DNA of 64,000 nt, from positions 124,001 through 188,000 of the forward strand of contig NZ_BATP01000059.1 of NCBI RefSeq assembly GCF_000739615.1, written 5' to 3'. This document shows, in pieces, positions 1-64,000 of this stretch. Under the pieces are notes generated by a model. That model had not been told where the DNA came from, did not search any database, and saw only the letters and a list, made by a program, of their open reading frames with translations. Source of the DNA: Haloferula sp. BvORR071 (GTDB lineage Bacteria; Verrucomicrobiota; Verrucomicrobiia; Verrucomicrobiales; Akkermansiaceae). The position numbers and the translations under genes were made by a program. Numbering within the stretch: position 1 is the first letter of the stretch; each line of letters begins with the position of its first letter.

Positions 1-461
1 TGCGTTGTGTGAGACTATACCGGTTTGCCGATTCGCCCTCGCAGGAAGAATGCCCGAATCAGGAAGAGACGGCCCATGGCTGTACATCCGGAATCCATCC
101 AATGTTACGCCCATAAATTGCGGGCAATCTGCATGACTCCACAGCACATTGCACGCGCTGACGCCTCTTCACCACACAGTCCAATCGCTCTACGGAACCT
201 AAGCGGAAGAAATAAGCGCCGGCGGTGAGGGCAGGCTTCAGGGATAGGGGAGGCCTGTGGCGGGAAGTATGATGCGGGATCAACTTTTACACTTCTCTCG
301 CTGCCGTTCTGGGTGCGGGTAAGCAGTTTTACAGCCAGCGGAACAGCCCGCCCGGCACTGAGAATGCTAAGGTGAGCCGATCCTCCCGAGCACGTGCCTC
401 CTTCTGGTTACACGTCGGGTGGCATTTGCTTATCCTGAATCCAAGCACTTTGCGACCCTGT
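1..461. other. Left-edge gap without a convincing gene
   Basis: Short reading frames occur on both strands. None has a credible start, a recognisable motif or a length that sets it apart from chance in GC-rich DNA. The stretch holds the unseen promoter region of the alpha-amylase that starts at 462. No tRNA, repeat or terminator was recognised. Confidence 0.4.
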
Positions 462-1936
462 ATGGACAATATTGACGGCGTGATGATCCAATTTTTTCAT
501 TGGTACAACGCCCCCGATGTCACGCTCTGGAATGAATTGAAGGACCGCGCCTGGCAACTTGGAGAGGCCGGTTTCACTTCGGTCTGGCTGCCTCCGGCGT
601 ACAAGGGAAATGCCGGTGGATTGGACGCGGGCTATTCCGTCTACGATATGTATGGCCTGGGTGAATTCGACCAGAAGGGCTCGGTGAGGACCAAATACGG
701 GACCCGTGACGAATTGATTGCCGCCGTGGCCGAAGCCCGCCTCTGCGGACTGCAAATCTACTGGGACGTAGTCCTGAATCATCGCATGGGCGGGGACGAG
801 GAGGAGGAATTCACCGCCACTCCCTACTACAACGACAACCGGCACGAGCAGATTGGCGAGCCGCGCACGATCCGGGCGCACACGCACTTCACCTTTCCCT
901 GCCGGCAAAAGAAGTATTCCGAGACGGAATGGCATTGGTGGCACTTCACCGCGACCGATACAGACAACAACAATCCCACGGCGAATGATATCCTCTTGTT
1001 CGAGGGCAAGAGTTTTGATGAAGCTGTGGATCTGGAGAAGGGCTCATTCGACTACCTGATGGGCTGTGATGTGGACGTGAAGCACGAGGAGGTACAAGCG
1101 GAGATTAAACGTTGGGGTGAATGGTTCTTCGACACGATCGGCATGGATGGCGTCCGCTTCGAGGCGGTGAAACACGTCGAGGCTGGTTTCTTCCCGGTCT
1201 GGCTGCAACATGTCCGGAACTACTCGAAGAGCCGGATATTCGCCGTCGGCGAGTATTGGTCCTACGAGATCGAAGCGCTGCATCACTTCATCTCCGTGAC
1301 GAGTGGCGCCGTGGCGCTCTTCGACGCGCCCCTGCACCTGAATTTCTCGGAGGCTAGCAAGGCGGGTAATTCCTTCGACATGTCGCGCATTTTCGAAGGC
1401 ACTCTAGTCAAAAATGAACCCGCGCTGGCGGTCACGCTGGTCGCGAATCACGATACTCAACCCCTGCGGGCCTTGGAGTCAGTGGTCGAAGAATGGTTCA
1501 AGCCGCTTGCCTATGCGCTGATCCTTCTTCGGCAGGAAGGTTACCCCTGCGTGTTTTACGCAGACTATTACGGCGCGAGCTATGAGGATGTGGGCCGGGA
1601 TGGAAACACCTATCCGATCGAAATCCTCTGCCACAAGAAGACGATCGATGATCTGAGGGGAGTTCGCCGCAACCATGCGCACGGTGATCAGTACGATTAC
1701 TTCGACCATCCGAATACCATCGGCTGGACCCGTCAGGGGACGGACTCCCATCAAGGCGGGGTGGCTGTCGTATTGAGCAACGGTGATGCTGGCACCAAGC
1801 GAATGCAGGCCTCCAGCCGAACCACGCCTTTTACGATGCCCTCGGCAACATCTCCGACATGATCCACACCGATGGCGATGGCTGGGGGGATTTCTGCTGC
1901 AACGCGGGCAGCGTATCCGTCTGGTTGCCGCAATGA
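462..1936 (+). pseudogene. Cytoplasmic alpha-amylase (GH13 subfamily 5 type), frameshifted near its 3' end
   Basis: A cytoplasmic GH13 alpha-amylase would hydrolyse internal alpha-1,4 bonds of glycogen or maltodextrins. The ATG at 462 begins with MDNIDGVMIQFFHWY, the usual start of this family, and no signal peptide is present. GH13 regions follow in order: DVVLNHRMGGDE, then GMDGVRFEAVKH with the nucleophile position (here E where D is usual), then the acid-region motif VGEYWSYE, and VANHDTQP. The open frame stops at 1862 after VAVVLSNGDAG and a nonsense tail. The missing conserved C-terminus (NHAFYDALGN through GSVSVWLPQ) is encoded in another frame from 1820 to a TGA at 1934-1936, so one base is missing around 1800-1820. 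This is either a true frameshift or a sequencing error. The Asp-to-Glu change at the nucleophile motif would also affect activity if real. No operon partner is evident. Confidence 0.85.
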
Positions 1937-1988
1937 TCCCATAGGCTGCTTTTGGTTAGGCGGCCCCGTCCCATTACTACCCCAGCCA

Positions 1989-2609
1989 ATGAAGCGCATC
2001 TTTAAAAATAACGGCCTCAGCATCGTCCTTCTCGTTTGCTTCCTAGCTTTTTGGGCCGCGCAGGCCGTCAGTGGCTTCAAGGTCCACAATCAGGATCAAA
2101 TTCTCTACGGAAGATCGCCCCTGGAGTTCTTGGATTACCTCCGTAGCGGGCATTTCTGGCAGGCCACCGGCGAGAACTGGGAAAGTGAATTCCTCCAAAT
2201 GGGAGCCTATGTGATTCTCACCACCTATCTCTACCAACGAGGTTCCGCCGAGTCCAACGATCCGAACAGGGCCGGAGAATTTGAGAGGGAACGGAAGAAG
2301 AAACCTGGTAGCTGGCTCTACCGAAACTCGCTTTCGCTCGCCTTCCTAGTTCTGTTTCTCCTCTCTTTTACGATGCACGCAGCGGGTGGCCTGGTGGAAT
2401 TCAACGAGGAGCGATCCGAGCATGGCCAGAGCGCCGCGACGTTGGGCGAGTTCCTCGGGGATCCCGAATTCTGGTTCCAATCTTTCCAAAACTGGCAGAG
2501 CGAGTTCCTGGCAGTGCTTTCAATCGTGGTCCTCACGATCTTCCTGCGGCAGAATGGCTCGCCCGAAAGCAAGAAAGTCGGGGCAACGAATTCGGAGACG
2601 GGTGACTAA
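1989..2609 (+). CDS. DUF6766-like multi-pass membrane protein
   Basis: Small inner-membrane protein of unknown function, 206 residues from ATG 1989. The longer frame upstream overlaps the true end of the amylase and is not credible. The protein shows an internal duplication: each half has a hydrophobic segment (LSIVLLVCFLAFWAAQAV; LSLAFLVLFLLSFTMHAAGG), then a short polar stretch ending in (E/G)FL..(P/G)xFW....(E/Q)NWxSEFL, then a second hydrophobic segment ending in an FLRQ-GSPESK or YLYQRGSAES motif. This gives four helices. The pattern matches my memory of DUF6766 proteins, which often sit among stress genes. A role in stress tolerance is inferred from the neighbours only. Confidence 0.75.
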   Translation: MKRIFKNNGLSIVLLVCFLAFWAAQAVSGFKVHNQDQILYGRSPLEFLDYLRSGHFWQATGENWESEFLQMGAYVILTTYLYQRGSAESNDPNRAGEFERERKKKPGSWLYRNSLSLAFLVLFLLSFTMHAAGGLVEFNEERSEHGQSAATLGEFLGDPEFWFQSFQNWQSEFLAVLSIVVLTIFLRQNGSPESKKVGATNSETGD

Positions 2610-2945
2610 GGATTGTGCGAGTGGCTTTCGAGTCGCAGGCCGTCCTCGTTGAGACGTAGAGGATGCGTGCCTCGTCGAGCGGGAATGAAGGCAGATGCCA
2701 GTTGCCGGCCCTTGGATACCTATGGGCTGCCATCGATTGTCGACGCCGAGCGCATGGGCGTGACTTCGAGTAGGGAATAGCATGCTTGGCGGTTGCAAGT
2801 TGCATTCCGATGCCGGCATTTCCGGGATAGCTCCCGCGAGGCCGGATGGGGATCAGGAACATCTCCGATATTGGCTATAGCGGCATGAGCATTTCATCCA
2901 GTAGTAAGGGCAAATGGCCCGCGTTTTGCGAGGGGAGTGGAAGCC
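2610..2945. other. Gap without a gene
   Basis: About 335 bases between the membrane protein and the SDR gene. Reading frames on the minus strand (2520-2862) have no recognisable protein character. The last bases carry AGGGGAG just before the SDR start. Nothing else was seen. Confidence 0.4.
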
Positions 2946-3833
2946 ATGCCGAACAACTCCAAGGACGAATCGGATGAACATCCTCAACGGCCCGCTCAGG
3001 AGCAACCCCGCCAGCCGGGTATCGAAAGTGAAATGGAACCCGCTCCCCGCTTCGAGAATCCGGAGCTTCGCGGGAGCGGCCGGCTTGTAGGTCGTGTGGC
3101 GCTGATCACCGGCGGTGATTCCGGCATCGGTCGAGCGGTGGCGATCGCATTCGCCCGGGAAGGCGCGGACGTCGCAGTTGTCTACTTGAACGAAGACGAT
3201 GACGCGAGGGAAACTGCGAGGCTGATTCATCAGCATGGTCGACGCTGTCTGCTTCATGCTTGCAACATCGGATCCCAAACCGCCTGTGAAGAGGCCGTGG
3301 CGCAAACCCTTCGGAGCTTTGGTAGACTCGACATCCTCGTGAACAATGCCGCGGAGCAACATCCCCAGCCCTTTGTTACCGACATTACTCCAGAACAGTT
3401 GGAAACTACGTTCCGCACCAATGTCTTCGCGATGTTCTTTCTCACAGCGGCTGCTTTGCCTTACCTAAAAGCCTCCCCAACCCCAGCAATCATCAATACC
3501 ACCTCAGTGACAGCTTACCGGGGAAGCCCGAAGCTACTCGATTACTCTGCCACGAAGGGTGCGATCGTCAGCTTCACCCGCTCGCTCGCGAGTCAGCTTG
3601 CGGAGTTGAAGGTCCGCGTCAATGCCGTGGCTCCCGGGCCCATTTGGACGCCCCTGATACCTGCTACTTTCCCGGCCGACGAAGTAGCGTCTTTCGGTTC
3701 GGACAGTCCACTAGGTCGCGCCGGGGAGCCTTGGGAATGCGCCGAGTGCTATGTGTTTCTTGCCAGCGAGGCCGCTAGTTACATGACCGGCCAGGTTCTC
3801 CACCCGAATGGCGGTGAAATCGTCAACGGATGA
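2946..3833 (+). CDS. SDR family oxidoreductase (YghA / general stress protein 39 type)
   Basis: NAD(P)-dependent short-chain dehydrogenase, 295 residues, cytoplasmic, probably acting on an aldehyde, ketone or sugar. The hydrophilic N-terminal extension of about 45 residues (QPGIESEMEPAP region) is typical of the YghA/GSP39 branch. The Rossmann motif TGGDSGIGR is at about residues 56-64, NNAAEQ at 133-138, and the catalytic set is Ser187, Tyr200 and Lys204 (DYSATKGA). VNAVAPGPIWTPL follows and the protein ends in TGQVLHPNGGEIVNG. ATG 2946 is chosen because AGGGGAG lies nine bases upstream; a GTG at 2937 is in frame but too close to that site. Family members are often induced by general stress, which fits the neighbourhood. 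The substrate is unknown. Confidence 0.9.
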   Translation: MPNNSKDESDEHPQRPAQEQPRQPGIESEMEPAPRFENPELRGSGRLVGRVALITGGDSGIGRAVAIAFAREGADVAVVYLNEDDDARETARLIHQHGRRCLLHACNIGSQTACEEAVAQTLRSFGRLDILVNNAAEQHPQPFVTDITPEQLETTFRTNVFAMFFLTAAALPYLKASPTPAIINTTSVTAYRGSPKLLDYSATKGAIVSFTRSLASQLAELKVRVNAVAPGPIWTPLIPATFPADEVASFGSDSPLGRAGEPWECAECYVFLASEAASYMTGQVLHPNGGEIVNG

Positions 3834-3916
3834 CCCCACTTGCTACCATCCTCAGTTGCCATTTTCCATGTATCCGAACCCTTTGCTCCTTTTCTGCCTT
3901 CTCGCGCTCCCCGCTG

Positions 3917-4121
3917 CAGCCTCTTTGAGGACAGCTCGCGCACCGTGTCCCCTTTGCCGCTGTGTTCCAAGGGGAAGGGTGCCCGAACCCTACCTCGAAG
4001 TTCGTCGAAACCCATGCCGCCACGGCTCTGAGGATGTGGACCTCGTGCTTGACGGTGCGGCAGCCTCGATCACGTGGCCCGAAACAATGGTCAGGGCTGT
4101 GGAGCGGGAGTAAGGCATTTG
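3917..4121 (+). pseudogene. Decayed copy of the 73-residue gene found intact at 25709
   Basis: No open frame spans this stretch, but it aligns in order with the gene at 25709-25930: CGAAGTTCGT..AAACCCATGCCGC, then GAGGATGT.GA.CTCGTGCTTGACG, then GGCCCGAAAC, then TGGTCAGGGCTGTGGA and GGCATTTG. Several small insertions and deletions break the frame. In both places the 73-residue gene lies directly upstream of exonuclease III sequence. This copy kept the nuclease and lost the small gene, while the copy near 26 kb shows the opposite. Confidence 0.75.
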
Positions 4122-4131
4122 GCTTCATGAC

Positions 4132-4953
4132 ATGAAGATTGCCACCTACAACGTCAATGGAGTGAACGGCCGGCTACCGGTCCTTCTCCGCTGGCTTCAT
4201 GAGGCCGAGCCGGATGTGGTATGCCTTCAAGAACTCAAGGCCCCGGAGGAAAAGTTCCCTTTGCTGGCAATTCAGGAAGCGGGCTATGGCGCGGTCTGGC
4301 ACGGCCAGAAGAGCTGGAATGGTGTCGCGATCCTCCGCCGCGGTGCGGACCCGGTCGAGACGATGCGCGGCCTGCCAGGAGATCCAGAGGACCTTCACAG
4401 CCGCTACATTGAAGCTGCGGTCGAAGGCGTTCTCATCGCCTGCCTCTACCTGCCGAACGGCAATCCCGCGCCGGGTCCTAAGTTTGACTACAAACTCCGT
4501 TGGTTCGATCGCTTCACCAAGCATGCCCGATCGCTGATATCGAAAAAGCTCCCTGTCATCTTGGCAGGGGACTTCAACGTGATGCCCACCGAGCTGGATG
4601 TCTACAAGCCAGAGAGCTGGGTGGATGATGCGCTATTCAGGCCCGAGGTGCGCGAGGCTTTCGATCGCTTGGTGACGCAAGGCTGGACCGACGCCCTCCG
4701 GCATCTACATCCGGGCGAGCGCATTTACACTTTCTGGGACTACTTTCGGAATGCCTACGCGCGCAACGCCGGCCTCCGGATTGACCATTTTCTCGTGAGC
4801 CCCGAGCTCGCTGAGCGCTTGACCTCTGCCGGAGTGGATCGCGACGTCCGAAGCTGGGAAAAGACAAGCGATCATGCCCCGGTATGGATTGAACTGGCAA
4901 ACCAACCCAAGCCCGCGAAGAAGAAGCGGTGCACCGCACGTCCAAGCTGGTGA
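4132..4953 (+). CDS. xthA: Exodeoxyribonuclease III
   Basis: AP endonuclease and 3'-5' exonuclease of the EEP superfamily, 273 residues, acting in base-excision repair. It begins MKIATYNVNGVNGR and carries LQELK with metal ligand Glu34, then LAGDFNVMPTELDVY, WTDALRHLHPG, YTFWDYFRNAYARNAGLRIDHFL and the C-terminal SDHAPVWIEL with the catalytic His. Length matches the family apart from a short basic tail. The gene lies just after the decayed small gene and overlaps the next gene by about 25 bases, which suggests co-transcription. A truncated second copy of its 5' end is at 25941-26068. Confidence 0.95.
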   Translation: MKIATYNVNGVNGRLPVLLRWLHEAEPDVVCLQELKAPEEKFPLLAIQEAGYGAVWHGQKSWNGVAILRRGADPVETMRGLPGDPEDLHSRYIEAAVEGVLIACLYLPNGNPAPGPKFDYKLRWFDRFTKHARSLISKKLPVILAGDFNVMPTELDVYKPESWVDDALFRPEVREAFDRLVTQGWTDALRHLHPGERIYTFWDYFRNAYARNAGLRIDHFLVSPELAERLTSAGVDRDVRSWEKTSDHAPVWIELANQPKPAKKKRCTARPSW

Positions 4954-5312
4954 CTCTTTTGGATCAAGCAAAGGGCTACCTTGCCCTCGATATGTTCGAA
5001 GAGGCCTGGCAAGCCTTGGATGAGTTGCCCTCAGACACCGTTGCAACGCCCGAGATGGTCCGCATCCGCATGCGCGCCGCCGCGGGGATGCAGCGCTGGG
5101 ACTTCGTCCACGAACTCGCCTTGATTCTCCGGAGGGGCAATGAGGAGGACCGCTTCGAGGCCGCCTCCGCGTTCCAATCGATGGCTGCTGAACACCTTCG
5201 CCAGGGCCACGAGGAGGACGCCCGGAAGATGGCAGCGGCAGCTATCGAAACACGCCCAGCGCAACGCACGCTGATTCTCGAAGACCCCCGCTTTCCGGCG
5301 AACTTCATCTAG
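4929..5312 (+). CDS. TPR-like small protein
   Basis: A 127-residue soluble protein starting at GTG 4929 inside the end of xthA, so probably translationally coupled to it. It is all-helical in character. ALDMFEEAWQALDELP and WDFVHELALILRRG, followed by AAEHLRQGHEEDARKMAAAAIETRP, resemble tetratricopeptide-like helical pairs with the usual Ala, Trp and Tyr/Leu spacing. The end (LILEDPRFPANFI) is like the end of small TPR proteins. The partner is unknown; association with DNA repair is inferred only from the overlap with xthA. Confidence 0.7.
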   Translation: MHRTSKLVTLLDQAKGYLALDMFEEAWQALDELPSDTVATPEMVRIRMRAAAGMQRWDFVHELALILRRGNEEDRFEAASAFQSMAAEHLRQGHEEDARKMAAAAIETRPAQRTLILEDPRFPANFI

Positions 5313-5442
5313 CGAATGCGAAGTCAGCTTCCGGCCCACCAGGAGCGTTCGTTTGACGCTCGGCTCGTCCACCTCTACAGCATGCAATGGCCAAACCGCA
5401 TGCTTCTTCTGCGAGATCCTACGGTACGAGGAGCTCTGCGAT

Positions 5443-5739
5443 ATGTTTGACGCAAAAGTGATCGACTACGCCGCGAAGGCTGCTGAGGGGACGACTAGCT
5501 CAGTCAGCCGCGGGCGGATCGAGGTCGTCGAGGACCAATCAGCAGAGCCGGCCCATGACGGCGTATGGGTCACGTTGGAGATTCGTTCCCCTGAAACTCA
5601 CAGCCTGGGGGATTCCCAGGATAAGATTACTCTTTCGGAAGTGGATATTAAGCTGGTCTTGAGGGCGCCCCACGATTCAGAGGCGGATTGGATTCTCGAT
5701 GGTGCAGAACCCTTGGGCCTTTCCGATGCGGACGTGTGA
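5443..5739 (+). CDS. Hypothetical 98-residue protein
   Basis: Starts MFDAKVIDYAAKAAEG and ends ILDGAEPLGLSDADV. The ATG at 5443 is preferred over an upstream TTG because GAGGAG lies nine bases upstream. The sequence alternates strands and turns (VWVTLEIRSPETH, LSEVDIKLVLRAP) and suggests a small acidic beta protein. No family was recognised. It follows the TPR-like gene on the same strand after about 130 bases. Confidence 0.55.
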   Translation: MFDAKVIDYAAKAAEGTTSSVSRGRIEVVEDQSAEPAHDGVWVTLEIRSPETHSLGDSQDKITLSEVDIKLVLRAPHDSEADWILDGAEPLGLSDADV

Positions 5740-5916
5740 GCTCCAACGGGTCTCTGTAACCTGGATTTTCTCGATACTTCCACCCGGAGTCCTCTTTCTT
5801 CTCTGCTAGGTCTGGCCCGGGCATCGCTCGGAGTCGGCGGGATTTGTTTATAGGCCCCGGGTGGAGGCGGTCAACACTCAGCCCTTCCATGGGGGACCGG
5901 GGGCAGCCTGCAATTT

Positions 5917-6255
5917 TTATCGGGCAATTAGCCACCGCGCCGTGAGTCCCGCTAGCAGGCCCGCGCATCCGGCGGCAACGATCGTGGTCACGGGGGCCAT
6001 CTCGACTAGGTCTCCGATCCGGGAATGCCACAGCGCCTTGTTGATACCCATTCGCGTCTCCCCCTCATCCTGCTGTTCGTTTCCTTCCGCCACTGCCGCG
6101 AATGGTCGTGGATCGCGTGCCGGTACAAATGGGCGAGGGTCCGCTGCGGCGAGAAACGGCCGGGCGCTTTCCCCAACCGCGGATGGACGGGGGGCGTCCT
6201 CCGGCGCTTGGGATTCCAATATCGGGCTTTTAGGGTAGGCAGGTACGTTGGACAT
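5917..6255 (-). CDS. Possible small membrane-anchored protein with a DUF883-like C-terminus
   Basis: A 112-residue frame with a disordered N-terminal half, including two copies of a PRPF(V/A) motif (AADPRPFVPARDPRPFAA). A C-terminal hydrophobic segment, VTTIVAAGCAGLLAGLTARW, ends in a basic residue. This matches the ElaB/YqjD/DUF883 plan of a soluble helix followed by a Gly-rich C-terminal membrane anchor, as in the better supported gene at 26984. No ribosome binding site is visible before the ATG. The opposite strand is also open, so support is moderate. Confidence 0.5.
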   Translation of the reverse strand: MSNVPAYPKSPILESQAPEDAPRPSAVGESARPFLAAADPRPFVPARDPRPFAAVAEGNEQQDEGETRMGINKALWHSRIGDLVEMAPVTTIVAAGCAGLLAGLTARWLIAR

Positions 6256-6672
6256 CGTCGTGAGGGTTGTGCTGTTCTCCCTCGCAGCAGCTGTGCCATT
6301 CAGCTGGCAGCTATCGTCGCCTAGCGGGGAGCGCAGGATTCAAGTCCGGTTCCCCGGTCCGCGGCTGTTTGGCTGTTCTTGGCGAGCCGTAGGGGTTCTT
6401 GCCGTTCCTCGACAGTTCACGAGGGGCCGTGTGAGCCACGACTGCTTTTGGTCGGGCGGGAGGGCTACGTGCAGCTCTCCCGAAATTTCGACAACATCGC
6501 CAAAAGTTCTGTCCTGTTCCGTCAGCGTGTCAAAGGCAGCGCGAGTAGACAAAAGTCGGGTTGCATTTGCGTCGATCTGCTTTCCTTTTGGCTGTGGAAC
6601 TCGCGGTAGCGGGGGCGAAGGGATCGCAGAGCACCTTCTAGCTGCCTCGGGAACTAACAGCAAAGTGATAGG
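6256..6672. other. Gap without a convincing gene
   Basis: About 415 bases. Overlapping frames on both strands (6248-6676 plus, 6340-6717 minus) lack motifs and plausible starts. No terminator or repeat was recognised. Confidence 0.35.
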
Positions 6673-7197
6673 ATGAGAAACGTCACCCCGGACCAGATCA
6701 ACAAGGAAGCGGACCAATCGAGCGAGGGCAAGCGATCCACATCAAGTGTGGTCGCATCGCTGATGGACGATTTCATCCGGATTCCGGGGACTGATATCCG
6801 GTTCGGTCTAGACCCCATCTTGGGTCTTTTTCCGGGGCTTGGAGATACGTTTGCTTCGCTCGTGGGCGTGGCGATTATCAACGAAGCCGGTCGGTGCGGC
6901 GTGTCCCGGAAAACGCTTATAACAATGGCCCTCAACATTCTCGCCAATGCTGCTGTCGGGTCCGTCCCGGTGATTGGCGACCTCTTTTCCGTTTGGTTCA
7001 AATCCAATCGGCGGAATCACGATCTGTTGCAAAAGGCGCTCTCCAGCGAGATATCGCCGGCCGAGCGCGAAAAGGCCGTTCGCCATGCAAGCCGCTTCGC
7101 CATTCTCTTGATCGCCGGGGTAATCTTGGGCGTGGTCCTCATCATCATAGGCTCCCTCGCCCTGCTCAAACTGCTCTTCCAATGGATGTCCGCGTAA
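6673..7197 (+). CDS. DUF4112 domain membrane protein
   Basis: A 174-residue inner-membrane protein of the DUF4112 family, function unknown. The core motif is visible: MDDFIRIPGTDIRFGLDPILGL(F)PGLGD followed by SRKTLITMALNILANAAVGSVPVIGDLFSVWFKSNRRN. Both G(L/V).GD turns are typical of the family. A C-terminal hydrophobic helix (FAILLIAGVILGVVLIIIGSL) is present. The ATG at 6673 fits the family start. Homologues are widespread and often sit near stress or envelope genes. It stands alone here. Confidence 0.9.
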   Translation: MRNVTPDQINKEADQSSEGKRSTSSVVASLMDDFIRIPGTDIRFGLDPILGLFPGLGDTFASLVGVAIINEAGRCGVSRKTLITMALNILANAAVGSVPVIGDLFSVWFKSNRRNHDLLQKALSSEISPAEREKAVRHASRFAILLIAGVILGVVLIIIGSLALLKLLFQWMSA

Positions 7198-7429
7198 GAC
7201 CAAATGCGCATCCGCTGCCGTGACCGCCCACACTCAGCCTCTTCAAGTGCGCTAGGGGATGGACCTTGGGGGGGCTTCCAACGACACTTCGCCCGTCAGC
7301 GCGGCGACAACTGCTAGAATGACATTCCCGTTTGCGAAGTCATTTTGCCACAGATCTCAGGGTGACTGAATCTGCTTGTTCGATCGCTTGCGGACGCTAT
7401 CTAAAGCATGGCCTTTGCCAGTGAGGCGA

Positions 7430-9961
7430 ATGAATGCTTGCCGCTTCCATCTTCTTCGATGGCTGATCGCCGTCGTCTTGATCTCCGTTCAGGTCCGCGC
7501 TGACGATGCCGTGCTAAGTGCGGACTTCTCCGTGCATACCGGGGCCATTCGGCCACTGCATGGTGTCAACAAGGGGCCGCTGGCACCTGGGGGGATCATC
7601 GACGTGATTAAGGAGCAGAAGGAACTGGGGATTCCTTTCACCCGGCTTCATGACTGCGGCTGGCCTAATCCGTATGTCATCGATCACCACGTCGTTTTTC
7701 CAAACCCAGACGCTGATCCGGCATTGCCGGAGAGCTACGATTTCCGACTGACTGACGAATACATCGACGCAGTGTGCAAGACCGGCGCGGAACCGATCTA
7801 CCGATTGGGCGAAAGTATCGAGCACACCAGCGTGAAGCGGTATGTCCATCCCCCCGCGGATATGGAGAAATGGGCGGCGGTCTGTATCGGCATTATCCGC
7901 CACTACAATGAAGGGTGGGCTAGCGGCTTTCATCACAAAATCCGCTACTGGGAAATTTGGAACGAACCCGAGAATCGCCCGGCAATGTGGAGCGGGACCG
8001 ACGACGACTACCTGCGGCTCTACCGCACGGCAGCCACGGCCATCAAAAAACAGTTCCCGGCTTTGAAGGTTGGCGGCCCGGCGCTTGGTTCCAGCGGCAC
8101 ATTCGTGAATGGTGAATTCGTTCCAACAGAGTTCGCCACGAACTTTTTGGCGATGTGCCGCAGAGACAATGTTCCATTGAATTTCTTTTCCTGGCATTGC
8201 TACACCGCCGATCCCTCCGAGCTCTCGGCGCGCGCGTGGGCAATTCGCCGACTTCTGGATTCCAGAGGTTTCACTGAGACCGAGAACCATCTCAATGAAT
8301 GGAATTATCTTCCCGGCAACAGCTGGGAGCCGATCGCGCGCTCCGGAACTCCGGAGGCGCGCCAGCACTTCTACGAAGAAATGGCCGGTGCCGCGGGAGC
8401 GGCTTTCATTACCACTTCCCTAACAGAACTTGAGGACGCACCCCTTGACGTCGGCAACTTCTTTCACGGTGAATTGGGTGGCTTCGGGATTTTCACCGAG
8501 CAAGGCGTACCTCTGAAGGCTTACCAAGGGCTGCGGGCATTCCAAGGTCTAGTGGAGACGCCGCAGCGCGTGGAAACCCGCGGTTCCGTCGCGGGGAAGC
8601 TGGCCTTTGCCGCCGGATCGAGCGGCGATGGGCGTGAAGCGACGATGCTGGTGAGCAACTTCGCCGACCCGCGCCAAGAGTTTGTCCTGGACTGGAAGAG
8701 TTTCGCCTGGACCGGTGGCGTGACAGCAGAGATCCACATCATTGATGCAGGCAACGATTTTTCTACATCGCGGACCGAGGCGATCGCGGGCGACGCTGCT
8801 ACGCTGCGCCTGACCCTGAAGGCTCCGGCGGTTGCGTTGATTCGTCTGCGCCCTACCGCAGGCGCGGCGGCGAGAACAACGCTGTCGGTTACCGCGCCTG
8901 CGAACCGGCTGGTCTTCCAGCGCAGCCAGGCCGGGGACGCGGTAATACATGTCTCCGGAAGCTGCGCGTGGCCGGGCCAGGCGGTTGAGGCGCGCATCGT
9001 GGACATCGAGACGGGCAAGGCCGGTGAATGGACTGCGCTGGGAGAAGTGCAATCGGATTTCAGCTACCGGGGAAAGCTCACCGTCGCCACGGGCTGGTAT
9101 TCGCTTGAGGTCCGCTCCCGCGGCGATGGAAATTCAGCCGTTGCAACGGTCGGACGTTTCGGGGTGGGGGAAGTCTTCGTGGTCGTAGGCCATTCGGTCG
9201 CGCACGGGGGAGCGATCAATCTCCCCGGGGCCGATGACGACAGGGTGAACACCATCGCGCTGCCTGCGGGCGATATGGAATCGCAGCGGCAGTATCGACT
9301 CACCGGCGACACGCGTTTTCTTCCGGACGCGGTAGGCCGGCACTTCGGTTCGAACGTCCAGCCCGCTCCCGCCGGAAACGGAACGTATTTCTGGGCCGCA
9401 TTCGCGGAGCACGTCGCCAAGGCGAACAAGGTTCCGGTGCTGCTGCTAAATGCGGCATTTGGCGGCACCAGCTTGGAACACTGGGCCAAATCGGCGCGCG
9501 GCGAGACGTTCGAACATCCCTTCGTTAATTCACAGATCCGCATGCCATATGTCCGCCTCGAACAGGCGCTAACGAAGTATGCTGCGGTCACCGGCCTGCG
9601 CGCCATCCTCTCCGATCAGGGTCAGAACGATTGGCTCGAGAGGGACGAGAATAAAATCGTCGCGAACTACAAGGCGTGGATCGATCAGGCTCGCAAGGAT
9701 GCCGGCTTCCCGAATCTGGCTGTGGTGATCAACCGTCAGTCCCCCCCTGATGGCTTTGGCCAAATCCGCCGGGTGCAGGATCGAATGATTAAAGAGCACC
9801 CCTTTTGTTTCGCCGGTGCAGACTACGACACGCTGGAGAAGGAGGATACGGTGGATAAGGTTCACCTCAGCGAGGCCGGGGCCAAGAAGGCCGCCAAGCT
9901 ATGGGCGGACGCGCTTGATGCAAAGTTCTTCGGCAGCGCTCCAGCGATGTTGGCGCACTAA
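7430..9961 (+). CDS. Secreted GH39-like glycoside hydrolase fused to an SGNH/SASA-type esterase domain
   Basis: An 843-residue exported protein. ATG 7430 gives a clear signal peptide (HLLRWLIAVVLISVQVRA, then cleavage before DD); upstream in-frame TTG is unlikely. Residues about 25-480 resemble GH39 beta-xylosidase-like TIM barrels: PFTRLHDCGWPN, then the acid/base motif YWEIWNEPE (Glu179), SWHCYT and the candidate nucleophile region HLNEWNY (Glu290), then a small beta domain. Residues about 590-830 resemble carbohydrate esterases of the SASA/SGNH type: VVGHSVAHGG in place of GQSN, then AAFGGTSLEHW, SDQGQNDW in place of QGExD, and KVHLSEAG with the catalytic Asp-x-x-His replaced by a Lys-Val-His. 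The combination could deacylate and hydrolyse an acylated plant or algal polysaccharide. The exact substrate is unknown. Confidence 0.8.
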   Translation: MNACRFHLLRWLIAVVLISVQVRADDAVLSADFSVHTGAIRPLHGVNKGPLAPGGIIDVIKEQKELGIPFTRLHDCGWPNPYVIDHHVVFPNPDADPALPESYDFRLTDEYIDAVCKTGAEPIYRLGESIEHTSVKRYVHPPADMEKWAAVCIGIIRHYNEGWASGFHHKIRYWEIWNEPENRPAMWSGTDDDYLRLYRTAATAIKKQFPALKVGGPALGSSGTFVNGEFVPTEFATNFLAMCRRDNVPLNFFSWHCYTADPSELSARAWAIRRLLDSRGFTETENHLNEWNYLPGNSWEPIARSGTPEARQHFYEEMAGAAGAAFITTSLTELEDAPLDVGNFFHGELGGFGIFTEQGVPLKAYQGLRAFQGLVETPQRVETRGSVAGKLAFAAGSSGDGREATMLVSNFADPRQEFVLDWKSFAWTGGVTAEIHIIDAGNDFSTSRTEAIAGDAATLRLTLKAPAVALIRLRPTAGAAARTTLSVTAPANRLVFQRSQAGDAVIHVSGSCAWPGQAVEARIVDIETGKAGEWTALGEVQSDFSYRGKLTVATGWYSLEVRSRGDGNSAVATVGRFGVGEVFVVVGHSVAHGGAINLPGADDDRVNTIALPAGDMESQRQYRLTGDTRFLPDAVGRHFGSNVQPAPAGNGTYFWAAFAEHVAKANKVPVLLLNAAFGGTSLEHWAKSARGETFEHPFVNSQIRMPYVRLEQALTKYAAVTGLRAILSDQGQNDWLERDENKIVANYKAWIDQARKDAGFPNLAVVINRQSPPDGFGQIRRVQDRMIKEHPFCFAGADYDTLEKEDTVDKVHLSEAGAKKAAKLWADALDAKFFGSAPAMLAH

Positions 9962-10126
9962 CCGACGATAACCCAAATCTTCCATAGGCGCTCCACGACC
10001 CTTGTTAACGGACGTCGTCCTCAACCCGTTCTGAGCTCATCCTATCTCTCCGGCAGCTTCAACGGATGCAACCCTTCAAAATCAAGGTTCTGACTGAAAA
10101 CGGTCCGGAATTTGCGACGGCTATTT

Positions 10127-12391
10127 TTAATCCGCGCCACCCTTTGGGGGAGATGTTGCGAGGACGTTCCGGATCGTTTCGATCAATGTCGGAATGGCAA
10201 CGGGCTTGATGAGATGGGCGTTGAACCCGGCATTCCGACTTTTTTCGATGTCCGATGGCATCCCGTACCCGCTTTGGGCGATCGCGGGAAGCTTCTGAAT
10301 TTGATGGATCCGCTCGACGAGTTCGTACCCGCTCATGTCGGGGAGTCCGAGGTCGCTGACGAGGAGGTCGAAGCTCTTCCGCCTGGCCATCTCCAGCGCG
10401 TGCTTCCCGTCGAGCGCCGTGCTGACCACCAGACCCATACTCTCAAGGATCATCGTGAAGACTTCCAAAGTGTCTGCATGATCATCGACTATGAGGATCC
10501 TCGTTCCGGTGAGGTCTGCACGCATTTCCGTAGTTGGTGCGGTAGGTGCCGACAAGGATTTCGACTGGGCGAGCGGAAGCTCCACGGTGACGGTTGTTCC
10601 CTGCATTTTGCCGGCGCTATGGGCGGAGATGGTGCCGCCGTGAAGCTCCGCGAACTTTCGGGCGATGGCGAGGCCGAGTCCCAGCCCTCCGAATTCTACC
10701 GCGACCTGTTTGCCGCCTTGTTCAAAGGCGTTGAAGATTTCCCGGATTACATCCGGTTCGATGCCCACCCCGTCATCGGTGATGACGATCCGAAGCGTTT
10801 CGCCCTCGACCGAGGTGGCGATGTTGATGTTGCCGCCGACAGGGGTGAATTTGATCGCGTTCTTGAGGATGTTCCAAAGGGTCTGCTGCAGGCGCGCCGA
10901 GTCCCCGTTGACATGACTCCTTCCGGCGTCCATGTGGAGGGTGAGTTGCTGCCCCTTGGAATCGGCATCTACTTGGCAAATTTCCACAACATTGGTAACA
11001 AGTGCGTGGACATCGACAATGTCATTGTCGAGATGGAGCTTGCCCTGGATGACGCGATTGAAATCGAGCAGGTCGTCGATCAGTCTAGCTTGCAGACGCA
11101 CGTTGCGGTCAATCACCACGAGTTTCTCGCGCAGTCCGGGAGGCAGGCTGTCGTTGTCATGCAACGACGATATGAGGGCCAGCACGGGAGTGAGTGGGGT
11201 GCGGAGTTCATGGCTGAGGATGGCGAGGAACTGGTCCTTGGCATCGCTGGCAGCCGTGACGGAGGAGAACAACCGGGCTTTCTCCAAACCGATCGCCGCC
11301 TGTGCTGCCACACTGCCGAGGATGCGTTCGCTGCGCTCGGAGAAGGCCGACTTCGATTTGCTCCAGAAATGGAACATCCCCATGAGGCCACCCTCGGGTT
11401 GCTGGACGGGAACCGACATGCAGCTGAGCATGCCGAGACCGTCGTGGAGTTCACCCAGGATGCCCCCAGACGGAATATCAGAAATGTCCGCATACCGGCT
11501 AATCGATGCCGGAATCTCGCCCCAAATAAGTTTCCCATCCGCTCCCAACCCTAAGTCTGACAACGCTCCGGCCGATCTGCCGGAGACCGCATATAGCCGC
11601 CATTGGCCGGCGCCTTCCCCGAGCAGGAACACCCCGAGATCGGCATCCGTCAGTCCAGTGGTCACCTCGATGAGCGATTGCGCGAGGGGCACCAGGTCCA
11701 GCTTGGAAGCAAGCATGAGGCTGATGCGGTTGAGGGTCTCGAGCTCGTCATAGAGCGCCAGGACGCCGGTGTTGGTCTCGGAAAGTTCCTGGTTCATGCG
11801 CGACAGCTCCTCCTCGCGGAGGTGGGCTTCGGACATCATTTCCAGCAACTCGCGGTTCTGGACGCGCACCTCCTCGAACGCGCCCTTCGGGGAACGGCTG
11901 GAGAGCTCGTCAACGATAGCCTGCAGATCTTTCGGCAATAGCTCGGGGGCTGTGGGAGGGAACACCTTCGACATGCGGATCGTGGTGCCATCCCGTGTGC
12001 TTTCGATGTCCAAGCGGTCCATCAGCCGCTTGGTGCCGACGATGCCGAGGCCCATGCCAGTCTTCGAACGATAGGAACCGCCGAGGATCTCTTCCAACTG
12101 GGCGATCCCATTCCCCCTGTCGCTGACCTCGATGAACAAGGTCTGGCGGAGCCGTCCGGCGCGGGAAGGAGAGGGCTCTGATACAACCGAGAAGTCCACC
12201 CTGCCACCGCCGGCGTATTGGTAGGCGTTGCGGGCAATCTCGGAAACGGCCGTGGCGATGCGGATCTGCAGTTGCTGCGGAAAGCCGAGCGAACCGGCCA
12301 ACTGCCGGGCTTGCTGGCGCGCCGTCACCACATCCTGCTCGAAGCCGATGCTGAGGGAGAAAAGCCGGAGTTTGGCGTTTGGCGCTGTCAT
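10127..12391 (-). CDS. Hybrid histidine kinase with N-terminal RsbT-like ATPase, GAF and receiver domains
   Basis: A 754-residue cytoplasmic signalling protein, last gene of the stressosome operon. Domains: residues 1-140 an RsbT/RsbW-like HATPase (EIARNAYQYA with Asn55; DRGNGI; TGMGLGIVGTKRLMD); 175-220 coiled coil; about 225-370 GAF; about 380-610 kinase core with phospho-His394 in ILSHELRTPL, N-box WNILKNAIKFTP and GLGLGLAIARKF; 629-750 receiver with phospho-Asp680 (LVSDLGLPDMSGYE). No membrane segment. The start overlaps the preceding phosphatase gene by four bases (ATGA), implying coupled translation. By analogy with known Rsb modules, its first domain may be the target or mimic of RsbT, so that stressosome release changes kinase output. 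A DNA-binding response regulator is not encoded nearby. Confidence 0.93.
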   Translation of the reverse strand: MTAPNAKLRLFSLSIGFEQDVVTARQQARQLAGSLGFPQQLQIRIATAVSEIARNAYQYAGGGRVDFSVVSEPSPSRAGRLRQTLFIEVSDRGNGIAQLEEILGGSYRSKTGMGLGIVGTKRLMDRLDIESTRDGTTIRMSKVFPPTAPELLPKDLQAIVDELSSRSPKGAFEEVRVQNRELLEMMSEAHLREEELSRMNQELSETNTGVLALYDELETLNRISLMLASKLDLVPLAQSLIEVTTGLTDADLGVFLLGEGAGQWRLYAVSGRSAGALSDLGLGADGKLIWGEIPASISRYADISDIPSGGILGELHDGLGMLSCMSVPVQQPEGGLMGMFHFWSKSKSAFSERSERILGSVAAQAAIGLEKARLFSSVTAASDAKDQFLAILSHELRTPLTPVLALISSLHDNDSLPPGLREKLVVIDRNVRLQARLIDDLLDFNRVIQGKLHLDNDIVDVHALVTNVVEICQVDADSKGQQLTLHMDAGRSHVNGDSARLQQTLWNILKNAIKFTPVGGNINIATSVEGETLRIVITDDGVGIEPDVIREIFNAFEQGGKQVAVEFGGLGLGLAIARKFAELHGGTISAHSAGKMQGTTVTVELPLAQSKSLSAPTAPTTEMRADLTGTRILIVDDHADTLEVFTMILESMGLVVSTALDGKHALEMARRKSFDLLVSDLGLPDMSGYELVERIHQIQKLPAIAQSGYGMPSDIEKSRNAGFNAHLIKPVAIPTLIETIRNVLATSPPKGGAD

Positions 12392-13395
12392 GGTCTGGCC
12401 CGGACGACAACAGCAGTGGCATCGTCGTTCCCCCTCAAATAATCCCGATACAGGATGCCTGCAATCAAAGCGGTCCGTTTCATCCAGATCCCCGGATAGC
12501 TTGAAATGGGGGTGTTAGACTTGAGGCCATCGCTGGCCATGAGGAGCATCGCACCGGCTGGCCAAGGGACACTGTGTACCCTCACCGTTCGGAAATTGAG
12601 GCCCATTGTGCCGTTCATCGATAGGAGGCTGGAAGACGAATCGGGGGTCACCACGCAGCCTGAGATGTTGCCCAGCCCGGTGAAGCGGAGCTCCTGCCTT
12701 GCCGGATCTATCTCTGCGATAGCGAGGGCGGCGCCGCGTGTCGTCCGCAGCGCGGCGTGGATCCTTTCCATGAGCTGCTCCAGCCTTTCCTCCGGATGCG
12801 CAAGGAGAACCTCCACGGCCTTTCCCGAGGCCTCTGCCGCCATCTCCCCGTGACCTAGTCCGTCCGCCACCAGCACTCGCAGGATGCCATCGCCGAGTTC
12901 GACGGTCTGCCATGAGTCGCCGCAGGCGATCTCAGGCGGCACGGGAACATTCACGGCACCGACCTCCCAGCGGCCTGTCTTCGACGGCGCGGCATCCCGC
13001 TCCGCGAGCCCGCTCAATATAGCCGTGCCGAGGCCAGGGGAGGAATGGAAATCGAAATAATGCGAAGCCCGCCCAACCGCGCCGAGTCCGGTGCCGGAGG
13101 TGCCTGCCGTTGAGAAACCATCGGACAGGCACTGCTGGAAATTCGCCACGCCGCCGCAGCGGTTAAGAGAAAGGATTTCCACCCCGTAGGTTGCACCGCT
13201 GGCGAGTGGCCGGACAACAAGTGTTCCGCCCTTGGTGTGTAGCGCCAGATTGTTGCCGAGCTCTGTTACCACGAGTGCAACGCGGGCGGAAAGATCCTGC
13301 GACCATCCGGTATTGCGCGCCCAATACCCGATCATCCTCCGGGCATCGCCCACCTGGCTCTGCTCGTGGATCGGGATGGCAAGGGAGTGCATCAT
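12388..13395 (-). CDS. RsbX-like PP2C/SpoIIE-type phosphatase with N-terminal HATPase domain
   Basis: A 335-residue protein. Residues 1-130 form an anti-sigma-type ATPase domain (VVTELGNNLALHTKGG; TSGTGLGAVGRASHYFD). Residues about 145-335 are a PP2C-like phosphatase with VADGLGHG..AAEAS, FTGLGNISG and MLLMASDGLKS, and NDDATAVVVR at the end. Family members of this layout are usually annotated as ATP-binding SpoIIE phosphatases. In the stressosome, RsbX dephosphorylates RsbR and RsbS and resets the switch; that role is inferred from position between rsbT and the kinase. It overlaps the kinase by four bases and follows rsbT after 16 bases. Confidence 0.9.
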   Translation of the reverse strand: MMHSLAIPIHEQSQVGDARRMIGYWARNTGWSQDLSARVALVVTELGNNLALHTKGGTLVVRPLASGATYGVEILSLNRCGGVANFQQCLSDGFSTAGTSGTGLGAVGRASHYFDFHSSPGLGTAILSGLAERDAAPSKTGRWEVGAVNVPVPPEIACGDSWQTVELGDGILRVLVADGLGHGEMAAEASGKAVEVLLAHPEERLEQLMERIHAALRTTRGAALAIAEIDPARQELRFTGLGNISGCVVTPDSSSSLLSMNGTMGLNFRTVRVHSVPWPAGAMLLMASDGLKSNTPISSYPGIWMKRTALIAGILYRDYLRGNDDATAVVVRARP

Positions 13396-13411
13396 GGACG
13401 TTCTTCCGACA

Positions 13412-13816
13412 TCAGCGCCATTTGGTGATTGTAACCCGTGTTCCCTCGCCCGGCTTGGAAACGAGATCGAAATCGTTAACCAGGCGTTTCGCCCCGCCCA
13501 GCCCGAGGCCCATCCCTGAACCGCTCGTGAAGCCGTCCCTCAGCGCCTGCTCGAGGTCCGCGATTCCCGGGCCTTCATCGACGAAAGCGACCCGCACACC
13601 CCGGCGGACGTTGTCGGTCACCAGATCCAGGATCACCTCGCCGCCGCCGCCGTAGATGAGCAGGTTCCTGCCCAGCTCGCTGGCCGCCGTGACCACCTTC
13701 GTCTGATCCACCAGCGATAGGCCGATCTCCACCGCAATTGTGCGCACAGACTGGCGCACTTTCACCACGTCCGATTCACCTTGGACAGGAATGGTCGATG
13801 TTTTTTCGACGGTCAT
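13412..13816 (-). CDS. rsbT: Serine/threonine kinase RsbT
   Basis: A 134-residue GHKL-type protein kinase that phosphorylates RsbS and RsbR and leaves the stressosome on stress. Motifs: VTAASELGRNLLIYGGGGEV (N-box Asn in ELGRN), AFVDEGPGIADLEQAL (G1 box), SGSGMGLGLGGAKRLVNDF (G2 box), ending in TRVTITKWR. Length and motif spacing match Bacillus RsbT. Its start overlaps the end of rsbS by four bases, which suggests a fixed stoichiometry of the two proteins. Confidence 0.95.
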   Translation of the reverse strand: MTVEKTSTIPVQGESDVVKVRQSVRTIAVEIGLSLVDQTKVVTAASELGRNLLIYGGGGEVILDLVTDNVRRGVRVAFVDEGPGIADLEQALRDGFTSGSGMGLGLGGAKRLVNDFDLVSKPGEGTRVTITKWR

Positions 13817-14178
13817 GCCGGGCCGCTCTCCGCACGCAACAGTTTCATGCCCCGCGAGACGTTCAAGGCGGTGTGCACGCCTTCCAGCGTGAGGCCGAGT
13901 TCCACGAGGGTGATGGCTACCGCCGGCTGTATCCCTACAACCACGGTCTTGGCATCCAGAACGCGCGCCATCGCGGAGATGTTGCCAATCACGCGTCCGA
14001 TGAACGAATCCACCACCTCGAGCGCGGAGATGTCGATGAGAACGCCGCGAGCGTTCTCCTGGCTTATCTTCTCCGTTAGATCGTCCTGGAGCTGGAGCGC
14101 GAGGCGGTCATGCATGTCGACCTGGATTGTGACCAGAAGCATGTCCTCGATCTGGAGGATTGGGATTTTCTCTACCAT
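13813..14178 (-). CDS. rsbS: Stressosome scaffold protein RsbS (STAS domain)
   Basis: A 121-residue single STAS domain. It begins KIPILQIEDMLLVTIQ and contains IDISALEVVDSFIGRVIG, in which Ser58 is the expected site of RsbT phosphorylation, then TVVVGIQPAVAITLVELGL. RsbS forms the core of the stressosome with RsbR and holds RsbT until phosphorylated. It lies 12 bases after rsbR and overlaps rsbT by four bases. Confidence 0.95.
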   Translation of the reverse strand: MVEKIPILQIEDMLLVTIQVDMHDRLALQLQDDLTEKISQENARGVLIDISALEVVDSFIGRVIGNISAMARVLDAKTVVVGIQPAVAITLVELGLTLEGVHTALNVSRGMKLLRAESGPA

Positions 14179-14190
14179 CAGTCGTAGGGC

Positions 14191-15039
14191 TTATTTTTCT
14201 CGGGTGACCCTGAATCCCATCTTGTTCATGGCTGTCTTCAGCGCCTCGGCCATGGTAGCCTTGGTGCTGACCGTGGTCAGGTCGATGCCAAGGTGCACCA
14301 TGGTCTGGGCGATCTGCGGCCTGATGCCGCTGATGATGCAGTCCGCGCCCATAAGCCTTGCGGCGGAGACGGTCTTGAGAAGATGCTGCGCGACCAGCGT
14401 GTCTACGGTGGGGACGCCGGTGATGTCGATGATCGCGATCTCGGACTCCGTGCTGACGATCTGCAGGAGGAGTGACTCCATCACCACGTTCGTCCGGGCG
14501 CTGTCGAGGGTGCCGATGAGCGGCAGGGCTACGATCCCGTCCCAGAGCTTTACGACAGGAGTGGATAGTTCGATCATCTCCATCTGCTGCCGGGAGATCA
14601 CCTCCTCGCGTGCGCGCTGGTGCGTCTCGATGGTGTGGAGTGCCAACCTATCGAGCAGGTTGTTGGCGGTTTTGATCTCCTCGAAAAGCTTGTCTGGGTC
14701 ATTCCCCACATCCTCCCTTAGCCCCTGGATGATGGGCTGCTTGAGCGACAGCACGAAAAGTGCGGTTTCCGACGCGGAGAACCCTAGGCGTCCCCGGCCT
14801 TTGGAGATTTCGCTGAGAAACTCCAGCACCGGCTTCCATGCCGGAGCTTTCAGATCATCGAGTCTGCCTCCTTGCACCGCAGTTTCCAGGCGTGTAAGGA
14901 ACTGCTGGCCCTGTGTGCGCTCGTCGTCCTCTTTGATCAGGTCGGATCGTCTTCCGGCGGAGCTGAGCTGGCGATCCCATTCCTCCAAGATATTACTACC
15001 GGATTTCTTTAAAAGATTTGGCAAGATCGTCTCCGACAT
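14191..15039 (-). CDS. rsbR: Stressosome sensor RsbR
   Basis: A 282-residue protein. The N-terminal half (residues about 8-140) is helical, without haem or flavin motifs, and resembles the RsbRD-type N-terminal domain (SNILEEWDRQL; FLSEISKGRGRLGFSASETALFVLSLKQPI). The C-terminal STAS domain has ELSTPVVKLWDGIVALPLIGTLDS, then IIDITGVPTVDTLVAQHL with Thr214 as probable phosphorylation site, and ISGIRPQIAQTMVHLGIDL. It is the first gene of the rsbRST operon. The unusual N-terminal domain would set what signal is sensed; the ligand is unknown. No promoter consensus was identified in the bases upstream of 15039. Confidence 0.95.
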   Translation of the reverse strand: MSETILPNLLKKSGSNILEEWDRQLSSAGRRSDLIKEDDERTQGQQFLTRLETAVQGGRLDDLKAPAWKPVLEFLSEISKGRGRLGFSASETALFVLSLKQPIIQGLREDVGNDPDKLFEEIKTANNLLDRLALHTIETHQRAREEVISRQQMEMIELSTPVVKLWDGIVALPLIGTLDSARTNVVMESLLLQIVSTESEIAIIDITGVPTVDTLVAQHLLKTVSAARLMGADCIISGIRPQIAQTMVHLGIDLTTVSTKATMAEALKTAMNKMGFRVTREK

Positions 15040-16037
15040 GATCGCGTCTACGCCGCTCTCAAGAGGCGAGCAAGGGGGAAAATTTTAATCCTTCCGCAAG
15101 CTTGTATCGCATACCTGAGGATCGGCTCATTCAGCGGTCGGTCCGGCTGCCCGCTGACCGACCGTGAAGAGCTGCAACATATCGCCTTTTTTGATTGTGA
15201 GCGCCGCCTGAATGTTTCGCTTCCTACTGCCGAAGCCTTATATCCGTCGAACTCGGCCTACACATTTTTTGTCTTCCGATGGAGGACTTCCAGCAGCTCT
15301 TAGTCCCTCGAAGCCTATCTCCGCAAAACACCAGATTTCTCAGGGAAAACTCCACGGTTGTCGTGCATTATCCGCGCCTCCTCCATGTCGCAGGAGTCCA
15401 TCCCTTCTTCTCGCCGCGGGCTTTGAGCGCCTGCCGATACTCGTGGTGGTGCTCGGCGGGGTTGCGTCGCCCGTAATGAGCACCGCCTCTCCATCCCCTG
15501 TTTCCCATCCGGGTGGCGCGGTGTCGGCCACCCAGTCACCAGGCGAACAATCCAGCGGCGTCGCCCGTATTTATGCGGCGTGTTCCATTATTGCCGATGC
15601 TTGTTAGAGGCAGGGCTTAAAGTGCCGGAAAGAATTTGCACTCCCGCGGTCCGGGTTGCCTCGCTGAACCCAAGCCCTCTTGACGAAGCGCCCCCGCGCG
15701 CAACTTTACGTTCGCGGGTCGGAGTGGGATCCTTCCGTGGACGCTAATCCAAATGCCTCCGGTCGGCATTTTGCCGCCCTTGTCCGGCGCGACTTCAATG
15801 CTTTGATCCGTGCATGCGTGAGGCGGATCACCCTACCGCTCCAGAAGTCACCCCCGATTCTGTTTCCTCTCGCTTCTCTGGGCGACACCTAGGAACGCCT
15901 GAGGCGGTGGGAAGAAGAAACATCCGCGCAATGCGTCAAGAGGTGGCCGACGTCCGCCGTCGGCTGGCGGAATATTGGGATGGGATGCCGCCCGAGGATC
16001 GGGCCGAATTACAGTTGGCGGGGGTTAGGTCTAGAGC
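15040..16037. other. Gene-poor stretch upstream of the stressosome operon
   Basis: About 1 kb. It contains the promoter region of rsbR and short frames with no clear start. One minus-strand frame around 15380-15535 reads NPAEHHHEYRQALKARGEKKG and ends WRRRG, which looks protein-like, but has no start and stops upstream. A plus-strand frame at 15931-16030 (MRQEVADVRRRLAEYWDGMP) also looks protein-like over about 30 residues. Both may be remains of genes. Nothing firm. Confidence 0.3.
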
Positions 16038-16380
16038 CGCAACCATATCGCGTGGACGCTGCCGTCCTTGGCCACGCACCGCGTAGGCGTAAACACCCGA
16101 GCGAGGCCGGCTTCCGTCGCAAGCAAATACCTCCTCTTTGAAGCGTCCCCATCAGGCACCGCTGTGGCCAGAACCCAATCATAGACTTCGCTATCTTCGA
16201 CACAGGACCGGAGGCGCGGATCACGCTTGGGCCGGATCAGGGTAACGGGAATTTCAATGATCGGCGCGCGGTTATCCTCCGCCTGTGGTGAAGTCTCGGG
16301 CTTGATGTGGGAAGGTTCCCGCCGTGTAGGAGAAGTGGGGGCGCGTATCGTTAGGGAGGGGGTGAGTGCGAAAGGCAGTC
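16038..16380 (-). pseudogene. Possible gene remnant without a canonical start
   Basis: A minus-strand frame of about 110 codons ends at a TAG near 16038. Its last 75 residues have strong protein character: IIEIPVTLIRPKRDPRLRS, then EDSEVYDWVLATAVPDGD, then RRYLLATEAGLARVFTPTR and DGSVHAIWLRL at the end. An upstream stop lies near 16385 and no ATG, GTG or TTG occurs in the expected place. It may be a truncated gene, or it may use a rare start. No family was recognised. Confidence 0.35.
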
Positions 16381-16629
16381 AAATCGGCTCACATCTGCGT
16401 TTGCAGAATTCGTCACTGGCATTGCTTTTTGCTCGTCACTTTCCGCTTGTGTCCGCACCGCCTGCTAGAGGGAGGCTGATCGGAAGCGCAACGCTTTTTG
16501 GCCCGTGTTATGCGAAAGCTTCCGCGCTCCTGTAAGGTCCCCAACTTTACCCCCCAGGAGTGGCGACGGGCCTGATGCATCCCCCCTTCACCGGGCCCGC
16601 CGCCATATCATCTTCCAGGACTAAAACTC

Positions 16630-17250
16630 CCGTGCTTGGACACTGCCACCTTGGGCAAACAGTTCGGGTCCTTCACCCTAGACCCCGAGAGGCGCGCCAA
16701 GGGCTACGAGAGAGGCCTCTCCGGCCTCACCAACTTCGGCTTCCTCATCAGGCTCCGCTCGATCATCTCGGACCTTGCCAGCTCCGCCTTCAAGAACGCT
16801 TCAATGGCCTCCTCCAAGGCATCCTCGGCATTACCGGCGAGCTCTTCGGGCAGGGTGGGGGACTAGGCGGCAATTCCCTCAGCTGCCAGCTTGCTTTCAG
16901 CGGTTGCTCCACTGGGGGCGGCCTTATGAGTTCCCTCTTTGGCAGCCTGCTAAGCTTTGAGGGCGGCTACACCGGCAATGGCACCCGCTCCGGCGACATG
17001 AACTGCCGCGGGGGGGCGCCTCGCCATCCCTTCACCCCCGCGAGACCGTCTTCGATCACGCCGCCGTCAAAAGGAGTGCCCCCTCGCGCGACGGTGCCGT
17101 TAACCTCTCCATGCCCATCACCTTCATGCCCGGCGTGAGCAAAGCAGGAACTCGCCGAGATCTTCCTCTCCTCAAGCGCGACATCATTAAAACCAATCCC
17201 GCTGCTCATCTCCCGCGACGGCCGCTACGCCGGTGCCTTCGTCCAATAGT
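16630..17250 (+). pseudogene. Decayed phage tail tape-measure-type gene, C-terminal part
   Basis: No single frame is open, but shifting frames recovers a coherent protein: ATLGKQFGSFTLDPE, then LIRLRSIISDLASSAFKN, then a Gly-rich stretch and FEGGYTGNGTRSGD, then HPRETVFDHAAVKRS, MPITFMPGVSKAG, QELAEI, and ISRDGRYAGAFVQ followed by a stop near 17250. The GGYTGNG...HP.E.V.D sequence is typical of the C-terminus of tail tape-measure or minor tail proteins. At least three frame breaks are present. This is the clearest sign of an old prophage or tailed element. Confidence 0.65.
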
Positions 17251-17319
17251 CGGTAGGGCGGTCGTGGCCCACGCCGCCCCACTTCACCTGCTTTTCCCTG
17301 ATCACTGCCCACCGATCAC

Positions 17320-17632
17320 TTGGCACCTGCCATCTCATCTGACAGCCATGCACCCCACCCCAAACCCCATCCCCGCAACCTCCACGCCCCCCTTGGTCTC
17401 ACCAAAGCCATCCCAACCGCCCTCATCCCCTCCGGCTGGCAACAAGTCACCGCACCTTTCCAAGTCGGCGACATTATCCTAACAGACATGGCCCACCCGG
17501 CATCTGGGACGGCGTCAAGATCCTCGCCCAACCTGCCCAAGGCATCGGCATCCTCCACCTCCACGCGAGCCACGCCCGCGCCGGACTCCGGTTCACGACA
17601 CCCGTTCCCACGCCATCAATATCTCACCCGTA
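17320..17632 (+). pseudogene. Decayed gene following the tape-measure remnant, probably phage tail
   Basis: A first frame reads TALIPSGWQQVTAPFQVGD and DIILTDMAHP. The continuation is in another frame: GIWDGVKILAQPAQGIGIL, HLHASHARAGLRFTTPVPTP and a stop at about 17630. One frameshift around 17505 separates them. The position just after the tape-measure remnant suggests a small tail gene. Family unknown. Confidence 0.45.
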
Positions 17633-17853
17633 GCGTCATCGTGCCGTTCGCCGCGCTTGAAGGTCCACCATCCCTCAGGCCTACCGCCGCGCGACCGCGG
17701 ACCTTCCATCGTGTGAAAGTCGTGGATGCCCCAGAACGGCGCCCGCACCGCTGGCAGCCAGTCTCCCACTTGGCAATCGATCGGATCTTCGCGTCGCTCT
17801 CCACGGCACATGCCCGCGGGAATTAGCGCACAAGAGTCCTCTATGGCAATCAA
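17593..17853 (-). CDS. Possible small hypothetical protein
   Basis: An 86-codon minus-strand frame with a TTG as first start; an internal ATG (MCRGERREDP) is an alternative. The C-terminal part (CQVGDWLPAVRAPFWGIHDF ... ILMAWERVS) resembles the minus-strand protein at 20711-20923 in its VGD...W(E/K)RV pattern, so the two may be related. It overlaps the decayed phage remnant on the other strand. Function unknown. Confidence 0.35.
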   Translation of the reverse strand: MIAIEDSCALIPAGMCRGERREDPIDCQVGDWLPAVRAPFWGIHDFHTMEGPRSRGGRPEGWWTFKRGERHDDATGEILMAWERVS

Positions 17854-18017
17854 CCGCTAATAGGCATCATGCTGAATATCCCGTCAGTGAAATTCCCGAC
17901 GCCCCCACTGGGAGCGCGGAGGCTCCGCCTTGCATCCTTCATCCACGCGCTTCCCAGCTCATAAAAAAATGCCGCCGCCCCATCCCTGAAGCGGCGGCTG
18001 CATTTTCCAGGAAATCC

Positions 18018-18587
18018 TTATTTGGAAGTCTTCGCCTTCTTGGAAGCTTTCGGAGCCTTGCTCTCGGCTTCATCAGCCTCCTCCTCTTCCTCGCCTCCTT
18101 CATTTGCCTCCGCCATCAGCGTCTCCGCCAAGTCCGTGAGTGTGGAATCGCACTCACTTTCTTCGTCCAGAGTTTCCTGCAGAAGCTCCACCACTTCATC
18201 GAGACCCAAGGTTTCTGCCAGCGCCCGAGCCGATCCGTAACCAGAGATCTCGTAGTGTTCCACTCGTTGGGCGGCCGCGATCAGTGCGAGGTCTTTGATC
18301 GTCGGATCGCCGTCCTCCTCGATCGCTTCCGCGCCCTCTTCCACCAGGCCCTGCATCGCCTTGCACACCTTGCCTTTCGGCGAGATCTCAAGCAGCTCGG
18401 CCACTTTCTCTAGGCGGGTCACGTGACCCTTCGTTTCTTCGAGGTGAGAGGTGAAACCTTCCTTCAGATCCTCATTCGCCGCCGCCTTCGCCATTTTCGG
18501 GAGAGCTTTGACGAGTTGGTTTTCCGCACTGAAGAGATCCTTGATCTCTTCTTTTAGCAGGACTTCAAGCGATGTGAGTTTAGCCAT
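18018..18587 (-). CDS. yciF: YciF/DUF892 ferritin-like protein
   Basis: A 189-residue member of the DUF892 four-helix family, stress-induced in enterobacteria and structurally ferritin-like. It begins SLEVLLKEEIKDLFSAENQL and contains LPKMAKAAANEDLKEGFTSHLEET, the region where Glu and His residues bind metal, and later RVEHYEISGYGSARALAETLG. The tail after residue 160 is a run of acidic then Lys/Ala-rich residues. AAGGGATA precedes the ATG. Transcription is divergent from the glycine-zipper gene at 18854; the two may share a regulatory region. Confidence 0.93.
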   Translation of the reverse strand: MAKLTSLEVLLKEEIKDLFSAENQLVKALPKMAKAAANEDLKEGFTSHLEETKGHVTRLEKVAELLEISPKGKVCKAMQGLVEEGAEAIEEDGDPTIKDLALIAAAQRVEHYEISGYGSARALAETLGLDEVVELLQETLDEESECDSTLTDLAETLMAEANEGGEEEEEADEAESKAPKASKKAKTSK

Positions 18588-18853
18588 AATTCTATCCCTT
18601 GTGGGGAGTTTCCCTCTCGCATGACATGTGCCTTAATGGGGAGATTGGAAAAGCCTCGTCCTTGCAAGGCCCGCCACTACTGACCATTGCTTCAGCACCG
18701 GAGCCGGCGAGCAACCTGCACTGCCTTCATCGCAGAATGCCGTGGCTCTTCCCGTGGCCTACTCTTCACGGGCCTGCACTCGCACCGGCGCATCGTTGGC
18801 ATTCCCTTTGCAAAGGTCTCTGCATCCGGAGCAACCGCCGGAAATCATCGAAC

Positions 18854-19363
18854 ATGAAATCCAAGGACGAACAGATCAAGGAAGCCCGCAACGAAGATCC
18901 CATCACCGGCGAACCCGGCAGCCATCCTGTCGGCGTAGGTGTTGGTACCGCTGCGGGCGCGGCAACCGGCGCCAGCATTGGTGCCGTCGGTGGCCCGATC
19001 GGCGCGGTCGCGGGTGCCGTGGTAGGTGGCATTGCCGGCGCAGTCGCGGGCAAGGCTGCCGCCGAAAAGATCGACCCCACCGTCGAGGCCGACTACTGGC
19101 GCACCCAGCATCCGCGCCAGGATTACGCGGACGCGGAATACACCTATGAGGGCGACTACGCCCCGGCCTACCGCCTGGGCTGGGAAGGACCTGACCGCTA
19201 CAATACCAACTTCGAAAACGCGGAGAGTGCCATGCGCGCCGATTGGGAAGAGCGGAAAGGTAACTCACGCCTCGACTGGGAGAATGCCAAGCACGCCGTC
19301 CGTGCCGGCTGGCATCGCGTCGAGCGACAACTCCCGGGAGATGCCGACAACGACGGCATTTGA
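18854..19363 (+). CDS. Glycine-zipper domain protein
   Basis: A 169-residue protein starting at ATG 18854; the longer open frame upstream has no protein character. It begins MKSKDEQIKEARNEDPITGE and then has an alternating Gly/Ala hydrophobic stretch, VGVGVGTAAGAATGASIGAV and on to VVGGIAGAVAGKAAAEKIDP, a glycine zipper of about 50 residues. A hydrophilic C-terminal half follows, with two similar units (FENAESAMRADWEERKG; WENAKHAVRAGWHRVER). Proteins of this layout are common in stress gene clusters. Membrane association is inferred from the zipper. Confidence 0.88.
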   Translation: MKSKDEQIKEARNEDPITGEPGSHPVGVGVGTAAGAATGASIGAVGGPIGAVAGAVVGGIAGAVAGKAAAEKIDPTVEADYWRTQHPRQDYADAEYTYEGDYAPAYRLGWEGPDRYNTNFENAESAMRADWEERKGNSRLDWENAKHAVRAGWHRVERQLPGDADNDGI

Positions 19364-19408
19364 CCAATTTCCAGGTCCCGCCATCTGACGGTTTAATTGC
19401 GTTGGCTG

Positions 19409-19441
19409 GGCCCCGGTTCGCAAGAGCCGGGGCCTTCTTTC
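19409..19441 (+). terminator. Rho-independent terminator after the glycine-zipper gene
   Basis: An 11-bp stem GGCCCCGGTTC / GAGCCGGGGCC with loop GCAA is followed by TTCTTTCTT. It lies 46 bases after the stop codon of the glycine-zipper gene. Confidence 0.85.
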
Positions 19442-19552
19442 TTCCGCTCGCTGATCCTCACACCCACTCGATTGTGGCACCAGCCACTCCACTTTCACTC
19501 GAGCCACTTCCCGCACTACCATATCCCAGGCGAAAGGCTCTCGTTGGAAAGC

Positions 19553-20161
19553 TCATTTTGACTTCGCTTCCCCAGCCGCTTCTCCAGCACGGTCCCGCTC
19601 GGCTTTCGGAACTTTGTCCCAAGGCGCAATCAACAGTTTGCTGACATCGAAGCCCGCCTTTCGGGCGATATCTTGAAGCGACTTCAGTGTCTCTTCTCCG
19701 ATTGGAACCTCCCGCGCGAGGATCCACAGCGACTTTCGATCCGGCACCCCGACCACCGCGTATCGGTAACCCTCATCGACATGCATCACGTAGTAGTTCG
19801 GAGCTTTCGCCTTGATCGGACCGAACGAAACCACCAAGCGTCCCGGCGGGTCGCCCTCGGCAAGCTTCGCCTCGCCTGTGATGTCCACGACCTTCTTTCC
19901 CGCTTTGTCGTAAGCGGTGTTTTTGACTGTCACCTGCCCGGGCTCCTTTCCTGCTCCGTATTCGGCCACTGCAAGGGTCCCGGAAGGCTGGAACAGCATC
20001 GGCAGCCTAGCCACCTCATACCACTTCCCGAGATACTTCTCGGGCTTGAACTCTTTTAAGGAAGGCAGCGGTTCCGGCGCTTTGTCCTCCCCGGCGGCTG
20101 TCCCGAATAATGTGGTCGAGAACAACGAAAGAACCAGCGTGCAGATGGATGAGCTTCTCAT
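19553..20161 (-). CDS. Secreted lipocalin (Blc family)
   Basis: A 202-residue exported lipocalin. ATG 20161 gives a signal peptide (SICTLVLSLFSTTLFGTAAG). The family signature follows: EFKPEKYLGKWYEVARLP, then VTVKNTAYDK and VVDITGEAKLAEGDPPGRLVVSF, then NYYVMHVDEGYRYAVVGVPDRKSLWILAR. A charged C-terminal tail (GEAAGEAKSK) is present. There is no lipobox Cys, so unlike E. coli Blc it is probably periplasmic and soluble. Bacterial lipocalins bind lysophospholipids or fatty acids and are often induced on starvation or envelope stress. Confidence 0.92.
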   Translation of the reverse strand: MRSSSICTLVLSLFSTTLFGTAAGEDKAPEPLPSLKEFKPEKYLGKWYEVARLPMLFQPSGTLAVAEYGAGKEPGQVTVKNTAYDKAGKKVVDITGEAKLAEGDPPGRLVVSFGPIKAKAPNYYVMHVDEGYRYAVVGVPDRKSLWILAREVPIGEETLKSLQDIARKAGFDVSKLLIAPWDKVPKAERDRAGEAAGEAKSK

Positions 20162-20355
20162 GGGTGGCTTTGAAAACTTTGCGGAGCCAGCCCTTGCAGA
20201 CCGGTAACCCCACATTTTGCCTCTGGCGGAGCACGCATCAACCGATTTCTCCGCGCTCCCTCTGCGACCCCTGCGCCTCCGCGGTTACCTCCACATCCCG
20301 GGTGCCTTCAATCCGCGCCCATCCGTGGAAAGCCGTGGTTCACCCCGCACTATAC

Positions 20356-20664
20356 TCAGCCGGTCCCGTTTCCGCCCTGCCTGCCCTTCACGGTCCACAC
20401 GTCCGGAGCATTGCTGCGGGGATTGAACCCGCCATCCAGGATTTCGAGATTACGAATCAAGCAGTATCGGAAGATCCTCCAACCCGGAGCACCCTGGCCC
20501 TCCTCGACCCACGCCACGAGGACAAGAGCCCCGTATCGGGGGGCTTGGGCGAGCGAATGAGGTTCTACCACGAACACCTCTCCGAGGTGCTGGAATTTTA
20601 CCTGTCTGAAATGTTGAATCGCCCCACGAAGTGCAGGCAGGGCGGCATAGGAGGAAGTCGCCAT
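20356..20664 (-). CDS. Small WYL-like single-domain protein
   Basis: About 102 residues from ATG 20664. The core IQHFRQVKFQHLGEVFVVEP, then ALVLVAWVEEGQ, then GWRIFRYCLIRNLEIL and FNPRS resembles a stand-alone WYL-type ligand-binding beta domain (R.V.F.Y.G..R.VEP ... L...AW ... WR.F....I..L.(V/I)L). There is no helix-turn-helix, so it cannot bind DNA alone. Two similar small genes are at 26212 and 28293. A regulatory or ligand-binding role is inferred from the fold resemblance only. Confidence 0.6.
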   Translation of the reverse strand: MATSSYAALPALRGAIQHFRQVKFQHLGEVFVVEPHSLAQAPRYGALVLVAWVEEGQGAPGWRIFRYCLIRNLEILDGGFNPRSNAPDVWTVKGRQGGNGTG

Positions 20665-20710
20665 ACGGAGGATTTTAGGCAATTTTTTTGCCTGTCAAGA
20701 GCACCCCGGT

Positions 20711-20923
20711 TCACTCCACCCGCTTCCACCCGATCGTCTCCATCCCCTTGTAGCTCGCCGCAAACATCCAAGGTTTTTCCCCCGGCTTCAATCCTGCCGG
20801 AGTAAACTCCACCAAGCGGATCCCGCCGTCCCAGTGCGGCACTGATTGCGGCAATAGCCGGTCACCGACCTCGCAGTTTTCCGGCCGTTCCATCACGCGT
20901 TCTTCAATTGGGCTTAGGGTCAT
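20711..20923 (-). CDS. Hypothetical 70-residue protein
   Basis: It starts MTLSPIEERVMERPENCEVG at ATG 20923. The body is rich in aromatic residues and ends SYKGMETIGWKRVE. The VGD...WxRV pattern recalls the frame at 17593. No signal peptide and no family recognised. It lies 46 bases upstream of the WYL-like gene on the same strand, so the two could form a unit. Confidence 0.5.
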   Translation of the reverse strand: MTLSPIEERVMERPENCEVGDRLLPQSVPHWDGGIRLVEFTPAGLKPGEKPWMFAASYKGMETIGWKRVE

Positions 20924-21083
20924 GATCGCACCATCTAACAATGTTTCGCGAGCGCAAGGTCTCGCACGGTTCTTTCCGTTCGAAATTTGCCTCTTCCGCG
21001 TCACTCGTTTCGCTTACGCGCCATAGGAAGACGGAGGGGTAAAATTTGCATCTCGCAATCTTCCGCATGCAGCGTGCCTCCTG

Positions 21084-21263
21084 TTAGTCCCCATGGAAAA
21101 GCTCTAGGCGCACCGGAAAAATCCCGTTGTCGGAACCCAGGGGTGATTTGTCCTTTGCCACAGACTGCGCCCAAGCAAGGAGCAGTCCCACAAATAGGAT
21201 CATCGAGGGCAAGGTCAGATCAGGGCGGCGATTCGGGGAGAAGAAGTCAGGGAGTCGCTTCAT
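21084..21263 (-). CDS. Small single-span membrane protein
   Basis: A 59-residue frame starting MKRLPDFFSPNRRPDLTLPS. A hydrophobic helix (MILFVGLLLAWAQSVA) follows, then a short polar tail. AAAGGGGC lies just before the ATG. Family unknown; being so small and having a good ribosome binding site, it is plausible but not certain. Confidence 0.5.
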   Translation of the reverse strand: MKRLPDFFSPNRRPDLTLPSMILFVGLLLAWAQSVAKDKSPLGSDNGIFPVRLELFHGD

Positions 21264-21679
21264 GCCGCCCCTTTTGCAAGCAGCGTGCCATCGCCATCTC
21301 CTTCCGAACGCCCCAAATCCCGCTCTCCTACTCCTCATTTCGCACTACGCGGCCATGCCAAGCGCCACCGTCCGCCTCCTCTGCGAAGCCGGCAGCCCGA
21401 GCCGTGCACTGTCCCCGACGGTGCCCCGGCCTCCGCCCCTTCTACTCGCGCGGATCCTCGGTCAAATTTGTACTCGCGCTCACCTATAGCGGCGCCTTCC
21501 TCCTCACCGCCGGCGTCGGCACCATCATCATCGAGGTGAAGCCCCTTTCTGCCCTGTCGACCGATGATGACGCGCTCATGCGCATTGCGTCGCCGCGGTT
21601 CGCGGGATCCGCTCACAAGCACGCTTCACTTCGAGTTTTCATTAGCGCATTTCTTCGCCTGCAACATGTTAGACTTCCA
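21264..21679. other. Gap before the lipoprotein hydrolase
   Basis: About 415 bases. The frame of the hydrolase is open upstream through this stretch but without protein character, except for a short hydrophobic piece near 21460-21550 (VLALTYSGAFLLTAGVGTII) that has no start of its own. No other element was seen. Confidence 0.35.
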
Positions 21680-22591
21680 ATGTTTCTCCTCCGACACTCC
21701 CTCGTTCTGCTCATAACCCTGCTGGCCTCCTGTCAACCCCTCCGCCCCTACGCGCCCATAGTCACCTCTAAGCCGGTCAATTTCGTCACCCTCACCGGCG
21801 GGCAACGGGTGCACGTGGAGCGCTACGGCCATCGCGGTCCTGCCGTCCTTCTCATCCACGGCTTTTGCGCTTCCTCCTACTGCTTCCGCCACCTCGCTCC
21901 TGAACTTGCGCGTGACCATCGCGTCTTCGCCATCGATCTCAATGGTTTCGGCTACACTGAGCGCCCGCGCGATCCCGCCGCATACGATCTCGATGGCCAA
22001 GCCCGCTTGGTCAATGAAACCACCCAAAAACTGGGGCTCACTCGCGTGAATTTCGTTGGTCACTCCTTCGGAGCCGTAGTCGCCTTGCGCGCCGCCGAAC
22101 TCGAGCCCCGGCGCTGCGATCGGCTGGTCCTTGCCTGCCCCGCTTCAAGTGTCGGTCTGCCCGCCTTGCTGCGCTTTACACCGACCCGTTATCTGCTCTA
22201 TCCCTTCGTGAGGATGCAGCTCTCTTCGCCCCAGGCCTTCCGGGCCGCTGCCAGCACTGCCTTCTACCAGCCAGGACTCCCCACTCTTGAAGACAGCGAA
22301 GTATTCCGCAATCAGCTGCTCGTTGAAGGGTTTCCGGATGCCTATCATGGCTTCGGTCGCGCGATCGATCCCGAACCAGGAAAACAACTGCCGGCCGGCG
22401 AGAATCTCCGGAAGCCGATCCTAGTAATTGCCGGGAGACACGACCGCGTCATTCCCCTTGGGAATGTCCGCAGCACCACCCGGCATCTTCATCACCCGCA
22501 ACTGGTGATTCTGGAGAACAGCGGTCATGGTGCCATGGAAGAAGAACCCCGTGCCATGGCCCGCTACATTCGGCGCTTCATCGATCGCTGA
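21680..22591 (+). CDS. Alpha/beta hydrolase, predicted lipoprotein
   Basis: A 303-residue serine hydrolase. ATG 21680 gives a lipoprotein signal with lipobox LLASC (Cys18). The catalytic triad is visible: Ser129 in FVGHSFGAV, Asp255 in IAGRHDRVIP and His283 in ENSGHGAMEEEP. The oxyanion strand is LLIHGFCASSYCFRHLAPEL and ERPRDPAAYDLDGQA follows. It resembles epoxide hydrolase/haloalkane-like esterases of the HLDH group. Substrate unknown. The upstream open frame to 20987 is not credible as coding. Confidence 0.92.
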   Translation: MFLLRHSLVLLITLLASCQPLRPYAPIVTSKPVNFVTLTGGQRVHVERYGHRGPAVLLIHGFCASSYCFRHLAPELARDHRVFAIDLNGFGYTERPRDPAAYDLDGQARLVNETTQKLGLTRVNFVGHSFGAVVALRAAELEPRRCDRLVLACPASSVGLPALLRFTPTRYLLYPFVRMQLSSPQAFRAAASTAFYQPGLPTLEDSEVFRNQLLVEGFPDAYHGFGRAIDPEPGKQLPAGENLRKPILVIAGRHDRVIPLGNVRSTTRHLHHPQLVILENSGHGAMEEEPRAMARYIRRFIDR

Positions 22592-22594
22592 AAA

Positions 22595-22918
22595 AGACTG
22601 ACCTCCGCAAAACCCCGCAACCTGCCCCGGAATCTGATATTCCGCGAAGCTCTGCCGCACTTCCATCTGCGTCACCGATGCGCTGTCCCCGAATTTTTCT
22701 GACAGGTCCTCCGGAATTTCCATCTCCAATCACCTTCGGCGATTCCCCGCACTCGCGGTCGGCGTCCACTTGAGAGAATCGCCTGAAATCTCCTCGAAGC
22801 TCTGCACCAGCGACGGCTTGATGTAGATCGTGCACTTCATCCGATCACTCTTCGCCGCAGACCACGTTCCACTGCCATCACGGTAAGCTATCGTCTTCTT
22901 TATATAGATCTTCACCAA
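22595..22918 (-). CDS. Possible pair of tiny genes, or one gene split by a stop
   Basis: A first frame (22730-22918) reads MVKIYIKKTIAYRDGSGTW and ends ASAGNRRR with TGA. The same frame continues at once with TTG-GAG-ATG: MEIPEDLSEKFGDSASVTQ, MEVRQSFAEYQIPGQVAGF, on to the hydrolase 3' end. The second part resembles the start of UPF0175-type antitoxins, which begin with a beta strand IEIP and a helix, but the match is weak. Either two coupled small genes or one gene broken by a stop. The true end of the second frame is unclear because it runs into the hydrolase gene on the other strand. Confidence 0.35.
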
Positions 22919-23086
22919 GTCCCGCAGAGGTCCTCCTGGATTCCCTCGATCGCCAACGGCCCCATCCCTTGGAATCTCTTCTGAAGCGGTTCAGCTTTCC
23001 GCCATCGATGACCGCCCGCTACTGTCATGGATTGCTGGATTAAGTCTATCCTTGGCTCCTTTCCTCCAGCCTGCCAGACTACCGGA

Positions 23087-23326
23087 ATGGCAGAAATGGA
23101 CCTCTCTCACACGTCGCAAATCATCGTCCTCTCCGCCCGCATGAAGGCCCTCGAAGAATCTTTGGACGCCTTGACCGGAACCCCTTCCAAGGAGGTCCGA
23201 TATCAGCGGGTGAAGGAAATCGTATGTCAGCTCATGGAGGCCTGCGAGGACGAAATTCCGAGAGAGCTGCACGCGCACTTGCAAGAATCAGTGGAGAAGA
23301 TCGTCGGCACCTGCGGCGAGGAGTAG
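23087..23326 (+). CDS. Small helical hypothetical protein
   Basis: A 79-residue protein starting MAEMDLSHTSQIIVLSARMK. It is highly helical (KALEESLDALTG; RYQRVKEIVCQLMEACEDEI; LHAHLQESVEKIVGTCG), acidic, with no signal peptide. Its last 100 bases overlap the 3' end of the acetyltransferase on the other strand. No family recognised. Confidence 0.6.
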   Translation: MAEMDLSHTSQIIVLSARMKALEESLDALTGTPSKEVRYQRVKEIVCQLMEACEDEIPRELHAHLQESVEKIVGTCGEE

Positions 23327-23793
23327 AGGAGAGCGGCGGGCATTCCCGAATGCCGAACATAGTAATTATCCCACTTCCCAACTCCATCCGGCATGAAGCC
23401 ATGGCGCCGGTAGAACCGGTTAGATGCGCTTTCCTTCACCGCGACGACAAAGACCGGCAACCTCAGGCGTTCTGCCTCTTCGAGTATGAAATGTAGGACC
23501 TGGCTCCCGATTCCCCGGTTCTGGAATTTTGGGAGTATATAGAGGTGCTCCAACTCTACTCCCGTCTCACTTCGTCGCGCCGCGTAAAACCCGACCGTCT
23601 TGCCATCCACCTCGATAGTTCGCGTGAACTCCGGCGCGAAGCTCACCAGCAATCGAGTCCGCGAGCCCTTGGGATCAAACCTCCCAACGCGTGCTAAACT
23701 CTTTCGCATCGCCGCGGCGCGGATTTTCGCCAGCCGTTCAAAGTCATTCTGTGTCACATTCAGGACCCGAATTGAATCGACAGGCGTATGCAT
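23227..23793 (-). CDS. GNAT family N-acetyltransferase
   Basis: A 188-residue acetyltransferase starting at ATG 23793 (MHTPVDSIRVLN). The GNAT core is clear: VDGKTVGFYAARRS, then VELEHLYILPKFQNRGIGSQ (acetyl-CoA loop Q/R-x-x-G-x-G/A) and VLHFILEEAERLRLPVFVV, then SASNRFYRRHGF. The C-terminal 40 residues after YYVRHSGMPAALL read antisense to the helical gene and have no family character, so the original stop may have been lost. Substrate unknown. Confidence 0.88.
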   Translation of the reverse strand: MHTPVDSIRVLNVTQNDFERLAKIRAAAMRKSLARVGRFDPKGSRTRLLVSFAPEFTRTIEVDGKTVGFYAARRSETGVELEHLYILPKFQNRGIGSQVLHFILEEAERLRLPVFVVAVKESASNRFYRRHGFMPDGVGKWDNYYVRHSGMPAALLYSSPQVPTIFSTDSCKCACSSLGISSSQASMS

Positions 23794-24178
23794 AGGATTT
23801 TCAACGAGGATCAAGAGCCACATGATAAGGCCAAGACGGCCCAGCTCCAAGGTCCATGCTTCAGCCTTTTAACGTCCGGAAAACTGGTGACTCAGCGCAC
23901 CACAGGGCGATCATCGCTCGAACCGTCTCGATCGCTACGCAGAAGTCGTGATGGAGGCGACAACGCGGTGGATCCCATCCGAGCTCCGCTACTTGCCCGG
24001 CTTGATATTGCCGTTGGCATCAGTGAGTACCACCGTCGAGCTTCCCCCCACCATGAGCACAGTCAACCTATTCAACCTGAATATCTCACGACCTTGGATC
24101 ATCAAATCTCGCCGTAGGGAAGGGGTGGTGGTTCAAGGAAGCACTTGTGACGACATAAGGCTGCGTCGATGGTAACGG
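23794..24178. other. Gap without a gene
   Basis: About 385 bases. Frames on both strands are short and lack motifs. The plus-strand gene that follows starts with a GTG at 24179. Confidence 0.4.
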
Positions 24179-24454
24179 GTGTCCGATCGTCGCTATCCCG
24201 TTGAGGAGTTCGCTCGCGATTTCATGGCGATCAGCGCCGATCGCTCCGAGAGAGGGGATGACGCATTCATTCGAACGGTGTGTTACTTGGGCCGGGTCTA
24301 CGCCCATCCCAGCAAGAGGACGCAGCGTGCTGCCTTTATCTCACTGGTGGGCGCCTTCCTATCTCAGCACATCGACAAGTTCGACACCGGTAAGATTGAA
24401 GTGGCCGGGCCGGAAGCGTCTTTAGTTTCCGCCCATCTCCTTCGGGCACTCTAG
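24179..24454 (+). CDS. Hypothetical 91-residue protein
   Basis: It starts with GTG (MSDRRYPVEEFARDFMAISA) and contains DDAFIRTVCYLGRVYAHPSK, then RAAFISLVGAFLSQHIDKF, and ends ASLVSAHLLRAL. It looks like a compact helical soluble protein. No ribosome binding site stands out, and no family was recognised. Confidence 0.5.
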   Translation: MSDRRYPVEEFARDFMAISADRSERGDDAFIRTVCYLGRVYAHPSKRTQRAAFISLVGAFLSQHIDKFDTGKIEVAGPEASLVSAHLLRAL

Positions 24455-24818
24455 GATGTCGTCGCGCCTGTCGCGCTTGATCGGTCTCACGCTCTGCCCA
24501 CGCCGGGCACGTGCTTGCCGTGGCGGAGCGTTACGCCGCCGCGCCTTGACCCTTTTGAATATCTATCGCAGAGCGCCGAGCTTCGTAGCCTCCCCGGTAA
24601 CAAGCGGACTACCCCCTAGGTGGGGGTAATCGTTACTTGGGAGTAATCTGCCGAGTGCATTGTGGCAGAAGTCAGTGCAGTATGCCCTGAGTACGCCTAC
24701 GAGGTGTAGCAGAGCTGCCGGCCGGGCACTGGAACTGCAACGGTTTGGCCCGAGTTCCATAGCGGTATGCTTCCTGCGAGGTGGTCTTTAGCGGGCCGTG
24801 GGCCCGGGAATCCACTAT
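24455..24818. other. Gap upstream of the DUF6799-type gene
   Basis: About 360 bases without a gene. It holds a GC-rich dyad at 24611-24627 (listed separately). Nothing else was recognised. Confidence 0.4.
24611..24627. promoter_or_regulatory. GC-rich inverted repeat, possible operator
   Basis: ACCCCC TAGGT GGGGGT, a 6-bp perfect dyad with a 5-bp centre, about 190 bases upstream of the DUF6799-type gene. There is no T-run, so it is unlikely to be a terminator. A related CCCCC-AATAGA-GGGGG arrangement is at 30219-30233. Its role as a binding site is inferred. Confidence 0.35.
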
Positions 24819-25499
24819 ATGCAAACCATGAAGACACCAATCAGCAAAACAGGCCAACTCCTCATCGCTATCCTTGCCGCCTCGATGAGCCTTGCGGTGG
24901 CCAAAGACGGAGTGGCAATGAAGGACGGGAAGGTTGTTACCGTGAAGGACGGCAACAAGACCGAACTCACGGACGAAGCGACTCTCAAGGATGGTACCAA
25001 GGTGATGAAGGACGGCAGGGTTGTATCGCCCGATGGCACCAAATGGAGCCTGAAAAATGGCGAGATGATCGATTGGGACGGGAAGTTCAGCGTCCATTTC
25101 GTGATGGATGGTGTCGTCCGCAAGGACGGCAAGATCTGGCTCATCAAGGCCGGTGAAAAGTCCGAGGTATCGGGGGAGACCACTCTCACCGATGGAACGA
25201 AGGTGCAGGCGGACGGCAACGTGGTTTCGAAGGAAAACAAGAAGTGGGAGATGGATGATGGTGACGCAATCCTCTCCGATGGCCGTCCAGTGGTGGAGGG
25301 ATCGATCGTCGGCTGGGGTGAAAAGCCCCTGCTCACGGACGACTGTTCCGGAACCTTGCTGAAATCAGACAAATCCTTCCCCAACGGGAACAAGGTCCAG
25401 CCGGATGGCACTATCCTGTTCTCCGATGGCAACAAGGGGAAGATCAAGGATCTGGATGTGATCCAAGAAGGCGGAACTTATTTGCCCGCCATCAAATAA
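24819..25499 (+). CDS. Secreted protein with repeated DUF6799-like motifs
   Basis: A 226-residue exported protein of unknown function. The start at ATG 24819 (or 24828) gives a signal peptide (TGQLLIAILAASMSLAVA). The mature part is built from repeated short strands of the type KDGKVVTVKDGNKTELTDEA and LKDGTKVMKDGRVVSPDGTK. The (K/D)DG(T/K)(K/V)V...DG pattern recurs at least six times over residues 26-220. This resembles DUF6799. The repeats suggest a small beta structure in the periplasm or envelope. Confidence 0.75.
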   Translation: MQTMKTPISKTGQLLIAILAASMSLAVAKDGVAMKDGKVVTVKDGNKTELTDEATLKDGTKVMKDGRVVSPDGTKWSLKNGEMIDWDGKFSVHFVMDGVVRKDGKIWLIKAGEKSEVSGETTLTDGTKVQADGNVVSKENKKWEMDDGDAILSDGRPVVEGSIVGWGEKPLLTDDCSGTLLKSDKSFPNGNKVQPDGTILFSDGNKGKIKDLDVIQEGGTYLPAIK

Positions 25500-25708
25500 T
25501 TTGCTTAGCAATTTCCCGGAATTGTTTGCGGCGGGTTGCTTTGGCAGTCCGCCGTATTTGATGTGTCCTGGCGCCCCGCGCCCCCCCCTGCCGCGGTCGA
25601 CAAGGCGTGCGGAAAGCGGCGCGCCGAGGCGAGTTGCAAATCTCAGGCGCTCCGCCGAAGGCTGGAGCCGCCTAATACCGTTCGGCACACTACGTGCGAT
25701 GGGGAGGC

Positions 25709-25930
25709 ATGTATAACCTCCTCGAAGACAACCCGCTCTCGGACGCCCCTTTTTCGCCGGTGCTCGAGGGAGAAGCTCGCCTCAACTTCATCTCGAAGTT
25801 CGTAGAGACCCATCCCGCCGTCGCCCCGGAGGATGTAGAACTCGTGCTTGACGATGCCGCGGCCTGGATCGAGGGGCCCGAAACTCACGACGCATTGGTC
25901 AGGGCTGTGGAACGGGAACTCGGCATTTGA
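25709..25930 (+). CDS. Hypothetical 73-residue protein, intact copy
   Basis: ATG 25709 follows GGGGAGG. The protein begins MYNLLEDNPLSDAPFSPVLE and contains EARLNFISKFVETHPAVAPE and ELVLDDAAAWIEGPETHDAL, ending in VRAVERELGI. It is acidic, helical and soluble. No family was recognised. A decayed copy lies at 3917-4121, and here too it is directly followed by exonuclease III sequence, in this case a truncated copy. Confidence 0.65.
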   Translation: MYNLLEDNPLSDAPFSPVLEGEARLNFISKFVETHPAVAPEDVELVLDDAAAWIEGPETHDALVRAVERELGI

Positions 25931-25940
25931 CCTCATCACA

Positions 25941-26068
25941 TCAGAATTGTGCCCTCTAACGTCAATGTCGTGAACGGTCCGCGGTCAGTTTCGTTCCGCT
26001 GCCTCCCGAAGTCCGCGCCGAATGTGGGGCGTCTCCAAGAACTCAAGGCCATGGAGGAAGGTTCTAAA
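25941..26068 (+). pseudogene. 5' remnant of an exonuclease III gene
   Basis: This aligns with the first 130 bases of xthA at 4132: AACGTCAATG..GTGAACGG, then TTCCGCTG, then a close match at CAAGAACTCAAGGCC and GGAGGAA. The reading frame is lost, the start codon is changed and similarity ends near 26068. The remnant follows the intact 73-residue gene exactly as xthA follows the decayed copy at 4 kb, so this is the mirror image of the first locus. Confidence 0.75.
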
Positions 26069-26211
26069 GGGAGCCCTCTGTGGCCATGAATGGCTATTGC
26101 AGTGACGATGATCGTGCGCGCGATGGAGCCGCCTTTGACGGGCATCTGGTGGAAGCCACCGAACCTTGATCTCCTACGGAAAATCCTGTGCCCAAATGCT
26201 TAATTCCGCCT

Positions 26212-26556
26212 ATGAGCGCGTCACACGAGCTAACCTTTGATCTTGCTGACCTTGGGCGCGCCATTCGCGAGCACCATTCGGTGCGTGGAAGGCGGTTGCA
26301 TGATCGATTTGAAGGGGATCCCGTGTTGATCAAGCCTTGCCCGGACACCCATCGCCTTTGTCTTCTTGTCAAAATCCGCACCATCAATGGTCGGCGGCAG
26401 CGGGGTTGGCATCACCTCGCTCTCAATGAGATCTCGGAGCTTGAGATCTTGAGTGAGAGGTTTCCCGAGCATGAGTATCCGCCCTGGCTAAAGGACCAGC
26501 TTTCGCCCTTTGGGAATTGCGACGCGGATCTATGGGAGAGGGGCCGCTGGGAGTGA
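26212..26556 (+). CDS. Small WYL-like single-domain protein
   Basis: A 114-residue soluble protein from ATG 26212. The sequence LGRAIREHHSVRGRRLHDRF, then LIKPCPDTHRLCLLVKIRTI, then WHHLALNEISELEIL and SERFPEHEYPPWL follows the same outline as the proteins at 20356 and 28293: a helix ending (I/E)H, strands, an aromatic W near the end and I..(L/V)(E/Q)I. No DNA-binding domain. A ligand-binding role is inferred from the WYL-like outline only. Confidence 0.6.
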   Translation: MSASHELTFDLADLGRAIREHHSVRGRRLHDRFEGDPVLIKPCPDTHRLCLLVKIRTINGRRQRGWHHLALNEISELEILSERFPEHEYPPWLKDQLSPFGNCDADLWERGRWE

Positions 26557-26983
26557 GCAGAAGATCATCGCAGCTGCCGCCTGTCGCCGTGTTCAGAGGG
26601 TTTTCATTGGCTCGCCCAATTCAGGCCTGGTCGCGAAAGGCTGGCTGGGCCGCCAGCGGCACCGCGGTCTCTCACGGCTTGCCTCACAGCCGCGATCCCC
26701 TTCCAACGGGAACACAGGCGCTGAAGTCCCCCGGTAATGGCCTAGGGCAAAGGGACCACCAGACTTGACTTGGATGAAGAGCGGCTTGGGCAGGATGAGA
26801 TCGCGATCGAGAAGTGGTATGGAATCTTGGTTCGTCACCCATTCTTGCCGGCCGAGGGCACACGCAGGTCAAATGGCCTGTGCTGGTTCGTTGGGCTAGG
26901 CATATGACCGACAAACTCCCCTGAATTCCTCCCTCACTCGAATCCCTTCCGTGCGGTGGCACTGGATCTGCGAAGGGATACGG
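26557..26983. other. Gap without a convincing gene
   Basis: About 425 bases. A minus-strand frame at 26593-26838 (MTNQDSIPLLDRDLILPKPL) has mild protein character but no matching family and no ribosome binding site. AAGGGA at the right end belongs to the next gene. Confidence 0.35.
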
Positions 26984-27265
26984 ATGGACCCAAGTCAACC
27001 CAATACCAAAGGCCAGCAGTCGGATTCCGATGCCGAGCCTGCTGAGCAGACGAATGCCCCTGAAGTATTTCGCGAAAGCGAAGAAGATGCCTCAGACAGA
27101 GCGAGGAAACCCCGAGTGCTTCCTCAGCCTGTAGGCCGCACGAGTGCCTGTTGTGAAGAATACGCCGGCTGCATTCACAGCGCAGTGCAAGCGCGTCCCT
27201 TCGAGTCAATTGCGATTGCGCTCGGCGTTGGAATATTGATCGGTGTCTTGATTGGCAGGAGCTAG
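26984..27265 (+). CDS. Small DUF883/ElaB-like membrane-anchored protein
   Basis: A 93-residue protein from ATG 26984, with AAGGGA six bases upstream. A polar, acidic N-terminal part rich in Asp and Glu precedes CCEEYAGCIHSAVQARPFES and the C-terminal hydrophobic segment IAIALGVGILIGVLIGRS. The (R)PFE(S/T)(I/L)..ALG.G.(L/I)(I/L)G.L.(G)R ending is typical of YqjD/ElaB/DUF883 C-tail anchors, which bind ribosomes in stationary phase in E. coli. Several Cys residues are unusual for the family. Confidence 0.75.
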   Translation: MDPSQPNTKGQQSDSDAEPAEQTNAPEVFRESEEDASDRARKPRVLPQPVGRTSACCEEYAGCIHSAVQARPFESIAIALGVGILIGVLIGRS

Positions 27266-27328
27266 TCTTCGCCCATGTGGGCGCAATGGATGGAGCAACG
27301 GCTGAGAGCGGCGCCTACTGCCGAAAAG

Positions 27329-27357
27329 GCCGGGGCTCCGTTTGTGGAGTCCCGGCA
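27329..27357 (-). terminator. Terminator of the YflT-type gene
   Basis: Read on the minus strand: CCGGGACTCC ACAAAC GGAGCCCCGG (one G-T pair) followed by CCTTTTCGG. It lies about 35 bases downstream of the stop codon of the gene at 27392. Confidence 0.7.
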
Positions 27358-27391
27358 GGTGTTTCGGGACTTCAAGCGCCCTGGGAAAGAG

Positions 27392-27946
27392 TCAGCCCAT
27401 GGTCGCCACGTTGACCGGGTTGCCAGCCTGCAATGCTGCACGTGTGTCGACACCAGCCAAGTCATGGACGGTGATCGCCACTCCGCCAGATTGAATGGCA
27501 TTGTGGATTTCGGTGGCATCTTTTTCGGAAACGCCCGCCTTCACGAGGGAAGTTACCATCGAGGTAATTCCTCCAGCGGCAATGCCGATGCCTGCTCCAG
27601 TCGCTGCAGTCGCGGCCACTCCGGTCAAACCAAGGGCGGCGGCGATTGGGCCCGCTGCCAGGAGGAAACCCAGTCCAGGAATTGCGAGTGCGGCAACACC
27701 CACAAGCAGACCTCCCACCGTTCCGAGCAAGCCACCGGCAACCGCGCCTGAAGCTGCATCGGTGGCGGCGGTTCCGGCAGTGCTGCCTGCCGGTGCGCTC
27801 GTAGATGCCATCACCTCACTGCCCTTCGCGCTGGGATCCAGAGCTGCGACTCCGATGTCAGAATCGGGAACTCCGGCAGCCTTGAGAGATTCCACGGCGG
27901 TGTTGGCATCGGAGTGATTACGATAGGTAGCAATAAGTGTGGTCAT
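27392..27946 (-). CDS. General stress protein 17M/YflT-type protein with a glycine-rich membrane segment
   Basis: A 184-residue protein from ATG 27946 (MTTLIATYRNHSDANTAVES); the longer frame upstream is not coding-like. Residues 1-35 match the YflT (heat-induced stress) outline: strand, helix with A..AV..L..AGVPDSDIGV. A long Gly/Ala-rich hydrophobic region follows (TAATDAASGAVAGGLLGTVG through LLAAGPIAAALGLTG) and a short second alpha-beta unit at the end (SMVTSLVKAGVSEKDATEIH; VAITVHD). Similar fusions appear in stress clusters of many bacteria. It probably inserts in or associates with the membrane. Confidence 0.85.
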   Translation of the reverse strand: MTTLIATYRNHSDANTAVESLKAAGVPDSDIGVAALDPSAKGSEVMASTSAPAGSTAGTAATDAASGAVAGGLLGTVGGLLVGVAALAIPGLGFLLAAGPIAAALGLTGVAATAATGAGIGIAAGGITSMVTSLVKAGVSEKDATEIHNAIQSGGVAITVHDLAGVDTRAALQAGNPVNVATMG

Positions 27947-28292
27947 TTTGTAGGATCGGTTGGATGAGGATTTTTCCTCAGCCCGCCTCTCGCAGTTTGC
28001 AGGCCGCCGATTGTTAGACGAATGAAACCCATGCTCCTTATGGTATATGCCTCCTCGTGCTGAGCGCGGGGGTCCTGCTTCCACATGCAAAATGCCCGGA
28101 ATTGCGCTGATGCACGGGCCTAACGCATGTGCTGCGAGCAGCGTTGCTTTGCTCGGGTCCACGTTGGTAGCGGATGGCGGTCCGCTGCTCTTATACACGT
28201 AGTAGATCGCAGTCCGCCTCCCCGCACTTCTTCGGATCGTTGTTTACTGATCGCGCGATCCTTTGCGTTGTGGTGTGGTCCCCTCTTTCTCG
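27947..28292. other. Gap without a gene
   Basis: About 345 bases between divergent genes. It likely carries both promoters. No repeat or clear binding site was recognised. Confidence 0.4.
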
Positions 28293-28580
28293 ATGACTTC
28301 AGTTCCCCCTCTCGACATCCACCATCTAGGCCGCGGCATCCAGGAACACCGCCTCATCGGCCTTGCACTTGGCGAGGAATCGATGAGAGGAGAACCCTAT
28401 CGACTGGTTAGTTCTCCAATCTCCGGGGTCCTATCCCTCCTGATTCGCGTGACATTCGATTCGGGCCAGCGGGTCAAACCTCTGTGGACCCTTCTGAATT
28501 TCGCGGATATCACGAGGGTGCAGATTCGTCCGGCGATCTTCGAACCGTGCGAGGTTCCGTGTGAATTCCGGCACGAATGA
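28293..28580 (+). CDS. Small WYL-like single-domain protein
   Basis: A 95-residue soluble protein from ATG 28293. LDIHHLGRGIQEHRLIGLAL, then YRLVSSPISGVLSLLIRVTF, then LWTLLNFADITRVQIR and IFEPCEVP share the plan of the genes at 20356 and 26212. It lies on the same strand as cardiolipin synthase, 109 bases before it. The fold assignment is an inference. Confidence 0.55.
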   Translation: MTSVPPLDIHHLGRGIQEHRLIGLALGEESMRGEPYRLVSSPISGVLSLLIRVTFDSGQRVKPLWTLLNFADITRVQIRPAIFEPCEVPCEFRHE

Positions 28581-28689
28581 CTGACTGCGCGAATCCGGGG
28601 AGGGTGGGTTCCCACAATTGGAATTGCTTCACCCCTATTCGTCGCTACATACCTTCATGCTTGGGATCCTTGGCAAATGGAAGGGAAGG

Positions 28690-30171
28690 ATGAAACGGCG
28701 CTTTCCCCGTCTAGCGGCGAAAGCGAGCTACGTTCGTAAACGCAAAAAGCGCTTCCTCGCCTTGTTTCTCACGGTCGCTCACGTGCTGGGAGCACTCAGT
28801 TCCGTGCAGGCGATCATGACAGCTAGAACCGCCCAAGGTGCCACCGCTTGGGTCGTGGCCCTGAACTCCATCCCGGTTCTTTCGGTGCCCGCCTATTGGG
28901 TCTTCGGCAGGACGAAGTTTGAAGGCTATGTTTCCGCCAGAAGGGGTAGCGACGGGAGATCGAGCGCGGTTGTCAGTACGTTGCGGGAAGAATTCAACGC
29001 TGCCCGGCCCCCTGCGCCATCGTCCGGAAATGGGGAGGCGCGCATTCTCGAGCGCTTGACCAAGCTTCCTTCCACCTCAGGCAACGAGGTCCAGCTCCTC
29101 CGCAACAGCGAGCAGATCTTCCCATCGATTTTTGAGGGTATCGATGCGGCCAAATCCTACATCCTCGTCCAATTCTACATTGTCAGGGATGACGATCTGG
29201 GCAGGCAGATCAAAGACCGCTTGGTGGCGGCAGCCGGCCGCGGCGTGGGTGTCCACTTCCTCTACGATGAAATCGGCAGCTATGGACTCCCCGACGCCTA
29301 TCGGGACGAACTTCAACGCGCCAGCATCGAGATCCTGCCTTTCAATTCAAGGAAGGGCTGGACCAACCGCTTCCAGGTCAACTTCCGCAACCATCGGAAA
29401 GTCGTCATTGTGGATGGCCGGGTCGCTTGGACGGGAGGTGCCAATATTGGCGACGAATACAGCGGCGGCGACAAGGATCTGTCTCCGTGGCACGACACCA
29501 TGGTCCGGGTGCAGGGCCCGGCGGTGCAGGCCATCCAACTGCCATTCTTTGAGGACTGGCTCTGGAGTAGCGACAAGGAGTTGAAGCTTGAGTGGAGACC
29601 TGCTGCGGTCTCCGCAGGAACCGGCCAAACCGTCCAGTGCATCCCCAGCGGTCCCGCCGATTCCTTGGAAACCTGTACCCTTTACTTCCTGAGCTTGGTG
29701 AACTCAGCGCGCTCGCGACTTTGGATCGCTACGCCCTACTTCGTGCCGGATGAGCAAATTGTCAGCGCTCTTGAACTTGCTGCTCTCCGCGGGGTCGAGG
29801 TTAGAATCCTGGTCACCGACAAGTGTGACAGCCCTCTCGTTGACCTCTCTGGCTGGGCTTACGTTGAGCGCTTAGGCAGAGTGGGCGTGCGCTTTTATCG
29901 GCACTGCGAAGGCTTCATGCACCAAAAGGTGACCCTCGTGGATTCTGATATCGCTACGGTGGGGTCGGCGAACATCGACAACCGCTCTTTCCGGCTGAAT
30001 TTCGAACTGACGGTGCAAGTCGAGGATCGCGGCTTTGCCGCTCAGGTAGCAGAGATGTTCGAGAAGGATTTCAAGAAATCCCGTGTTGTCGGGTTCAAGG
30101 AGCCTACCGAGCGCGGCACCCAATTCCTTATGAAGGTCCGGGCGGCGAATCTGCTCTCACCAATCCAGTGA
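28690..30171 (+). CDS. cls: Cardiolipin synthase
   Basis: Phospholipase D superfamily enzyme that joins two phosphatidylglycerol molecules into cardiolipin, inner membrane, 493 residues from ATG 28690 (GGAAGGGAAGG upstream); ATG 28657 is an alternative. Two N-terminal hydrophobic helices (RFLALFLTVAHVLGALSSVQ; WVVALNSIPVLSVPAYWVFG) precede the catalytic halves. The first HKD motif is HRKVVIVDG with His235, Lys237 and Asp242; the second is MHQKVTLVD with His411, Lys413 and Asp418, followed by GSANIDNRSFRLNFE. Cardiolipin synthesis is typically raised by osmotic and envelope stress, which suits the gene set here. Confidence 0.95.
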   Translation: MKRRFPRLAAKASYVRKRKKRFLALFLTVAHVLGALSSVQAIMTARTAQGATAWVVALNSIPVLSVPAYWVFGRTKFEGYVSARRGSDGRSSAVVSTLREEFNAARPPAPSSGNGEARILERLTKLPSTSGNEVQLLRNSEQIFPSIFEGIDAAKSYILVQFYIVRDDDLGRQIKDRLVAAAGRGVGVHFLYDEIGSYGLPDAYRDELQRASIEILPFNSRKGWTNRFQVNFRNHRKVVIVDGRVAWTGGANIGDEYSGGDKDLSPWHDTMVRVQGPAVQAIQLPFFEDWLWSSDKELKLEWRPAAVSAGTGQTVQCIPSGPADSLETCTLYFLSLVNSARSRLWIATPYFVPDEQIVSALELAALRGVEVRILVTDKCDSPLVDLSGWAYVERLGRVGVRFYRHCEGFMHQKVTLVDSDIATVGSANIDNRSFRLNFELTVQVEDRGFAAQVAEMFEKDFKKSRVVGFKEPTERGTQFLMKVRAANLLSPIQ

Positions 30172-30362
30172 GCCCCGCAGTCTCTCACTTTGCTGAACCG
30201 GAAAGGTTTGAATGAGGCCCCCAATAGAGGGGGAACTCCCGGCCCGCGCTGATCGAAATTGCTCGTTGGTGCCCTATCAAGGGAGCCCCTTTGCCTTGGT
30301 CATTTGACAGCCTCCGGCTCCGTCTTACGGTACACCTTTCCTACAACCGAAAGATCGATCCA

Positions 30363-30608
30363 ATGTCAGCCTCCAATCTTCACGAAGTCAGCGTATCCCT
30401 CAACGACGAAGCACGCGCCATCAAGGTCCTGTTCGGCCACCTCCCGCGAGTAGGGGAGACTCTTACGCTTCAGGGCACGAACTACGAGGTGCAAAAGGTC
30501 GTCTTTGATCTCATCGAAGGTGACGGTGGCAGGTTCGGACACCCGAGCCTCTTCTGTCGCCCTGCAACCCTGTCGCTCGGTGGAGATTCCGCGACTCCAG
30601 CTTCCTGA
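30363..30608 (+). CDS. Hypothetical 81-residue protein
   Basis: From ATG 30363: MSASNLHEVSVSLNDEARAI, KVLFGHLPRVGETLTLQGTN, YEVQKVVFDL. The pattern P(R)VGE(T/R)(L/I)...G..Y.V..V matches small beta-rich proteins of unknown role, seen in several phyla. It lies between cardiolipin synthase and a small membrane protein on the same strand. Confidence 0.6.
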   Translation: MSASNLHEVSVSLNDEARAIKVLFGHLPRVGETLTLQGTNYEVQKVVFDLIEGDGGRFGHPSLFCRPATLSLGGDSATPAS

Positions 30609-30637
30609 TTCGCTCGCTCCATAGACCCCTTGAGGCC

Positions 30638-30925
30638 ATGAACAACTACCTCCTGGCCGCCTTGGTTCTCGGCCTCACTGCATTGTCATTCATTGCCGAT
30701 CGCTTTCGGAACCCTGACAAAGTCTTCCGCGCTTGGTTTTGGCTCGCCTTGATTGCATTCGTCGAGGTCGCCGCCGGTCTCTTCCGTGCTGGCAATTACA
30801 CTCGCCCTAACGACATGCTCCTCGCCGAAATTTGGTCAAACGCCTTTCAGTGGCTCTTCATGGGGCTCGCCCTCCTGTCTCTCGCATCGCTCCGCAAGCC
30901 GGGGCTGCAATCGCGCGAGTCATGA
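30638..30925 (+). CDS. Small multi-span membrane protein
   Basis: A 95-residue protein from ATG 30638, with TTGAGG just upstream. Hydrophobic segments: LLAALVLGLTALSFIADRF, VFRAWFWLALIAFVEVAAGL and AFQWLFMGLALLSLASLR, so three spans. The polar tail is short. No family recognised. It starts 29 bases after the preceding gene and may be co-transcribed with it. Confidence 0.65.
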   Translation: MNNYLLAALVLGLTALSFIADRFRNPDKVFRAWFWLALIAFVEVAAGLFRAGNYTRPNDMLLAEIWSNAFQWLFMGLALLSLASLRKPGLQSRES

Positions 30926-31466
30926 TAGGTTCCTAGGCTCTTGGTCCTTCATGGTATTGGAGGCATGCTGCCAGACATTTCGGTTCACCCCGTTTGATCT
31001 CCGGCTGAGGAGGTCACTTTCCCGTTAACCGGGAGCATCACCACAGGGTAATTGGCAATGGGCTGGATAGGCACCCGGCCCTCTCGATAGGGCGGTGACG
31101 AAGCCACCGTCTACGTCACCTCCATAAAGCCTCTGCACGGTAGGGAGGCCGCCCACGCCTCTGGCAGCCACGACTTCCGCTAGAATTGAAAATGCAACGG
31201 GTACGCCACGGCCAGAAAAGCAAAACTTAGCAGAGTTCACTTGAACCTTCGGTGCCGATGTGGTTGAAACGGTGCGCCCGCGTCAGCGTGGGCTGGGCGT
31301 CAGAACCCATGACAGCCAACCGGACAAATGGTCCGGGAGGCACCGGCGCATGTCCAAGGAGCTTCGTGTATGCGGGGCTCTAAAAGGCCCGTGCGGTCAT
31401 GCTGTCATGACTTCTGAACTCCCGGGCCACCTGGAACGGGCAATCGAACTCGAATTGCCCTAGGCC
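30926..31466. other. Gap with a possible gene relic
   Basis: About 540 bases. Minus-strand frames around 31025-31240 have patches of protein character in two frames: GRGVPVAFSILAEVVAARGV in one, EGRVPIQPIANYPVVMLPVN in another near 31030-31085. This suggests a broken small gene, but its identity is not recognisable. Otherwise nothing. Confidence 0.35.
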
Positions 31467-32447
31467 ATGCTCGAAGAAATTATAGCTGCCATATTTGTCT
31501 GCGGGATCCCCGCTGCCGCGGTCCTTCTCGGTTGGAAGCGAGGAAAAGCCGTGGGGCGAAAAGCTTTCTTTCTCAGTAGCGTCGGGTGGTGGGTGGTCGT
31601 GGTCATCACTATGATATGCTTTAGCGAATACAGGGTCGATCCCCCAGCGCCCGGCCAAGCACCACAATTCCCGATTGGTGGCATCATCGGTCTCATCGTG
31701 TTGGCCCGGTCCGCTTACGGGGCCTTCGCAATCCTTGGCAAGCGACTCAAGGACGCTTCGGTTCCATGTTGGGCGGTATGCATCATGGGATGCATTGCCC
31801 TCTTGCTGGTGCCTTACGTGATTGCGCTTTTCCTGCCTTCTAAGCCTCTGAAGGAAACAGAAACCGGAGAGCTCACCCGAGGCCCCGAACGAGGCAATAT
31901 CATGAGACACAGAGATTACGCCGTAGTTATTCCAGAAGGCGAGGAGGCCGAGGAAGGCTACGTCCGAATGGAACATGGAACGCCCTATTCCATCCGCCTT
32001 GAAAACAGAAGTTCACGGCGGTGCAACGCACGAATTGCCATCGATGGTAATCCTGTCGGTACGTTCCGCATTGATCAGCGGTCTTCCATCGTCTTGGAAC
32101 GGCCCTCGCACGACACGGGCCGTTTCACCTTCTTCAAGGTGTGGGCAAAGGAGGCTGGCGAAGCCGGGATCGTGGAAAACGAATCAACAGGACTCATCTC
32201 CGTGACCTTCATACCCGAGTTGGCCGATCATCTGAAAGGGCTTGAGGCAGCGCGACTCTCGGAGGATGATGATGCGGGAGGGACGGGCCTTGCCGGTCAT
32301 AGCTCCCAGCGCTTCCAGCCAGCGGCGTCAATAAAGACCGACGAAAGCGAGGCATTCACAATCCACTTCCGCCTTGTGGCCAAATGCCCCGCTGTTCGGC
32401 CTTTGGTTGCTAGATCCACCCCTATCCCTCCGGCTGTTGGCACGTGA
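31467..32447 (+). CDS. Membrane protein with a beta-rich C-terminal domain
   Basis: A 326-residue protein. Four hydrophobic segments occur in the first 135 residues (MLEEIIAAIFVCGIPAAAVL, WWVVVVITMICF, GGIIGLIVLARSAYGAFAI, VPCWAVCIMGCIALLLVPYV), with RLKDASVP between the last two, reminiscent of DUF805. Residues about 165-260 form a soluble beta domain: YVRMEHGTPYSIRLENRSSR, RCNARIAIDGNPVGTFRI, RFTFFKVWAKEAGEAG and LISVTFIPE. I have seen similar domains in proteins of unknown function, but cannot name the family. The last 60 residues look disordered. It is the last gene before the integrase gap. Confidence 0.7.
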   Translation: MLEEIIAAIFVCGIPAAAVLLGWKRGKAVGRKAFFLSSVGWWVVVVITMICFSEYRVDPPAPGQAPQFPIGGIIGLIVLARSAYGAFAILGKRLKDASVPCWAVCIMGCIALLLVPYVIALFLPSKPLKETETGELTRGPERGNIMRHRDYAVVIPEGEEAEEGYVRMEHGTPYSIRLENRSSRRCNARIAIDGNPVGTFRIDQRSSIVLERPSHDTGRFTFFKVWAKEAGEAGIVENESTGLISVTFIPELADHLKGLEAARLSEDDDAGGTGLAGHSSQRFQPAASIKTDESEAFTIHFRLVAKCPAVRPLVARSTPIPPAVGT

Positions 32448-32768
32448 GTAAATCTGAGAAACGAACGCGCAATTGTTGCTCCAAGATATGCCCCACGGGA
32501 AAGAGGAGAGCCCTTTCATGCTTTCGTTTCTCCATGCGGAAGCTGGCGCGTAATTTGCCCCGCTGGCGCATTGCTTAACTCCCAGGTCGGCAGGTTCGCG
32601 GACCTGCGCAGTGTTGTTCAGAGGCGGCAGGTACTGAGACGGGCTGATACTAGCGTGTGGGTTGGTGCGGGGCACCTTTACAACGTCATCAGCCGTGCAA
32701 ATGCCGGTCAGACAGGTCCCGCCGACACCGCGAGGGCGGTGGTCGATAGTTCAGACTCGCCGTTTTCG
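32448..32768. other. Gap between the membrane protein and the integrase
   Basis: About 320 bases with no gene. Short hairpins such as GCAGGTTCGCGGACCTGC (32590-32607) occur, but no T-run is attached. No tRNA-like sequence. Confidence 0.4.
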
Positions 32769-34091
32769 TCAGATGACTTTCAATGCGACCTGCGCTTCCT
32801 TGGCGCTCTTCATCAGGACTGCGCGTTTCGCCAAGCGGTCCGGCACGATGTGAAAGAATTTCTCTCCCTCCTCGCGCGGGTGGGTATTCAGGTAGTGGCG
32901 TTTTACGATGCTCTCGCTGTTGCCTGCCTGCAGCGCCACATCTCCAATGCTGCGGTGAAAGGCTACGTGATACGAGATGAAGCTGTGCCGCGGCTCATCG
33001 TGGGTAAGCTCAAAATGCTGCCTCACCATTTTGGCCAGTCGGTCGTAGTTTGTCGGCAGTATGCTCCCGGGGAAAGCGCCTAACCATTCAGCGAGATTTG
33101 CGGGGATTGTCACCTGCCGCTCATGTCGCGTCTTGGAGACGTTAGCAGGAATGCCGATCGTCAAAGTCTTGAGATTTACCAGCGAGGACTGCCTCGCCGC
33201 CATCCGCTTCAATTCCTCGGGACGGATGCCGGAGAAATAGAGCATCGCGAAATGAGGGATCATTACCCCGCCACGCCAACGCGATAGCACGGAGAAGAGG
33301 CGTAGAACCTTTCCTAGATCGGTGGTGGTGGGAGTATCGCCCTGCTCCTCTCTCACTTGGCGGGCGGCGTATACGCGGATGTCGGCTACAGGATTTTCGA
33401 AAGCGAACGGCCGGTTGCTTGCCTTGTCAGCCTTCGCGCACCAACTGAAGAATGCACTCAAATCATTTCGGTAATTGTTCCAAGTCTTTTTGCTGGCACG
33501 ATGAGTGCCGTTCTTCGCAGTCAGACCGCGCAAGAAACCTTCCACTTGGCTGCCCGTCACTTCATGAACCCACGGGTCATCCGCAAGGATAGAAAACTGC
33601 CTCAGCACGCTATGGATTCCCTTCAGGGACCGGGGACGCAACCCGTCACGCTCCCTATCGTCAATATAGAGATTGAGGGCATCAGCCATTCGAATCGTGA
33701 ATTCCGGAGGTCGGTGATGGCGCAGGAAGAAATCGACCGCCTCTGCGAGCGTGTAGGTACTCCCGAGCCTGTCGAACGCCTGCAAGGCTTCCTCGTGCTG
33801 CGAGTCTGTAAGAGCGGAGAGAACCATGCGTTGAGCCCGGCCCTTGTTCTCGAGTTGTACCCGCAGCGCCGCGGCGAAGGTTTCGGCTTTCTTCCGTTCC
33901 TTAAACCGCTTCCGCTGCCACTTCCCATCCTCCTGCCACCCTTGTACCCGATGGAAGACATAGCCTTGGGCATCCACCTTGGAAACGATGGTAATGCCCG
34001 TCGAGGCAGTCTTACTGGCCGTAGTACGGGTTCGCTTCACTCTTCTGCTCATACCTGCATCGGAGCGGAGCGTAGGCGCGTTCGCAAGCAT
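32769..34091 (-). CDS. int: Tyrosine recombinase (integrase)
   Basis: A 440-residue site-specific recombinase, with an alternative ATG 13 codons in. The N-terminal part has a basic arm-binding style region (KRTRTTASK; GYVFHRVQGWQEDGKWQRKR) and a core-binding helical domain (about 115-225). Catalytic residues seen: Arg290 in YFSGIRPEEL, Lys320, the HDEPRHSF box (His364/Arg368) and Tyr400 in VKRHYLNTH. The usual His in the LGH box is replaced by Asn in AGNSES, as in some phage-like integrases. Its start lies 58 bases from a tRNA-Met 3' fragment. The gene reads away from that site, a normal arrangement for an integrative element. Confidence 0.92.
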   Translation of the reverse strand: MLANAPTLRSDAGMSRRVKRTRTTASKTASTGITIVSKVDAQGYVFHRVQGWQEDGKWQRKRFKERKKAETFAAALRVQLENKGRAQRMVLSALTDSQHEEALQAFDRLGSTYTLAEAVDFFLRHHRPPEFTIRMADALNLYIDDRERDGLRPRSLKGIHSVLRQFSILADDPWVHEVTGSQVEGFLRGLTAKNGTHRASKKTWNNYRNDLSAFFSWCAKADKASNRPFAFENPVADIRVYAARQVREEQGDTPTTTDLGKVLRLFSVLSRWRGGVMIPHFAMLYFSGIRPEELKRMAARQSSLVNLKTLTIGIPANVSKTRHERQVTIPANLAEWLGAFPGSILPTNYDRLAKMVRQHFELTHDEPRHSFISYHVAFHRSIGDVALQAGNSESIVKRHYLNTHPREEGEKFFHIVPDRLAKRAVLMKSAKEAQVALKVI

Positions 34092-34148
34092 CTATTGCAC
34101 GGAGTGAAGCATGGAGATTGTGCGATGCTTGATTTTTAGGGGTTGGGC

Positions 34149-34196
34149 GTCAGGCTCATAACCTGAAGGTCGTAGGTTCAAATCCTACTCCCGCCA
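34149..34196 (+). tRNA. 3' fragment of a tRNA-Met gene (anticodon CAT), probable attachment site
   Basis: The sequence starts at the anticodon arm: stem TCAGG (34150-34154), loop CTCATAA with anticodon CAT (34157-34159), stem CCTGA, variable loop, T stem GTAGG/CCTAC (34172-34188) around TTCAAAT and the 3' acceptor strand TCCCGCC plus A (34189-34196). The 5' half (acceptor and D arm) is absent; the sequence upstream does not pair with it. The GTCAGGCTCATAACCTGAAG core is initiator-like. This is what remains on one side after an element integrates into the 3' half of a tRNA gene. The encoded terminator follows at 34204. Confidence 0.85.
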
Positions 34197-34203
34197 CTTC
34201 ATA

Positions 34204-34240
34204 AGAGCCTCAACCTTGACGGGTTGAGGCTCTTTCCTTT
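34204..34240 (+). terminator. Terminator of the original tRNA gene
   Basis: A perfect 12-bp stem AGAGCCTCAACC / GGTTGAGGCTCT with a 6-base loop, followed by TTCCTTT. It lies 8 bases after the tRNA fragment, and so belongs to the chromosome side of the junction. Confidence 0.9.
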
Positions 34241-34577
34241 CGGAGTGGGTGCCATTTTCGAACCAGAGGCGTGAACGGCATGGCACTTGATACGAGGGAC
34301 TCCTCTTGTCGGGGGCGCTGGGTACGCGGTCCTGCGTATTTTCACGGGATTTCATTTTGGAGATTCTTCGGCCCTCCACTCTATCAGGTCCCGTTCTGTT
34401 CTTTATGGCGCATTCGAGATGATTTCGGGCGATCATCCATCAACCACAGACTCCAGCCGTTTGAACGGGCGGGGATTACAAGTTTCTCCAACTACGCTGT
34501 AAGCTGTCGTTTCCCTCATCGACCTTGTCCGTGCCAAAGGACTTTTCCGGGCGTCAGCAGTCAGGCCGCTTCCATTC
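34241..34577. other. Gap without a gene
   Basis: About 335 bases between the tRNA terminator and the beta-helix gene. Small frames have no protein character. The promoter of the next gene is probably here. Confidence 0.4.
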
Positions 34578-36179
34578 ATGAAATCTTCCGCAATCCTCCT
34601 CGCTCTTGTTCTGACTCCATTCGTGGTCTTTGCCCAAGGCCCGCTAGTCCCGCCAGCGGGCCCGCCTGCGCCATCGATGAAGACGCTCGACCAGATCGAA
34701 GCGCGCACCCCGATCGACTCGCTGCCCTATACCATCAGCACCCCGGGAAGCTACTATTTCACCAAGAACCTCCAGTTCACTGCGACCTCGGGGGATGCCA
34801 TTAGCATCACCTCGCCGAACGTCACACTCGACTTCAACGGCTTCACCCTTAGCTCCACCGCGACAGTGGCCGGCAGGGGCGTCTTCGTCACCGGCGGTCT
34901 CAATAACATCGCGATCCGGAATGGCAACATCGCCGGGAGCTCCACGGTCTATCCCACCACTATCGCTGGGTTCGAGAACGGGATCTACGCCAATGCCAGC
35001 CAGGGCATTCCCTTTGGCGCCTTCAGGAATCTGAGCGTGGAAAACATGCAGGTCAGTGGTTGCCGTACCTGGGGCATCGTCGCCTATTATGGCAGGCTCA
35101 GCAATTGTACCGTCGCCGCCAATGGCACCGACGGCCTCATTGCGTCGGAAGGTGTCGTCACTGCCTGCCTCGCAAAATACAACGGCGGCAATGGAATCTC
35201 GGGCGCAGCCATCACTGTCGTGAATTCGGTAGCTTCTGCCAACGGCCGTGATGGGATCGGCGCTACTTCCGGCAGCGTGACCGCCTGCATAACCCAAGGA
35301 AACAACACTTCCGCGGGAAGCTACTATGATCTCAATGCTGCGAACGCTGTCATCGCCTCCACAAAGTACGGTACCGGCAACGTGACGGGTAGCTCTATCG
35401 ACGGCGAGCGCCGCGCTGCCATCGACTCGTTGCCTTACACCATCAGCAGCCCGGGCAGTTACTATCTCACCCAGAACCTCCAGTTCACCGCTACTTCGGG
35501 AGATGCCATTAGCATCACCTCGCCGAACGTGACCCTCGATCTGGGCGGCTTCACCCTCAGCTCCACCGCTGCGGTGACCGGCAGGGGCATCTTTGTCACC
35601 GGTGGCCTCAACAATATCGTGATCCGGAACGGCAACGTCGCCGGGAACTCCTCAACCGTGTTCCCCGCGGTGACTGCGGGCTTTGAGAACGGAATCTATG
35701 CCAATGCCGCCGGGGGGACTCCTTTCGGTGCCTTCAGGAACCTGACCGTGGAAAACATGCAGGTCAGTGGCTGCCGGACCTGGGGTATCATTGCCTACTA
35801 CGGCATCGTCAACAATTGCACGGTTGCCTCCAATGGTACCGATGGGCTTATCGCCTCGGACAGCATCGTTACCGGCAGCATCGCGAAATACAATGGCGGT
35901 AATGGGATCTCCGGGGGGACGGTCAACGGCTGCATTGCTATATCCAATGGTGGTATTGGAATTTCCGGCGCCACCGTCACCAGCTCGACGGCCACTTCCA
36001 ATGGTCAGGATGGAATCAGGGCCACCTCCGGCAGCGTCACCAGTTGCACCGCCACGTCGAACCATACCGCCGCCGGGACCTACTACGATCTCAATGCCAC
36101 GGACGCCGTCGTCGCCTTTACCAAATACGGCACGGGCAACACGACTGGCAGCACGCTGACCGGAAACAAGACACCTTGA
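34578..36179 (+). CDS. Secreted right-handed beta-helix protein with an internal tandem duplication
   Basis: A 533-residue exported protein. The signal peptide is MKSSAILLALVLTPFVVFAQ. Two copies of a unit of about 235 residues follow, beginning IDSLPYTIS.PGSYY (residues 46 and about 281) and running through SGDAISITSPNVTLD, GRG(V/I)FVTGGLNNI, GFENGIYANA, FRNL(S/T)VENMQVSGCRTWG and NGTDGLIAS. The turns match parallel beta-helix (PbH1) proteins such as pectate-lyase-like folds. The second copy has extra rungs (GISGGTVNGC, GIGISGATVTS). At the DNA level the copies remain very similar, so the duplication is recent or under gene conversion. No catalytic residues of known lyases are evident. Confidence 0.88.
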   Translation: MKSSAILLALVLTPFVVFAQGPLVPPAGPPAPSMKTLDQIEARTPIDSLPYTISTPGSYYFTKNLQFTATSGDAISITSPNVTLDFNGFTLSSTATVAGRGVFVTGGLNNIAIRNGNIAGSSTVYPTTIAGFENGIYANASQGIPFGAFRNLSVENMQVSGCRTWGIVAYYGRLSNCTVAANGTDGLIASEGVVTACLAKYNGGNGISGAAITVVNSVASANGRDGIGATSGSVTACITQGNNTSAGSYYDLNAANAVIASTKYGTGNVTGSSIDGERRAAIDSLPYTISSPGSYYLTQNLQFTATSGDAISITSPNVTLDLGGFTLSSTAAVTGRGIFVTGGLNNIVIRNGNVAGNSSTVFPAVTAGFENGIYANAAGGTPFGAFRNLTVENMQVSGCRTWGIIAYYGIVNNCTVASNGTDGLIASDSIVTGSIAKYNGGNGISGGTVNGCIAISNGGIGISGATVTSSTATSNGQDGIRATSGSVTSCTATSNHTAAGTYYDLNATDAVVAFTKYGTGNTTGSTLTGNKTP

Positions 36180-36191
36180 GTCGCCCTTGCT

Positions 36192-39100
36192 TTATGGTCG
36201 CGTGACTTCCAGTCGCAGGAACTGCTGCGGCTGCCCGCCAATCGGGAGCAAGGTCCGGATCTTCACAGTCTCCGTGCCGTTCCCGTTGTCCTGCGGATAG
36301 CCGGGCAGCATGACCGTGTCTTCCCAACTGCCATCCGAGAGGTCCCAGGTAGTACGATGGTGATAGGAGATCCCGGCGATTGCCGGTTTCGGCCGCACAT
36401 AGGTGGTGGTGAAGTAGGGCAGACCATCAATGATCTCGATCTCTCCGTCCGGCAGACGTGCCGTGTCGCGGGCGCTCGGGCTACCGCCGAGGGCGGCTTC
36501 AAGGAGCACGCTCACGCCATCGCCATCGCCATCGGAGTCGTCCAAGGCCGGTGCCGCTTGGGCCGCAGCGAGGCTGCCGAAGGCGGAGATCTTCCAGTTG
36601 TTCAGCGGCGAATCCAGGATCTGGATCTGGGCGCTGCTGCTGGCTCCGGCGATGTAGTTGGAAGCTTCCGACAGCGAGAGTGTCACGCTCAGCGGGCCGG
36701 TGACCGTTTCACGATCATGCGCGCTCAAGGTCAGGGTGGCGTAACTCTGGCCGGCGGGGATGGAGAAGCTGGTGGGCAGCGGCGTCAGCGTGTAGTCGAT
36801 CCGCGGCAGTGCTTGGCCAGCGCCATAAGCCACTGCGAGTCCGACCTGCAGGGCCTCATCGGTGGGGCCTGTGCGGCTGACGGTGAAGCTGCCGGTATCC
36901 GCTGTGCCTTTCTGGGCGGTGCCATCGGTCGCGACGATGGAGACCGATCCGGATTGCGAGGCCAGCAGAGCGATTTCATTCGCCGCCAAGGCACGTGAAT
37001 AGAGACGCACGTCGTCGAGGTAGCCATTCATGTGGTCGCCAGCTGTGGAGCCAGTGGTCTTGGTTCCAATGTTCAGGGCATTGGTCGTGGTCGGAATGGC
37101 TGCGGTCTGGGCCTGGCTGGCCACCTCTTCGCCATTCACATAGACCCTCATCTGGGTGCGGTCGTAGGTGGCCGCGACATGGAACCACGTATTGGCCGGT
37201 GGCAGGTCGGTCTCGATCCGTCCGGCGCCGGAGATGTGCCACACCAGCTTCCCATTCTCGGCGAGCAGCCGGTATTGGTTATCGTTGTTGCCCTTCTGGA
37301 CGATGCGACGATTGCCGCCCCAATCGACGGCCTTGACCCAGGCGGTGAGCGTGATCGCTTCGGTCGGATTGAGGGCTGTCTGATTCGCGACTACCACCCC
37401 TTGGTTCAGCTCACCGGTGAATTGCAGGGCGCCGCCGAGACGTCCAGCCGTCACCCACTGGGGCAGGGGCGCATTCAAGGTGCCGACACGGCCATTCCCG
37501 GAACTATCAGCCGCGGTGGTGCCGCTGCTATCGTCGAGCTTCCACCAGCCGACAGGGCCGGAGGCAACGCCGGTGCCGGTAATCGCGAAGCTCGTGGTGG
37601 GCTCGCTCGGATCATTCGAGAGGATCACCACGGTGGCATTCTTCACCCCGGTGGTGGCCGCCTGGAAGCGGATCTGGAAGGTCGTGCCGCCCGGACCCGC
37701 GATGGATGCTGCGGGCTGCGCCAGCACGGCGAAGGATGATGCGCCTGTGCCATCGATGCGGATCCGCGGCGTGCCGTTCAAGAGCAGCGGCGCATTGCCC
37801 AGATTCTCCAGCGTGAAGGTGCGGATGACTTGGCCGCCAGGCGGCACGGCCACCCCGAAGTCGGTGCCATCGGAGTAGTCCGGCGTGCTGTCGTTGTTAG
37901 AGACGATGCGGCCATTCCCCACGATCCGGATCTCTGCCGCCGGAGGGCCTATGTCGGTGGTCGCGGAGGCGACATTCGAATAGGAGGAATAGACGTAATC
38001 GCCGAAGGCGGCGACGCGGTAGTAGTTCGCGGAGAAAGGATCCGCCGTGGTGTCGCTGTAGCTGGTAGAGCCAGCTGGGGCGATCCCGATGGACTCGAAG
38101 TTAATGCTGTCCAGCGAGCGCTCGATCGAGAATCCCGCCTCGTTGTCCGACTGATCTTCCCAAACAAGTTGCACCTCGTTGTGCGAGATAGCTGTCGCCA
38201 CCAGTGTGGTGGGTGGCGTGACGGTCTCAGGTTGCAGCGACTGGATCCACTGCGCGAGCATCTGCACGCCGACGGTGTCCACCTGATTGCGCGCCAGCGG
38301 CGGCATCTGGTGATCACCCACCTTGCTCACGCGATAGTAGAGAACCGAGTCCTCCAGGCTCTGCGGCACGATCACCCGGGCATCGGGATTGCCCAGATTG
38401 TCGTTCAAGAGACCGTAGAAAAGGCCCTGCTGCTGGAAGGGCGTCTGGAAGCGACCATCCCACATCGCATGCACGCCGCCGGGGCGATGGCAGTAGGAAC
38501 AGTTCGCATCCAAGTACGAGCGAGCGCGATCCTGGAGCGAGGCGCTGGTATCCGTATGATACGCCAGCTTTTCCATCGTGGGGATCTGGCTGTCAGAAGG
38601 AGCATTGCTGAAGAGGCCGATGTGATTCCAAGCCCGGACCTGGTTGTCGGTCACGCCGCCGGGATAGAGCATGTCCTTGTTGAACTGCCGCGTGCTGGGC
38701 CCGAGCACACCGCCGGCTTGGCCATTGTGGCAGCGCACGCAATCCTGCCGGCCCGGATAGTACCAAGGCTGGCGGCGGCTGTTCAGGTGGAACTTGGCCG
38801 TGGTGGTCGCATTCTGGGATGCGACGTGCGCGGTCACCGCCAGGCCGAAGTAAATCTGGTCCGGGTAATCTTGGGTGACGCGAGCATACTCGGTCCAACT
38901 GAAACCATCCGGGCTGGAGTAGGCGATAAAGGTGTCACCCTCGCGCTTCATGCGCAGCCAGGTATCCGGGTAGTTCACGAGCGGCTGCGGAGCGGGTGGA
39001 TAGATCGCGGCGGCATTGCCCCCGGCAGTCGCGCGGTACTGGAACTCATAGCCACCCACGTTGTTGTTGCGCGCGGCATTGCTGGGGAAGACCAGTGCCA

Positions 39101-41177
39101 TCACGTGCCGCCCGTTTGCCGCGAGGCTATCCCGCACCATCAGACCGGTCTTGGTGTAGAGATCCGCCTGTTGGACCGACTCAATGCGCACCGAGATGTC
39201 GAAGTCGCCGCTGCGCTGCTGGTAGGCGAAATGGAAGCGGTCGTTGTTCCCCCAGATGTCGTCACCGCCAGCCACGATGGTGACCTGGTCACCGTCGCGG
39301 GTGGTCGATCCAGCCAAGATCGGACTGCCGATATCCTGACCGGTGAAGCTTCCCACCGGTGCCGTGGCGATCGGGATGTTTTCGGTCAGGCCGCCGTCGA
39401 GCAGGTCGGCATCGCTCTGGTCGGCACGCCACTTGTAGGTCGCACCATAGACCGTGCCGTCGTCCTTCTTCACGATCACGCGTGTTTCCAGGCGGCGTTT
39501 CGCGTTCGCATCCACATCGCTGGAAGGCAGGTCGAAGTGCTTCACCAGCACGCTGCCGGTGGGGAAATTCCAGTCGCCTTGGGGTTGGAAGCTGATGGTG
39601 GTGTTGTTCGGCACCGTGGCCCAGCGCGACTTGATCGCGCCGTCCGACCAGAAGGGGGCATTAAGGCTGTAGGGGATCAGCTTCGGGCTTGGCGTCATGG
39701 TCGCCAAATTGCTGAACAAGCCGGTGGCACTCAGTGTGGCAGGTAGCGGAGTGCCGGGTGCCGGGCCGCCACGCTGGAGCTTGTAGATCTTCCCTGCGGT
39801 GGTGCCGAGCTGGCACATGTAGAGTTCGTGGTTCGCGTCCAGGCCAAAGGATCCGAGACCGCGGTAGTCATTGCCGGAGTTCTCTCCCTGGCCATCGGGC
39901 AGGGTTGCCAGCAAGACCTTGCTGGCGGGAGTGGTGGATTCATCCAAGTACCAGATGAAGCCGGTCATGTTGTCGCCGAAGATATACTTGCCATACAGCT
40001 CCGGGAACTGGGTGCCGCGGTAAACGTAGCCGCCCACCACGCAACTGCTGCCATCCCCGCCGGCGTGCGGGTAGTCGATCACCGGGCGCTTGCTGACGCC
40101 GATGTAGGTTCCTGTCAGGTCGCCGTTCAGACCTTCGATCCTCGGCCACTGCAGGTTCAGGCCGAGTGGGTCGCTCGGCTCGATGATGGTGACCTCTTCC
40201 CGTGTCTCAGCTCCGACGTCGCCGATGAAGATCCGGTTGGTCACCGGGTCATGGGTCATCCGGTGCGGACTGCGCAATCCGATCGCGAAGAACTCCTCAA
40301 GCGCGTTCGGTTGGCCCACGAAAGGGTTGTCATTCGGCACGTAGTAGCGCGGCCACTCCGGACTGACTTCGTTCAGCGCCCGCTTGGTTGGCGCGTGGCT
40401 GATCGCTCCACCACGCTTGTCCACATCGATCCGGATCACTCCGGAGAACAAAGCGCGGTCGATCCGCTGTCCGTTCAGGGCGCCGTCGGCGTCGTCGCCG
40501 TTGGTCAGATAGAGGAAGCCATTTCCGGGGTGGAAGAACAGGCCGCCGCCGTTGTGCCAGACGTGGTTGTCCTTCTGGTCGATCACCACATATTCACTCG
40601 CTTGCGTCGTCTGGAAATTCGAATCCAGCACGAAGCGCGACAAGCGATCCCGCGTCGGTGGGGATGGTGGCTGGAGAGTGATCGGACGGGTGGTCGCGTC
40701 GCCAAGGATCGGGCCCAGGTCACCGGCACCGCCGACCTGCCCACCGCGCCAATTGTAATAGACGAACATTTGGCGGTTGTTCGCGAAGTCCGGGTGGAAG
40801 GCTAGACCCAGAAGTCCGGAGTCATCCCAGCCCTGGGTATTGGCTGAGAGGTCCACCACCAGGGTTTTGGTGGTGACGGCCGGGTTGTTGTCGAAGGCGT
40901 AGACCCGGCCTTCGCGCTCCCAGACCACCAGCTTGTTGGTCCCGGGAATCGCCGCGAGCCCGACCGGATTGAGGAAGCTCAAGTTCGGAAAGGCGACTAC
41001 GGTGGTCCAGTTGGCGGGAACCGAAGGAGCTTCGGTCGGGAAGGTGCCGTCGTAGAAAGCTCCGACGTCAGGCCGGGTTTCCAGTCCATAGTCCTGCGCC
41101 TGGGCGGGGCAGGGGAATAAGGCCGACATCAGCAGCGTGAGGGCTGCCGCCAGAGGAAACGGGCGGAGGGTTTTCAT
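36192..41177 (-). CDS. Giant secreted PQQ-type sugar dehydrogenase with haem, LamG and Calx-beta regions, copy A
   Basis: A 1661-residue exported protein from ATG 41177 (signal LAAALTLLMSALFPCPAQAQ). Residues about 30-480 form a glucose/sorbosone dehydrogenase beta-propeller: GLLGLAFHPDFANNRQMFVY, HNGGGLFFHPGNGFLYLTNG, GLRSPHRMTHDP, IFIGDVGAETREEV. A region with a DUF1349-like domain (about 640-810) and two c-type haem sites, CVRCH and CSYCH, follow, the latter with MPPLARNQVD as possible Met ligand. Then FN3 (about 1030-1110), a choice-of-anchor D domain, LamG (WWKLDDSSGT ... FHVAATYDRTQMRVYVNG) and Calx-beta (TAQKGTADTGSFTVSRTG). The tail has DSDGDGDG and EAALGGSP. Likely an outer-surface or periplasmic dehydrogenase that passes electrons via haem. 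It is the twin of the next gene. Confidence 0.9.
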   Translation of the reverse strand: MKTLRPFPLAAALTLLMSALFPCPAQAQDYGLETRPDVGAFYDGTFPTEAPSVPANWTTVVAFPNLSFLNPVGLAAIPGTNKLVVWEREGRVYAFDNNPAVTTKTLVVDLSANTQGWDDSGLLGLAFHPDFANNRQMFVYYNWRGGQVGGAGDLGPILGDATTRPITLQPPSPPTRDRLSRFVLDSNFQTTQASEYVVIDQKDNHVWHNGGGLFFHPGNGFLYLTNGDDADGALNGQRIDRALFSGVIRIDVDKRGGAISHAPTKRALNEVSPEWPRYYVPNDNPFVGQPNALEEFFAIGLRSPHRMTHDPVTNRIFIGDVGAETREEVTIIEPSDPLGLNLQWPRIEGLNGDLTGTYIGVSKRPVIDYPHAGGDGSSCVVGGYVYRGTQFPELYGKYIFGDNMTGFIWYLDESTTPASKVLLATLPDGQGENSGNDYRGLGSFGLDANHELYMCQLGTTAGKIYKLQRGGPAPGTPLPATLSATGLFSNLATMTPSPKLIPYSLNAPFWSDGAIKSRWATVPNNTTISFQPQGDWNFPTGSVLVKHFDLPSSDVDANAKRRLETRVIVKKDDGTVYGATYKWRADQSDADLLDGGLTENIPIATAPVGSFTGQDIGSPILAGSTTRDGDQVTIVAGGDDIWGNNDRFHFAYQQRSGDFDISVRIESVQQADLYTKTGLMVRDSLAANGRHVMALVFPSNAARNNNVGGYEFQYRATAGGNAAAIYPPAPQPLVNYPDTWLRMKREGDTFIAYSSPDGFSWTEYARVTQDYPDQIYFGLAVTAHVASQNATTTAKFHLNSRRQPWYYPGRQDCVRCHNGQAGGVLGPSTRQFNKDMLYPGGVTDNQVRAWNHIGLFSNAPSDSQIPTMEKLAYHTDTSASLQDRARSYLDANCSYCHRPGGVHAMWDGRFQTPFQQQGLFYGLLNDNLGNPDARVIVPQSLEDSVLYYRVSKVGDHQMPPLARNQVDTVGVQMLAQWIQSLQPETVTPPTTLVATAISHNEVQLVWEDQSDNEAGFSIERSLDSINFESIGIAPAGSTSYSDTTADPFSANYYRVAAFGDYVYSSYSNVASATTDIGPPAAEIRIVGNGRIVSNNDSTPDYSDGTDFGVAVPPGGQVIRTFTLENLGNAPLLLNGTPRIRIDGTGASSFAVLAQPAASIAGPGGTTFQIRFQAATTGVKNATVVILSNDPSEPTTSFAITGTGVASGPVGWWKLDDSSGTTAADSSGNGRVGTLNAPLPQWVTAGRLGGALQFTGELNQGVVVANQTALNPTEAITLTAWVKAVDWGGNRRIVQKGNNDNQYRLLAENGKLVWHISGAGRIETDLPPANTWFHVAATYDRTQMRVYVNGEEVASQAQTAAIPTTTNALNIGTKTTGSTAGDHMNGYLDDVRLYSRALAANEIALLASQSGSVSIVATDGTAQKGTADTGSFTVSRTGPTDEALQVGLAVAYGAGQALPRIDYTLTPLPTSFSIPAGQSYATLTLSAHDRETVTGPLSVTLSLSEASNYIAGASSSAQIQILDSPLNNWKISAFGSLAAAQAAPALDDSDGDGDGVSVLLEAALGGSPSARDTARLPDGEIEIIDGLPYFTTTYVRPKPAIAGISYHHRTTWDLSDGSWEDTVMLPGYPQDNGNGTETVKIRTLLPIGGQPQQFLRLEVTRP

Positions 41178-41302
41178 GCGACGCGGAGTGAGATGGCGCC
41201 GGGAAGGCATGAGCCTTCCCCGGGGTCGTTTATTTCCACGTCCGCTGGACGCTCCAGGTTTAGGGGAGGCTTGTGACGGTTTCGACACCGCCTCCGCCGG
41301 CT

Positions 41303-44300
41303 CTAGGGCCGCGTCACCTCAAGCCGCAAGAACTGCCGGGGCTGGGCGTCCATCGGGAGAAGAGTCCGCGTTTTTACCGTCTCGGTGCCATTCCCGTTGT
41401 CCTGCGGATAGCCGGGGAGCATGACTGCTTCGTCCCAGACATGGGCGGACAGCTCGAAGCTGGCGCGGTGGTGATAGGAGATCCCGCCCAGCGTGGGCTT
41501 GGGTCGCACGTAGGTGGAGGTGAGGTAGGGCAGGCCGCCGATGATCTCGATCTCGCCGTCCGGCAGGCGCGGGGTATCGTTTCCTGTCGGGGTGCCGCCG
41601 AGGGCTGCCTCGAGCAGCACGTTCACGCCATCACCGTCTGCATCGGCGCTGTCCTGCGCAGCAGCTGCTTGCGCCCCGGCAAGGCTACCGAAGGCGGAGA
41701 CCTTCCAGTTGTTCAAAGGCGAATCAAGGATTTGGATCTGCGCGCTGCTGCTGCCCGCAATATAGCCCGTCGCCTCTGCCAGCGACAGCGTGACGCTCTG
41801 CGGGCCCGTCGCGATATCGCGGTCGAGCGCCTCGAGCGTCAGGGTTGCCGAGCTCTGGCCGGCTGGAATCCGAAAGTCTGTCGGCAAGGGCGCGAGGGTA
41901 TAGTCGATCCGCGGCAGCGCCTGCGTGGGGCCGTAGGCGGTGGTGAGACCCACTTGGAGGTCTTGCTCCAGCAGGCCGCTGCGGGTCACGGTGAAGGTGC
42001 CTGTGTTGTTGGTGCCTTTCTGTGCCGTGTTGTCCGTGGCGGTGATCGAGACGGATGCCGACTGCAAAGCGAGTAACGCGATCTCCGAGGCCGGAAGCGC
42101 CCGCGAGTAAAGCCGTACGTCGTCGATGTAGCCGTTCATGTGATCGTTCCCCGGAGCGGCGGGGGATTTGGCACCGATGTTGAAGGCGTTGTTGGTGGCG
42201 GGGATCGCGGCGGTAGCCGGTGCGCTGCCTACCTGGGTGCCGTTCACATAGAGCCGCATGTTCGCGCGGTCGTAGGTGGCCGCCACGTGGAACCAGCGCT
42301 TGGCGGCAGGGCGGGTCGCCCGGACTTGGGCGACGTTGAAGATCTCCCAGACCAGATCGCCATCCTCGGAGAGCAGGCGGTATTGATTGTCGCTATTGCC
42401 CTTCTGCACGATGCGGCGGTTGCTGTCCCAATCGGAGGCATAGACCCATGCCGCGATTGTAATGGCTTGGGTGGGGTTGAGCGCGGCCTGGCTGGCGATG
42501 CTCACGCCTTGGTTGTCGACGCCGGTGAACTTCAGGGCTCCCCCCAGCAATCCGGGTTCCCACGCTGCCAGCGGACCGGTGAGACTGACGTTGCGGCCAT
42601 TACCGGAGCTGTCACTACCCACGGTCCCGGACGTCTCGTCGAACTTCCACCAGCCGATCAGGTTGCTGGCGACTCCGGTGCCGGTCACGGCGAAGCTGGT
42701 CTCCGGCTCGCTCGGGTCATTGGACGGGATGGCGATGGTCGCCGTCTTGATCCCGGTGCCAGTCGGCTGGAAGCGGATATCGAAGGTGACACCGCCTGGG
42801 CCAGACACGCTTGCGGCCGGCTGTGCTACCACACTGAAGGAAGTTGCTCCGCTGCCATCGATGCGGATGCGTGGTGTGCCACTTAGCGTGAGGCTGGCGT
42901 TGCCGAGATTCTCCAGTGTGAAGGTATGCGTGACTTGGCCACCCGGCGAGACCGCGGAGCCGAAATCGGTGCCATCCGAGAACGCTGGCACCATATCGTT
43001 GTTAGAGATCACCCGGCCATTGCCGACGATCCGGATCTCGGCGGCGGCAGGACCTACGTCCGTGGCTGCCGCCGCCACATTCGTGTAGCTGGAGTAAACG
43101 TGATCACTGAAGGAAGCGATGCGATAGTGGTGGATCGTGAAGGGCTCGGCCGTCGTGTCGCTATAGCTCATCACTCCAGGCCCTACGATGGCGAGCGCCG
43201 TGAAGCTGAGGCCATCGAAGGAGCGCTCGAGCGAGAAGCCCGCCTCATTGTTGGATTGGTCGGACCAAGCGAGATTGATCTGGGTCTGAGAGACAGCGGT
43301 GGCGACGAGCAGGGAAGGCGGAGCAATCGTCTCCGGCTGCAGTGAGTTGATCCACTGCTCCAGCATCTGCACTCCGGCCTTGTCCACCACGTTGCGGCCC
43401 AGCGGTGGCATCTGGTCCTTGCCCACCTTGTTGACGCGGAAGTGCAGGATGGAATCCCCGAGGCTCTGTGGGACCACCACCCGTGCGTCGGGATTGCCCA
43501 GCTTGTTGTTTACGATGCCATAGTAGATCCCTTGGCTCTCGAAAGGCGTGGCAAAGCGCCCGTCCCACTGCGCTTCAGCACCACCCGGGCGGTGGCAGTA
43601 GGAACAATTGGCATCCAGATAAGAACGCGCCCGCTCTTGCAGAGACGCACTGGTATCCGTGTGGGCCACCAGTTTTTCCAGCCCGGGGATGGCTTGTTCG
43701 GTCGGCGCATTACTGAAGAGTCCGACGTGATTCCACGCGCGGATTTGGTTGTCGGTCACAGCGCTGCCGGGATAGGGCATCTCGCGGTTGAATTGCCGGG
43801 TGCTGGGGCCTAGCACACCGCCTGCATTCGGATTGTGGCAGCGCACGCAGTCCTGCCGACTCGGGTAGGACCAGATCTGGCGGCGGCTATCGACATGGAA
43901 CTTCGCGGTGGTCACCGGTGATCCGGCGTTCGCGGTTACCGCCATCCCGAAGTAAACCTGATCCGGCAGGTCCAGCGTGGTGCGCGCATATTCCAGCCAG
44001 TTGAAGCCGTCAGCGCTGGAATAAGCGATGAAGGTGTCACCAGTGCGTTGCAGTCGCAGCCAAGTGTCCGGGAAGTTCACTCGCGGCTGTGGCAGCGGCG
44101 GGTAAACCGGAGTCGCATTGCTGCCCGTCGCGGCACGGTATTGGAATTCGTAACCGCCGACGTTGCTGCCGCGGTCCGCATTGCTGGGAAAGACGAAGGC
44201 CGTCACCTGCTTCGCGTCGGCCGCCAGGGACTCGCGAACCATCAGCCCGGCCTTGCTCGAAAGGTCGGACTGCGCCAGCGACTCAATCCGCACCGCCAGA

Positions 44301-46261
44301 TCGAAGTCACCCGTTCGCTGCTGGGAGGCGAAGTGGAATTGGTCGCTCGTGCCGCCGATGCCCGTGCCGCCCGCGGTGATCGTTACTTGAGTGCCACTCC
44401 GCAGTGTAGAGCCAAGCAGTGCCGGGCCGCCGATGTCCTGTCCTGTTAGGGTGCCAATGGGGGCGGTGGCAATCGGAATGCTTTCGCTTAGCCCGGAGTC
44501 CAGCAGGTCGGCATCGCTCTGGTCGGCGCGCCACTTGTAGGTCGCGCCATACACCGAGCCATCGCTCTTCTTCACGATCACCCGCGTCTCGAGCCGGCGC
44601 TTGATGTTCGGATCCACCTCGCTCACCGGTAGCTCGAAGTGTTTCACCAGCACGCTGCCGGTGGGGAAACTCCATTCGCCCGTCGACTGGAATCCGATGT
44701 TGCTGCTGTTGGGGATCGCGGCAAAGCGGGTCTTGATCGCGCCGTCCGACCAGAAGGGGGCATTCAGCGCATAGGGGATCAGCTTGTTGCTCGGCGTGAG
44801 GGCGGCGAGATTGCTGAACAGTCCGGTGGCACCGAGCGTGGCGGGTAGGGGAGACCCGGGCGCTGGCCCACCGCGCTGCAGCTTGTAGATCTTCCCCGCT
44901 GTAGTGCCGAGCTGGCACATGTACAGCTCATTGTTGGCGTCCACGCCGAAGGACCCGAGACCCTGGTAGTCGCTGCCGGAGTTCACGCCTTCTCCCTTGG
45001 GAAGCTGGGCGAGGAAGACCTTGCTCGCAGGCGTCGTCGACTCGTCCAAGTACCAGATGAAGCGCGAGACATTGTCGCCGAAGATATACTTGCCCACCAG
45101 CTCCGGGAACTCCGTCCCGCGATACACGTAGCCGCCCACCACCGCACTGCCCACGCCATCGCCATGACCGTAGTCGATGATCGGTCGCTTGTTAGTGCCG
45201 ATGTAAGGCGGCACGAGATCACCATCGAGGCCTTCGATCCGGCTCCACTGCAGATTCAATCCCGGTGGGTCGCTCGGCTCGATCGCCGTCACTTCTTCCC
45301 GCGAGGACTGGCCCACGTCACCGATGAAGATGCGCCCGGTGAGGGCATCTAGGGTCATGCGGTGCGGACTGCGAAGGCCGATTGCCCAGAGTTCCTCAAT
45401 CGCTCCGGCCTGACCGACGAAGGGATTGTCGTTGGGGACCTGATAGCGCGGCCATGTGGGACTCACCTCATTGAAGGGCCGCAGGGTCGGCGCATGGCTG
45501 ATGGCCCCGCCGCGCTGGTCCACGTCGATGCGGATCACGCCGGAGAAGAGCGAGCGATTGATCCGCTGGGTCTCGTCCGGATTCACGTCGTCGCCATTCG
45601 TGATGTAGAGGAAGCCGTTCGCGGGGTGGAAGAACATGCCCCCGCCGCTGTGCCAGACGGTCGACCGCTTCTGGTCGATCACCACATACTCACCAGCCTG
45701 GCTGGTCTGGAAGTTCGCATTCAGTACGAAACGCGAGAGCCGGTTGCGGTTCGGCGTGCCGAGTTCCGGCCGGGTGGTGGCGTTGCCCATGATCGGGCCG
45801 GTATCATCCGTGTGGCCCGCGATGCCACCGCGCCAGCAGTACCAGACCCACATCTGGTGGTTGTTCGCGAAGTCCGGGTGCAGCGCCACGCCTAACAAAC
45901 CGGAGTCGTCCCAGCCCTGGGTATTGGCCGAGAGATCGACCACCAGGGTCTTGGTGCTGGTCGCCGGGTTGTTGTCGAAGCACCAGATCCGTCCCTCGCG
46001 CTCCCATACCACCAGCTTGTTGGTTCCGGGAATGGGCGCCAGCCCGACCGGATTCAGGAAACTCAAGTTCGGGAAGGCCACCACCGTTGACCAATTCGCC
46101 GGTACGGAAGGAGCCTCCGGCGGGAAAGCGTTATCGTAAAAGGCCCCAACACTCGGCCGGACCGTCAGACCGTAGTCTTGGGCCATCAGGCAGCAGGATA
46201 GGAGCAGCGCGACAAGCAGGGTGAGAGCTGCCGCCGTGGGGAGGGCGCGGTGGGACTTCAT
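41303..46261 (-). CDS. Giant secreted PQQ-type sugar dehydrogenase with haem, LamG and Calx-beta regions, copy B
   Basis: A 1652-residue paralogue of the downstream gene with the same domain order, signal peptide TAAALTLLVALLLSCCLMAQ. Propeller motifs (GLLGVALHPDFANNHQMWVW; HSGGGMFFHPANGFLYITNG), two CxxCH sites (CVRCH, CSYCH), an FN3 domain, choice-of-anchor D, LamG (WWKFDETSGT) and Calx-beta (TAQKGTNNTGTFTVTRSG) are all kept. The two genes lie 125 bases apart on the same strand; copy B is upstream. Long conserved stretches in every domain point to tandem duplication, with the propeller surface loops more diverged than the core. Confidence 0.9.
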   Translation of the reverse strand: MKSHRALPTAAALTLLVALLLSCCLMAQDYGLTVRPSVGAFYDNAFPPEAPSVPANWSTVVAFPNLSFLNPVGLAPIPGTNKLVVWEREGRIWCFDNNPATSTKTLVVDLSANTQGWDDSGLLGVALHPDFANNHQMWVWYCWRGGIAGHTDDTGPIMGNATTRPELGTPNRNRLSRFVLNANFQTSQAGEYVVIDQKRSTVWHSGGGMFFHPANGFLYITNGDDVNPDETQRINRSLFSGVIRIDVDQRGGAISHAPTLRPFNEVSPTWPRYQVPNDNPFVGQAGAIEELWAIGLRSPHRMTLDALTGRIFIGDVGQSSREEVTAIEPSDPPGLNLQWSRIEGLDGDLVPPYIGTNKRPIIDYGHGDGVGSAVVGGYVYRGTEFPELVGKYIFGDNVSRFIWYLDESTTPASKVFLAQLPKGEGVNSGSDYQGLGSFGVDANNELYMCQLGTTAGKIYKLQRGGPAPGSPLPATLGATGLFSNLAALTPSNKLIPYALNAPFWSDGAIKTRFAAIPNSSNIGFQSTGEWSFPTGSVLVKHFELPVSEVDPNIKRRLETRVIVKKSDGSVYGATYKWRADQSDADLLDSGLSESIPIATAPIGTLTGQDIGGPALLGSTLRSGTQVTITAGGTGIGGTSDQFHFASQQRTGDFDLAVRIESLAQSDLSSKAGLMVRESLAADAKQVTAFVFPSNADRGSNVGGYEFQYRAATGSNATPVYPPLPQPRVNFPDTWLRLQRTGDTFIAYSSADGFNWLEYARTTLDLPDQVYFGMAVTANAGSPVTTAKFHVDSRRQIWSYPSRQDCVRCHNPNAGGVLGPSTRQFNREMPYPGSAVTDNQIRAWNHVGLFSNAPTEQAIPGLEKLVAHTDTSASLQERARSYLDANCSYCHRPGGAEAQWDGRFATPFESQGIYYGIVNNKLGNPDARVVVPQSLGDSILHFRVNKVGKDQMPPLGRNVVDKAGVQMLEQWINSLQPETIAPPSLLVATAVSQTQINLAWSDQSNNEAGFSLERSFDGLSFTALAIVGPGVMSYSDTTAEPFTIHHYRIASFSDHVYSSYTNVAAAATDVGPAAAEIRIVGNGRVISNNDMVPAFSDGTDFGSAVSPGGQVTHTFTLENLGNASLTLSGTPRIRIDGSGATSFSVVAQPAASVSGPGGVTFDIRFQPTGTGIKTATIAIPSNDPSEPETSFAVTGTGVASNLIGWWKFDETSGTVGSDSSGNGRNVSLTGPLAAWEPGLLGGALKFTGVDNQGVSIASQAALNPTQAITIAAWVYASDWDSNRRIVQKGNSDNQYRLLSEDGDLVWEIFNVAQVRATRPAAKRWFHVAATYDRANMRLYVNGTQVGSAPATAAIPATNNAFNIGAKSPAAPGNDHMNGYIDDVRLYSRALPASEIALLALQSASVSITATDNTAQKGTNNTGTFTVTRSGLLEQDLQVGLTTAYGPTQALPRIDYTLAPLPTDFRIPAGQSSATLTLEALDRDIATGPQSVTLSLAEATGYIAGSSSAQIQILDSPLNNWKVSAFGSLAGAQAAAAQDSADADGDGVNVLLEAALGGTPTGNDTPRLPDGEIEIIGGLPYLTSTYVRPKPTLGGISYHHRASFELSAHVWDEAVMLPGYPQDNGNGTETVKTRTLLPMDAQPRQFLRLEVTRP

Positions 46262-46617
46262 GCGGATCGAGGTGGGGCTAACACCACGGGGGGTATCCGG
46301 GAACAGGGGTGAACGGCGTTTGCATAGCCACAGTCCCTTACTTGGGAAAGGCTAGAATCGCGGCGTCACGGAAACTGCGCAGGGACCCGCTTCCTGCCGG
46401 ATTGGCGCCCGATTGCGCTCTGCAACTTCAAGCCGCTATTCCTGCATTGCCCGCTGGCGCTTTACGGCACGATTTGACCGCCTTGTGGATGCTGGTGATG
46501 GCTTGTGGTCGATTGATGGCCAATGGCTTAAATGGGATTATGGCCGTCCTCGGAAGTGTCAGGGCACGTCGCTTGCTCATGGAAAGGCGACTAGAGATAC
46601 GAACAACCGCGAATTCC
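46262..46617. other. Gap between copy B and the small lipoprotein
   Basis: About 355 bases between divergent genes, probably with both promoters. The frame of the lipoprotein is open upstream but lacks protein character. No element was recognised. Confidence 0.4.
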
Positions 46618-46881
46618 ATGAAAACGAAATCGAAGATTCTGACTGCCATATCGGTCGCGGTGGTTGCGTTGGCTTCCACCTCGTGCATGACCACTTACGA
46701 TGCCTACGGCCGCCCCGTTCAATCGGTGGACCCGGGTGCCGCCGCCGCAGGTGCCGTCGCCGCAGGCGCTGTTGGTTATGCCATCGGCCAGCACAATGAC
46801 CACGACCACTACTATTACAACGGTGGTTACTACCGACACGGCTACTATGGTCGCCGTGGCTACTATGGCCGCCGCTACTAA
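46618..46881 (+). CDS. Small glycine-zipper lipoprotein
   Basis: An 87-residue protein from ATG 46618. Signal and lipobox (VAVVALASTSC) are followed by a Gly/Ala segment (GAAAAGAVAAGAVGYAIGQ) and a Tyr/Gly/His-rich tail (HYYYNGGYYRHGYYGRRGYY). Small lipoproteins of this type are usually envelope-located with unknown function. Confidence 0.8.
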   Translation: MKTKSKILTAISVAVVALASTSCMTTYDAYGRPVQSVDPGAAAAGAVAAGAVGYAIGQHNDHDHYYYNGGYYRHGYYGRRGYYGRRY

Positions 46882-46929
46882 ATCATCGGGGGAGCGAATC
46901 ACGGCGTGATCCGCTGTCAAAAGCCAGGG

Positions 46930-46950
46930 AAGGGGACCTGGCGTCCCCTT
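46930..46950. repeat. Hairpin repeat, copy 1
   Basis: AAGGGGAC CTGGC GTCCCCTT, a perfect 8-bp dyad. Nearly the same sequence recurs at 48753. There is no T-run directly after it on either strand. Confidence 0.6.
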
Positions 46951-47115
46951 GGAAAAGCGAGTCTGGATGTTTCCGGGCTCGCTTTCTTTTAGTGGGTAAC
47001 GAAGATTTGAAGGCTGGCGGAAATTCGCAAGGTGCCTCCATGGTGCCCAAAAGAATTTCACGTTGTTTCCGACGCGCTCCCTTGCTCCTGCATTCGATCC
47101 TGTTAGCAAGCGGGG

Positions 47116-47754
47116 ATGGCCGAAATCTGTTACGCCTGCTTGAAGGCTCCGGGAGTGACGCGGGACCACGTTCCTCCAAAATGTTTCTACCCGCTCCCGG
47201 TGCCCGTTGATCTGATCACCGTGGCGTGCTGTCACGAATGCAATGGAGGTAACGCCCCCCCTGACGACTACGTGCGCACAGTACTAGCCTCGCTCTTGGC
47301 TCGCTCTGCGGCAGGGGAGCGCATCTGGGAAGAGAAGGTTGTTCCCGGCTTCCTTCCGAGAAACCCCCGAACGGTGGATGCGATACTTGCGACCATGGAA
47401 GACAAGGAGATGGTCCTAGACGGCGTCTTGCAAGAGGTGGTCTCATTCGACGCCGGATGGGAGAGGATGACGGAATACTTCACCCGTCTAACAAAGGGAC
47501 TGCTTCGGCATCATTACGCCAGCTACGACTACTCAGCTTCGGTGTTCAGGGTCCAGTTCCTTCACCCTTGGGACGAAAGGCTTGGTCAGCTTGAAGCGGT
47601 CCGGGACATGTTGAACTACGACCGCATAGGCGAGGGGGTTTTCCAATATCGCCACAGTCTTAGCGATACGGGTCAATCGGGTCTATGGATGCTCGTCTTT
47701 TATGAAGCCATTCTCGTGCTGGTTCATCACACAAATAGTCCCCCACAGGCATAG
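47116..47754 (+). CDS. HNH-type nuclease-like protein
   Basis: A 212-residue soluble protein. Zinc and HNH-type motifs lie at the N-terminus: EICYACLKAP, TRDHVPPKCFYP and VACCHECNGGNAPPDDY, that is CxxC...DHVPPK...CxxCN. The rest is helical, without a recognised domain (LASLLARSAAGERIWEEK; YFTRLTKGLLRHHYASYDYS; MLVFYEAILVLVHHT). HNH proteins of this plan are often from mobile or defence contexts; no partner gene is adjacent. Confidence 0.75.
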   Translation: MAEICYACLKAPGVTRDHVPPKCFYPLPVPVDLITVACCHECNGGNAPPDDYVRTVLASLLARSAAGERIWEEKVVPGFLPRNPRTVDAILATMEDKEMVLDGVLQEVVSFDAGWERMTEYFTRLTKGLLRHHYASYDYSASVFRVQFLHPWDERLGQLEAVRDMLNYDRIGEGVFQYRHSLSDTGQSGLWMLVFYEAILVLVHHTNSPPQA

Positions 47755-47797
47755 AAGCGCCCCGGCACCACCCCGGCACCATCGACACCGGCGGGGG

Positions 47798-48290
47798 TCA
47801 TGCAGCGGCCCTCTTCCTCCGCCTCGCCCGCCAGAGCAGCAGGGCGGTCCATGTGATCGAGACGGCAAGCAGAACCAGCCAATACGGAACTAGCAACAGC
47901 CACAGCCCGTCGTGGAGGAACCACGACATGATCATCCCGTAGCGGAAGGGGTTCTTGAAAGGGGTCCCGATCTGTTGAACTGCCCCAGGTCTTGGTGCTA
48001 TTGACCCACGTCCTCGTTGTGTCGGCCGGGCCCAGCTGGAAGCGGATGAAGAGCGGGGACCCCAGCTTGAAACGACGGGGATTTGCCAGAATGCTCGTGT
48101 CTGTGTGGATCTTTGCCGGACCGCCGTCTTTGATTCCGATCCCGATGCATGAGTCTAGATTGCAGAGCGCCACATTCTGGTAGAAGCAGGCGTTGAACTT
48201 GCGAGTCGATTGCGACCAGCCCCAGCATACGAACCCCATCACCATCATACCGGACCAGAAGGTTATGGATCGGTGCAGGGCGAGTTTCAT
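47798..48290 (-). pseudogene. Membrane protein gene with a frameshift
   Basis: The start MKLALHRSITFWSGMMVMGF (hydrophobic helix) through FKLGSPLFIRFQLGPADTTR and WVNSTKTW is in one frame. The natural continuation is in another frame: VQQIGTPFKNPFRYGMIMSW, FLHDGLWLLLVPYWLVLLAV, SITWTALLLWRARRRKR and TGA at 47798. One extra G in a run of four (47983-47986 on the plus strand) separates the parts. If corrected, the product is a two-span membrane protein of about 163 residues. Family unknown. Confidence 0.7.
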
Positions 48291-48316
48291 ACAGGCAGCA
48301 TGACGGTGCGTGGAGA

Positions 48317-48350
48317 AATGAAAAGCCCCGGTCAGCGGATGCCGATCGGG
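48317..48350 (-). terminator. Terminator of the 94-residue gene
   Basis: Read on the minus strand: GCCCCGATC GGCATCCGCT GACCGGGGC (one G-T pair) followed by TTTTCATTTC. It lies 28 bases after the stop codon of the gene at 48378. Confidence 0.75.
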
Positions 48351-48377
48351 GCGGGTGTAAACAATTGTTAACAGCGG

Positions 48378-48662
48378 TCACCCAGCTTTGGCCGGGAAAG
48401 GCTTCGGCTCGTCATCGGCCACGGCTTCCGTCACCCATCGCTCCACGATTGCCTTCGTCGTGGTCTTCTCGCGCTCGGCGTGGAGGGCGGCCAGCGCCGT
48501 GAAGCTCGGCGGGACACTTAGTTCCACCTCTACCTTGCCCGTTCGGTTCAGCTTGGGCGGGCGCTCCTGTGTCAGCACCTCGGGGCCTCTCCACTTGCCG
48601 GAGCCTCGCGGCCTTCCGCCTTTATGCTTCACCTTCGGAGCCTCGGCGGTGCCAAGCTCCAC
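48378..48662 (-). CDS. Small basic protein with an AT-hook-like motif
   Basis: A 94-residue protein from GTG 48662, the first start after an upstream stop, preceded by AGGAAG. The N-terminal part, KVKHKGGRPRGSGKWRGPEV, holds GRPRGSGK, similar to an AT-hook. The C-terminal part is a helix (FTALAALHAEREKTTTKAIV; ERWVTEAVADDE) resembling small ribbon-helix-helix-like repressors (VEVELSVPPSFTALAALHAE). It could bind DNA; inferred. Confidence 0.6.
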   Translation of the reverse strand: MELGTAEAPKVKHKGGRPRGSGKWRGPEVLTQERPPKLNRTGKVEVELSVPPSFTALAALHAEREKTTTKAIVERWVTEAVADDEPKPFPAKAG

Positions 48663-48752
48663 TTCTGCTTCCTGCTTGGCCTTGTCCTCGCCTGCAAACG
48701 GGGAATGCGGAGCATAAGGGGCAATGATTTACGAGTTTTGCTATTGGGCTGC

Positions 48753-48769
48753 GGGGACCTAGCGTCCCC
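48753..48769. repeat. Hairpin repeat, copy 2
   Basis: GGGGAC CTAGC GTCCCC followed by TTTCTGCTTTT on the plus strand. It differs by one base in the loop from the hairpin at 46932-46948. On the plus strand it could terminate, but no plus-strand gene ends near. Confidence 0.6.
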
Positions 48770-48786
48770 TTTCTGCTTTTATCCAT

Positions 48787-49533
48787 TCAGGGAATCGGCT
48801 CCAGCGGAATGCCACGCTTCTCCAGCGAAGTACGGTGCTTCTCGTAAATCTCCGCCAGATCCCGATTGTAGCGGTCCTTGTCCACTTGCCGCGAGACGTT
48901 CCCGCCATGCATGCGGTGCAGATGGCTGACTGTCGGCACGTAGAGCGGTAGTCCCGCTTCTAGGATAAAGCGGGTATAGAGTTCCAGGTCCTCCGCCGTC
49001 TCCATTTCTTCGTAGCTCCCGACCGCGTCGAAGAGCTCCCGGGTGAAGCACACATTCCCTTGAATAAAGTGTCGCCCGGAAAAAACCGCCCGCAGCATCT
49101 CATCAGCCGAGCTGAAGTCCCAGCCGTAGTAGTCCTCGCCCGCCAGGTAGCGCCCATCTTGGTCGATCTTCAGGAAGTCCGCCACCGCCCAACGCGCAAT
49201 GCCCGCCTCCAGTGACTTTGCAAAATGGTAGGCCGTGCGCTGCAAGAGCAGGTCATCATCGTCCAGGGGCATCAAGAGATCGCTTTCACAGGAGGCGGCA
49301 GCAAGGTTTCGTGCCCGGCCCGGTGCCGTGCGTCCCGGCGAGAAAGACAGGACCAGCCGCGGGTCATCCAGGCCTTGCAGATACTCCCGCGTGCCATCGT
49401 CCGATCCACAGTCATGCACTGCCTGGATGATCTCCAGTTCCAGCGGCGCGGTACTGCTCATCCGGACGCTGGCGATGTTTTGTTGGAGAAATCCGAGGCG
49501 GTTGCGGGTCGGGGTGAGAATCGCGAGTTTCAA
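48787..49533 (-). CDS. Family 2 glycosyltransferase
   Basis: A 248-residue GT-A fold enzyme transferring a sugar from a nucleotide donor, probably for cell-surface or exopolysaccharide synthesis. TTG 49533 is chosen because GGGAGAGA lies just upstream and the sequence then begins LKLAILTPTRNR as expected. Motifs: VHDCGSDDGTREYL, ARNLAAASCESDLLMPLDDD (DxD metal site), AEDLELYTRF as catalytic-base region. Single-gene context; the target is unknown. The longer frame to 49647 overlaps the next gene's start. Confidence 0.9.
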   Translation of the reverse strand: MKLAILTPTRNRLGFLQQNIASVRMSSTAPLELEIIQAVHDCGSDDGTREYLQGLDDPRLVLSFSPGRTAPGRARNLAAASCESDLLMPLDDDDLLLQRTAYHFAKSLEAGIARWAVADFLKIDQDGRYLAGEDYYGWDFSSADEMLRAVFSGRHFIQGNVCFTRELFDAVGSYEEMETAEDLELYTRFILEAGLPLYVPTVSHLHRMHGGNVSRQVDKDRYNRDLAEIYEKHRTSLEKRGIPLEPIP

Positions 49534-49589
49534 TCTCTCCCAAGAGAGCTTCGCTTTCGCACCCGTCAACCTGGTGCTATGGAGTCGGC

Positions 49590-50480
49590 ATGGCCCAGTT
49601 CCCCGATGAGACGATTGATGGCTCCTTCGAGCGGCAGGAAGACGCATTTCGCCGCATCATTGGCAAAGAGGCTGACCTGCCCGCCATCCCCGGCCGCTAT
49701 CACCTCTATATTTCCCTCGCTTGCCCTTGGGCCCACCGCACCCTGATCACCCGCTCCTTGCTGGGGCTGGAAGAAGCGATCGGCGTGAGCATCGCCGACC
49801 CCGTCCGCGATGAACGCGGCTGGGCTTTTCGCGAGGGGCCCGGCCATGGTCCCGATCGTGCCGAGGGCTTCCGTTTCCTGATGGAGGCCTATCGAGCTAC
49901 CGATGCTTCCTTTGAAGGCCGTGTGACCGTTCCGGTGCTCTGGGACCGCCTCGCCAAGCAGATCGTCAACAACTCGGAGGACGACATCTGCCGCATGTTC
50001 CAAGATGCCTTTGCGGCGCCGGAAGCTCCCAATCTCTTCCCGGCCCATCTTGCAAAGGAACAGGATGCTCTGAGCCAGTTCCTCTACGAGAAGGTCAACA
50101 ATGGCGTCTATCGCGCCGGCTTCGCCACTACCCAAAAGGCCTATGAGGAAGGGGTGCTGGAACTCTTCTCGGCGCTCGATCAACTCGAGACCCGCCTTTC
50201 CTCCTCCCGCTATCTTCTTGGCGAGCAGCCCGTGGAGAGCGACTGGCGCCTCTTCTGCACTCTCCTGCGCTTCGATGCGGTCTACCATGGCCACTTCAAG
50301 TGCAACCTGCGGCGCATCATCGACTATCCCTGCTTGCACCGCCACCTCGTCGATCTCCACGGCATCCCGGGCATCGCCGGGACCGTCAATCTCGATCACA
50401 TCAAGCGACACTACTACGTGACCCACGACGATATCAATCCCACCCGCATCGTGCCCGTAGGCCCCGCCAGGATTTTCTGA
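49590..50480 (+). CDS. yqjG: Glutathionyl-hydroquinone reductase (YqjG/ECM4 type)
   Basis: A 296-residue GST-family enzyme that reduces glutathionyl-hydroquinones. The thioredoxin-fold half has YHLYISLACPWAHRTLITRS with catalytic Cys45, then IGVSIADPVRDERGWAF and VPVLWD. The helical half has ISLACPW-linked features (VNNGVYRAGFATTQKAYEE, SSRYLLGEQPVESDWRLFCT), and the end carries IKRHYYVTHDDINPTRIVPV. Length and ending match the family. Transcribed divergently from the glycosyltransferase; the intergenic space is only 56 bases. Confidence 0.95.
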   Translation: MAQFPDETIDGSFERQEDAFRRIIGKEADLPAIPGRYHLYISLACPWAHRTLITRSLLGLEEAIGVSIADPVRDERGWAFREGPGHGPDRAEGFRFLMEAYRATDASFEGRVTVPVLWDRLAKQIVNNSEDDICRMFQDAFAAPEAPNLFPAHLAKEQDALSQFLYEKVNNGVYRAGFATTQKAYEEGVLELFSALDQLETRLSSSRYLLGEQPVESDWRLFCTLLRFDAVYHGHFKCNLRRIIDYPCLHRHLVDLHGIPGIAGTVNLDHIKRHYYVTHDDINPTRIVPVGPARIF

Positions 50481-50650
50481 CGGGTGAAGCCCGCGCGGGA
50501 GCTTGGAATCCTCCATCGCCCCTTGGCGGCGCAGCCGATTTTAGGAGTGCGCGCGAGCGTCGCCGCTTTTCCTGCGCGGTCGTGGGCAATAGCCACACAA
50601 GTTCTCGGCGGACCGACCTGCCTCGATCCCAGATCCCGGCAAGGCTCCCC

Positions 50651-50686
50651 CAAAAACAAAAGCGGCCGGACTCTCGTCCGGCCGCT
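50651..50686 (-). terminator. Terminator of the WxxGYW-repeat gene
   Basis: A perfect 10-bp stem AGCGGCCGGA / TCCGGCCGCT (50661-50686), followed on the minus strand by TTTTGTTTTT. It lies about 20 bases after the stop codon at 50705. Confidence 0.9.
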
Positions 50687-50704
50687 CTGCGGTTCTATTG
50701 AAGT

Positions 50705-52927
50705 TTACTCGGCGGCTTTATCCTTGTCCTTACCTTTGCCCTTTCCGCCACCACCGCCGCCGCCACCTTCGGGCTGACGTTGTGGTTGCTGGCGCTCGCG
50801 CTGCGGCTGGACCTGGCGTTCCTGCTGCGGCTTAGGTTGGGCCTTTTCGCGTTGCGGTTGCGGCTGCGCCTCACGCTTTGGCTGCACTTCACGTTCCCGC
50901 TGGGGTTGCGGCTGCGCCTCACGCTTTGGCTGCACCTCCCGCTCCCGTTGAGGTTGCGGCTGCGCCTCACGCTTTGGCTGCACTTCCCGCTCCCGTTGGG
51001 GTTGGGGCTGCGCCTCACGCTTGGGCTCCGGCTTCGGCTGGACTTCACGTTCCGGCTTGGGTTGCACCTCGCGCTCGCGCTTCGGTTGAGGCTCCGGCTT
51101 CACCTTTGGTTCGCGTTCCGGTTGCTCCGGCTTCACGCGGGGCTCACGCTCCGGCTGTTCCGGCTTCACCTTCGGCTCACGCTCCGGCTGCTGGGGCTTC
51201 ACCCGCGGTTCGCGTTCCGGCTGCTCCGGCTTCACCTTCGGTTCGCGCTCAGGTTGTTCGGGCTTCACCTTTGGTTCGCGCTCCGGTTGGGGCTTCACCT
51301 TTGGTTCGCGTTCCGGGGTCGGCTTGACCTTGGGCTCGTTGGGTCCCTTATCCGGCTTGGCTGGCGTGTTGTCGCCATCCGGCTTGCCCTTGTCGCCATC
51401 GGTCATGTCCCCCTTGCCACCTTGGCCACGGCCACCTTTGCCACGACCCGGGCGACCGGGCTGCGGGTTTTGATCCGCTTCCTTGTCGGCACCGGGAGTG
51501 GTGTCAGTGGGATCCTTGTCGAGGACGGCCGGAGCCTGTTTACGCTTCGGCGGGGCTTGATCCTGGCTCATCTGCGCAGCCTTGCGGCCGACCACCGGCG
51601 AGCGTGGGATTTTCACCTTTGCGGGCTTCACCGCAGCTTCCGCTTGCTCCGCGCCTTTATCGGCCCCTTGACCCTCGCCCCTGGCTGCCACGCGCGGGCC
51701 TTCCTTCTCGATCTGTTGGCGTTGCTTCGAAAACTTGGTCATCGCCTGGCGCTGTTCCACGAACTTCTCGCGGGTCGCCTCGTTCAATTGCTTGAACTTC
51801 TTGCCGCCTTCCGGAGCCTTGGCAAAGGTGGCCAGAGGGGTGGCGACTGCCAACTCACCGCCATCGCGGCCCTTGAATCCACGGCGTCCATTGCCGAGGT
51901 CCCTCAAGGCGGCGAAGTTCTGCGGCGGGCGAGCATCGCGGTTGTCGCGGAAATACTCGAAGTCGTTCATCCGGCGGTGCTCCCAGTCGCGGTCGTCACG
52001 GTGCTCCCAGCGCTCGTGCGCGAAGATCGGATCGAAGCCGCGGGTGCGGAAGGTCGTCGCGTAAGTCACCGACGAATAGAAGCCGCGGTCGCGATAACGG
52101 GGTTCATAGTAGTCCCCGAAGTAGTAGTGACCGTAGCTCGGCCGCACGAAGAGGTGATTCACCACCAGGCCGATGTTGATCACCGTCACCGGCGAATAGT
52201 GGTAGTTTGGCTGGCGCCACACCGGTCCGTGGAAGCGCACCGGGGCGAAGATGATCCCCCGGGTCTCGATCGGATAGTCCCAGTAGCCAGCCACGTAGAC
52301 ATAGCCGCGCGGTGTCCAGGAGTAGCGGTCCGGCACATAGGTCCAGTCGCGGCGATACGGCTGGTAGTAACCCGGACGCCAGCGGTAGCGGGTATCAACA
52401 TAGGTCCAAGAGCCAGGGATCCACACGTCATTGTCGGATGTGGCGGCAATGTTCGGTCCGCGCTCCAGGCTCCTCGGCGGTTCCGGCAGGTAGCTGACTT
52501 CCTCGGTCCCGGCATCCGCCCAATAGCCCGACACCCACTGCCACTGGGCGCCGACTTCGTTCCAGTATCCGGGGACCCACTCGCGATCCGGCGGGACGTT
52601 GCGCCAGACCCCGCTGACCCACATGAAGTCATTCAAATCTTCGTCCCAAGACCAGTAGCCGGCAATCCACGTCACATTGTCGCCCTCGAGCTCTTGCTCG
52701 GGCGGCAGTTCGTCGATCGCTTCGGGTGGTTGGGTGCTGATGAGGGCACCCGCTTCCGGCTCGAAGCTCACCGTCTCGGCGAAGGCTTCATGCACGGGTC
52801 CGCGGGTCAAGACCTCGGTATCTTGGGATACTGCCTCCTGGCCTTGGGCCACGATCGGGGAGAGCAGCGTCCCGCACGCTGAAAAAGCGGTGATGGTGGC
52901 CAAGAGGCCGTATCGGGTGGTATTCAT
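50705..52927 (-). CDS. Secreted WxxGYW-repeat protein (DUF6600-like) with a long charged repeat tail
   Basis: A 740-residue exported protein; the start MNTTRYGLLATITAFSACGT gives a signal peptide, perhaps a lipoprotein signal at FSACG. Residues about 80-240 hold repeats of the type W(I/V)(A/P)GYW: WIAGYWSWDEDLNDFMWVSG, WVPGYW, WVSGYWAD, YVAGYWD. A Tyr/Arg-rich part follows (RPGYYQPYRRDWTYVPD). From about residue 480 the protein is disordered and highly repetitive: PEREPKVKPEQ units (about 8) and then REREVQPKREAQPQPQ units (4). A C-terminal Gly/Lys tail ends it. Outer-surface or envelope role inferred. Confidence 0.85.
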   Translation of the reverse strand: MNTTRYGLLATITAFSACGTLLSPIVAQGQEAVSQDTEVLTRGPVHEAFAETVSFEPEAGALISTQPPEAIDELPPEQELEGDNVTWIAGYWSWDEDLNDFMWVSGVWRNVPPDREWVPGYWNEVGAQWQWVSGYWADAGTEEVSYLPEPPRSLERGPNIAATSDNDVWIPGSWTYVDTRYRWRPGYYQPYRRDWTYVPDRYSWTPRGYVYVAGYWDYPIETRGIIFAPVRFHGPVWRQPNYHYSPVTVINIGLVVNHLFVRPSYGHYYFGDYYEPRYRDRGFYSSVTYATTFRTRGFDPIFAHERWEHRDDRDWEHRRMNDFEYFRDNRDARPPQNFAALRDLGNGRRGFKGRDGGELAVATPLATFAKAPEGGKKFKQLNEATREKFVEQRQAMTKFSKQRQQIEKEGPRVAARGEGQGADKGAEQAEAAVKPAKVKIPRSPVVGRKAAQMSQDQAPPKRKQAPAVLDKDPTDTTPGADKEADQNPQPGRPGRGKGGRGQGGKGDMTDGDKGKPDGDNTPAKPDKGPNEPKVKPTPEREPKVKPQPEREPKVKPEQPEREPKVKPEQPEREPRVKPQQPEREPKVKPEQPEREPRVKPEQPEREPKVKPEPQPKREREVQPKPEREVQPKPEPKREAQPQPQREREVQPKREAQPQPQREREVQPKREAQPQPQREREVQPKREAQPQPQREKAQPKPQQERQVQPQRERQQPQRQPEGGGGGGGGKGKGKDKDKAAE

Positions 52928-53243
52928 GGGTTCCTTCTTCTAGCTTGATGCGTTCCCCCTTGGGACGGAGCGCGCCGCGAAACATTCAATCAACCTTCAT
53001 TTCCTTCGCAGAATACTTAGGATGAAGGCGATCGTCCGATTCCGCAGAAACGCGGGTGCTCCACCAAAGTGGACCCGCCGCGCCCCGGGGCAACTGCAAA
53101 ATGCATCCCGACACTCCGGAAAATGCGCCGTGCACCTTGTTAGGGGCCCCAACCCGTAGTTGAGTTTAGGCCCTTCGACCCCCCGACCGGGCCGAAGGGC
53201 CGGTTACCCGAATCCCTGAGCGCTTGCTAGGACCTCACTAGGC
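52928..53243. other. Gap with a possible terminator
   Basis: About 315 bases. It holds the promoter of the WxxGYW-repeat gene. An inverted pair AGGCCCTTCG / CGAAGGGCC(G) spans 53169-53201 downstream of the 53244 gene. No long T-run follows, so termination is possible but not certain. Confidence 0.45.
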
Positions 53244-56200
53244 TCAGGGGGATTGCACCGCGTTCAGGCGGCCAAAGAGTTTGCGCCCGGCGGCCTTGGC
53301 GGCCGGGACGGTGATCACAATGGTATCGGTATCCGCATCCGGGCTATCCTCGCTCACATCTACAACGATGGTGTCCGTGGACGAGTCGGTCGCGCCAACA
53401 GGCACGTCGTGGGCTGGTGACGTGAAGGACAAGTCGGTGGACCACTGGAAGCTCAGCGCGACGCCGGATTCTGACAGATCCTTCCGCTTGAAGGAGAAGA
53501 TCAGATTGCCGCCGGATTGCGAGACGGTGGGCAGCAGCGCCTTGGAATTGGAACCCGCGTTGGCGGGATTTGGTTCGCCGCCGAGCACGAATTCCAAGCC
53601 GTTGTCCACGCCGTCGTGGTCGGGATCGGCCCCGAAAGCGGCATCCGCACCCGTCAGGCCTTTGGAGGCGGCCCAGGCATCGAAGCCGCCGCCGCCGCTG
53701 CTCAGCGTCAGCACGCCGGTCGCCTCGTCGAAGGAGTAATTCTTACTGCCCACGGTTTTGCTCCAGACATCGCCCGTGGCAGTCCATGGAGTGGTGCCGC
53801 TGAGGACCTGGAAGCTCGTGCCATAGATCGAGGCGACGTTCTCCAAGGTCCAAGACCCGGAAGTCAGCGGGGAGGCGTCGGTGACGGTGGTGTCGATGTT
53901 GAAGTCACCGTTGAAGAACCCGGAGCCCGCACCGGAGATGCCATTGGCCGTCGCACCGATGGCGAAGCGGAGCTGTGCATTGTCCGATAGGGTCAGGCCG
54001 GCACCGCTCGCGATGGTGGTGTTGCCAGTGTAGGTGTTGATTCCACCCAAGGTGAGCGAACCACCTTCGACAGCGAGGCCGGTTACCCGGGTGCCCGCAC
54101 CTACGGCATTGGCGATAACACCGTCGTAGGTAGAGGTGCCGGTGGTGCTGAGCAGGGAGTCCGTGGTGGTGGAACTGTTGCCGATGGTGGCAGCGCTCGC
54201 GCTCTTCACGATGCCAGCCAGCGACTGGTTATTACCGGCGAGGTCTAGGGTGGCCGCGCCGCTGGCGCCAAGCGTCACGGTGGCTGTGGTAGCCAGGCCG
54301 TTGTTCGCGCCGAGACGGGCAGTGCCCGTCACGGTCATGGCGGTGTAGCCGGTGCCGCCACCCCAGTAAGTGATGCTACCGCTGCGGTGGATGACCGGAA
54401 CCGTGGATGTGATCACGCTCTTCACATCGAAGCTGCCGCCGGAGGACACATTGATGAAGTGCCCGCCACCGACCGGAGAGGCGGTGATGTTGATCGGTCC
54501 GGTGAGCGTGGCGGTGCCAGTCACGCTGGACGAGGCTTCCAGGATGCCAGCGCCCTGCGGGCTGCTATTCGCACCGATGGTAACGGCATTGGTCAGGGTC
54601 ACGTTGTCACCCAGGCTGAGGCGGATGCCGCCATTGATGGCGACGGTGCCGTTGCCCACGGCTGTGGAGGAGTTCGCCTTGAGGATGCCGCCGGTGATGG
54701 TGGTGCCGCCGGTGTAGGTGCTGTTGCCAGTGAGCGTGAGGGTAGAGCTTCCCCCTTTGGATAGCGCCAAGGTGCCTGCACCATCTTGGATTGTCCCGTC
54801 ATAGGTGCTGGTCGTGGTGCCGGAAATGGTCAGCGTACCGGCACCTGCGATGCTACGTCCGATGGTTCCCGTGCTGAAGCCACTGAGCGATTCATGGGTG
54901 GTGCTCATGTTCAGGTTGAGCAGGCCATCCACCAGCAGCGGACCGGCACCCAAGCCACCTGAATTCACGGTAAGCGTACCACCTTCCTCCACGGCAGCGG
55001 CGGCCGTGCTGACCAGGTTGCCGGTCTGCAGCGTGGCGCTGGCTCCGGACAACACGTCGAGACCGGTGCCGAATTCGCTCAGGATTGTGAGTGTTTGCGC
55101 GCCGCCCACGGTGGCACTGCCGGTGGCGAAAGTCAGGGTGTTGATGTTGATGTTGGCTCCGAGCGTGGTGTTGGTGTTCGCGGCATTGCTGGCGGAGAAG
55201 TATACATCGGTCACGGGCCCCACCAGCTGACCGGCATCGCTGGTGCCGCTGGCACCGTTTGCCCAGTTGCTGTTAGGAGCCAGGGAGGAATCGCTCCAGA
55301 CTGAACTCACATCGCCGCGCCAATACGCGACAAAGGGTGTGGCTGCCCCGCTCACGGTCAGGACATAGTTGTTGCCTTGCAGGGACCCGCTGTAGGTGGT
55401 CGGGAAACCGGAGGGAGTCACGTCGCTGGTATCCAGCACGAAGGTGCCGCTCAAGGGCGCCTGGGTGGTGATCAGGTTGTAGACACCCACCGGGGTGCTG
55501 CCGTGAAGCTTGATCGTGGTCGTGCCGCTGGTGCTGGCGTCGAGCGCATCGATCTGGTCCGGAGCGGCATTCAGGCCCAGGTCCAGCGTGGCGTTCGTAA
55601 GCGCGAGATGGTTGACAAGCTGGGTACGCACCGAGGTGCCCTTGCGCAGATCCAGCGAGGCGGAGCTGATGCTGAGATCGGCGGTGGGCAACGCGCCCGT
55701 GTTGCCTAGAGCCAGCGTGCCGCCACTGATGGTGGTGCTGCCAGTGTAGGTATGCACTCCGCTCAAGGTCTGCTTCGCCGGGCCGCTTTTCACCAGGCTG
55801 ATGCCACCGGAGATCACACCCGAAGAGGATTGGTCCGCAGCGGTGTTCAAGGTAAGCGTGGCCGTGCCGGTGCTGAGGCCCACCTTCACCGTCCCGCTGA
55901 GGCCCGCGATGGTTTGGGAGAAGGCGCTGGTGCCGGCTTGATTGTTCAACTGCAGCGTGCCGCCGGTCGAGGTGTTCGAGAACACCACCCCGCTTGGAGA
56001 CAGGGTGTTGGTCGCTCCCACTGTGACGATGGCGCCATTGTTGTTAATATCGAGCGTTCCCCAGGTGTTGGAGGCATTGCTGAATTCCCACTTGCTGGCG
56101 TCTAACAATTGGAGATAGCCGGTGGACAAGCCGATCGAACCGGTGACCTTGCCGGTATTGGTGCGCAGAGCTAGGCTGGCGTTGGCCGAGGTGCCGGTGC

Positions 56201-57653
56201 CCAAGGTGCTGAAGCCGATGTTTCCGGACACCACGCTCGCCGTCGCGGCATTCGTGCCACTCGCCATGATCGCTGCGATGCCGTTGGCCGAGCTATTGTC
56301 CACGGTGATGCCGCCGCTCCAGGTAGCGCCCGAACCGAGCGCCAAGAGCGCGCGGTTGCTGCTGCCGGCGCCGCGCCGCAGGGTCACGGCATTGCCAAGG
56401 CTGAGGTTCGCATTCACCGCGACCGAGCCGCTGAACTGCTGCCCGCCATTGATCAGCACCGGGCCGCTTCCAAGGGCCGTGGCGCTGGCGACGGTGATGC
56501 CCGTGGCATCGTTCGGTTGGTTCACCGTGGTGCCGCCCGAGTAAGTATTGGCCCCGGAAAGGGTGAGCGTATTGGTGCCCAGCTTGACCAGGCCTAGGGC
56601 TCCCTGGGCGGTGTTGCCCAGGTTGGCCGCATAAGCGCGCGCCGCCGTGGTCGTATCGAAACCGATCGCCGATCCCGCGGCGAAGTTCGTGGTTCCGAGC
56701 ATGGTGGTGATGTTGGCATCGGTGATCGCATTGGACACCGCCAGGGCCGCACCACTGGCCACCGAGTAGCCACCGTTGGTGCCGATGCCGCCGGGCAGTG
56801 CGCCGGTTCCATTGATGGTGAGCACCCCGGCGGAGATCGTGGTGGCGCCGGGATAAGTATTCGTGCCGCCGAGCGTGAGTACACCCGGGCCTGCCTTGGT
56901 CAGGCCGACACCCACGCCACCGGTGATCGCACCGGTGTGGGTCACCGCGCTGTTTACCGTCAGGATGCGGGTACCGCCACCTAGGTTGGTCGCGGTGTTG
57001 AATGTCAGCAATCCGTTGTTGGTCAAGTCGCCGAGCGTGACGTCACCGCCAAGTGTGATGGAAGTAAACTTGCCGCTCAGGTCGCGGGCCGTGCCTGCGG
57101 CGTTCGAGGAGATGGTGCCACCATTGATCACCAGCGCACCGCCAGAGCCCATGGCATTCACTCCCCCTACGGCGACGGTACCGGCATTCAGGGTGAAGCC
57201 ACCGGCGTAGGCATTGCCATTCGCCAGCGCCCAAGTGCCGGGGCCGCTTTTGATGAAGCCGGTTCCCGCTGCGGTGGACAGGGCTTGTCCGGCGAAATTG
57301 AGGGTCTTGCCGGCGGCGACATTGACCGTGGCGATCGTGCCGCCGGTCCCCAAGGTGTTGCTGGGAGTAACCGTTACGCTTTCATTCGCCGTGATCGAAT
57401 TGAAGTTGGTGGCCGCAGACGGACCGGCGATGGTGAGCGCGATACCGAGGTTGTCTTCAAAGGTCACATCGGACCCCGAAGCCCAGGGCTGGTCATAGGT
57501 TCCGCCGGGCGCGGTGGCCCAAGTTGCGCTATCCCACGCGGCGGCGCTGCTGGTTTTCCAATACTGCGGGGCAGCGGAAGAGATCGAGATAGCGGTGGCC
57601 GAGGCGGCGATGACGGGGAGCGCGGCGGCGATTCGATGCTGAGATGGTTTCAT
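53244..57653 (-). CDS. Giant secreted protein with autotransporter-associated beta-strand repeats
   Basis: A 1469-residue exported protein from ATG 57653; the upstream codons are not needed. The signal is RIAAALPVIAASATAISISS. The bulk is Gly/Thr/Ser/Asn-rich and made of repeats such as LTLGGTNTYPGATTISAGVL and LTLSGANTYSGGTTVNQPND, LTLTGNSTYTGGTTITGGIL, LTLGGINTYTGNTTIASGAG, i.e. the TIGR02601/PF12951 type, arranged as a long beta-helix. No autotransporter barrel follows. The C-terminus (DAWAASKGLTGADAAFGADP, DHDGVDNGLEFVLGGEPNPA) is the verrucomicrobial tail also found in the two large dehydrogenases. Probably surface-exposed and involved in adhesion or polysaccharide binding. Confidence 0.9.
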   Translation of the reverse strand: MKPSQHRIAAALPVIAASATAISISSAAPQYWKTSSAAAWDSATWATAPGGTYDQPWASGSDVTFEDNLGIALTIAGPSAATNFNSITANESVTVTPSNTLGTGGTIATVNVAAGKTLNFAGQALSTAAGTGFIKSGPGTWALANGNAYAGGFTLNAGTVAVGGVNAMGSGGALVINGGTISSNAAGTARDLSGKFTSITLGGDVTLGDLTNNGLLTFNTATNLGGGTRILTVNSAVTHTGAITGGVGVGLTKAGPGVLTLGGTNTYPGATTISAGVLTINGTGALPGGIGTNGGYSVASGAALAVSNAITDANITTMLGTTNFAAGSAIGFDTTTAARAYAANLGNTAQGALGLVKLGTNTLTLSGANTYSGGTTVNQPNDATGITVASATALGSGPVLINGGQQFSGSVAVNANLSLGNAVTLRRGAGSSNRALLALGSGATWSGGITVDNSSANGIAAIMASGTNAATASVVSGNIGFSTLGTGTSANASLALRTNTGKVTGSIGLSTGYLQLLDASKWEFSNASNTWGTLDINNNGAIVTVGATNTLSPSGVVFSNTSTGGTLQLNNQAGTSAFSQTIAGLSGTVKVGLSTGTATLTLNTAADQSSSGVISGGISLVKSGPAKQTLSGVHTYTGSTTISGGTLALGNTGALPTADLSISSASLDLRKGTSVRTQLVNHLALTNATLDLGLNAAPDQIDALDASTSGTTTIKLHGSTPVGVYNLITTQAPLSGTFVLDTSDVTPSGFPTTYSGSLQGNNYVLTVSGAATPFVAYWRGDVSSVWSDSSLAPNSNWANGASGTSDAGQLVGPVTDVYFSASNAANTNTTLGANININTLTFATGSATVGGAQTLTILSEFGTGLDVLSGASATLQTGNLVSTAAAAVEEGGTLTVNSGGLGAGPLLVDGLLNLNMSTTHESLSGFSTGTIGRSIAGAGTLTISGTTTSTYDGTIQDGAGTLALSKGGSSTLTLTGNSTYTGGTTITGGILKANSSTAVGNGTVAINGGIRLSLGDNVTLTNAVTIGANSSPQGAGILEASSSVTGTATLTGPINITASPVGGGHFINVSSGGSFDVKSVITSTVPVIHRSGSITYWGGGTGYTAMTVTGTARLGANNGLATTATVTLGASGAATLDLAGNNQSLAGIVKSASAATIGNSSTTTDSLLSTTGTSTYDGVIANAVGAGTRVTGLAVEGGSLTLGGINTYTGNTTIASGAGLTLSDNAQLRFAIGATANGISGAGSGFFNGDFNIDTTVTDASPLTSGSWTLENVASIYGTSFQVLSGTTPWTATGDVWSKTVGSKNYSFDEATGVLTLSSGGGGFDAWAASKGLTGADAAFGADPDHDGVDNGLEFVLGGEPNPANAGSNSKALLPTVSQSGGNLIFSFKRKDLSESGVALSFQWSTDLSFTSPAHDVPVGATDSSTDTIVVDVSEDSPDADTDTIVITVPAAKAAGRKLFGRLNAVQSP

Positions 57654-57793
57654 GAATGGTTTTTCCTGATGACGTGTGGAGGGCGGATGCGGGAGGCGCG
57701 CATCAAGGCCCGGCAAGGTGCGGGGCGAGTAGGCAGTGAGATCGCATTAGTTGTCCGACAGCCGTGAAAAAAAGGGGATAGTTCTTGCCTGCT

Positions 57794-57810
57794 GTCCTGA
57801 AAAACAGGAC
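57794..57810. promoter_or_regulatory. 17-bp perfect inverted repeat, probable operator
   Basis: GTCCTG AAAAA CAGGAC, a perfect 6-bp dyad with a 5-base spacer, 45 bases before the ATG of the GntR/LacI-type regulator and 141 bases before the divergent giant repeat gene. No T-run follows. It is well placed for autoregulation by the regulator and for control of the neighbouring gene; binding itself is inferred. Confidence 0.5.
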
Positions 57811-57855
57811 GGTCTAACTCGCTTAATTTCACCAAGCCTCACTTCTTCTCGGTCC

Positions 57856-58959
57856 ATGCACCCCTTCCGCCAGCGCTCGGTCGCCGAGCAGATTGTGGAT
57901 CATCTCAGGGAAGGTTTTCGCAACGGCCATTGGCGCGGCCAGCTTCCCGGCGTGCGCTCCTTGGTCCGCGAATTGGGTGTTTCGAAGGATAGCGTGGAGG
58001 CCGCCTTGCGCTTGCTGGAGGCTGAAGGCAGCCTCCAATCCGCCGGGCCGGGCCGCCGCAAGGAGATCGTGCTCTCTCGGGATGCGCCGGGAGAATTCAG
58101 GTCCTTGCGGATCGGCGTGCTGTTCTCCGATCCCTTGCGCCAGATCAATCTCTATGCCCAGCAGGTGATGCTCGAAGTGATCCGCCGAATCGAGAATGCC
58201 GGGCACACCTGTGTCACTGCGGAACGCAGCTTGGGAGAACTCGGCTCGAAGCTTCCCCGCATCGTCAGGATGATCGAATCCGCGAAAGCCGATGCTTGGG
58301 TGGCCTATTCGGCACCGCGCGAGGTCCTGGAGTGGTTTGTCACCCGTTCGATTCCGGTGGTGGCGGTGGGCGGCGGATATTCGGGGCTTCCGGTCGCCAG
58401 CTCGGCCTCGCAGCTCGATGAGGCGATCCACGATTCTGTTAGGGTCTTGAGCGATCTTGGGCACCGCCGGATTGTTGCCATCTCGCCGGACAGTTGGCGG
58501 CTTCCCGCACCGAGTCTAACAGGCCAGTCCTTCCTGTCGGCCTTGGCGGCCTGCGGTCACTCGCCGACCAGCTATAACCTTCCGGCCTGGGATCAGACTC
58601 CGGAGGGCCTGGAGAAACTGCTGGAGTCGCTGTTCCTGATCACCCCGCCGACGGCGCTGATCTTCGTCAATCCCGCCAGCTACGTGGCGGCGCTTGATTT
58701 TTTCGGGCGGAAGGGGATCCGGGTGCCGCGGGATGTCTCGGTCATCAGCATGACCACGGGGCCGATGTTCTCCCTCCTGCCTCATCGTCCCGCGCATTTC
58801 GAGTGGCCGGTCGAGGAACATGTCCGCCGCGTGAACCGCTGGGTAAAATGCTTGGCCAAGGGCAGGACCGACTTGGCGCAAGTGATCTTCTCCGCGACCT
58901 TTGAGCTGGCGGAGACCATCGCGGCGGTGAAGGGCAGGAAGACGCCGGAGCGGCGGTGA
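57856..58959 (+). CDS. GntR-headed LacI/PBP-like transcription regulator
   Basis: A 367-residue DNA-binding regulator from ATG 57856. Residues 1-70 form a GntR-type winged helix: RSVAEQIVDHLREGFRNGHW, LPGVRSLVRELGVSKDSVEA, ALRLLEAEGSLQSAGPGRR. Residues about 85-355 resemble periplasmic-binding-protein/LacI sugar-binding domains (IGVLFSDPLRQINLYAQQVM; VRVLSDLGHRRIVAISPDS; LIFVNPASYVAALDFFGRKG; VPRDVSVISM). This combination is common in Verrucomicrobiota and usually controls sugar or polysaccharide genes. It is divergent from the giant beta-strand repeat gene. Confidence 0.9.
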   Translation: MHPFRQRSVAEQIVDHLREGFRNGHWRGQLPGVRSLVRELGVSKDSVEAALRLLEAEGSLQSAGPGRRKEIVLSRDAPGEFRSLRIGVLFSDPLRQINLYAQQVMLEVIRRIENAGHTCVTAERSLGELGSKLPRIVRMIESAKADAWVAYSAPREVLEWFVTRSIPVVAVGGGYSGLPVASSASQLDEAIHDSVRVLSDLGHRRIVAISPDSWRLPAPSLTGQSFLSALAACGHSPTSYNLPAWDQTPEGLEKLLESLFLITPPTALIFVNPASYVAALDFFGRKGIRVPRDVSVISMTTGPMFSLLPHRPAHFEWPVEEHVRRVNRWVKCLAKGRTDLAQVIFSATFELAETIAAVKGRKTPERR

Positions 58960-58986
58960 TCTCAAAAATCCTTTAAGCTGCCGGAT

Positions 58987-59352
58987 TTACCAGTCCGAGA
59001 TATCCTTCGCCCGGTGGCTGGCATCGCGGCACGGTGCCACCAAAATCCTGGGCCCAGTCACCACGGGGGAGATGGAGTATTCTCCATGGACCGGACACAC
59101 CGGCTTTGACTCCATCAACAAGCCCGGGCCGATGAGCTTGGCCCACTCGATCGGGGCGCCGGCCTTCAGATGCTCCTCCTCCTGCACATGCCGCATCAGC
59201 ATCTGGAGATCCCGCTGATGCATGACGCATGTCGCCCGGTCGCTGCCCCGATGCTGGTGGGGCATCAGCGAAAGCACTCCAAGCGCTGCGACGAGCGCCA
59301 GGAAGACGATCGTCAGTTGGAACACCTTCTTGCGGGTGAAGTAGCGCGCCAT
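58987..59352 (-). CDS. Small anchored protein resembling the C-terminal part of pseudopilin-like proteins
   Basis: A 121-residue protein from ATG 59352. One N-terminal span (VFQLTIVFLALVAALGVLSL) precedes ATCVMHQRDLQMLMRHVQEE, WAKLIGPGLLMESKPVCPVH, GEYSISPVVTGPRILVAPC and RDASHRAKD. The Cys...PVCP.(G/H)G.Y...P.C....H plan is common in small verrucomicrobial pseudopilin-like proteins, though there is no GFTLLE leader here. Probably secreted or membrane-anchored. Function unknown. Confidence 0.7.
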   Translation of the reverse strand: MARYFTRKKVFQLTIVFLALVAALGVLSLMPHQHRGSDRATCVMHQRDLQMLMRHVQEEEHLKAGAPIEWAKLIGPGLLMESKPVCPVHGEYSISPVVTGPRILVAPCRDASHRAKDISDW

Positions 59353-59445
59353 GCGGCAAGGTCTCTAGCAGCAGAGGTTGCTTTTGTCTGCTTGCTGTTG
59401 TGCAAGCACATCAATGTATTCATCGCATTGTAGAGGGCTGGACCT

Positions 59446-60474
59446 CTAATCCCGAATCATTTCTACCTCCGCCTTGCTACCCCCGGAGGCACCACCCCTC
59501 AGTCCACCGTTGAATCGCTCGTAAGAGCCCTGCCCCGCGGCGAAGCCAACCGCCCAAGGCGCTGATGGCACTTTTAAATCGTTTCGTTTGAATCCGGTTC
59601 TGACGAAGTGGATGGTTTCCCAATCTTTCTCGTTCTCTGGAGTTTTTCCCGTGATCTTGGCCCAGTTCAGAGCACAGGAATAACGATCCTGGTTGCGCGA
59701 AAAAGAAACCCCCAGTCCGTCGAAGTGCGGGGTGTCCCCCGGTTCCTCCTGGCGGTCGCTTACAGGCAGGGTATCGCCGGGGTTGCGAGTTTCTTCATAA
59801 GAAAAACGGACTTGGTCGCCGTCTCGCACCCGCCAATCGCAACGATAGGCTTCTCCGGCGTCGGCTGAGAACTCCATCTGCTTGAGCTCTCTGTCCCCCC
59901 CGCTCACTACTCTTTCCCGTTCGAGGACGCGTAAACCTTGCCAAAAGGACTTCGCGTTTTTGTCCGCCTTGAGAAATGTCGATTTCTCTAACACAATTCG
60001 GGAGCCGTCTTTGGACCGAAAGCGGCTGGAAAAGCTCCATTCGCCGGTTAGAGGCGAGCAAAGTTCAAAACGCCAACCGCCAGCAGCTTTAGGCTTCTGC
60101 CTGAGCTCCATTTCGACGGAGCGAACCGATTCCGCGGGTGCGGCAGCATTTTCAACGGTGTAGAGGAATACCGCTTGGGTCTCGGCATTCTGTTTCTGGG
60201 ATACTTCTTGGCGTGCTTGGCCTCCTCCGGCCTTCTGCGCCGCTAGCCGAACAACCAGCTTCGCGCCCGTGCCGGCCAGAAGCTGCCCGGAAGCAGATAC
60301 TATCGATTTCCAAGGGGCTGGGTCTCCATGACGTCCTTGCTGGATCAGTTTGTCGGCCAAATGGTTTGGCATTTCGATCACCACGGCTTCCGATACGACG
60401 GGAGCAGCCTCCAGTGGCGAGATGACACAAGCGCCAACCGCCACAAGCAGGCCCAAGACTCTGGGAATTGTCAT
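59446..60474 (-). CDS. Hypothetical secreted protein
   Basis: A 342-residue exported protein from ATG 60474, with a signal peptide (IPRVLGLLVAVGACVISPLEA). It contains strands such as LRQKPKAAGGWRFELCSPLT, GEWSFSSRFRSKDGSRIVLE and VLERERVVSGG, and a C-terminal Gly/Ser region. No family recognised. Not obviously linked to the neighbouring saccharopine dehydrogenase gene, which lies upstream on the same strand. Confidence 0.6.
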   Translation of the reverse strand: MTIPRVLGLLVAVGACVISPLEAAPVVSEAVVIEMPNHLADKLIQQGRHGDPAPWKSIVSASGQLLAGTGAKLVVRLAAQKAGGGQARQEVSQKQNAETQAVFLYTVENAAAPAESVRSVEMELRQKPKAAGGWRFELCSPLTGEWSFSSRFRSKDGSRIVLEKSTFLKADKNAKSFWQGLRVLERERVVSGGDRELKQMEFSADAGEAYRCDWRVRDGDQVRFSYEETRNPGDTLPVSDRQEEPGDTPHFDGLGVSFSRNQDRYSCALNWAKITGKTPENEKDWETIHFVRTGFKRNDLKVPSAPWAVGFAAGQGSYERFNGGLRGGASGGSKAEVEMIRD

Positions 60475-60533
60475 GATGCCAAAATACCCGAATGCCAATC
60501 TTAGGGGAACTTGGAATCGTCAATTGGATACCC

Positions 60534-61757
60534 TCAAGCCACCACAAAGCCCGCCGCTTGCTCCGGCGTGAGCTCGATGAACTGCCAGGGCAGGCCATAC
60601 ACATTCAGGTCCGCCATGAATGAGTCCGGATCGTACTGCTCCATGTTCCAGACGCCGGGCTTGCGCCACTTGCCTTCCAGCATCTGCTTCGCGCCGATCA
60701 TCGCCGGCACGCCGGTGGTGTAGGAGATCGCCTGGCTACCGACTTCGCGGAAGCACTCCTCATGGTCGCAGATGTTGTAGACGTAGATCGCCTTGGCCTT
60801 TCCGTCCTTCACGCCGGTGATGACGTTGCCGATGCAGGTCTTGCCCTTGGTCGTCTGGCCGAGCTCGCCGGGATCGGGCAGCACCGCCTTCAGGAATTGC
60901 AGCGGGATGATCTCCACGCCCTGATAGACCACCGGATCAATCCGGGTCATGCCGACGTTCTGCAGCACTTCGAGGTGCTTCAGGTAGTTCGGCGAGAAGC
61001 TCATCCAGAACTGCGCGCGCTTGATCGTGGGAATGTGCTTCACCAGCGACTCCAGCTCCTCGTGATACATCCGGTAGATCTCGTACGTGCCCACGCCTTG
61101 CGGACAAGTGAAAGCCTGGTGCTTCGACATCGGCGCAGTCTCGACGAACTTGCCGTCCTCCCAATGGCGGCATTCGGCCGTCACCTCGCGGATGTTGATC
61201 TCCGGGTTGAAGTTGGTCGCGAAGGCCTTGCCGTGGTTGCCACCATTCACGTCGATAATGTCCAGGGTGTGGATCTCGTCGAAGTGGTGCTTCAGCGCCC
61301 AAGCGGTGAAAACATTCGTCACGCCCGGGTCGAAGCCGGAACCGAGCAAGGCCGAGCGGCCCGCGGCCTGCCACTGCTCCTGCAGTTCCCACTGCCAGGA
61401 GTACTCGAACTTGGCGACGTCCTTCGGCTCGTAGTTTGCCGTATCCAGGTAATCCACCCCGGCCAGGATGCAGGCCTCCATGATCGTGAGGTCCTGGTAG
61501 GGGAGGGCGACGTTGATGACCAGGGTCGCCCCGGTCAGGCGGATCAGGTCGGCGGTCTGGACCGGATCATCCGCATCCACATGGGCGGTCGCAATCTCCC
61601 GGCCGGTGCGCTTCTTCACCTCCGCGGCGATCGCGTCACACTTCGACTTGGTGCGCGAGGCGAGGGTGATTTCACCGAAAACCTCGGGAACCATGGCGCA
61701 TTTGTGGGCGACAACGCTGCCGACGCCCCCGGCGCCGATAAGAAGGACCTTGTTCAT
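60534..61757 (-). CDS. Saccharopine dehydrogenase family protein, carboxynorspermidine synthase type
   Basis: A 407-residue NAD(P)-dependent enzyme, starting at ATG 61757 (MNKVLLIGAGGVGSVVAHKC, Rossmann). It has TLASRTKSKCDAIAAEVKKR, LVINVALPYQDLTIMEACIL, GVDYLDTANYEPKDVAKFEY and GSGFDPGVTNVF. The body matches carboxynorspermidine synthases, which make carboxy(nor)spermidine from an aldehyde and a diamine in polyamine synthesis. Its decarboxylase partner is not in this window. Strong conservation and normal codon use indicate a core gene. Confidence 0.9.
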   Translation of the reverse strand: MNKVLLIGAGGVGSVVAHKCAMVPEVFGEITLASRTKSKCDAIAAEVKKRTGREIATAHVDADDPVQTADLIRLTGATLVINVALPYQDLTIMEACILAGVDYLDTANYEPKDVAKFEYSWQWELQEQWQAAGRSALLGSGFDPGVTNVFTAWALKHHFDEIHTLDIIDVNGGNHGKAFATNFNPEINIREVTAECRHWEDGKFVETAPMSKHQAFTCPQGVGTYEIYRMYHEELESLVKHIPTIKRAQFWMSFSPNYLKHLEVLQNVGMTRIDPVVYQGVEIIPLQFLKAVLPDPGELGQTTKGKTCIGNVITGVKDGKAKAIYVYNICDHEECFREVGSQAISYTTGVPAMIGAKQMLEGKWRKPGVWNMEQYDPDSFMADLNVYGLPWQFIELTPEQAAGFVVA

Positions 61758-61999
61758 GGGAATGTTGCCCGAAGGGGTGGGGGAAAGGGGCCCCCCTTGC
61801 AAGGATTTCCACCCCCTTTCACCGGAACGTCACCTCCCCCGAAAATGGGTTTTCCCGAGCATCGGCGCGGTTTTCCTCCGCCTCCTCCCCCTCACCCCGT
61901 GAAATCCCCCGAAACTACCCCAGATTTTCCAGACAACTTTTGGTTCCCGCGGTGTTTTCTCCCGCGTAGTCCTTTTCCCAGCAACCGCAAGACCACCCA

Positions 62000-62437
62000 A
62001 TGAAATACCAAAGAACTATCCGCAAGCGCCTCGCTGCGGGTTTCACGCTGCTTGAAATGGTCATCGTCCTCGGGATCATCGCCGTCCTCCTCGGGGGATC
62101 GATCGCGCTGATCGGCGGTATCGGTGATGGCGCTAAGCTCCAGCGTGTTACGGCTGACTTCAACTCGATTGGAGCCTCTCTGAAGACCTACAAGATCAAT
62201 GCCGGGAACTATCCGACCACTCAGCAAGGCCTTCAGGGCCTGATCACGCGGCCATCGAGCGCGCCGCAGCCGAAGAAGTGGATCCAAGTGCTCAAGAAAC
62301 TTCCGCCCGACCCATGGGATCACGAATACGGCTACAAGTTCCCGGGCTCCAAGGACCCGAGCGAATTTGAGCTGATCAGCAAGGGCAAGGACGGCATCGA
62401 GGGCACCGCCGATGACATCAGCAGTCAGGACGAATAA
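62000..62437 (+). CDS. gspG: Type II secretion major pseudopilin GspG
   Basis: A 145-residue prepilin-like protein. The leader RLAAG precedes FTLLEMVIVLGIIAVLLGG, the prepilin cleavage/methylation site. The C-terminal part has the GspG signature: YKINAGNYPTTQQGLQGLIT, KLPPDPWDHEYGYKFPG and SKGKDGIEGTADDI. It forms the pseudopilus of the secretion machine. First gene of a tight operon; gspH starts inside it. Confidence 0.95.
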   Translation: MKYQRTIRKRLAAGFTLLEMVIVLGIIAVLLGGSIALIGGIGDGAKLQRVTADFNSIGASLKTYKINAGNYPTTQQGLQGLITRPSSAPQPKKWIQVLKKLPPDPWDHEYGYKFPGSKDPSEFELISKGKDGIEGTADDISSQDE

Positions 62438-62996
62438 GCATTTCCGGCGACGCTCGGGCGGTTTCACGCTGCTCGAGATCGTCTTGGTGCTCTTGGCCAT
62501 CGCCGTCCTCGGCGGCGGGGCCGTCACCATGATGATCCTGTCCAGCGATGAGCGGAAGCTCGACGCCGCCACCGGTGAGGTCGAGCTGCTCGCCAAGCGC
62601 GCCCGCACCATCGCCGGCCTGCAGCAACGCCCCTATGCCCTCGAATTCTCCGGCAACAAGGTGACCCTGATGCCATTGGCAGAGGCCATCTTGGAGCCGG
62701 AACAGCGGGAAGCCGCTGCGGCGGCACTGGCGGCGGGAACGCAGATGGAGGGCAGCCGCTTCAACAGTGCCCACGCTTCGTGGGCCGCCGATGAAGATAC
62801 CCAAATTTTCGTCCGCCGCTGGGCTAGCGATACCTTCGTTCCGATCAATGCAAAAAGCCGCCAGGTGTGGCGCTTTGATCCTGAGGGTTTCTGTGAGCCG
62901 CTGACGGTCCGCTATCAGGTTGGCAAGAGCTGGGCGGAGACCGAGTTTAATCCCCTGACCGCGGCGATCCGCGATCTCTCGAAAGAAGTTTACTGA
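62412..62996 (+). CDS. gspH: Type II secretion minor pseudopilin, GspH type
   Basis: A 194-residue protein from ATG 62412, overlapping gspG by 26 bases. Leader RRRSGG then FTLLEIVLVLLAIAVLGGG, with a GspH-like body (LDAATGEVELLAKRARTIAG; LQQRPYALEFSGNKVTLMPL; VWRFDPEGFCEPLTVRYQ). Assignment to GspH is based on position and the RA(R)T.A..QQR.Y.LEF pattern. Confidence 0.88.
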   Translation: MTSAVRTNKHFRRRSGGFTLLEIVLVLLAIAVLGGGAVTMMILSSDERKLDAATGEVELLAKRARTIAGLQQRPYALEFSGNKVTLMPLAEAILEPEQREAAAAALAAGTQMEGSRFNSAHASWAADEDTQIFVRRWASDTFVPINAKSRQVWRFDPEGFCEPLTVRYQVGKSWAETEFNPLTAAIRDLSKEVY

Positions 62997-63007
62997 AAAC
63001 AGCCACC

Positions 63008-63436
63008 ATGAGGATTACACGCCGATTGCCGTACCAGCGCTCGAGGGGCTTCCTGCTCCTGGAGGTGCTGTTGGCTCTCGCCGTGTTTGCGATCGCCGTT
63101 ACCGGCTTCGTGATGGCCCTCAACCAGACCGCGGATTTGGCCACGGTCACCCAGCGCGAGCTGCGGATCACCCGCTTGCTGGAGAGTGCCTTGGCCAAGG
63201 CCATGTCCCAGCCTGTGCTGGAAGAAGGGACCACTTCGGAGGCAGTCGGCGAAATGGAGGCCCAAGGGATGGAGATCGAAACGACGGTCGAAATGATGCC
63301 GGAGATCGAGAACGAGGACGGCCAGATGCTGCAGGAGATGTATCGCATCGAAGTCGCCGCCCGCTGGTTCGAGAACGGCGTGTCCCAAGAGCAGACTGCG
63401 GAAACCTGGCGCTACTCGCGCCTCTACCAGCCATGA
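63008..63436 (+). CDS. gspI: Type II secretion minor pseudopilin, GspI type
   Basis: A 142-residue protein from ATG 63008. Leader QRSRG then FLLLEVLLALAVFAIAVTGF, an acidic middle (GEMEAQGMEIETTVEMMPEI) and RIEVAARWFENGV near the end. Twelve bases separate it from gspH, and it overlaps gspJ by four bases (ATGA). Confidence 0.88.
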   Translation: MRITRRLPYQRSRGFLLLEVLLALAVFAIAVTGFVMALNQTADLATVTQRELRITRLLESALAKAMSQPVLEEGTTSEAVGEMEAQGMEIETTVEMMPEIENEDGQMLQEMYRIEVAARWFENGVSQEQTAETWRYSRLYQP

Positions 63437-64000
63437 GGAAGGGAATTTCCAGAACCATCCGCCGCGCTGGCTTCACCTTGCTGGAGCTGGTGCTCGCCAT
63501 GCTGCTGCTTGCGATGCTGATCGGGATGGTTTTCTACACCTTCTCCGCGAACATGCAACTGGGTAACACGATCGTGGAGAGCCAGAACGAGGAGAGCGAG
63601 CGCAACGCCTTCTTCGACCTGATGAAGAAGATGTTCGGGACCCTTCCCGGCAATACCCGGATGGAGCTGGTTTCGAAGGATGCCGGCCGCCAGTATCTTT
63701 CGGACCTGACCTTGCAGAACGTGCCGCTGACCTTCACCTGGGGTGGCACGGAGAAGGTCGCCAAGGCGGTCCAGCTTACCACGGTCCCGCGCCGCGATGG
63801 CTACCTCGCCATTGTCCTGCGCTATTATGAGGAGGAAATCCTCCAGGATAGCGACAACCAGCAGACGAATAGTGCTGACGTGAAGCCCTTCGCGGAGGTC
63901 GTGCTGCTGGAAGGCGTGCGCACCTTCGAATGGCAGGTGCTCGACGGCCGCACCATGGAGTGGGCCTACGATTGGGATCTCGTCGGCCGCCTGCCTCTAC
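63433..64000 (+). CDS. gspJ: Type II secretion minor pseudopilin, GspJ type, truncated by the window end
   Basis: Starts at ATG 63433 (MRKGISRTIRRAG) followed by FTLLELVLAMLLLAMLIGMV, a prepilin leader. The body has ERNAFFDLMKKMFGTLPGNT, FTWGGTEKVAKAV, and VVLLEGVRTFEWQVLDG, matching the GspJ outline. At least 189 codons are present before the window stops; the rest is missing. Confidence 0.9.
   Translation, partial: MRKGISRTIRRAGFTLLELVLAMLLLAMLIGMVFYTFSANMQLGNTIVESQNEESERNAFFDLMKKMFGTLPGNTRMELVSKDAGRQYLSDLTLQNVPLTFTWGGTEKVAKAVQLTTVPRRDGYLAIVLRYYEEEILQDSDNQQTNSADVKPFAEVVLLEGVRTFEWQVLDGRTMEWAYDWDLVGRLPL

What the first reader, a model, noticed from the sequence alone, without database searches (positions are those of the whole stretch)
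32769..34240. Integrase next to a tRNA-Met 3' fragment: one end of an integrative element
A tyrosine recombinase reads away from a tRNA-Met fragment that starts at the anticodon arm and keeps the T arm, acceptor 3' strand and terminator, but not the 5' half. Tyrosine recombinase elements normally leave an intact tRNA at one end and such a 3' duplicate at the other. The 5' half is not visible elsewhere in the 34 kb to the left, so the element extends past the left edge or was rearranged.
Basis: partly seen in the sequence, partly recalled or inferred. Interest (0 to 1): 0.7.

Follow-up and report, generated by a model that had tools for sequence, protein, structure and literature searches.

The report
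Mobile island at the initiator tRNA
The integrase and the broken tRNA copy are the right end of a 55-kilobase mobile DNA island that inserted into the bacterium's initiator tRNA gene and rebuilt that gene at its other end; this is a well-known way of life for mobile DNA, but the integrase's relatives keep a fixed direction relative to the tRNA gene that seems to decide whether the tRNA promoter can drive the integrase.

Summary
An intact tRNA-fMet gene lies 20.6 kb left of the window, same orientation; its positions 26-75 equal window 34148-34197. The element between is 54.8 kb; the window holds its right 34.2 kb. In the related genome G010 the tRNA is uninterrupted, with orthologues of left and right flank genes beside it and a terminator like the one behind our fragment.

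The protein is a lambda-type integrase by fold. Paired, arm-site-like repeats lie at the same places at both ends in six of six elements compared. Cargo: type I restriction-modification, a stressosome-like module, catalase, other stress proteins. Among 46 element ORFs scanned against Pfam, none is a conjugation or virion gene.

Across 68 labelled relatives the tRNA piece beside int is antiparallel (33) or parallel (35), with one change on the tree. Antiparallel elements supply a terminator to the rebuilt tRNA (6 of 6); in parallel ones int follows the tRNA at 61-85 bp (26 of 27), 23 of 27 without one. Inference: here int is uncoupled from the tRNA promoter. Known kind; the once-switched polarity is the interesting part.

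The parts
1..34197 (.). Right 34.2 kb of the 54.8-kb integrative element (whole element C8:103393-158197; the window is C8:124001-188000)
   Evidence: Direct repeat and intact tRNA outside the window; G+C 57-61% in 4-kb bins left of 36 kb, 61-64% right of it
32769..34091 (-). Tyrosine recombinase (integrase), 440 aa; probable start at 34052
   Evidence: catalytic R290, K320, R368, Y400
34148..34197 (+). Displaced 3' part of tRNA-fMet from position 26 (attR core), identical to positions 26-75 of the intact gene
34201..34240 (+). Terminator behind the fragment, probably the host gene's original one
   Evidence: hairpin -23.8 kcal/mol; 41 of 56 aligned columns equal to the terminator of the uninterrupted gene in G010, against 34 of 60 for the terminator at the other end
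34090..34112 (+). Paired arm-site-like repeat (ATTGCACGG..GCATGG), 36 bp before the fragment; its partner lies 103 bp behind the intact tRNA, outside the window
   Evidence: 18 of 23 equal, 0 of 100 shuffles; CTATTGCACGG occurs once in the window, at 34092
372..3833 (+). Cargo: GH13 amylase-like, DUF6766, short-chain dehydrogenase; a catalase gene crosses the left window edge
   Evidence: catalase, DUF6766 and dehydrogenase shared with the G003 element at 86, 67 and 78%
10127..15039 (-). Cargo: stressosome-like set: RsbR-like (RsbRD_N + STAS), STAS, HATPase, SpoIIE phosphatase, hybrid histidine kinase with receiver
18018..32447 (.). Cargo: DUF892, lipocalin, alpha/beta hydrolase, acetyltransferase, DUF6799, YflT-like, PLD/cardiolipin-synthase-like, DUF805
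   Evidence: YflT 28.6 bits (cut-off 26.2), DUF805 23.1 (below 25.7)

Best explanation
A 54.8-kb integrative element (genomic island) inserted by its own lambda-type integrase into the anticodon arm of the only initiator tRNA gene found in the assembly. Shown: both att repeats, intact tRNA at the left, displaced 3' part at the right, a relative with the uninterrupted site, intact integrase, a small conserved Xis-like gene, paired repeats at matching places at both ends. Inferred: the integrase binds these repeats with its N-terminal domain and the anticodon arm with its core-binding and catalytic domains, exchanges strands in or near the anticodon loop, and excises with the help of the Xis-like protein. 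Because int lies at the fragment end and points inward, and the element supplies its own terminator behind the rebuilt tRNA, int is probably read from a promoter of its own and not from the tRNA promoter. How the element moves between cells is not known; small relatives with int, Xis-like, primase and helicase genes, and one with a terminase small subunit, suggest a phage-satellite-like or plasmid-like backbone.
For: Both ends; G010 site with left and right flank orthologues 1.9 kb apart around the tRNA, 70 kb apart here, and matching terminator; same architecture in G003, G009, G017, G026 and L093; repeats at +103 to +107 and 31-39 bp before the fragment in 6 of 6 elements; element-type terminator behind the rebuilt tRNA in 6 of 6; Xis-like protein in 4 elements, helicase/primase in G026 and G017; fold.
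Against: G003's repeat pair was no better than 8 of 100 shuffles. Only 4 of 16 flank proteins were found in the 34-kb stretch of G010. The Xis-like call rests on sub-threshold HTH_17 hits (0.042, 0.077), and its model was poor (pLDDT 46). No recognised replication gene is intact in this element. No reads could be checked for excision.
Confidence: 0.93

Rival explanations
1. A composite island: two or more elements accreted at one tRNA, for example a left restriction-modification part ending in a serine resolvase and a right stress-cargo part with the integrase.
For: The Xis-like gene lies near the left end here, but next to int in G017 and G026. A resolvase gene lies at C8:117190-117975. G026 has an element-type terminator again behind its fragment, so tandem insertion occurs in the family.
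Against: No third tRNA fragment in the genome and one integrase in the island. G003 shares both parts: 268-aa protein, Xis-like, DUF3102, resolvase, catalase, DUF6766, dehydrogenase, integrase.
Confidence: 0.25
2. A conjugative or mobilisable element (ICE or IME).
For: Size, integrase, restriction-modification and adaptive cargo.
Against: No relaxase, coupling protein or type IV secretion gene among 46 element ORFs scanned against Pfam; integrase not found on 72,556 plasmid records. Small ORFs were not all scanned.
Confidence: 0.05
3. A decayed or immobile island: the ends are right but it no longer moves.
For: Cargo outweighs mobility genes; the 577-aa ORF in the place of a replication gene has no family hit.
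Against: Integrase, 50-bp repeats and Xis-like gene are intact.
Confidence: 0.35
4. Chance resemblance or a degenerate whole tRNA beside an unrelated recombinase.
For: Rfam scores the place just above its cut-off.
Against: 50 of 50 identical bases and the partner gene; same arrangement in relatives; control windows.
Confidence: 0.01

Closest known systems
tDNA-targeted genomic islands as defined by Islander (PMC4383910; abstract, passages and section 4 seen)
   Same: Regenerated tRNA at one end, displaced 3' fragment in the same orientation at the other, integrase between; anticodon-arm attachment site (Islander's class A, 2083 of 3919 islands).
   Different: Nothing in the definition. The passages I saw do not treat the direction of int relative to the tRNA.
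ICEKp1, ICEclc, ICEEc1 (PMC13023037; abstract, passages and section 24 seen)
   Same: Tyrosine integrase at a tRNA 3' end; the host's tRNA terminator is displaced to the far end.
   Different: There int stands behind the intact tRNA on the same strand and is read from the tRNA promoter when integrated. Here int stands at the far end, opposite strand, and the rebuilt tRNA gets a new terminator. No conjugation genes found.
Tycheposons (recalled; Hackl 2023 not held; passages of PMC10872708 and PMC11389934 seen)
   Same: Cargo-carrying tRNA-targeted elements with tyrosine recombinase and no obvious self-transfer; in Methylophilaceae one starts at a tRNA-Met(cat).
   Different: Other phyla; relatedness of the recombinases was not tested.
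Phage satellites such as PICIs (passages of PMC10111431 seen)
   Same: Int, AlpA-like small protein and primase as key genes; one IMG/VR relative (L281/L292) has DnaB helicase and a terminase small subunit hit.
   Different: This island has no such packaging gene among the ORFs scanned and is far larger than typical satellites (recalled).
Phage lambda integrase
   Same: Fold by Foldseek (1z1b, 1z19), N-terminal three-stranded sheet before the core-binding domain, paired arm-like repeats.
   Different: 12-13% identity; the histidines of the catalytic set are replaced or shifted (HDxxR, and Asn at 391) in this family.

Membership tests
tDNA-targeted integrative element (genomic island) | Intact tRNA and a displaced 3' fragment in the same orientation bracketing the element | tested here: met
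tDNA-targeted integrative element (genomic island) | Integrase of the tyrosine recombinase family between them | tested here: met
   no PF00589 hit at E <= 0.01
tDNA-targeted integrative element (genomic island) | Uninterrupted site in a relative | tested here: met
   G010; only 4 of 16 flank proteins found in the stretch searched
tDNA-targeted integrative element (genomic island) | Excision or a circular form | not testable with these tools
   no reads or cultures
Integrative and conjugative element | Relaxase and type IV secretion genes | tested here: not met
   none among 46 element ORFs against Pfam
Prophage | Capsid, portal, large terminase, tail genes | tested here: not met
   none among the same 46 ORFs against Pfam; PHROGs was run on 8 of them
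Phage satellite | Replication gene plus packaging or capsid-modifying gene, helper phage | tested here: inconclusive
   not seen in this island; DnaB and terminase small subunit hits in relative L281/L292
Tycheposon | Descent from the described recombinase families | not tested
   original paper not held
Lambda-type heterobivalent integrase | Catalytic Arg, Lys, Arg, Tyr | tested here: met
   R290 68 of 68, K320 67 of 68, R368 and Y400 66 of 66 rows without a gap
Lambda-type heterobivalent integrase | Arm-type sites on both sides of the core | tested here: inconclusive
   repeats at matching places in 6 of 6 elements, binding not tested, G003 not above shuffles

The most novel reading that the evidence does not exclude
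In this integrase family the direction of the attachment core relative to int is a heritable trait that switched about once while the tRNA target changed many times, and it decides regulation: with parallel polarity int is read from the tRNA promoter; with antiparallel polarity the element insulates the tRNA with its own terminator and int runs on a promoter that does not depend on whether the element is integrated. The near-symmetry of the anticodon and T arms would be what allows such a flip.
Probability: 0.5. Interest if true: 0.6.

Novelty: new member of a known kind. Interest (0 to 1): 0.42.

Why it matters
It gives an exactly delimited island, with both ends and an uninterrupted relative, in a group where I found no such description in the papers searched. 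The family around it offers a natural comparison: one integrase lineage, two polarities, and a matching difference in terminators. That makes a general question testable, namely how an element's orientation in a tRNA gene sets the expression of its integrase, and it extends the tRNA-promoter switching reported for ICEKp1 (PMC13023037) by a group that appears to have avoided it. The insert also sits in the only initiator tRNA gene found in the assembly, so exact restoration of the gene and its termination is likely under strong selection.

Tried and rejected
Rejected: degenerate whole tRNA; ICE; prophage (see rivals and membership test). Tried without result: Pfam, NCBIfam and PHROGs on the 268-aa and 577-aa proteins; structure of the Xis-like protein (pLDDT 46), not searched further; plasmids (no match); phages (2 of 50,697 records, 23.5 and 30.9% identity). 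Papers on the polarity of int relative to tRNA gave nothing on the point in what I read; Williams 2002 and Hackl 2023 are not held, so polarity may be described there.

Results that weaken the reading: outgroup integrases show both polarities (4 parallel, 2 antiparallel), so antiparallel placement is not special to this family. With the relaxed terminator rule 4 of 27 parallel loci have a hairpin; they may be inverted repeats with another role. 8 of 33 displaced fragments have no terminator by the relaxed rule, and the strict rule finds 3 of 6 displaced and 5 of 6 rebuilt. 5 of 68 polarity labels have E above 1e-6. 10 of 78 ingroup rows have no tRNA piece in reach. Of 103 loci, 25 were left out of the tree as short, open at the 5' end or duplicates. 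The root of the tree is not secure: long outgroup branches meet it. The count of 17 target changes labels two tmRNA loci (L125, L134) by their nearest tRNA. The tRNA library includes genes found in the same loci, so 100% matches of intact tRNAs are self-matches; L180's apparent full match is one too, and its 5' part is not fMet.

Full report
Where it is. The window is C8:124001-188000 of a 7.8-Mb, 66-contig genome. Its name is not given. Close relatives by integrase carry titles of Verrucomicrobiota; G017 is identical in its integrase to the locus of 'Verrucomicrobiaceae bacterium E54'. The genus Luteolibacter is only my guess.

The two ends. A search of the host genome with 34120-34240 gave two places: itself, and C8:103393-103445 on the same strand at 98%. 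ARAGORN calls an intact tRNA-Met(cat) at C8:103368-103443. By sequence it resembles the initiator tRNA (recalled comparison with E. coli fMet). Positions 26-75 of the gene are identical, 50 of 50, to window 34148-34197; the flanking bases differ on both sides. The element measures 54,755 bp from repeat start to repeat start. The repeat opens at the 5' side of the anticodon stem, so the crossover is probably in the anticodon arm.

The site without it. Thirteen relatives have a tRNA-fMet that I read as uninterrupted by this element (one of them, G001, carries another insertion behind it). In G010, three left-flank proteins (84, 61 and 73%) lie on one side of the tRNA and the orthologue of window 49590-50480 (79%) 1.9 kb on the other side; here the two sides are 70 kb apart. 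The other 12 of 16 flank proteins were not found in that 34-kb stretch. The terminator of G010's gene resembles the one behind our displaced fragment (41 of 56 columns), not the one behind our rebuilt tRNA (34 of 60). G003 has the same flanks on both sides and is also occupied, its two ends lying on two contigs.

The machinery. The predicted integrase (pLDDT 88.7) has a three-stranded sheet and helix at the N terminus, then a helical and a catalytic domain; Foldseek finds lambda Int, XerA, phage Brujita Int and Tn1549 Int. Arg290, Lys320, Arg368 and Tyr400 are conserved. The usual second histidine is Asp365 with His364 before it in most rows, and the third is Asn391. Six elements with both ends seen (G000, G003, G009, G017, G026, L093) show a direct 23-bp paired repeat at +103 to +107 behind the rebuilt tRNA and 31-39 bp before the fragment. 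Five have 0 of 100 shuffles as good; G003 has 8 of 100. G009, whose integrase is only 38% identical over the alignment, has a different motif at the same two places. A small protein with invariant residues occurs in G000, G003, G017 and G026 (40-74% to ours); it resembles HTH_17 excisionase-type proteins below the cut-off in two of three copies scanned, with no hit for G026's. G026's element is only 4.9 kb and carries int, this protein, a Toprim/PriCT-like and an AAA_25 protein; L093's is 7.7 kb, G009's 66 kb.

The cargo. From left: HsdR, HsdM, HsdS, an FRG protein, a DUF5655/NucS-like protein (PADLOC candidate PDC-S18, E 7e-136), DUF488, DUF3102, a serine resolvase, MOSC, an FAD/NAD protein, an HD-domain protein, catalase, GH13-like, DUF6766, dehydrogenase, endonuclease/phosphatase, GH39 with an esterase domain, DUF4112, the stressosome-like set RsbR-STAS-HATPase-SpoIIE-hybrid kinase, DUF892, lipocalin, hydrolase, acetyltransferase, YflT-like, PLD-like. 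I read this as stress cargo; function was not tested. G003's element shares the left backbone and part of the stress genes. None of the 46 element ORFs scanned is a conjugation or virion gene by Pfam; small ORFs were not all scanned.

The family and its polarity. A scan of genome contigs with six integrases returned 78 loci, and 288 genomes of the order gave 25 matches in 23 genomes. With a library of 128 tRNAs I looked at 760 bp around and before each int start in all 103 loci. After leaving out 25, 78 rows remained: 33 with a tRNA piece antiparallel to int, 35 parallel, 10 none. Antiparallel pieces are 3' fragments in 33 of 33, counting L180 after inspection; they come mostly from fMet (22), also Arg, Val, Thr, His, Leu, Glu. 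Parallel pieces are intact in 27 of 35 and partial in 8; two of the latter (L125, L134) are tmRNA genes, others may be tandem copies. On the tree the polarity needs one change: support 98/95, 98% of 200 bootstrap trees, no shuffle of 500 as low (mean 22). The target tRNA needs 17. In two parallel genomes the displaced piece was found 37 and 73 kb downstream, beginning in the T arm, so the sublocation differs from the fMet elements.

What polarity does. In parallel loci int starts 61-85 bp behind the tRNA in 26 of 27 (L159's ORF start overlaps the tRNA), and by the relaxed rule 4 of 27 have a terminator-like hairpin between; behind rebuilt tRNAs of antiparallel elements it is 6 of 6, behind uninterrupted fMet genes 11 of 12, in random windows 5 of 234. 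By the strict rule it is 0 of 27, 5 of 6 and 8 of 351. The parallel arrangement is the one for which ICEKp1, ICEclc and ICEEc1 were reported to use the tRNA promoter for int (PMC13023037). The antiparallel arrangement cannot do so, and the supplied terminator closes the tRNA unit. That int then has a promoter unaffected by excision is inference.

Mobility. The closest IMG/VR relative (66%, L281/L292, 19.5 kb) has int at one end, DnaB, a primosomal protein, a very long protein with a weak ADP-ribosyltransferase hit, a terminase small subunit hit and nadA at the far end; no capsid gene among ten ORFs scanned. This points to satellite-like relatives, not to a proven route for this island.

Verdict. 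An ordinary kind of object, exactly delimited, in a family with one unusual and testable regularity.

Noticed in passing
L072:5535-5955 (G001), L074/L270 (G014), L101, L107, L271-L274: A small GIY-YIG nuclease gene (PF01541, E 4.8e-12 for L072; similar ORFs in L270 and L273, by eye in L101 and L107) behind the fMet gene or its displaced fragment, followed by a degenerate second fMet 3' part with an inserted TCCCGC-NNNN-GCGGGA hairpin and a further terminator. In the L072 case the nuclease's last codons and stop (GGC TCA TAA) are the anticodon-loop sequence. The hairpin pattern occurs in 5 of 288 genomes of the order, twice in tandem in G014. It looks like a separate mini-module at the same tRNA; L271 and L274 showed no nuclease ORF.
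   Followed up: partly
L139 about 5.5 kb and L126 about 4 kb before int: 5' halves of tRNA-Ser (positions 1-44 and 1-42, E 8e-15 and 5e-14) upstream of intact tRNA-Ser genes with parallel integrases; unexplained.
   Followed up: no
L071:12203-12371 (G026): Behind the displaced fragment stands an element-type terminator again, suggesting a second element in tandem beyond the contig end.
   Followed up: no
window 36192-46261: Two adjacent proteins of 1698 and 1652 aa that both match one G003 region at 73 and 68%, so probable tandem paralogues; one has laminin-G-like and glucose/sorbosone dehydrogenase domains.
   Followed up: no
integrase family, positions 364-391 of the window protein: Asp in place of the second and Asn in place of the third catalytic histidine in nearly all 68 labelled rows; six outgroup integrases have Asn at the former and mostly at the latter.
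   Followed up: partly
window 34578-36179: 533-aa protein of no Pfam family with several partial relatives in the same genome and in G007, G003 and others; a lineage-specific repeat family.
   Followed up: no
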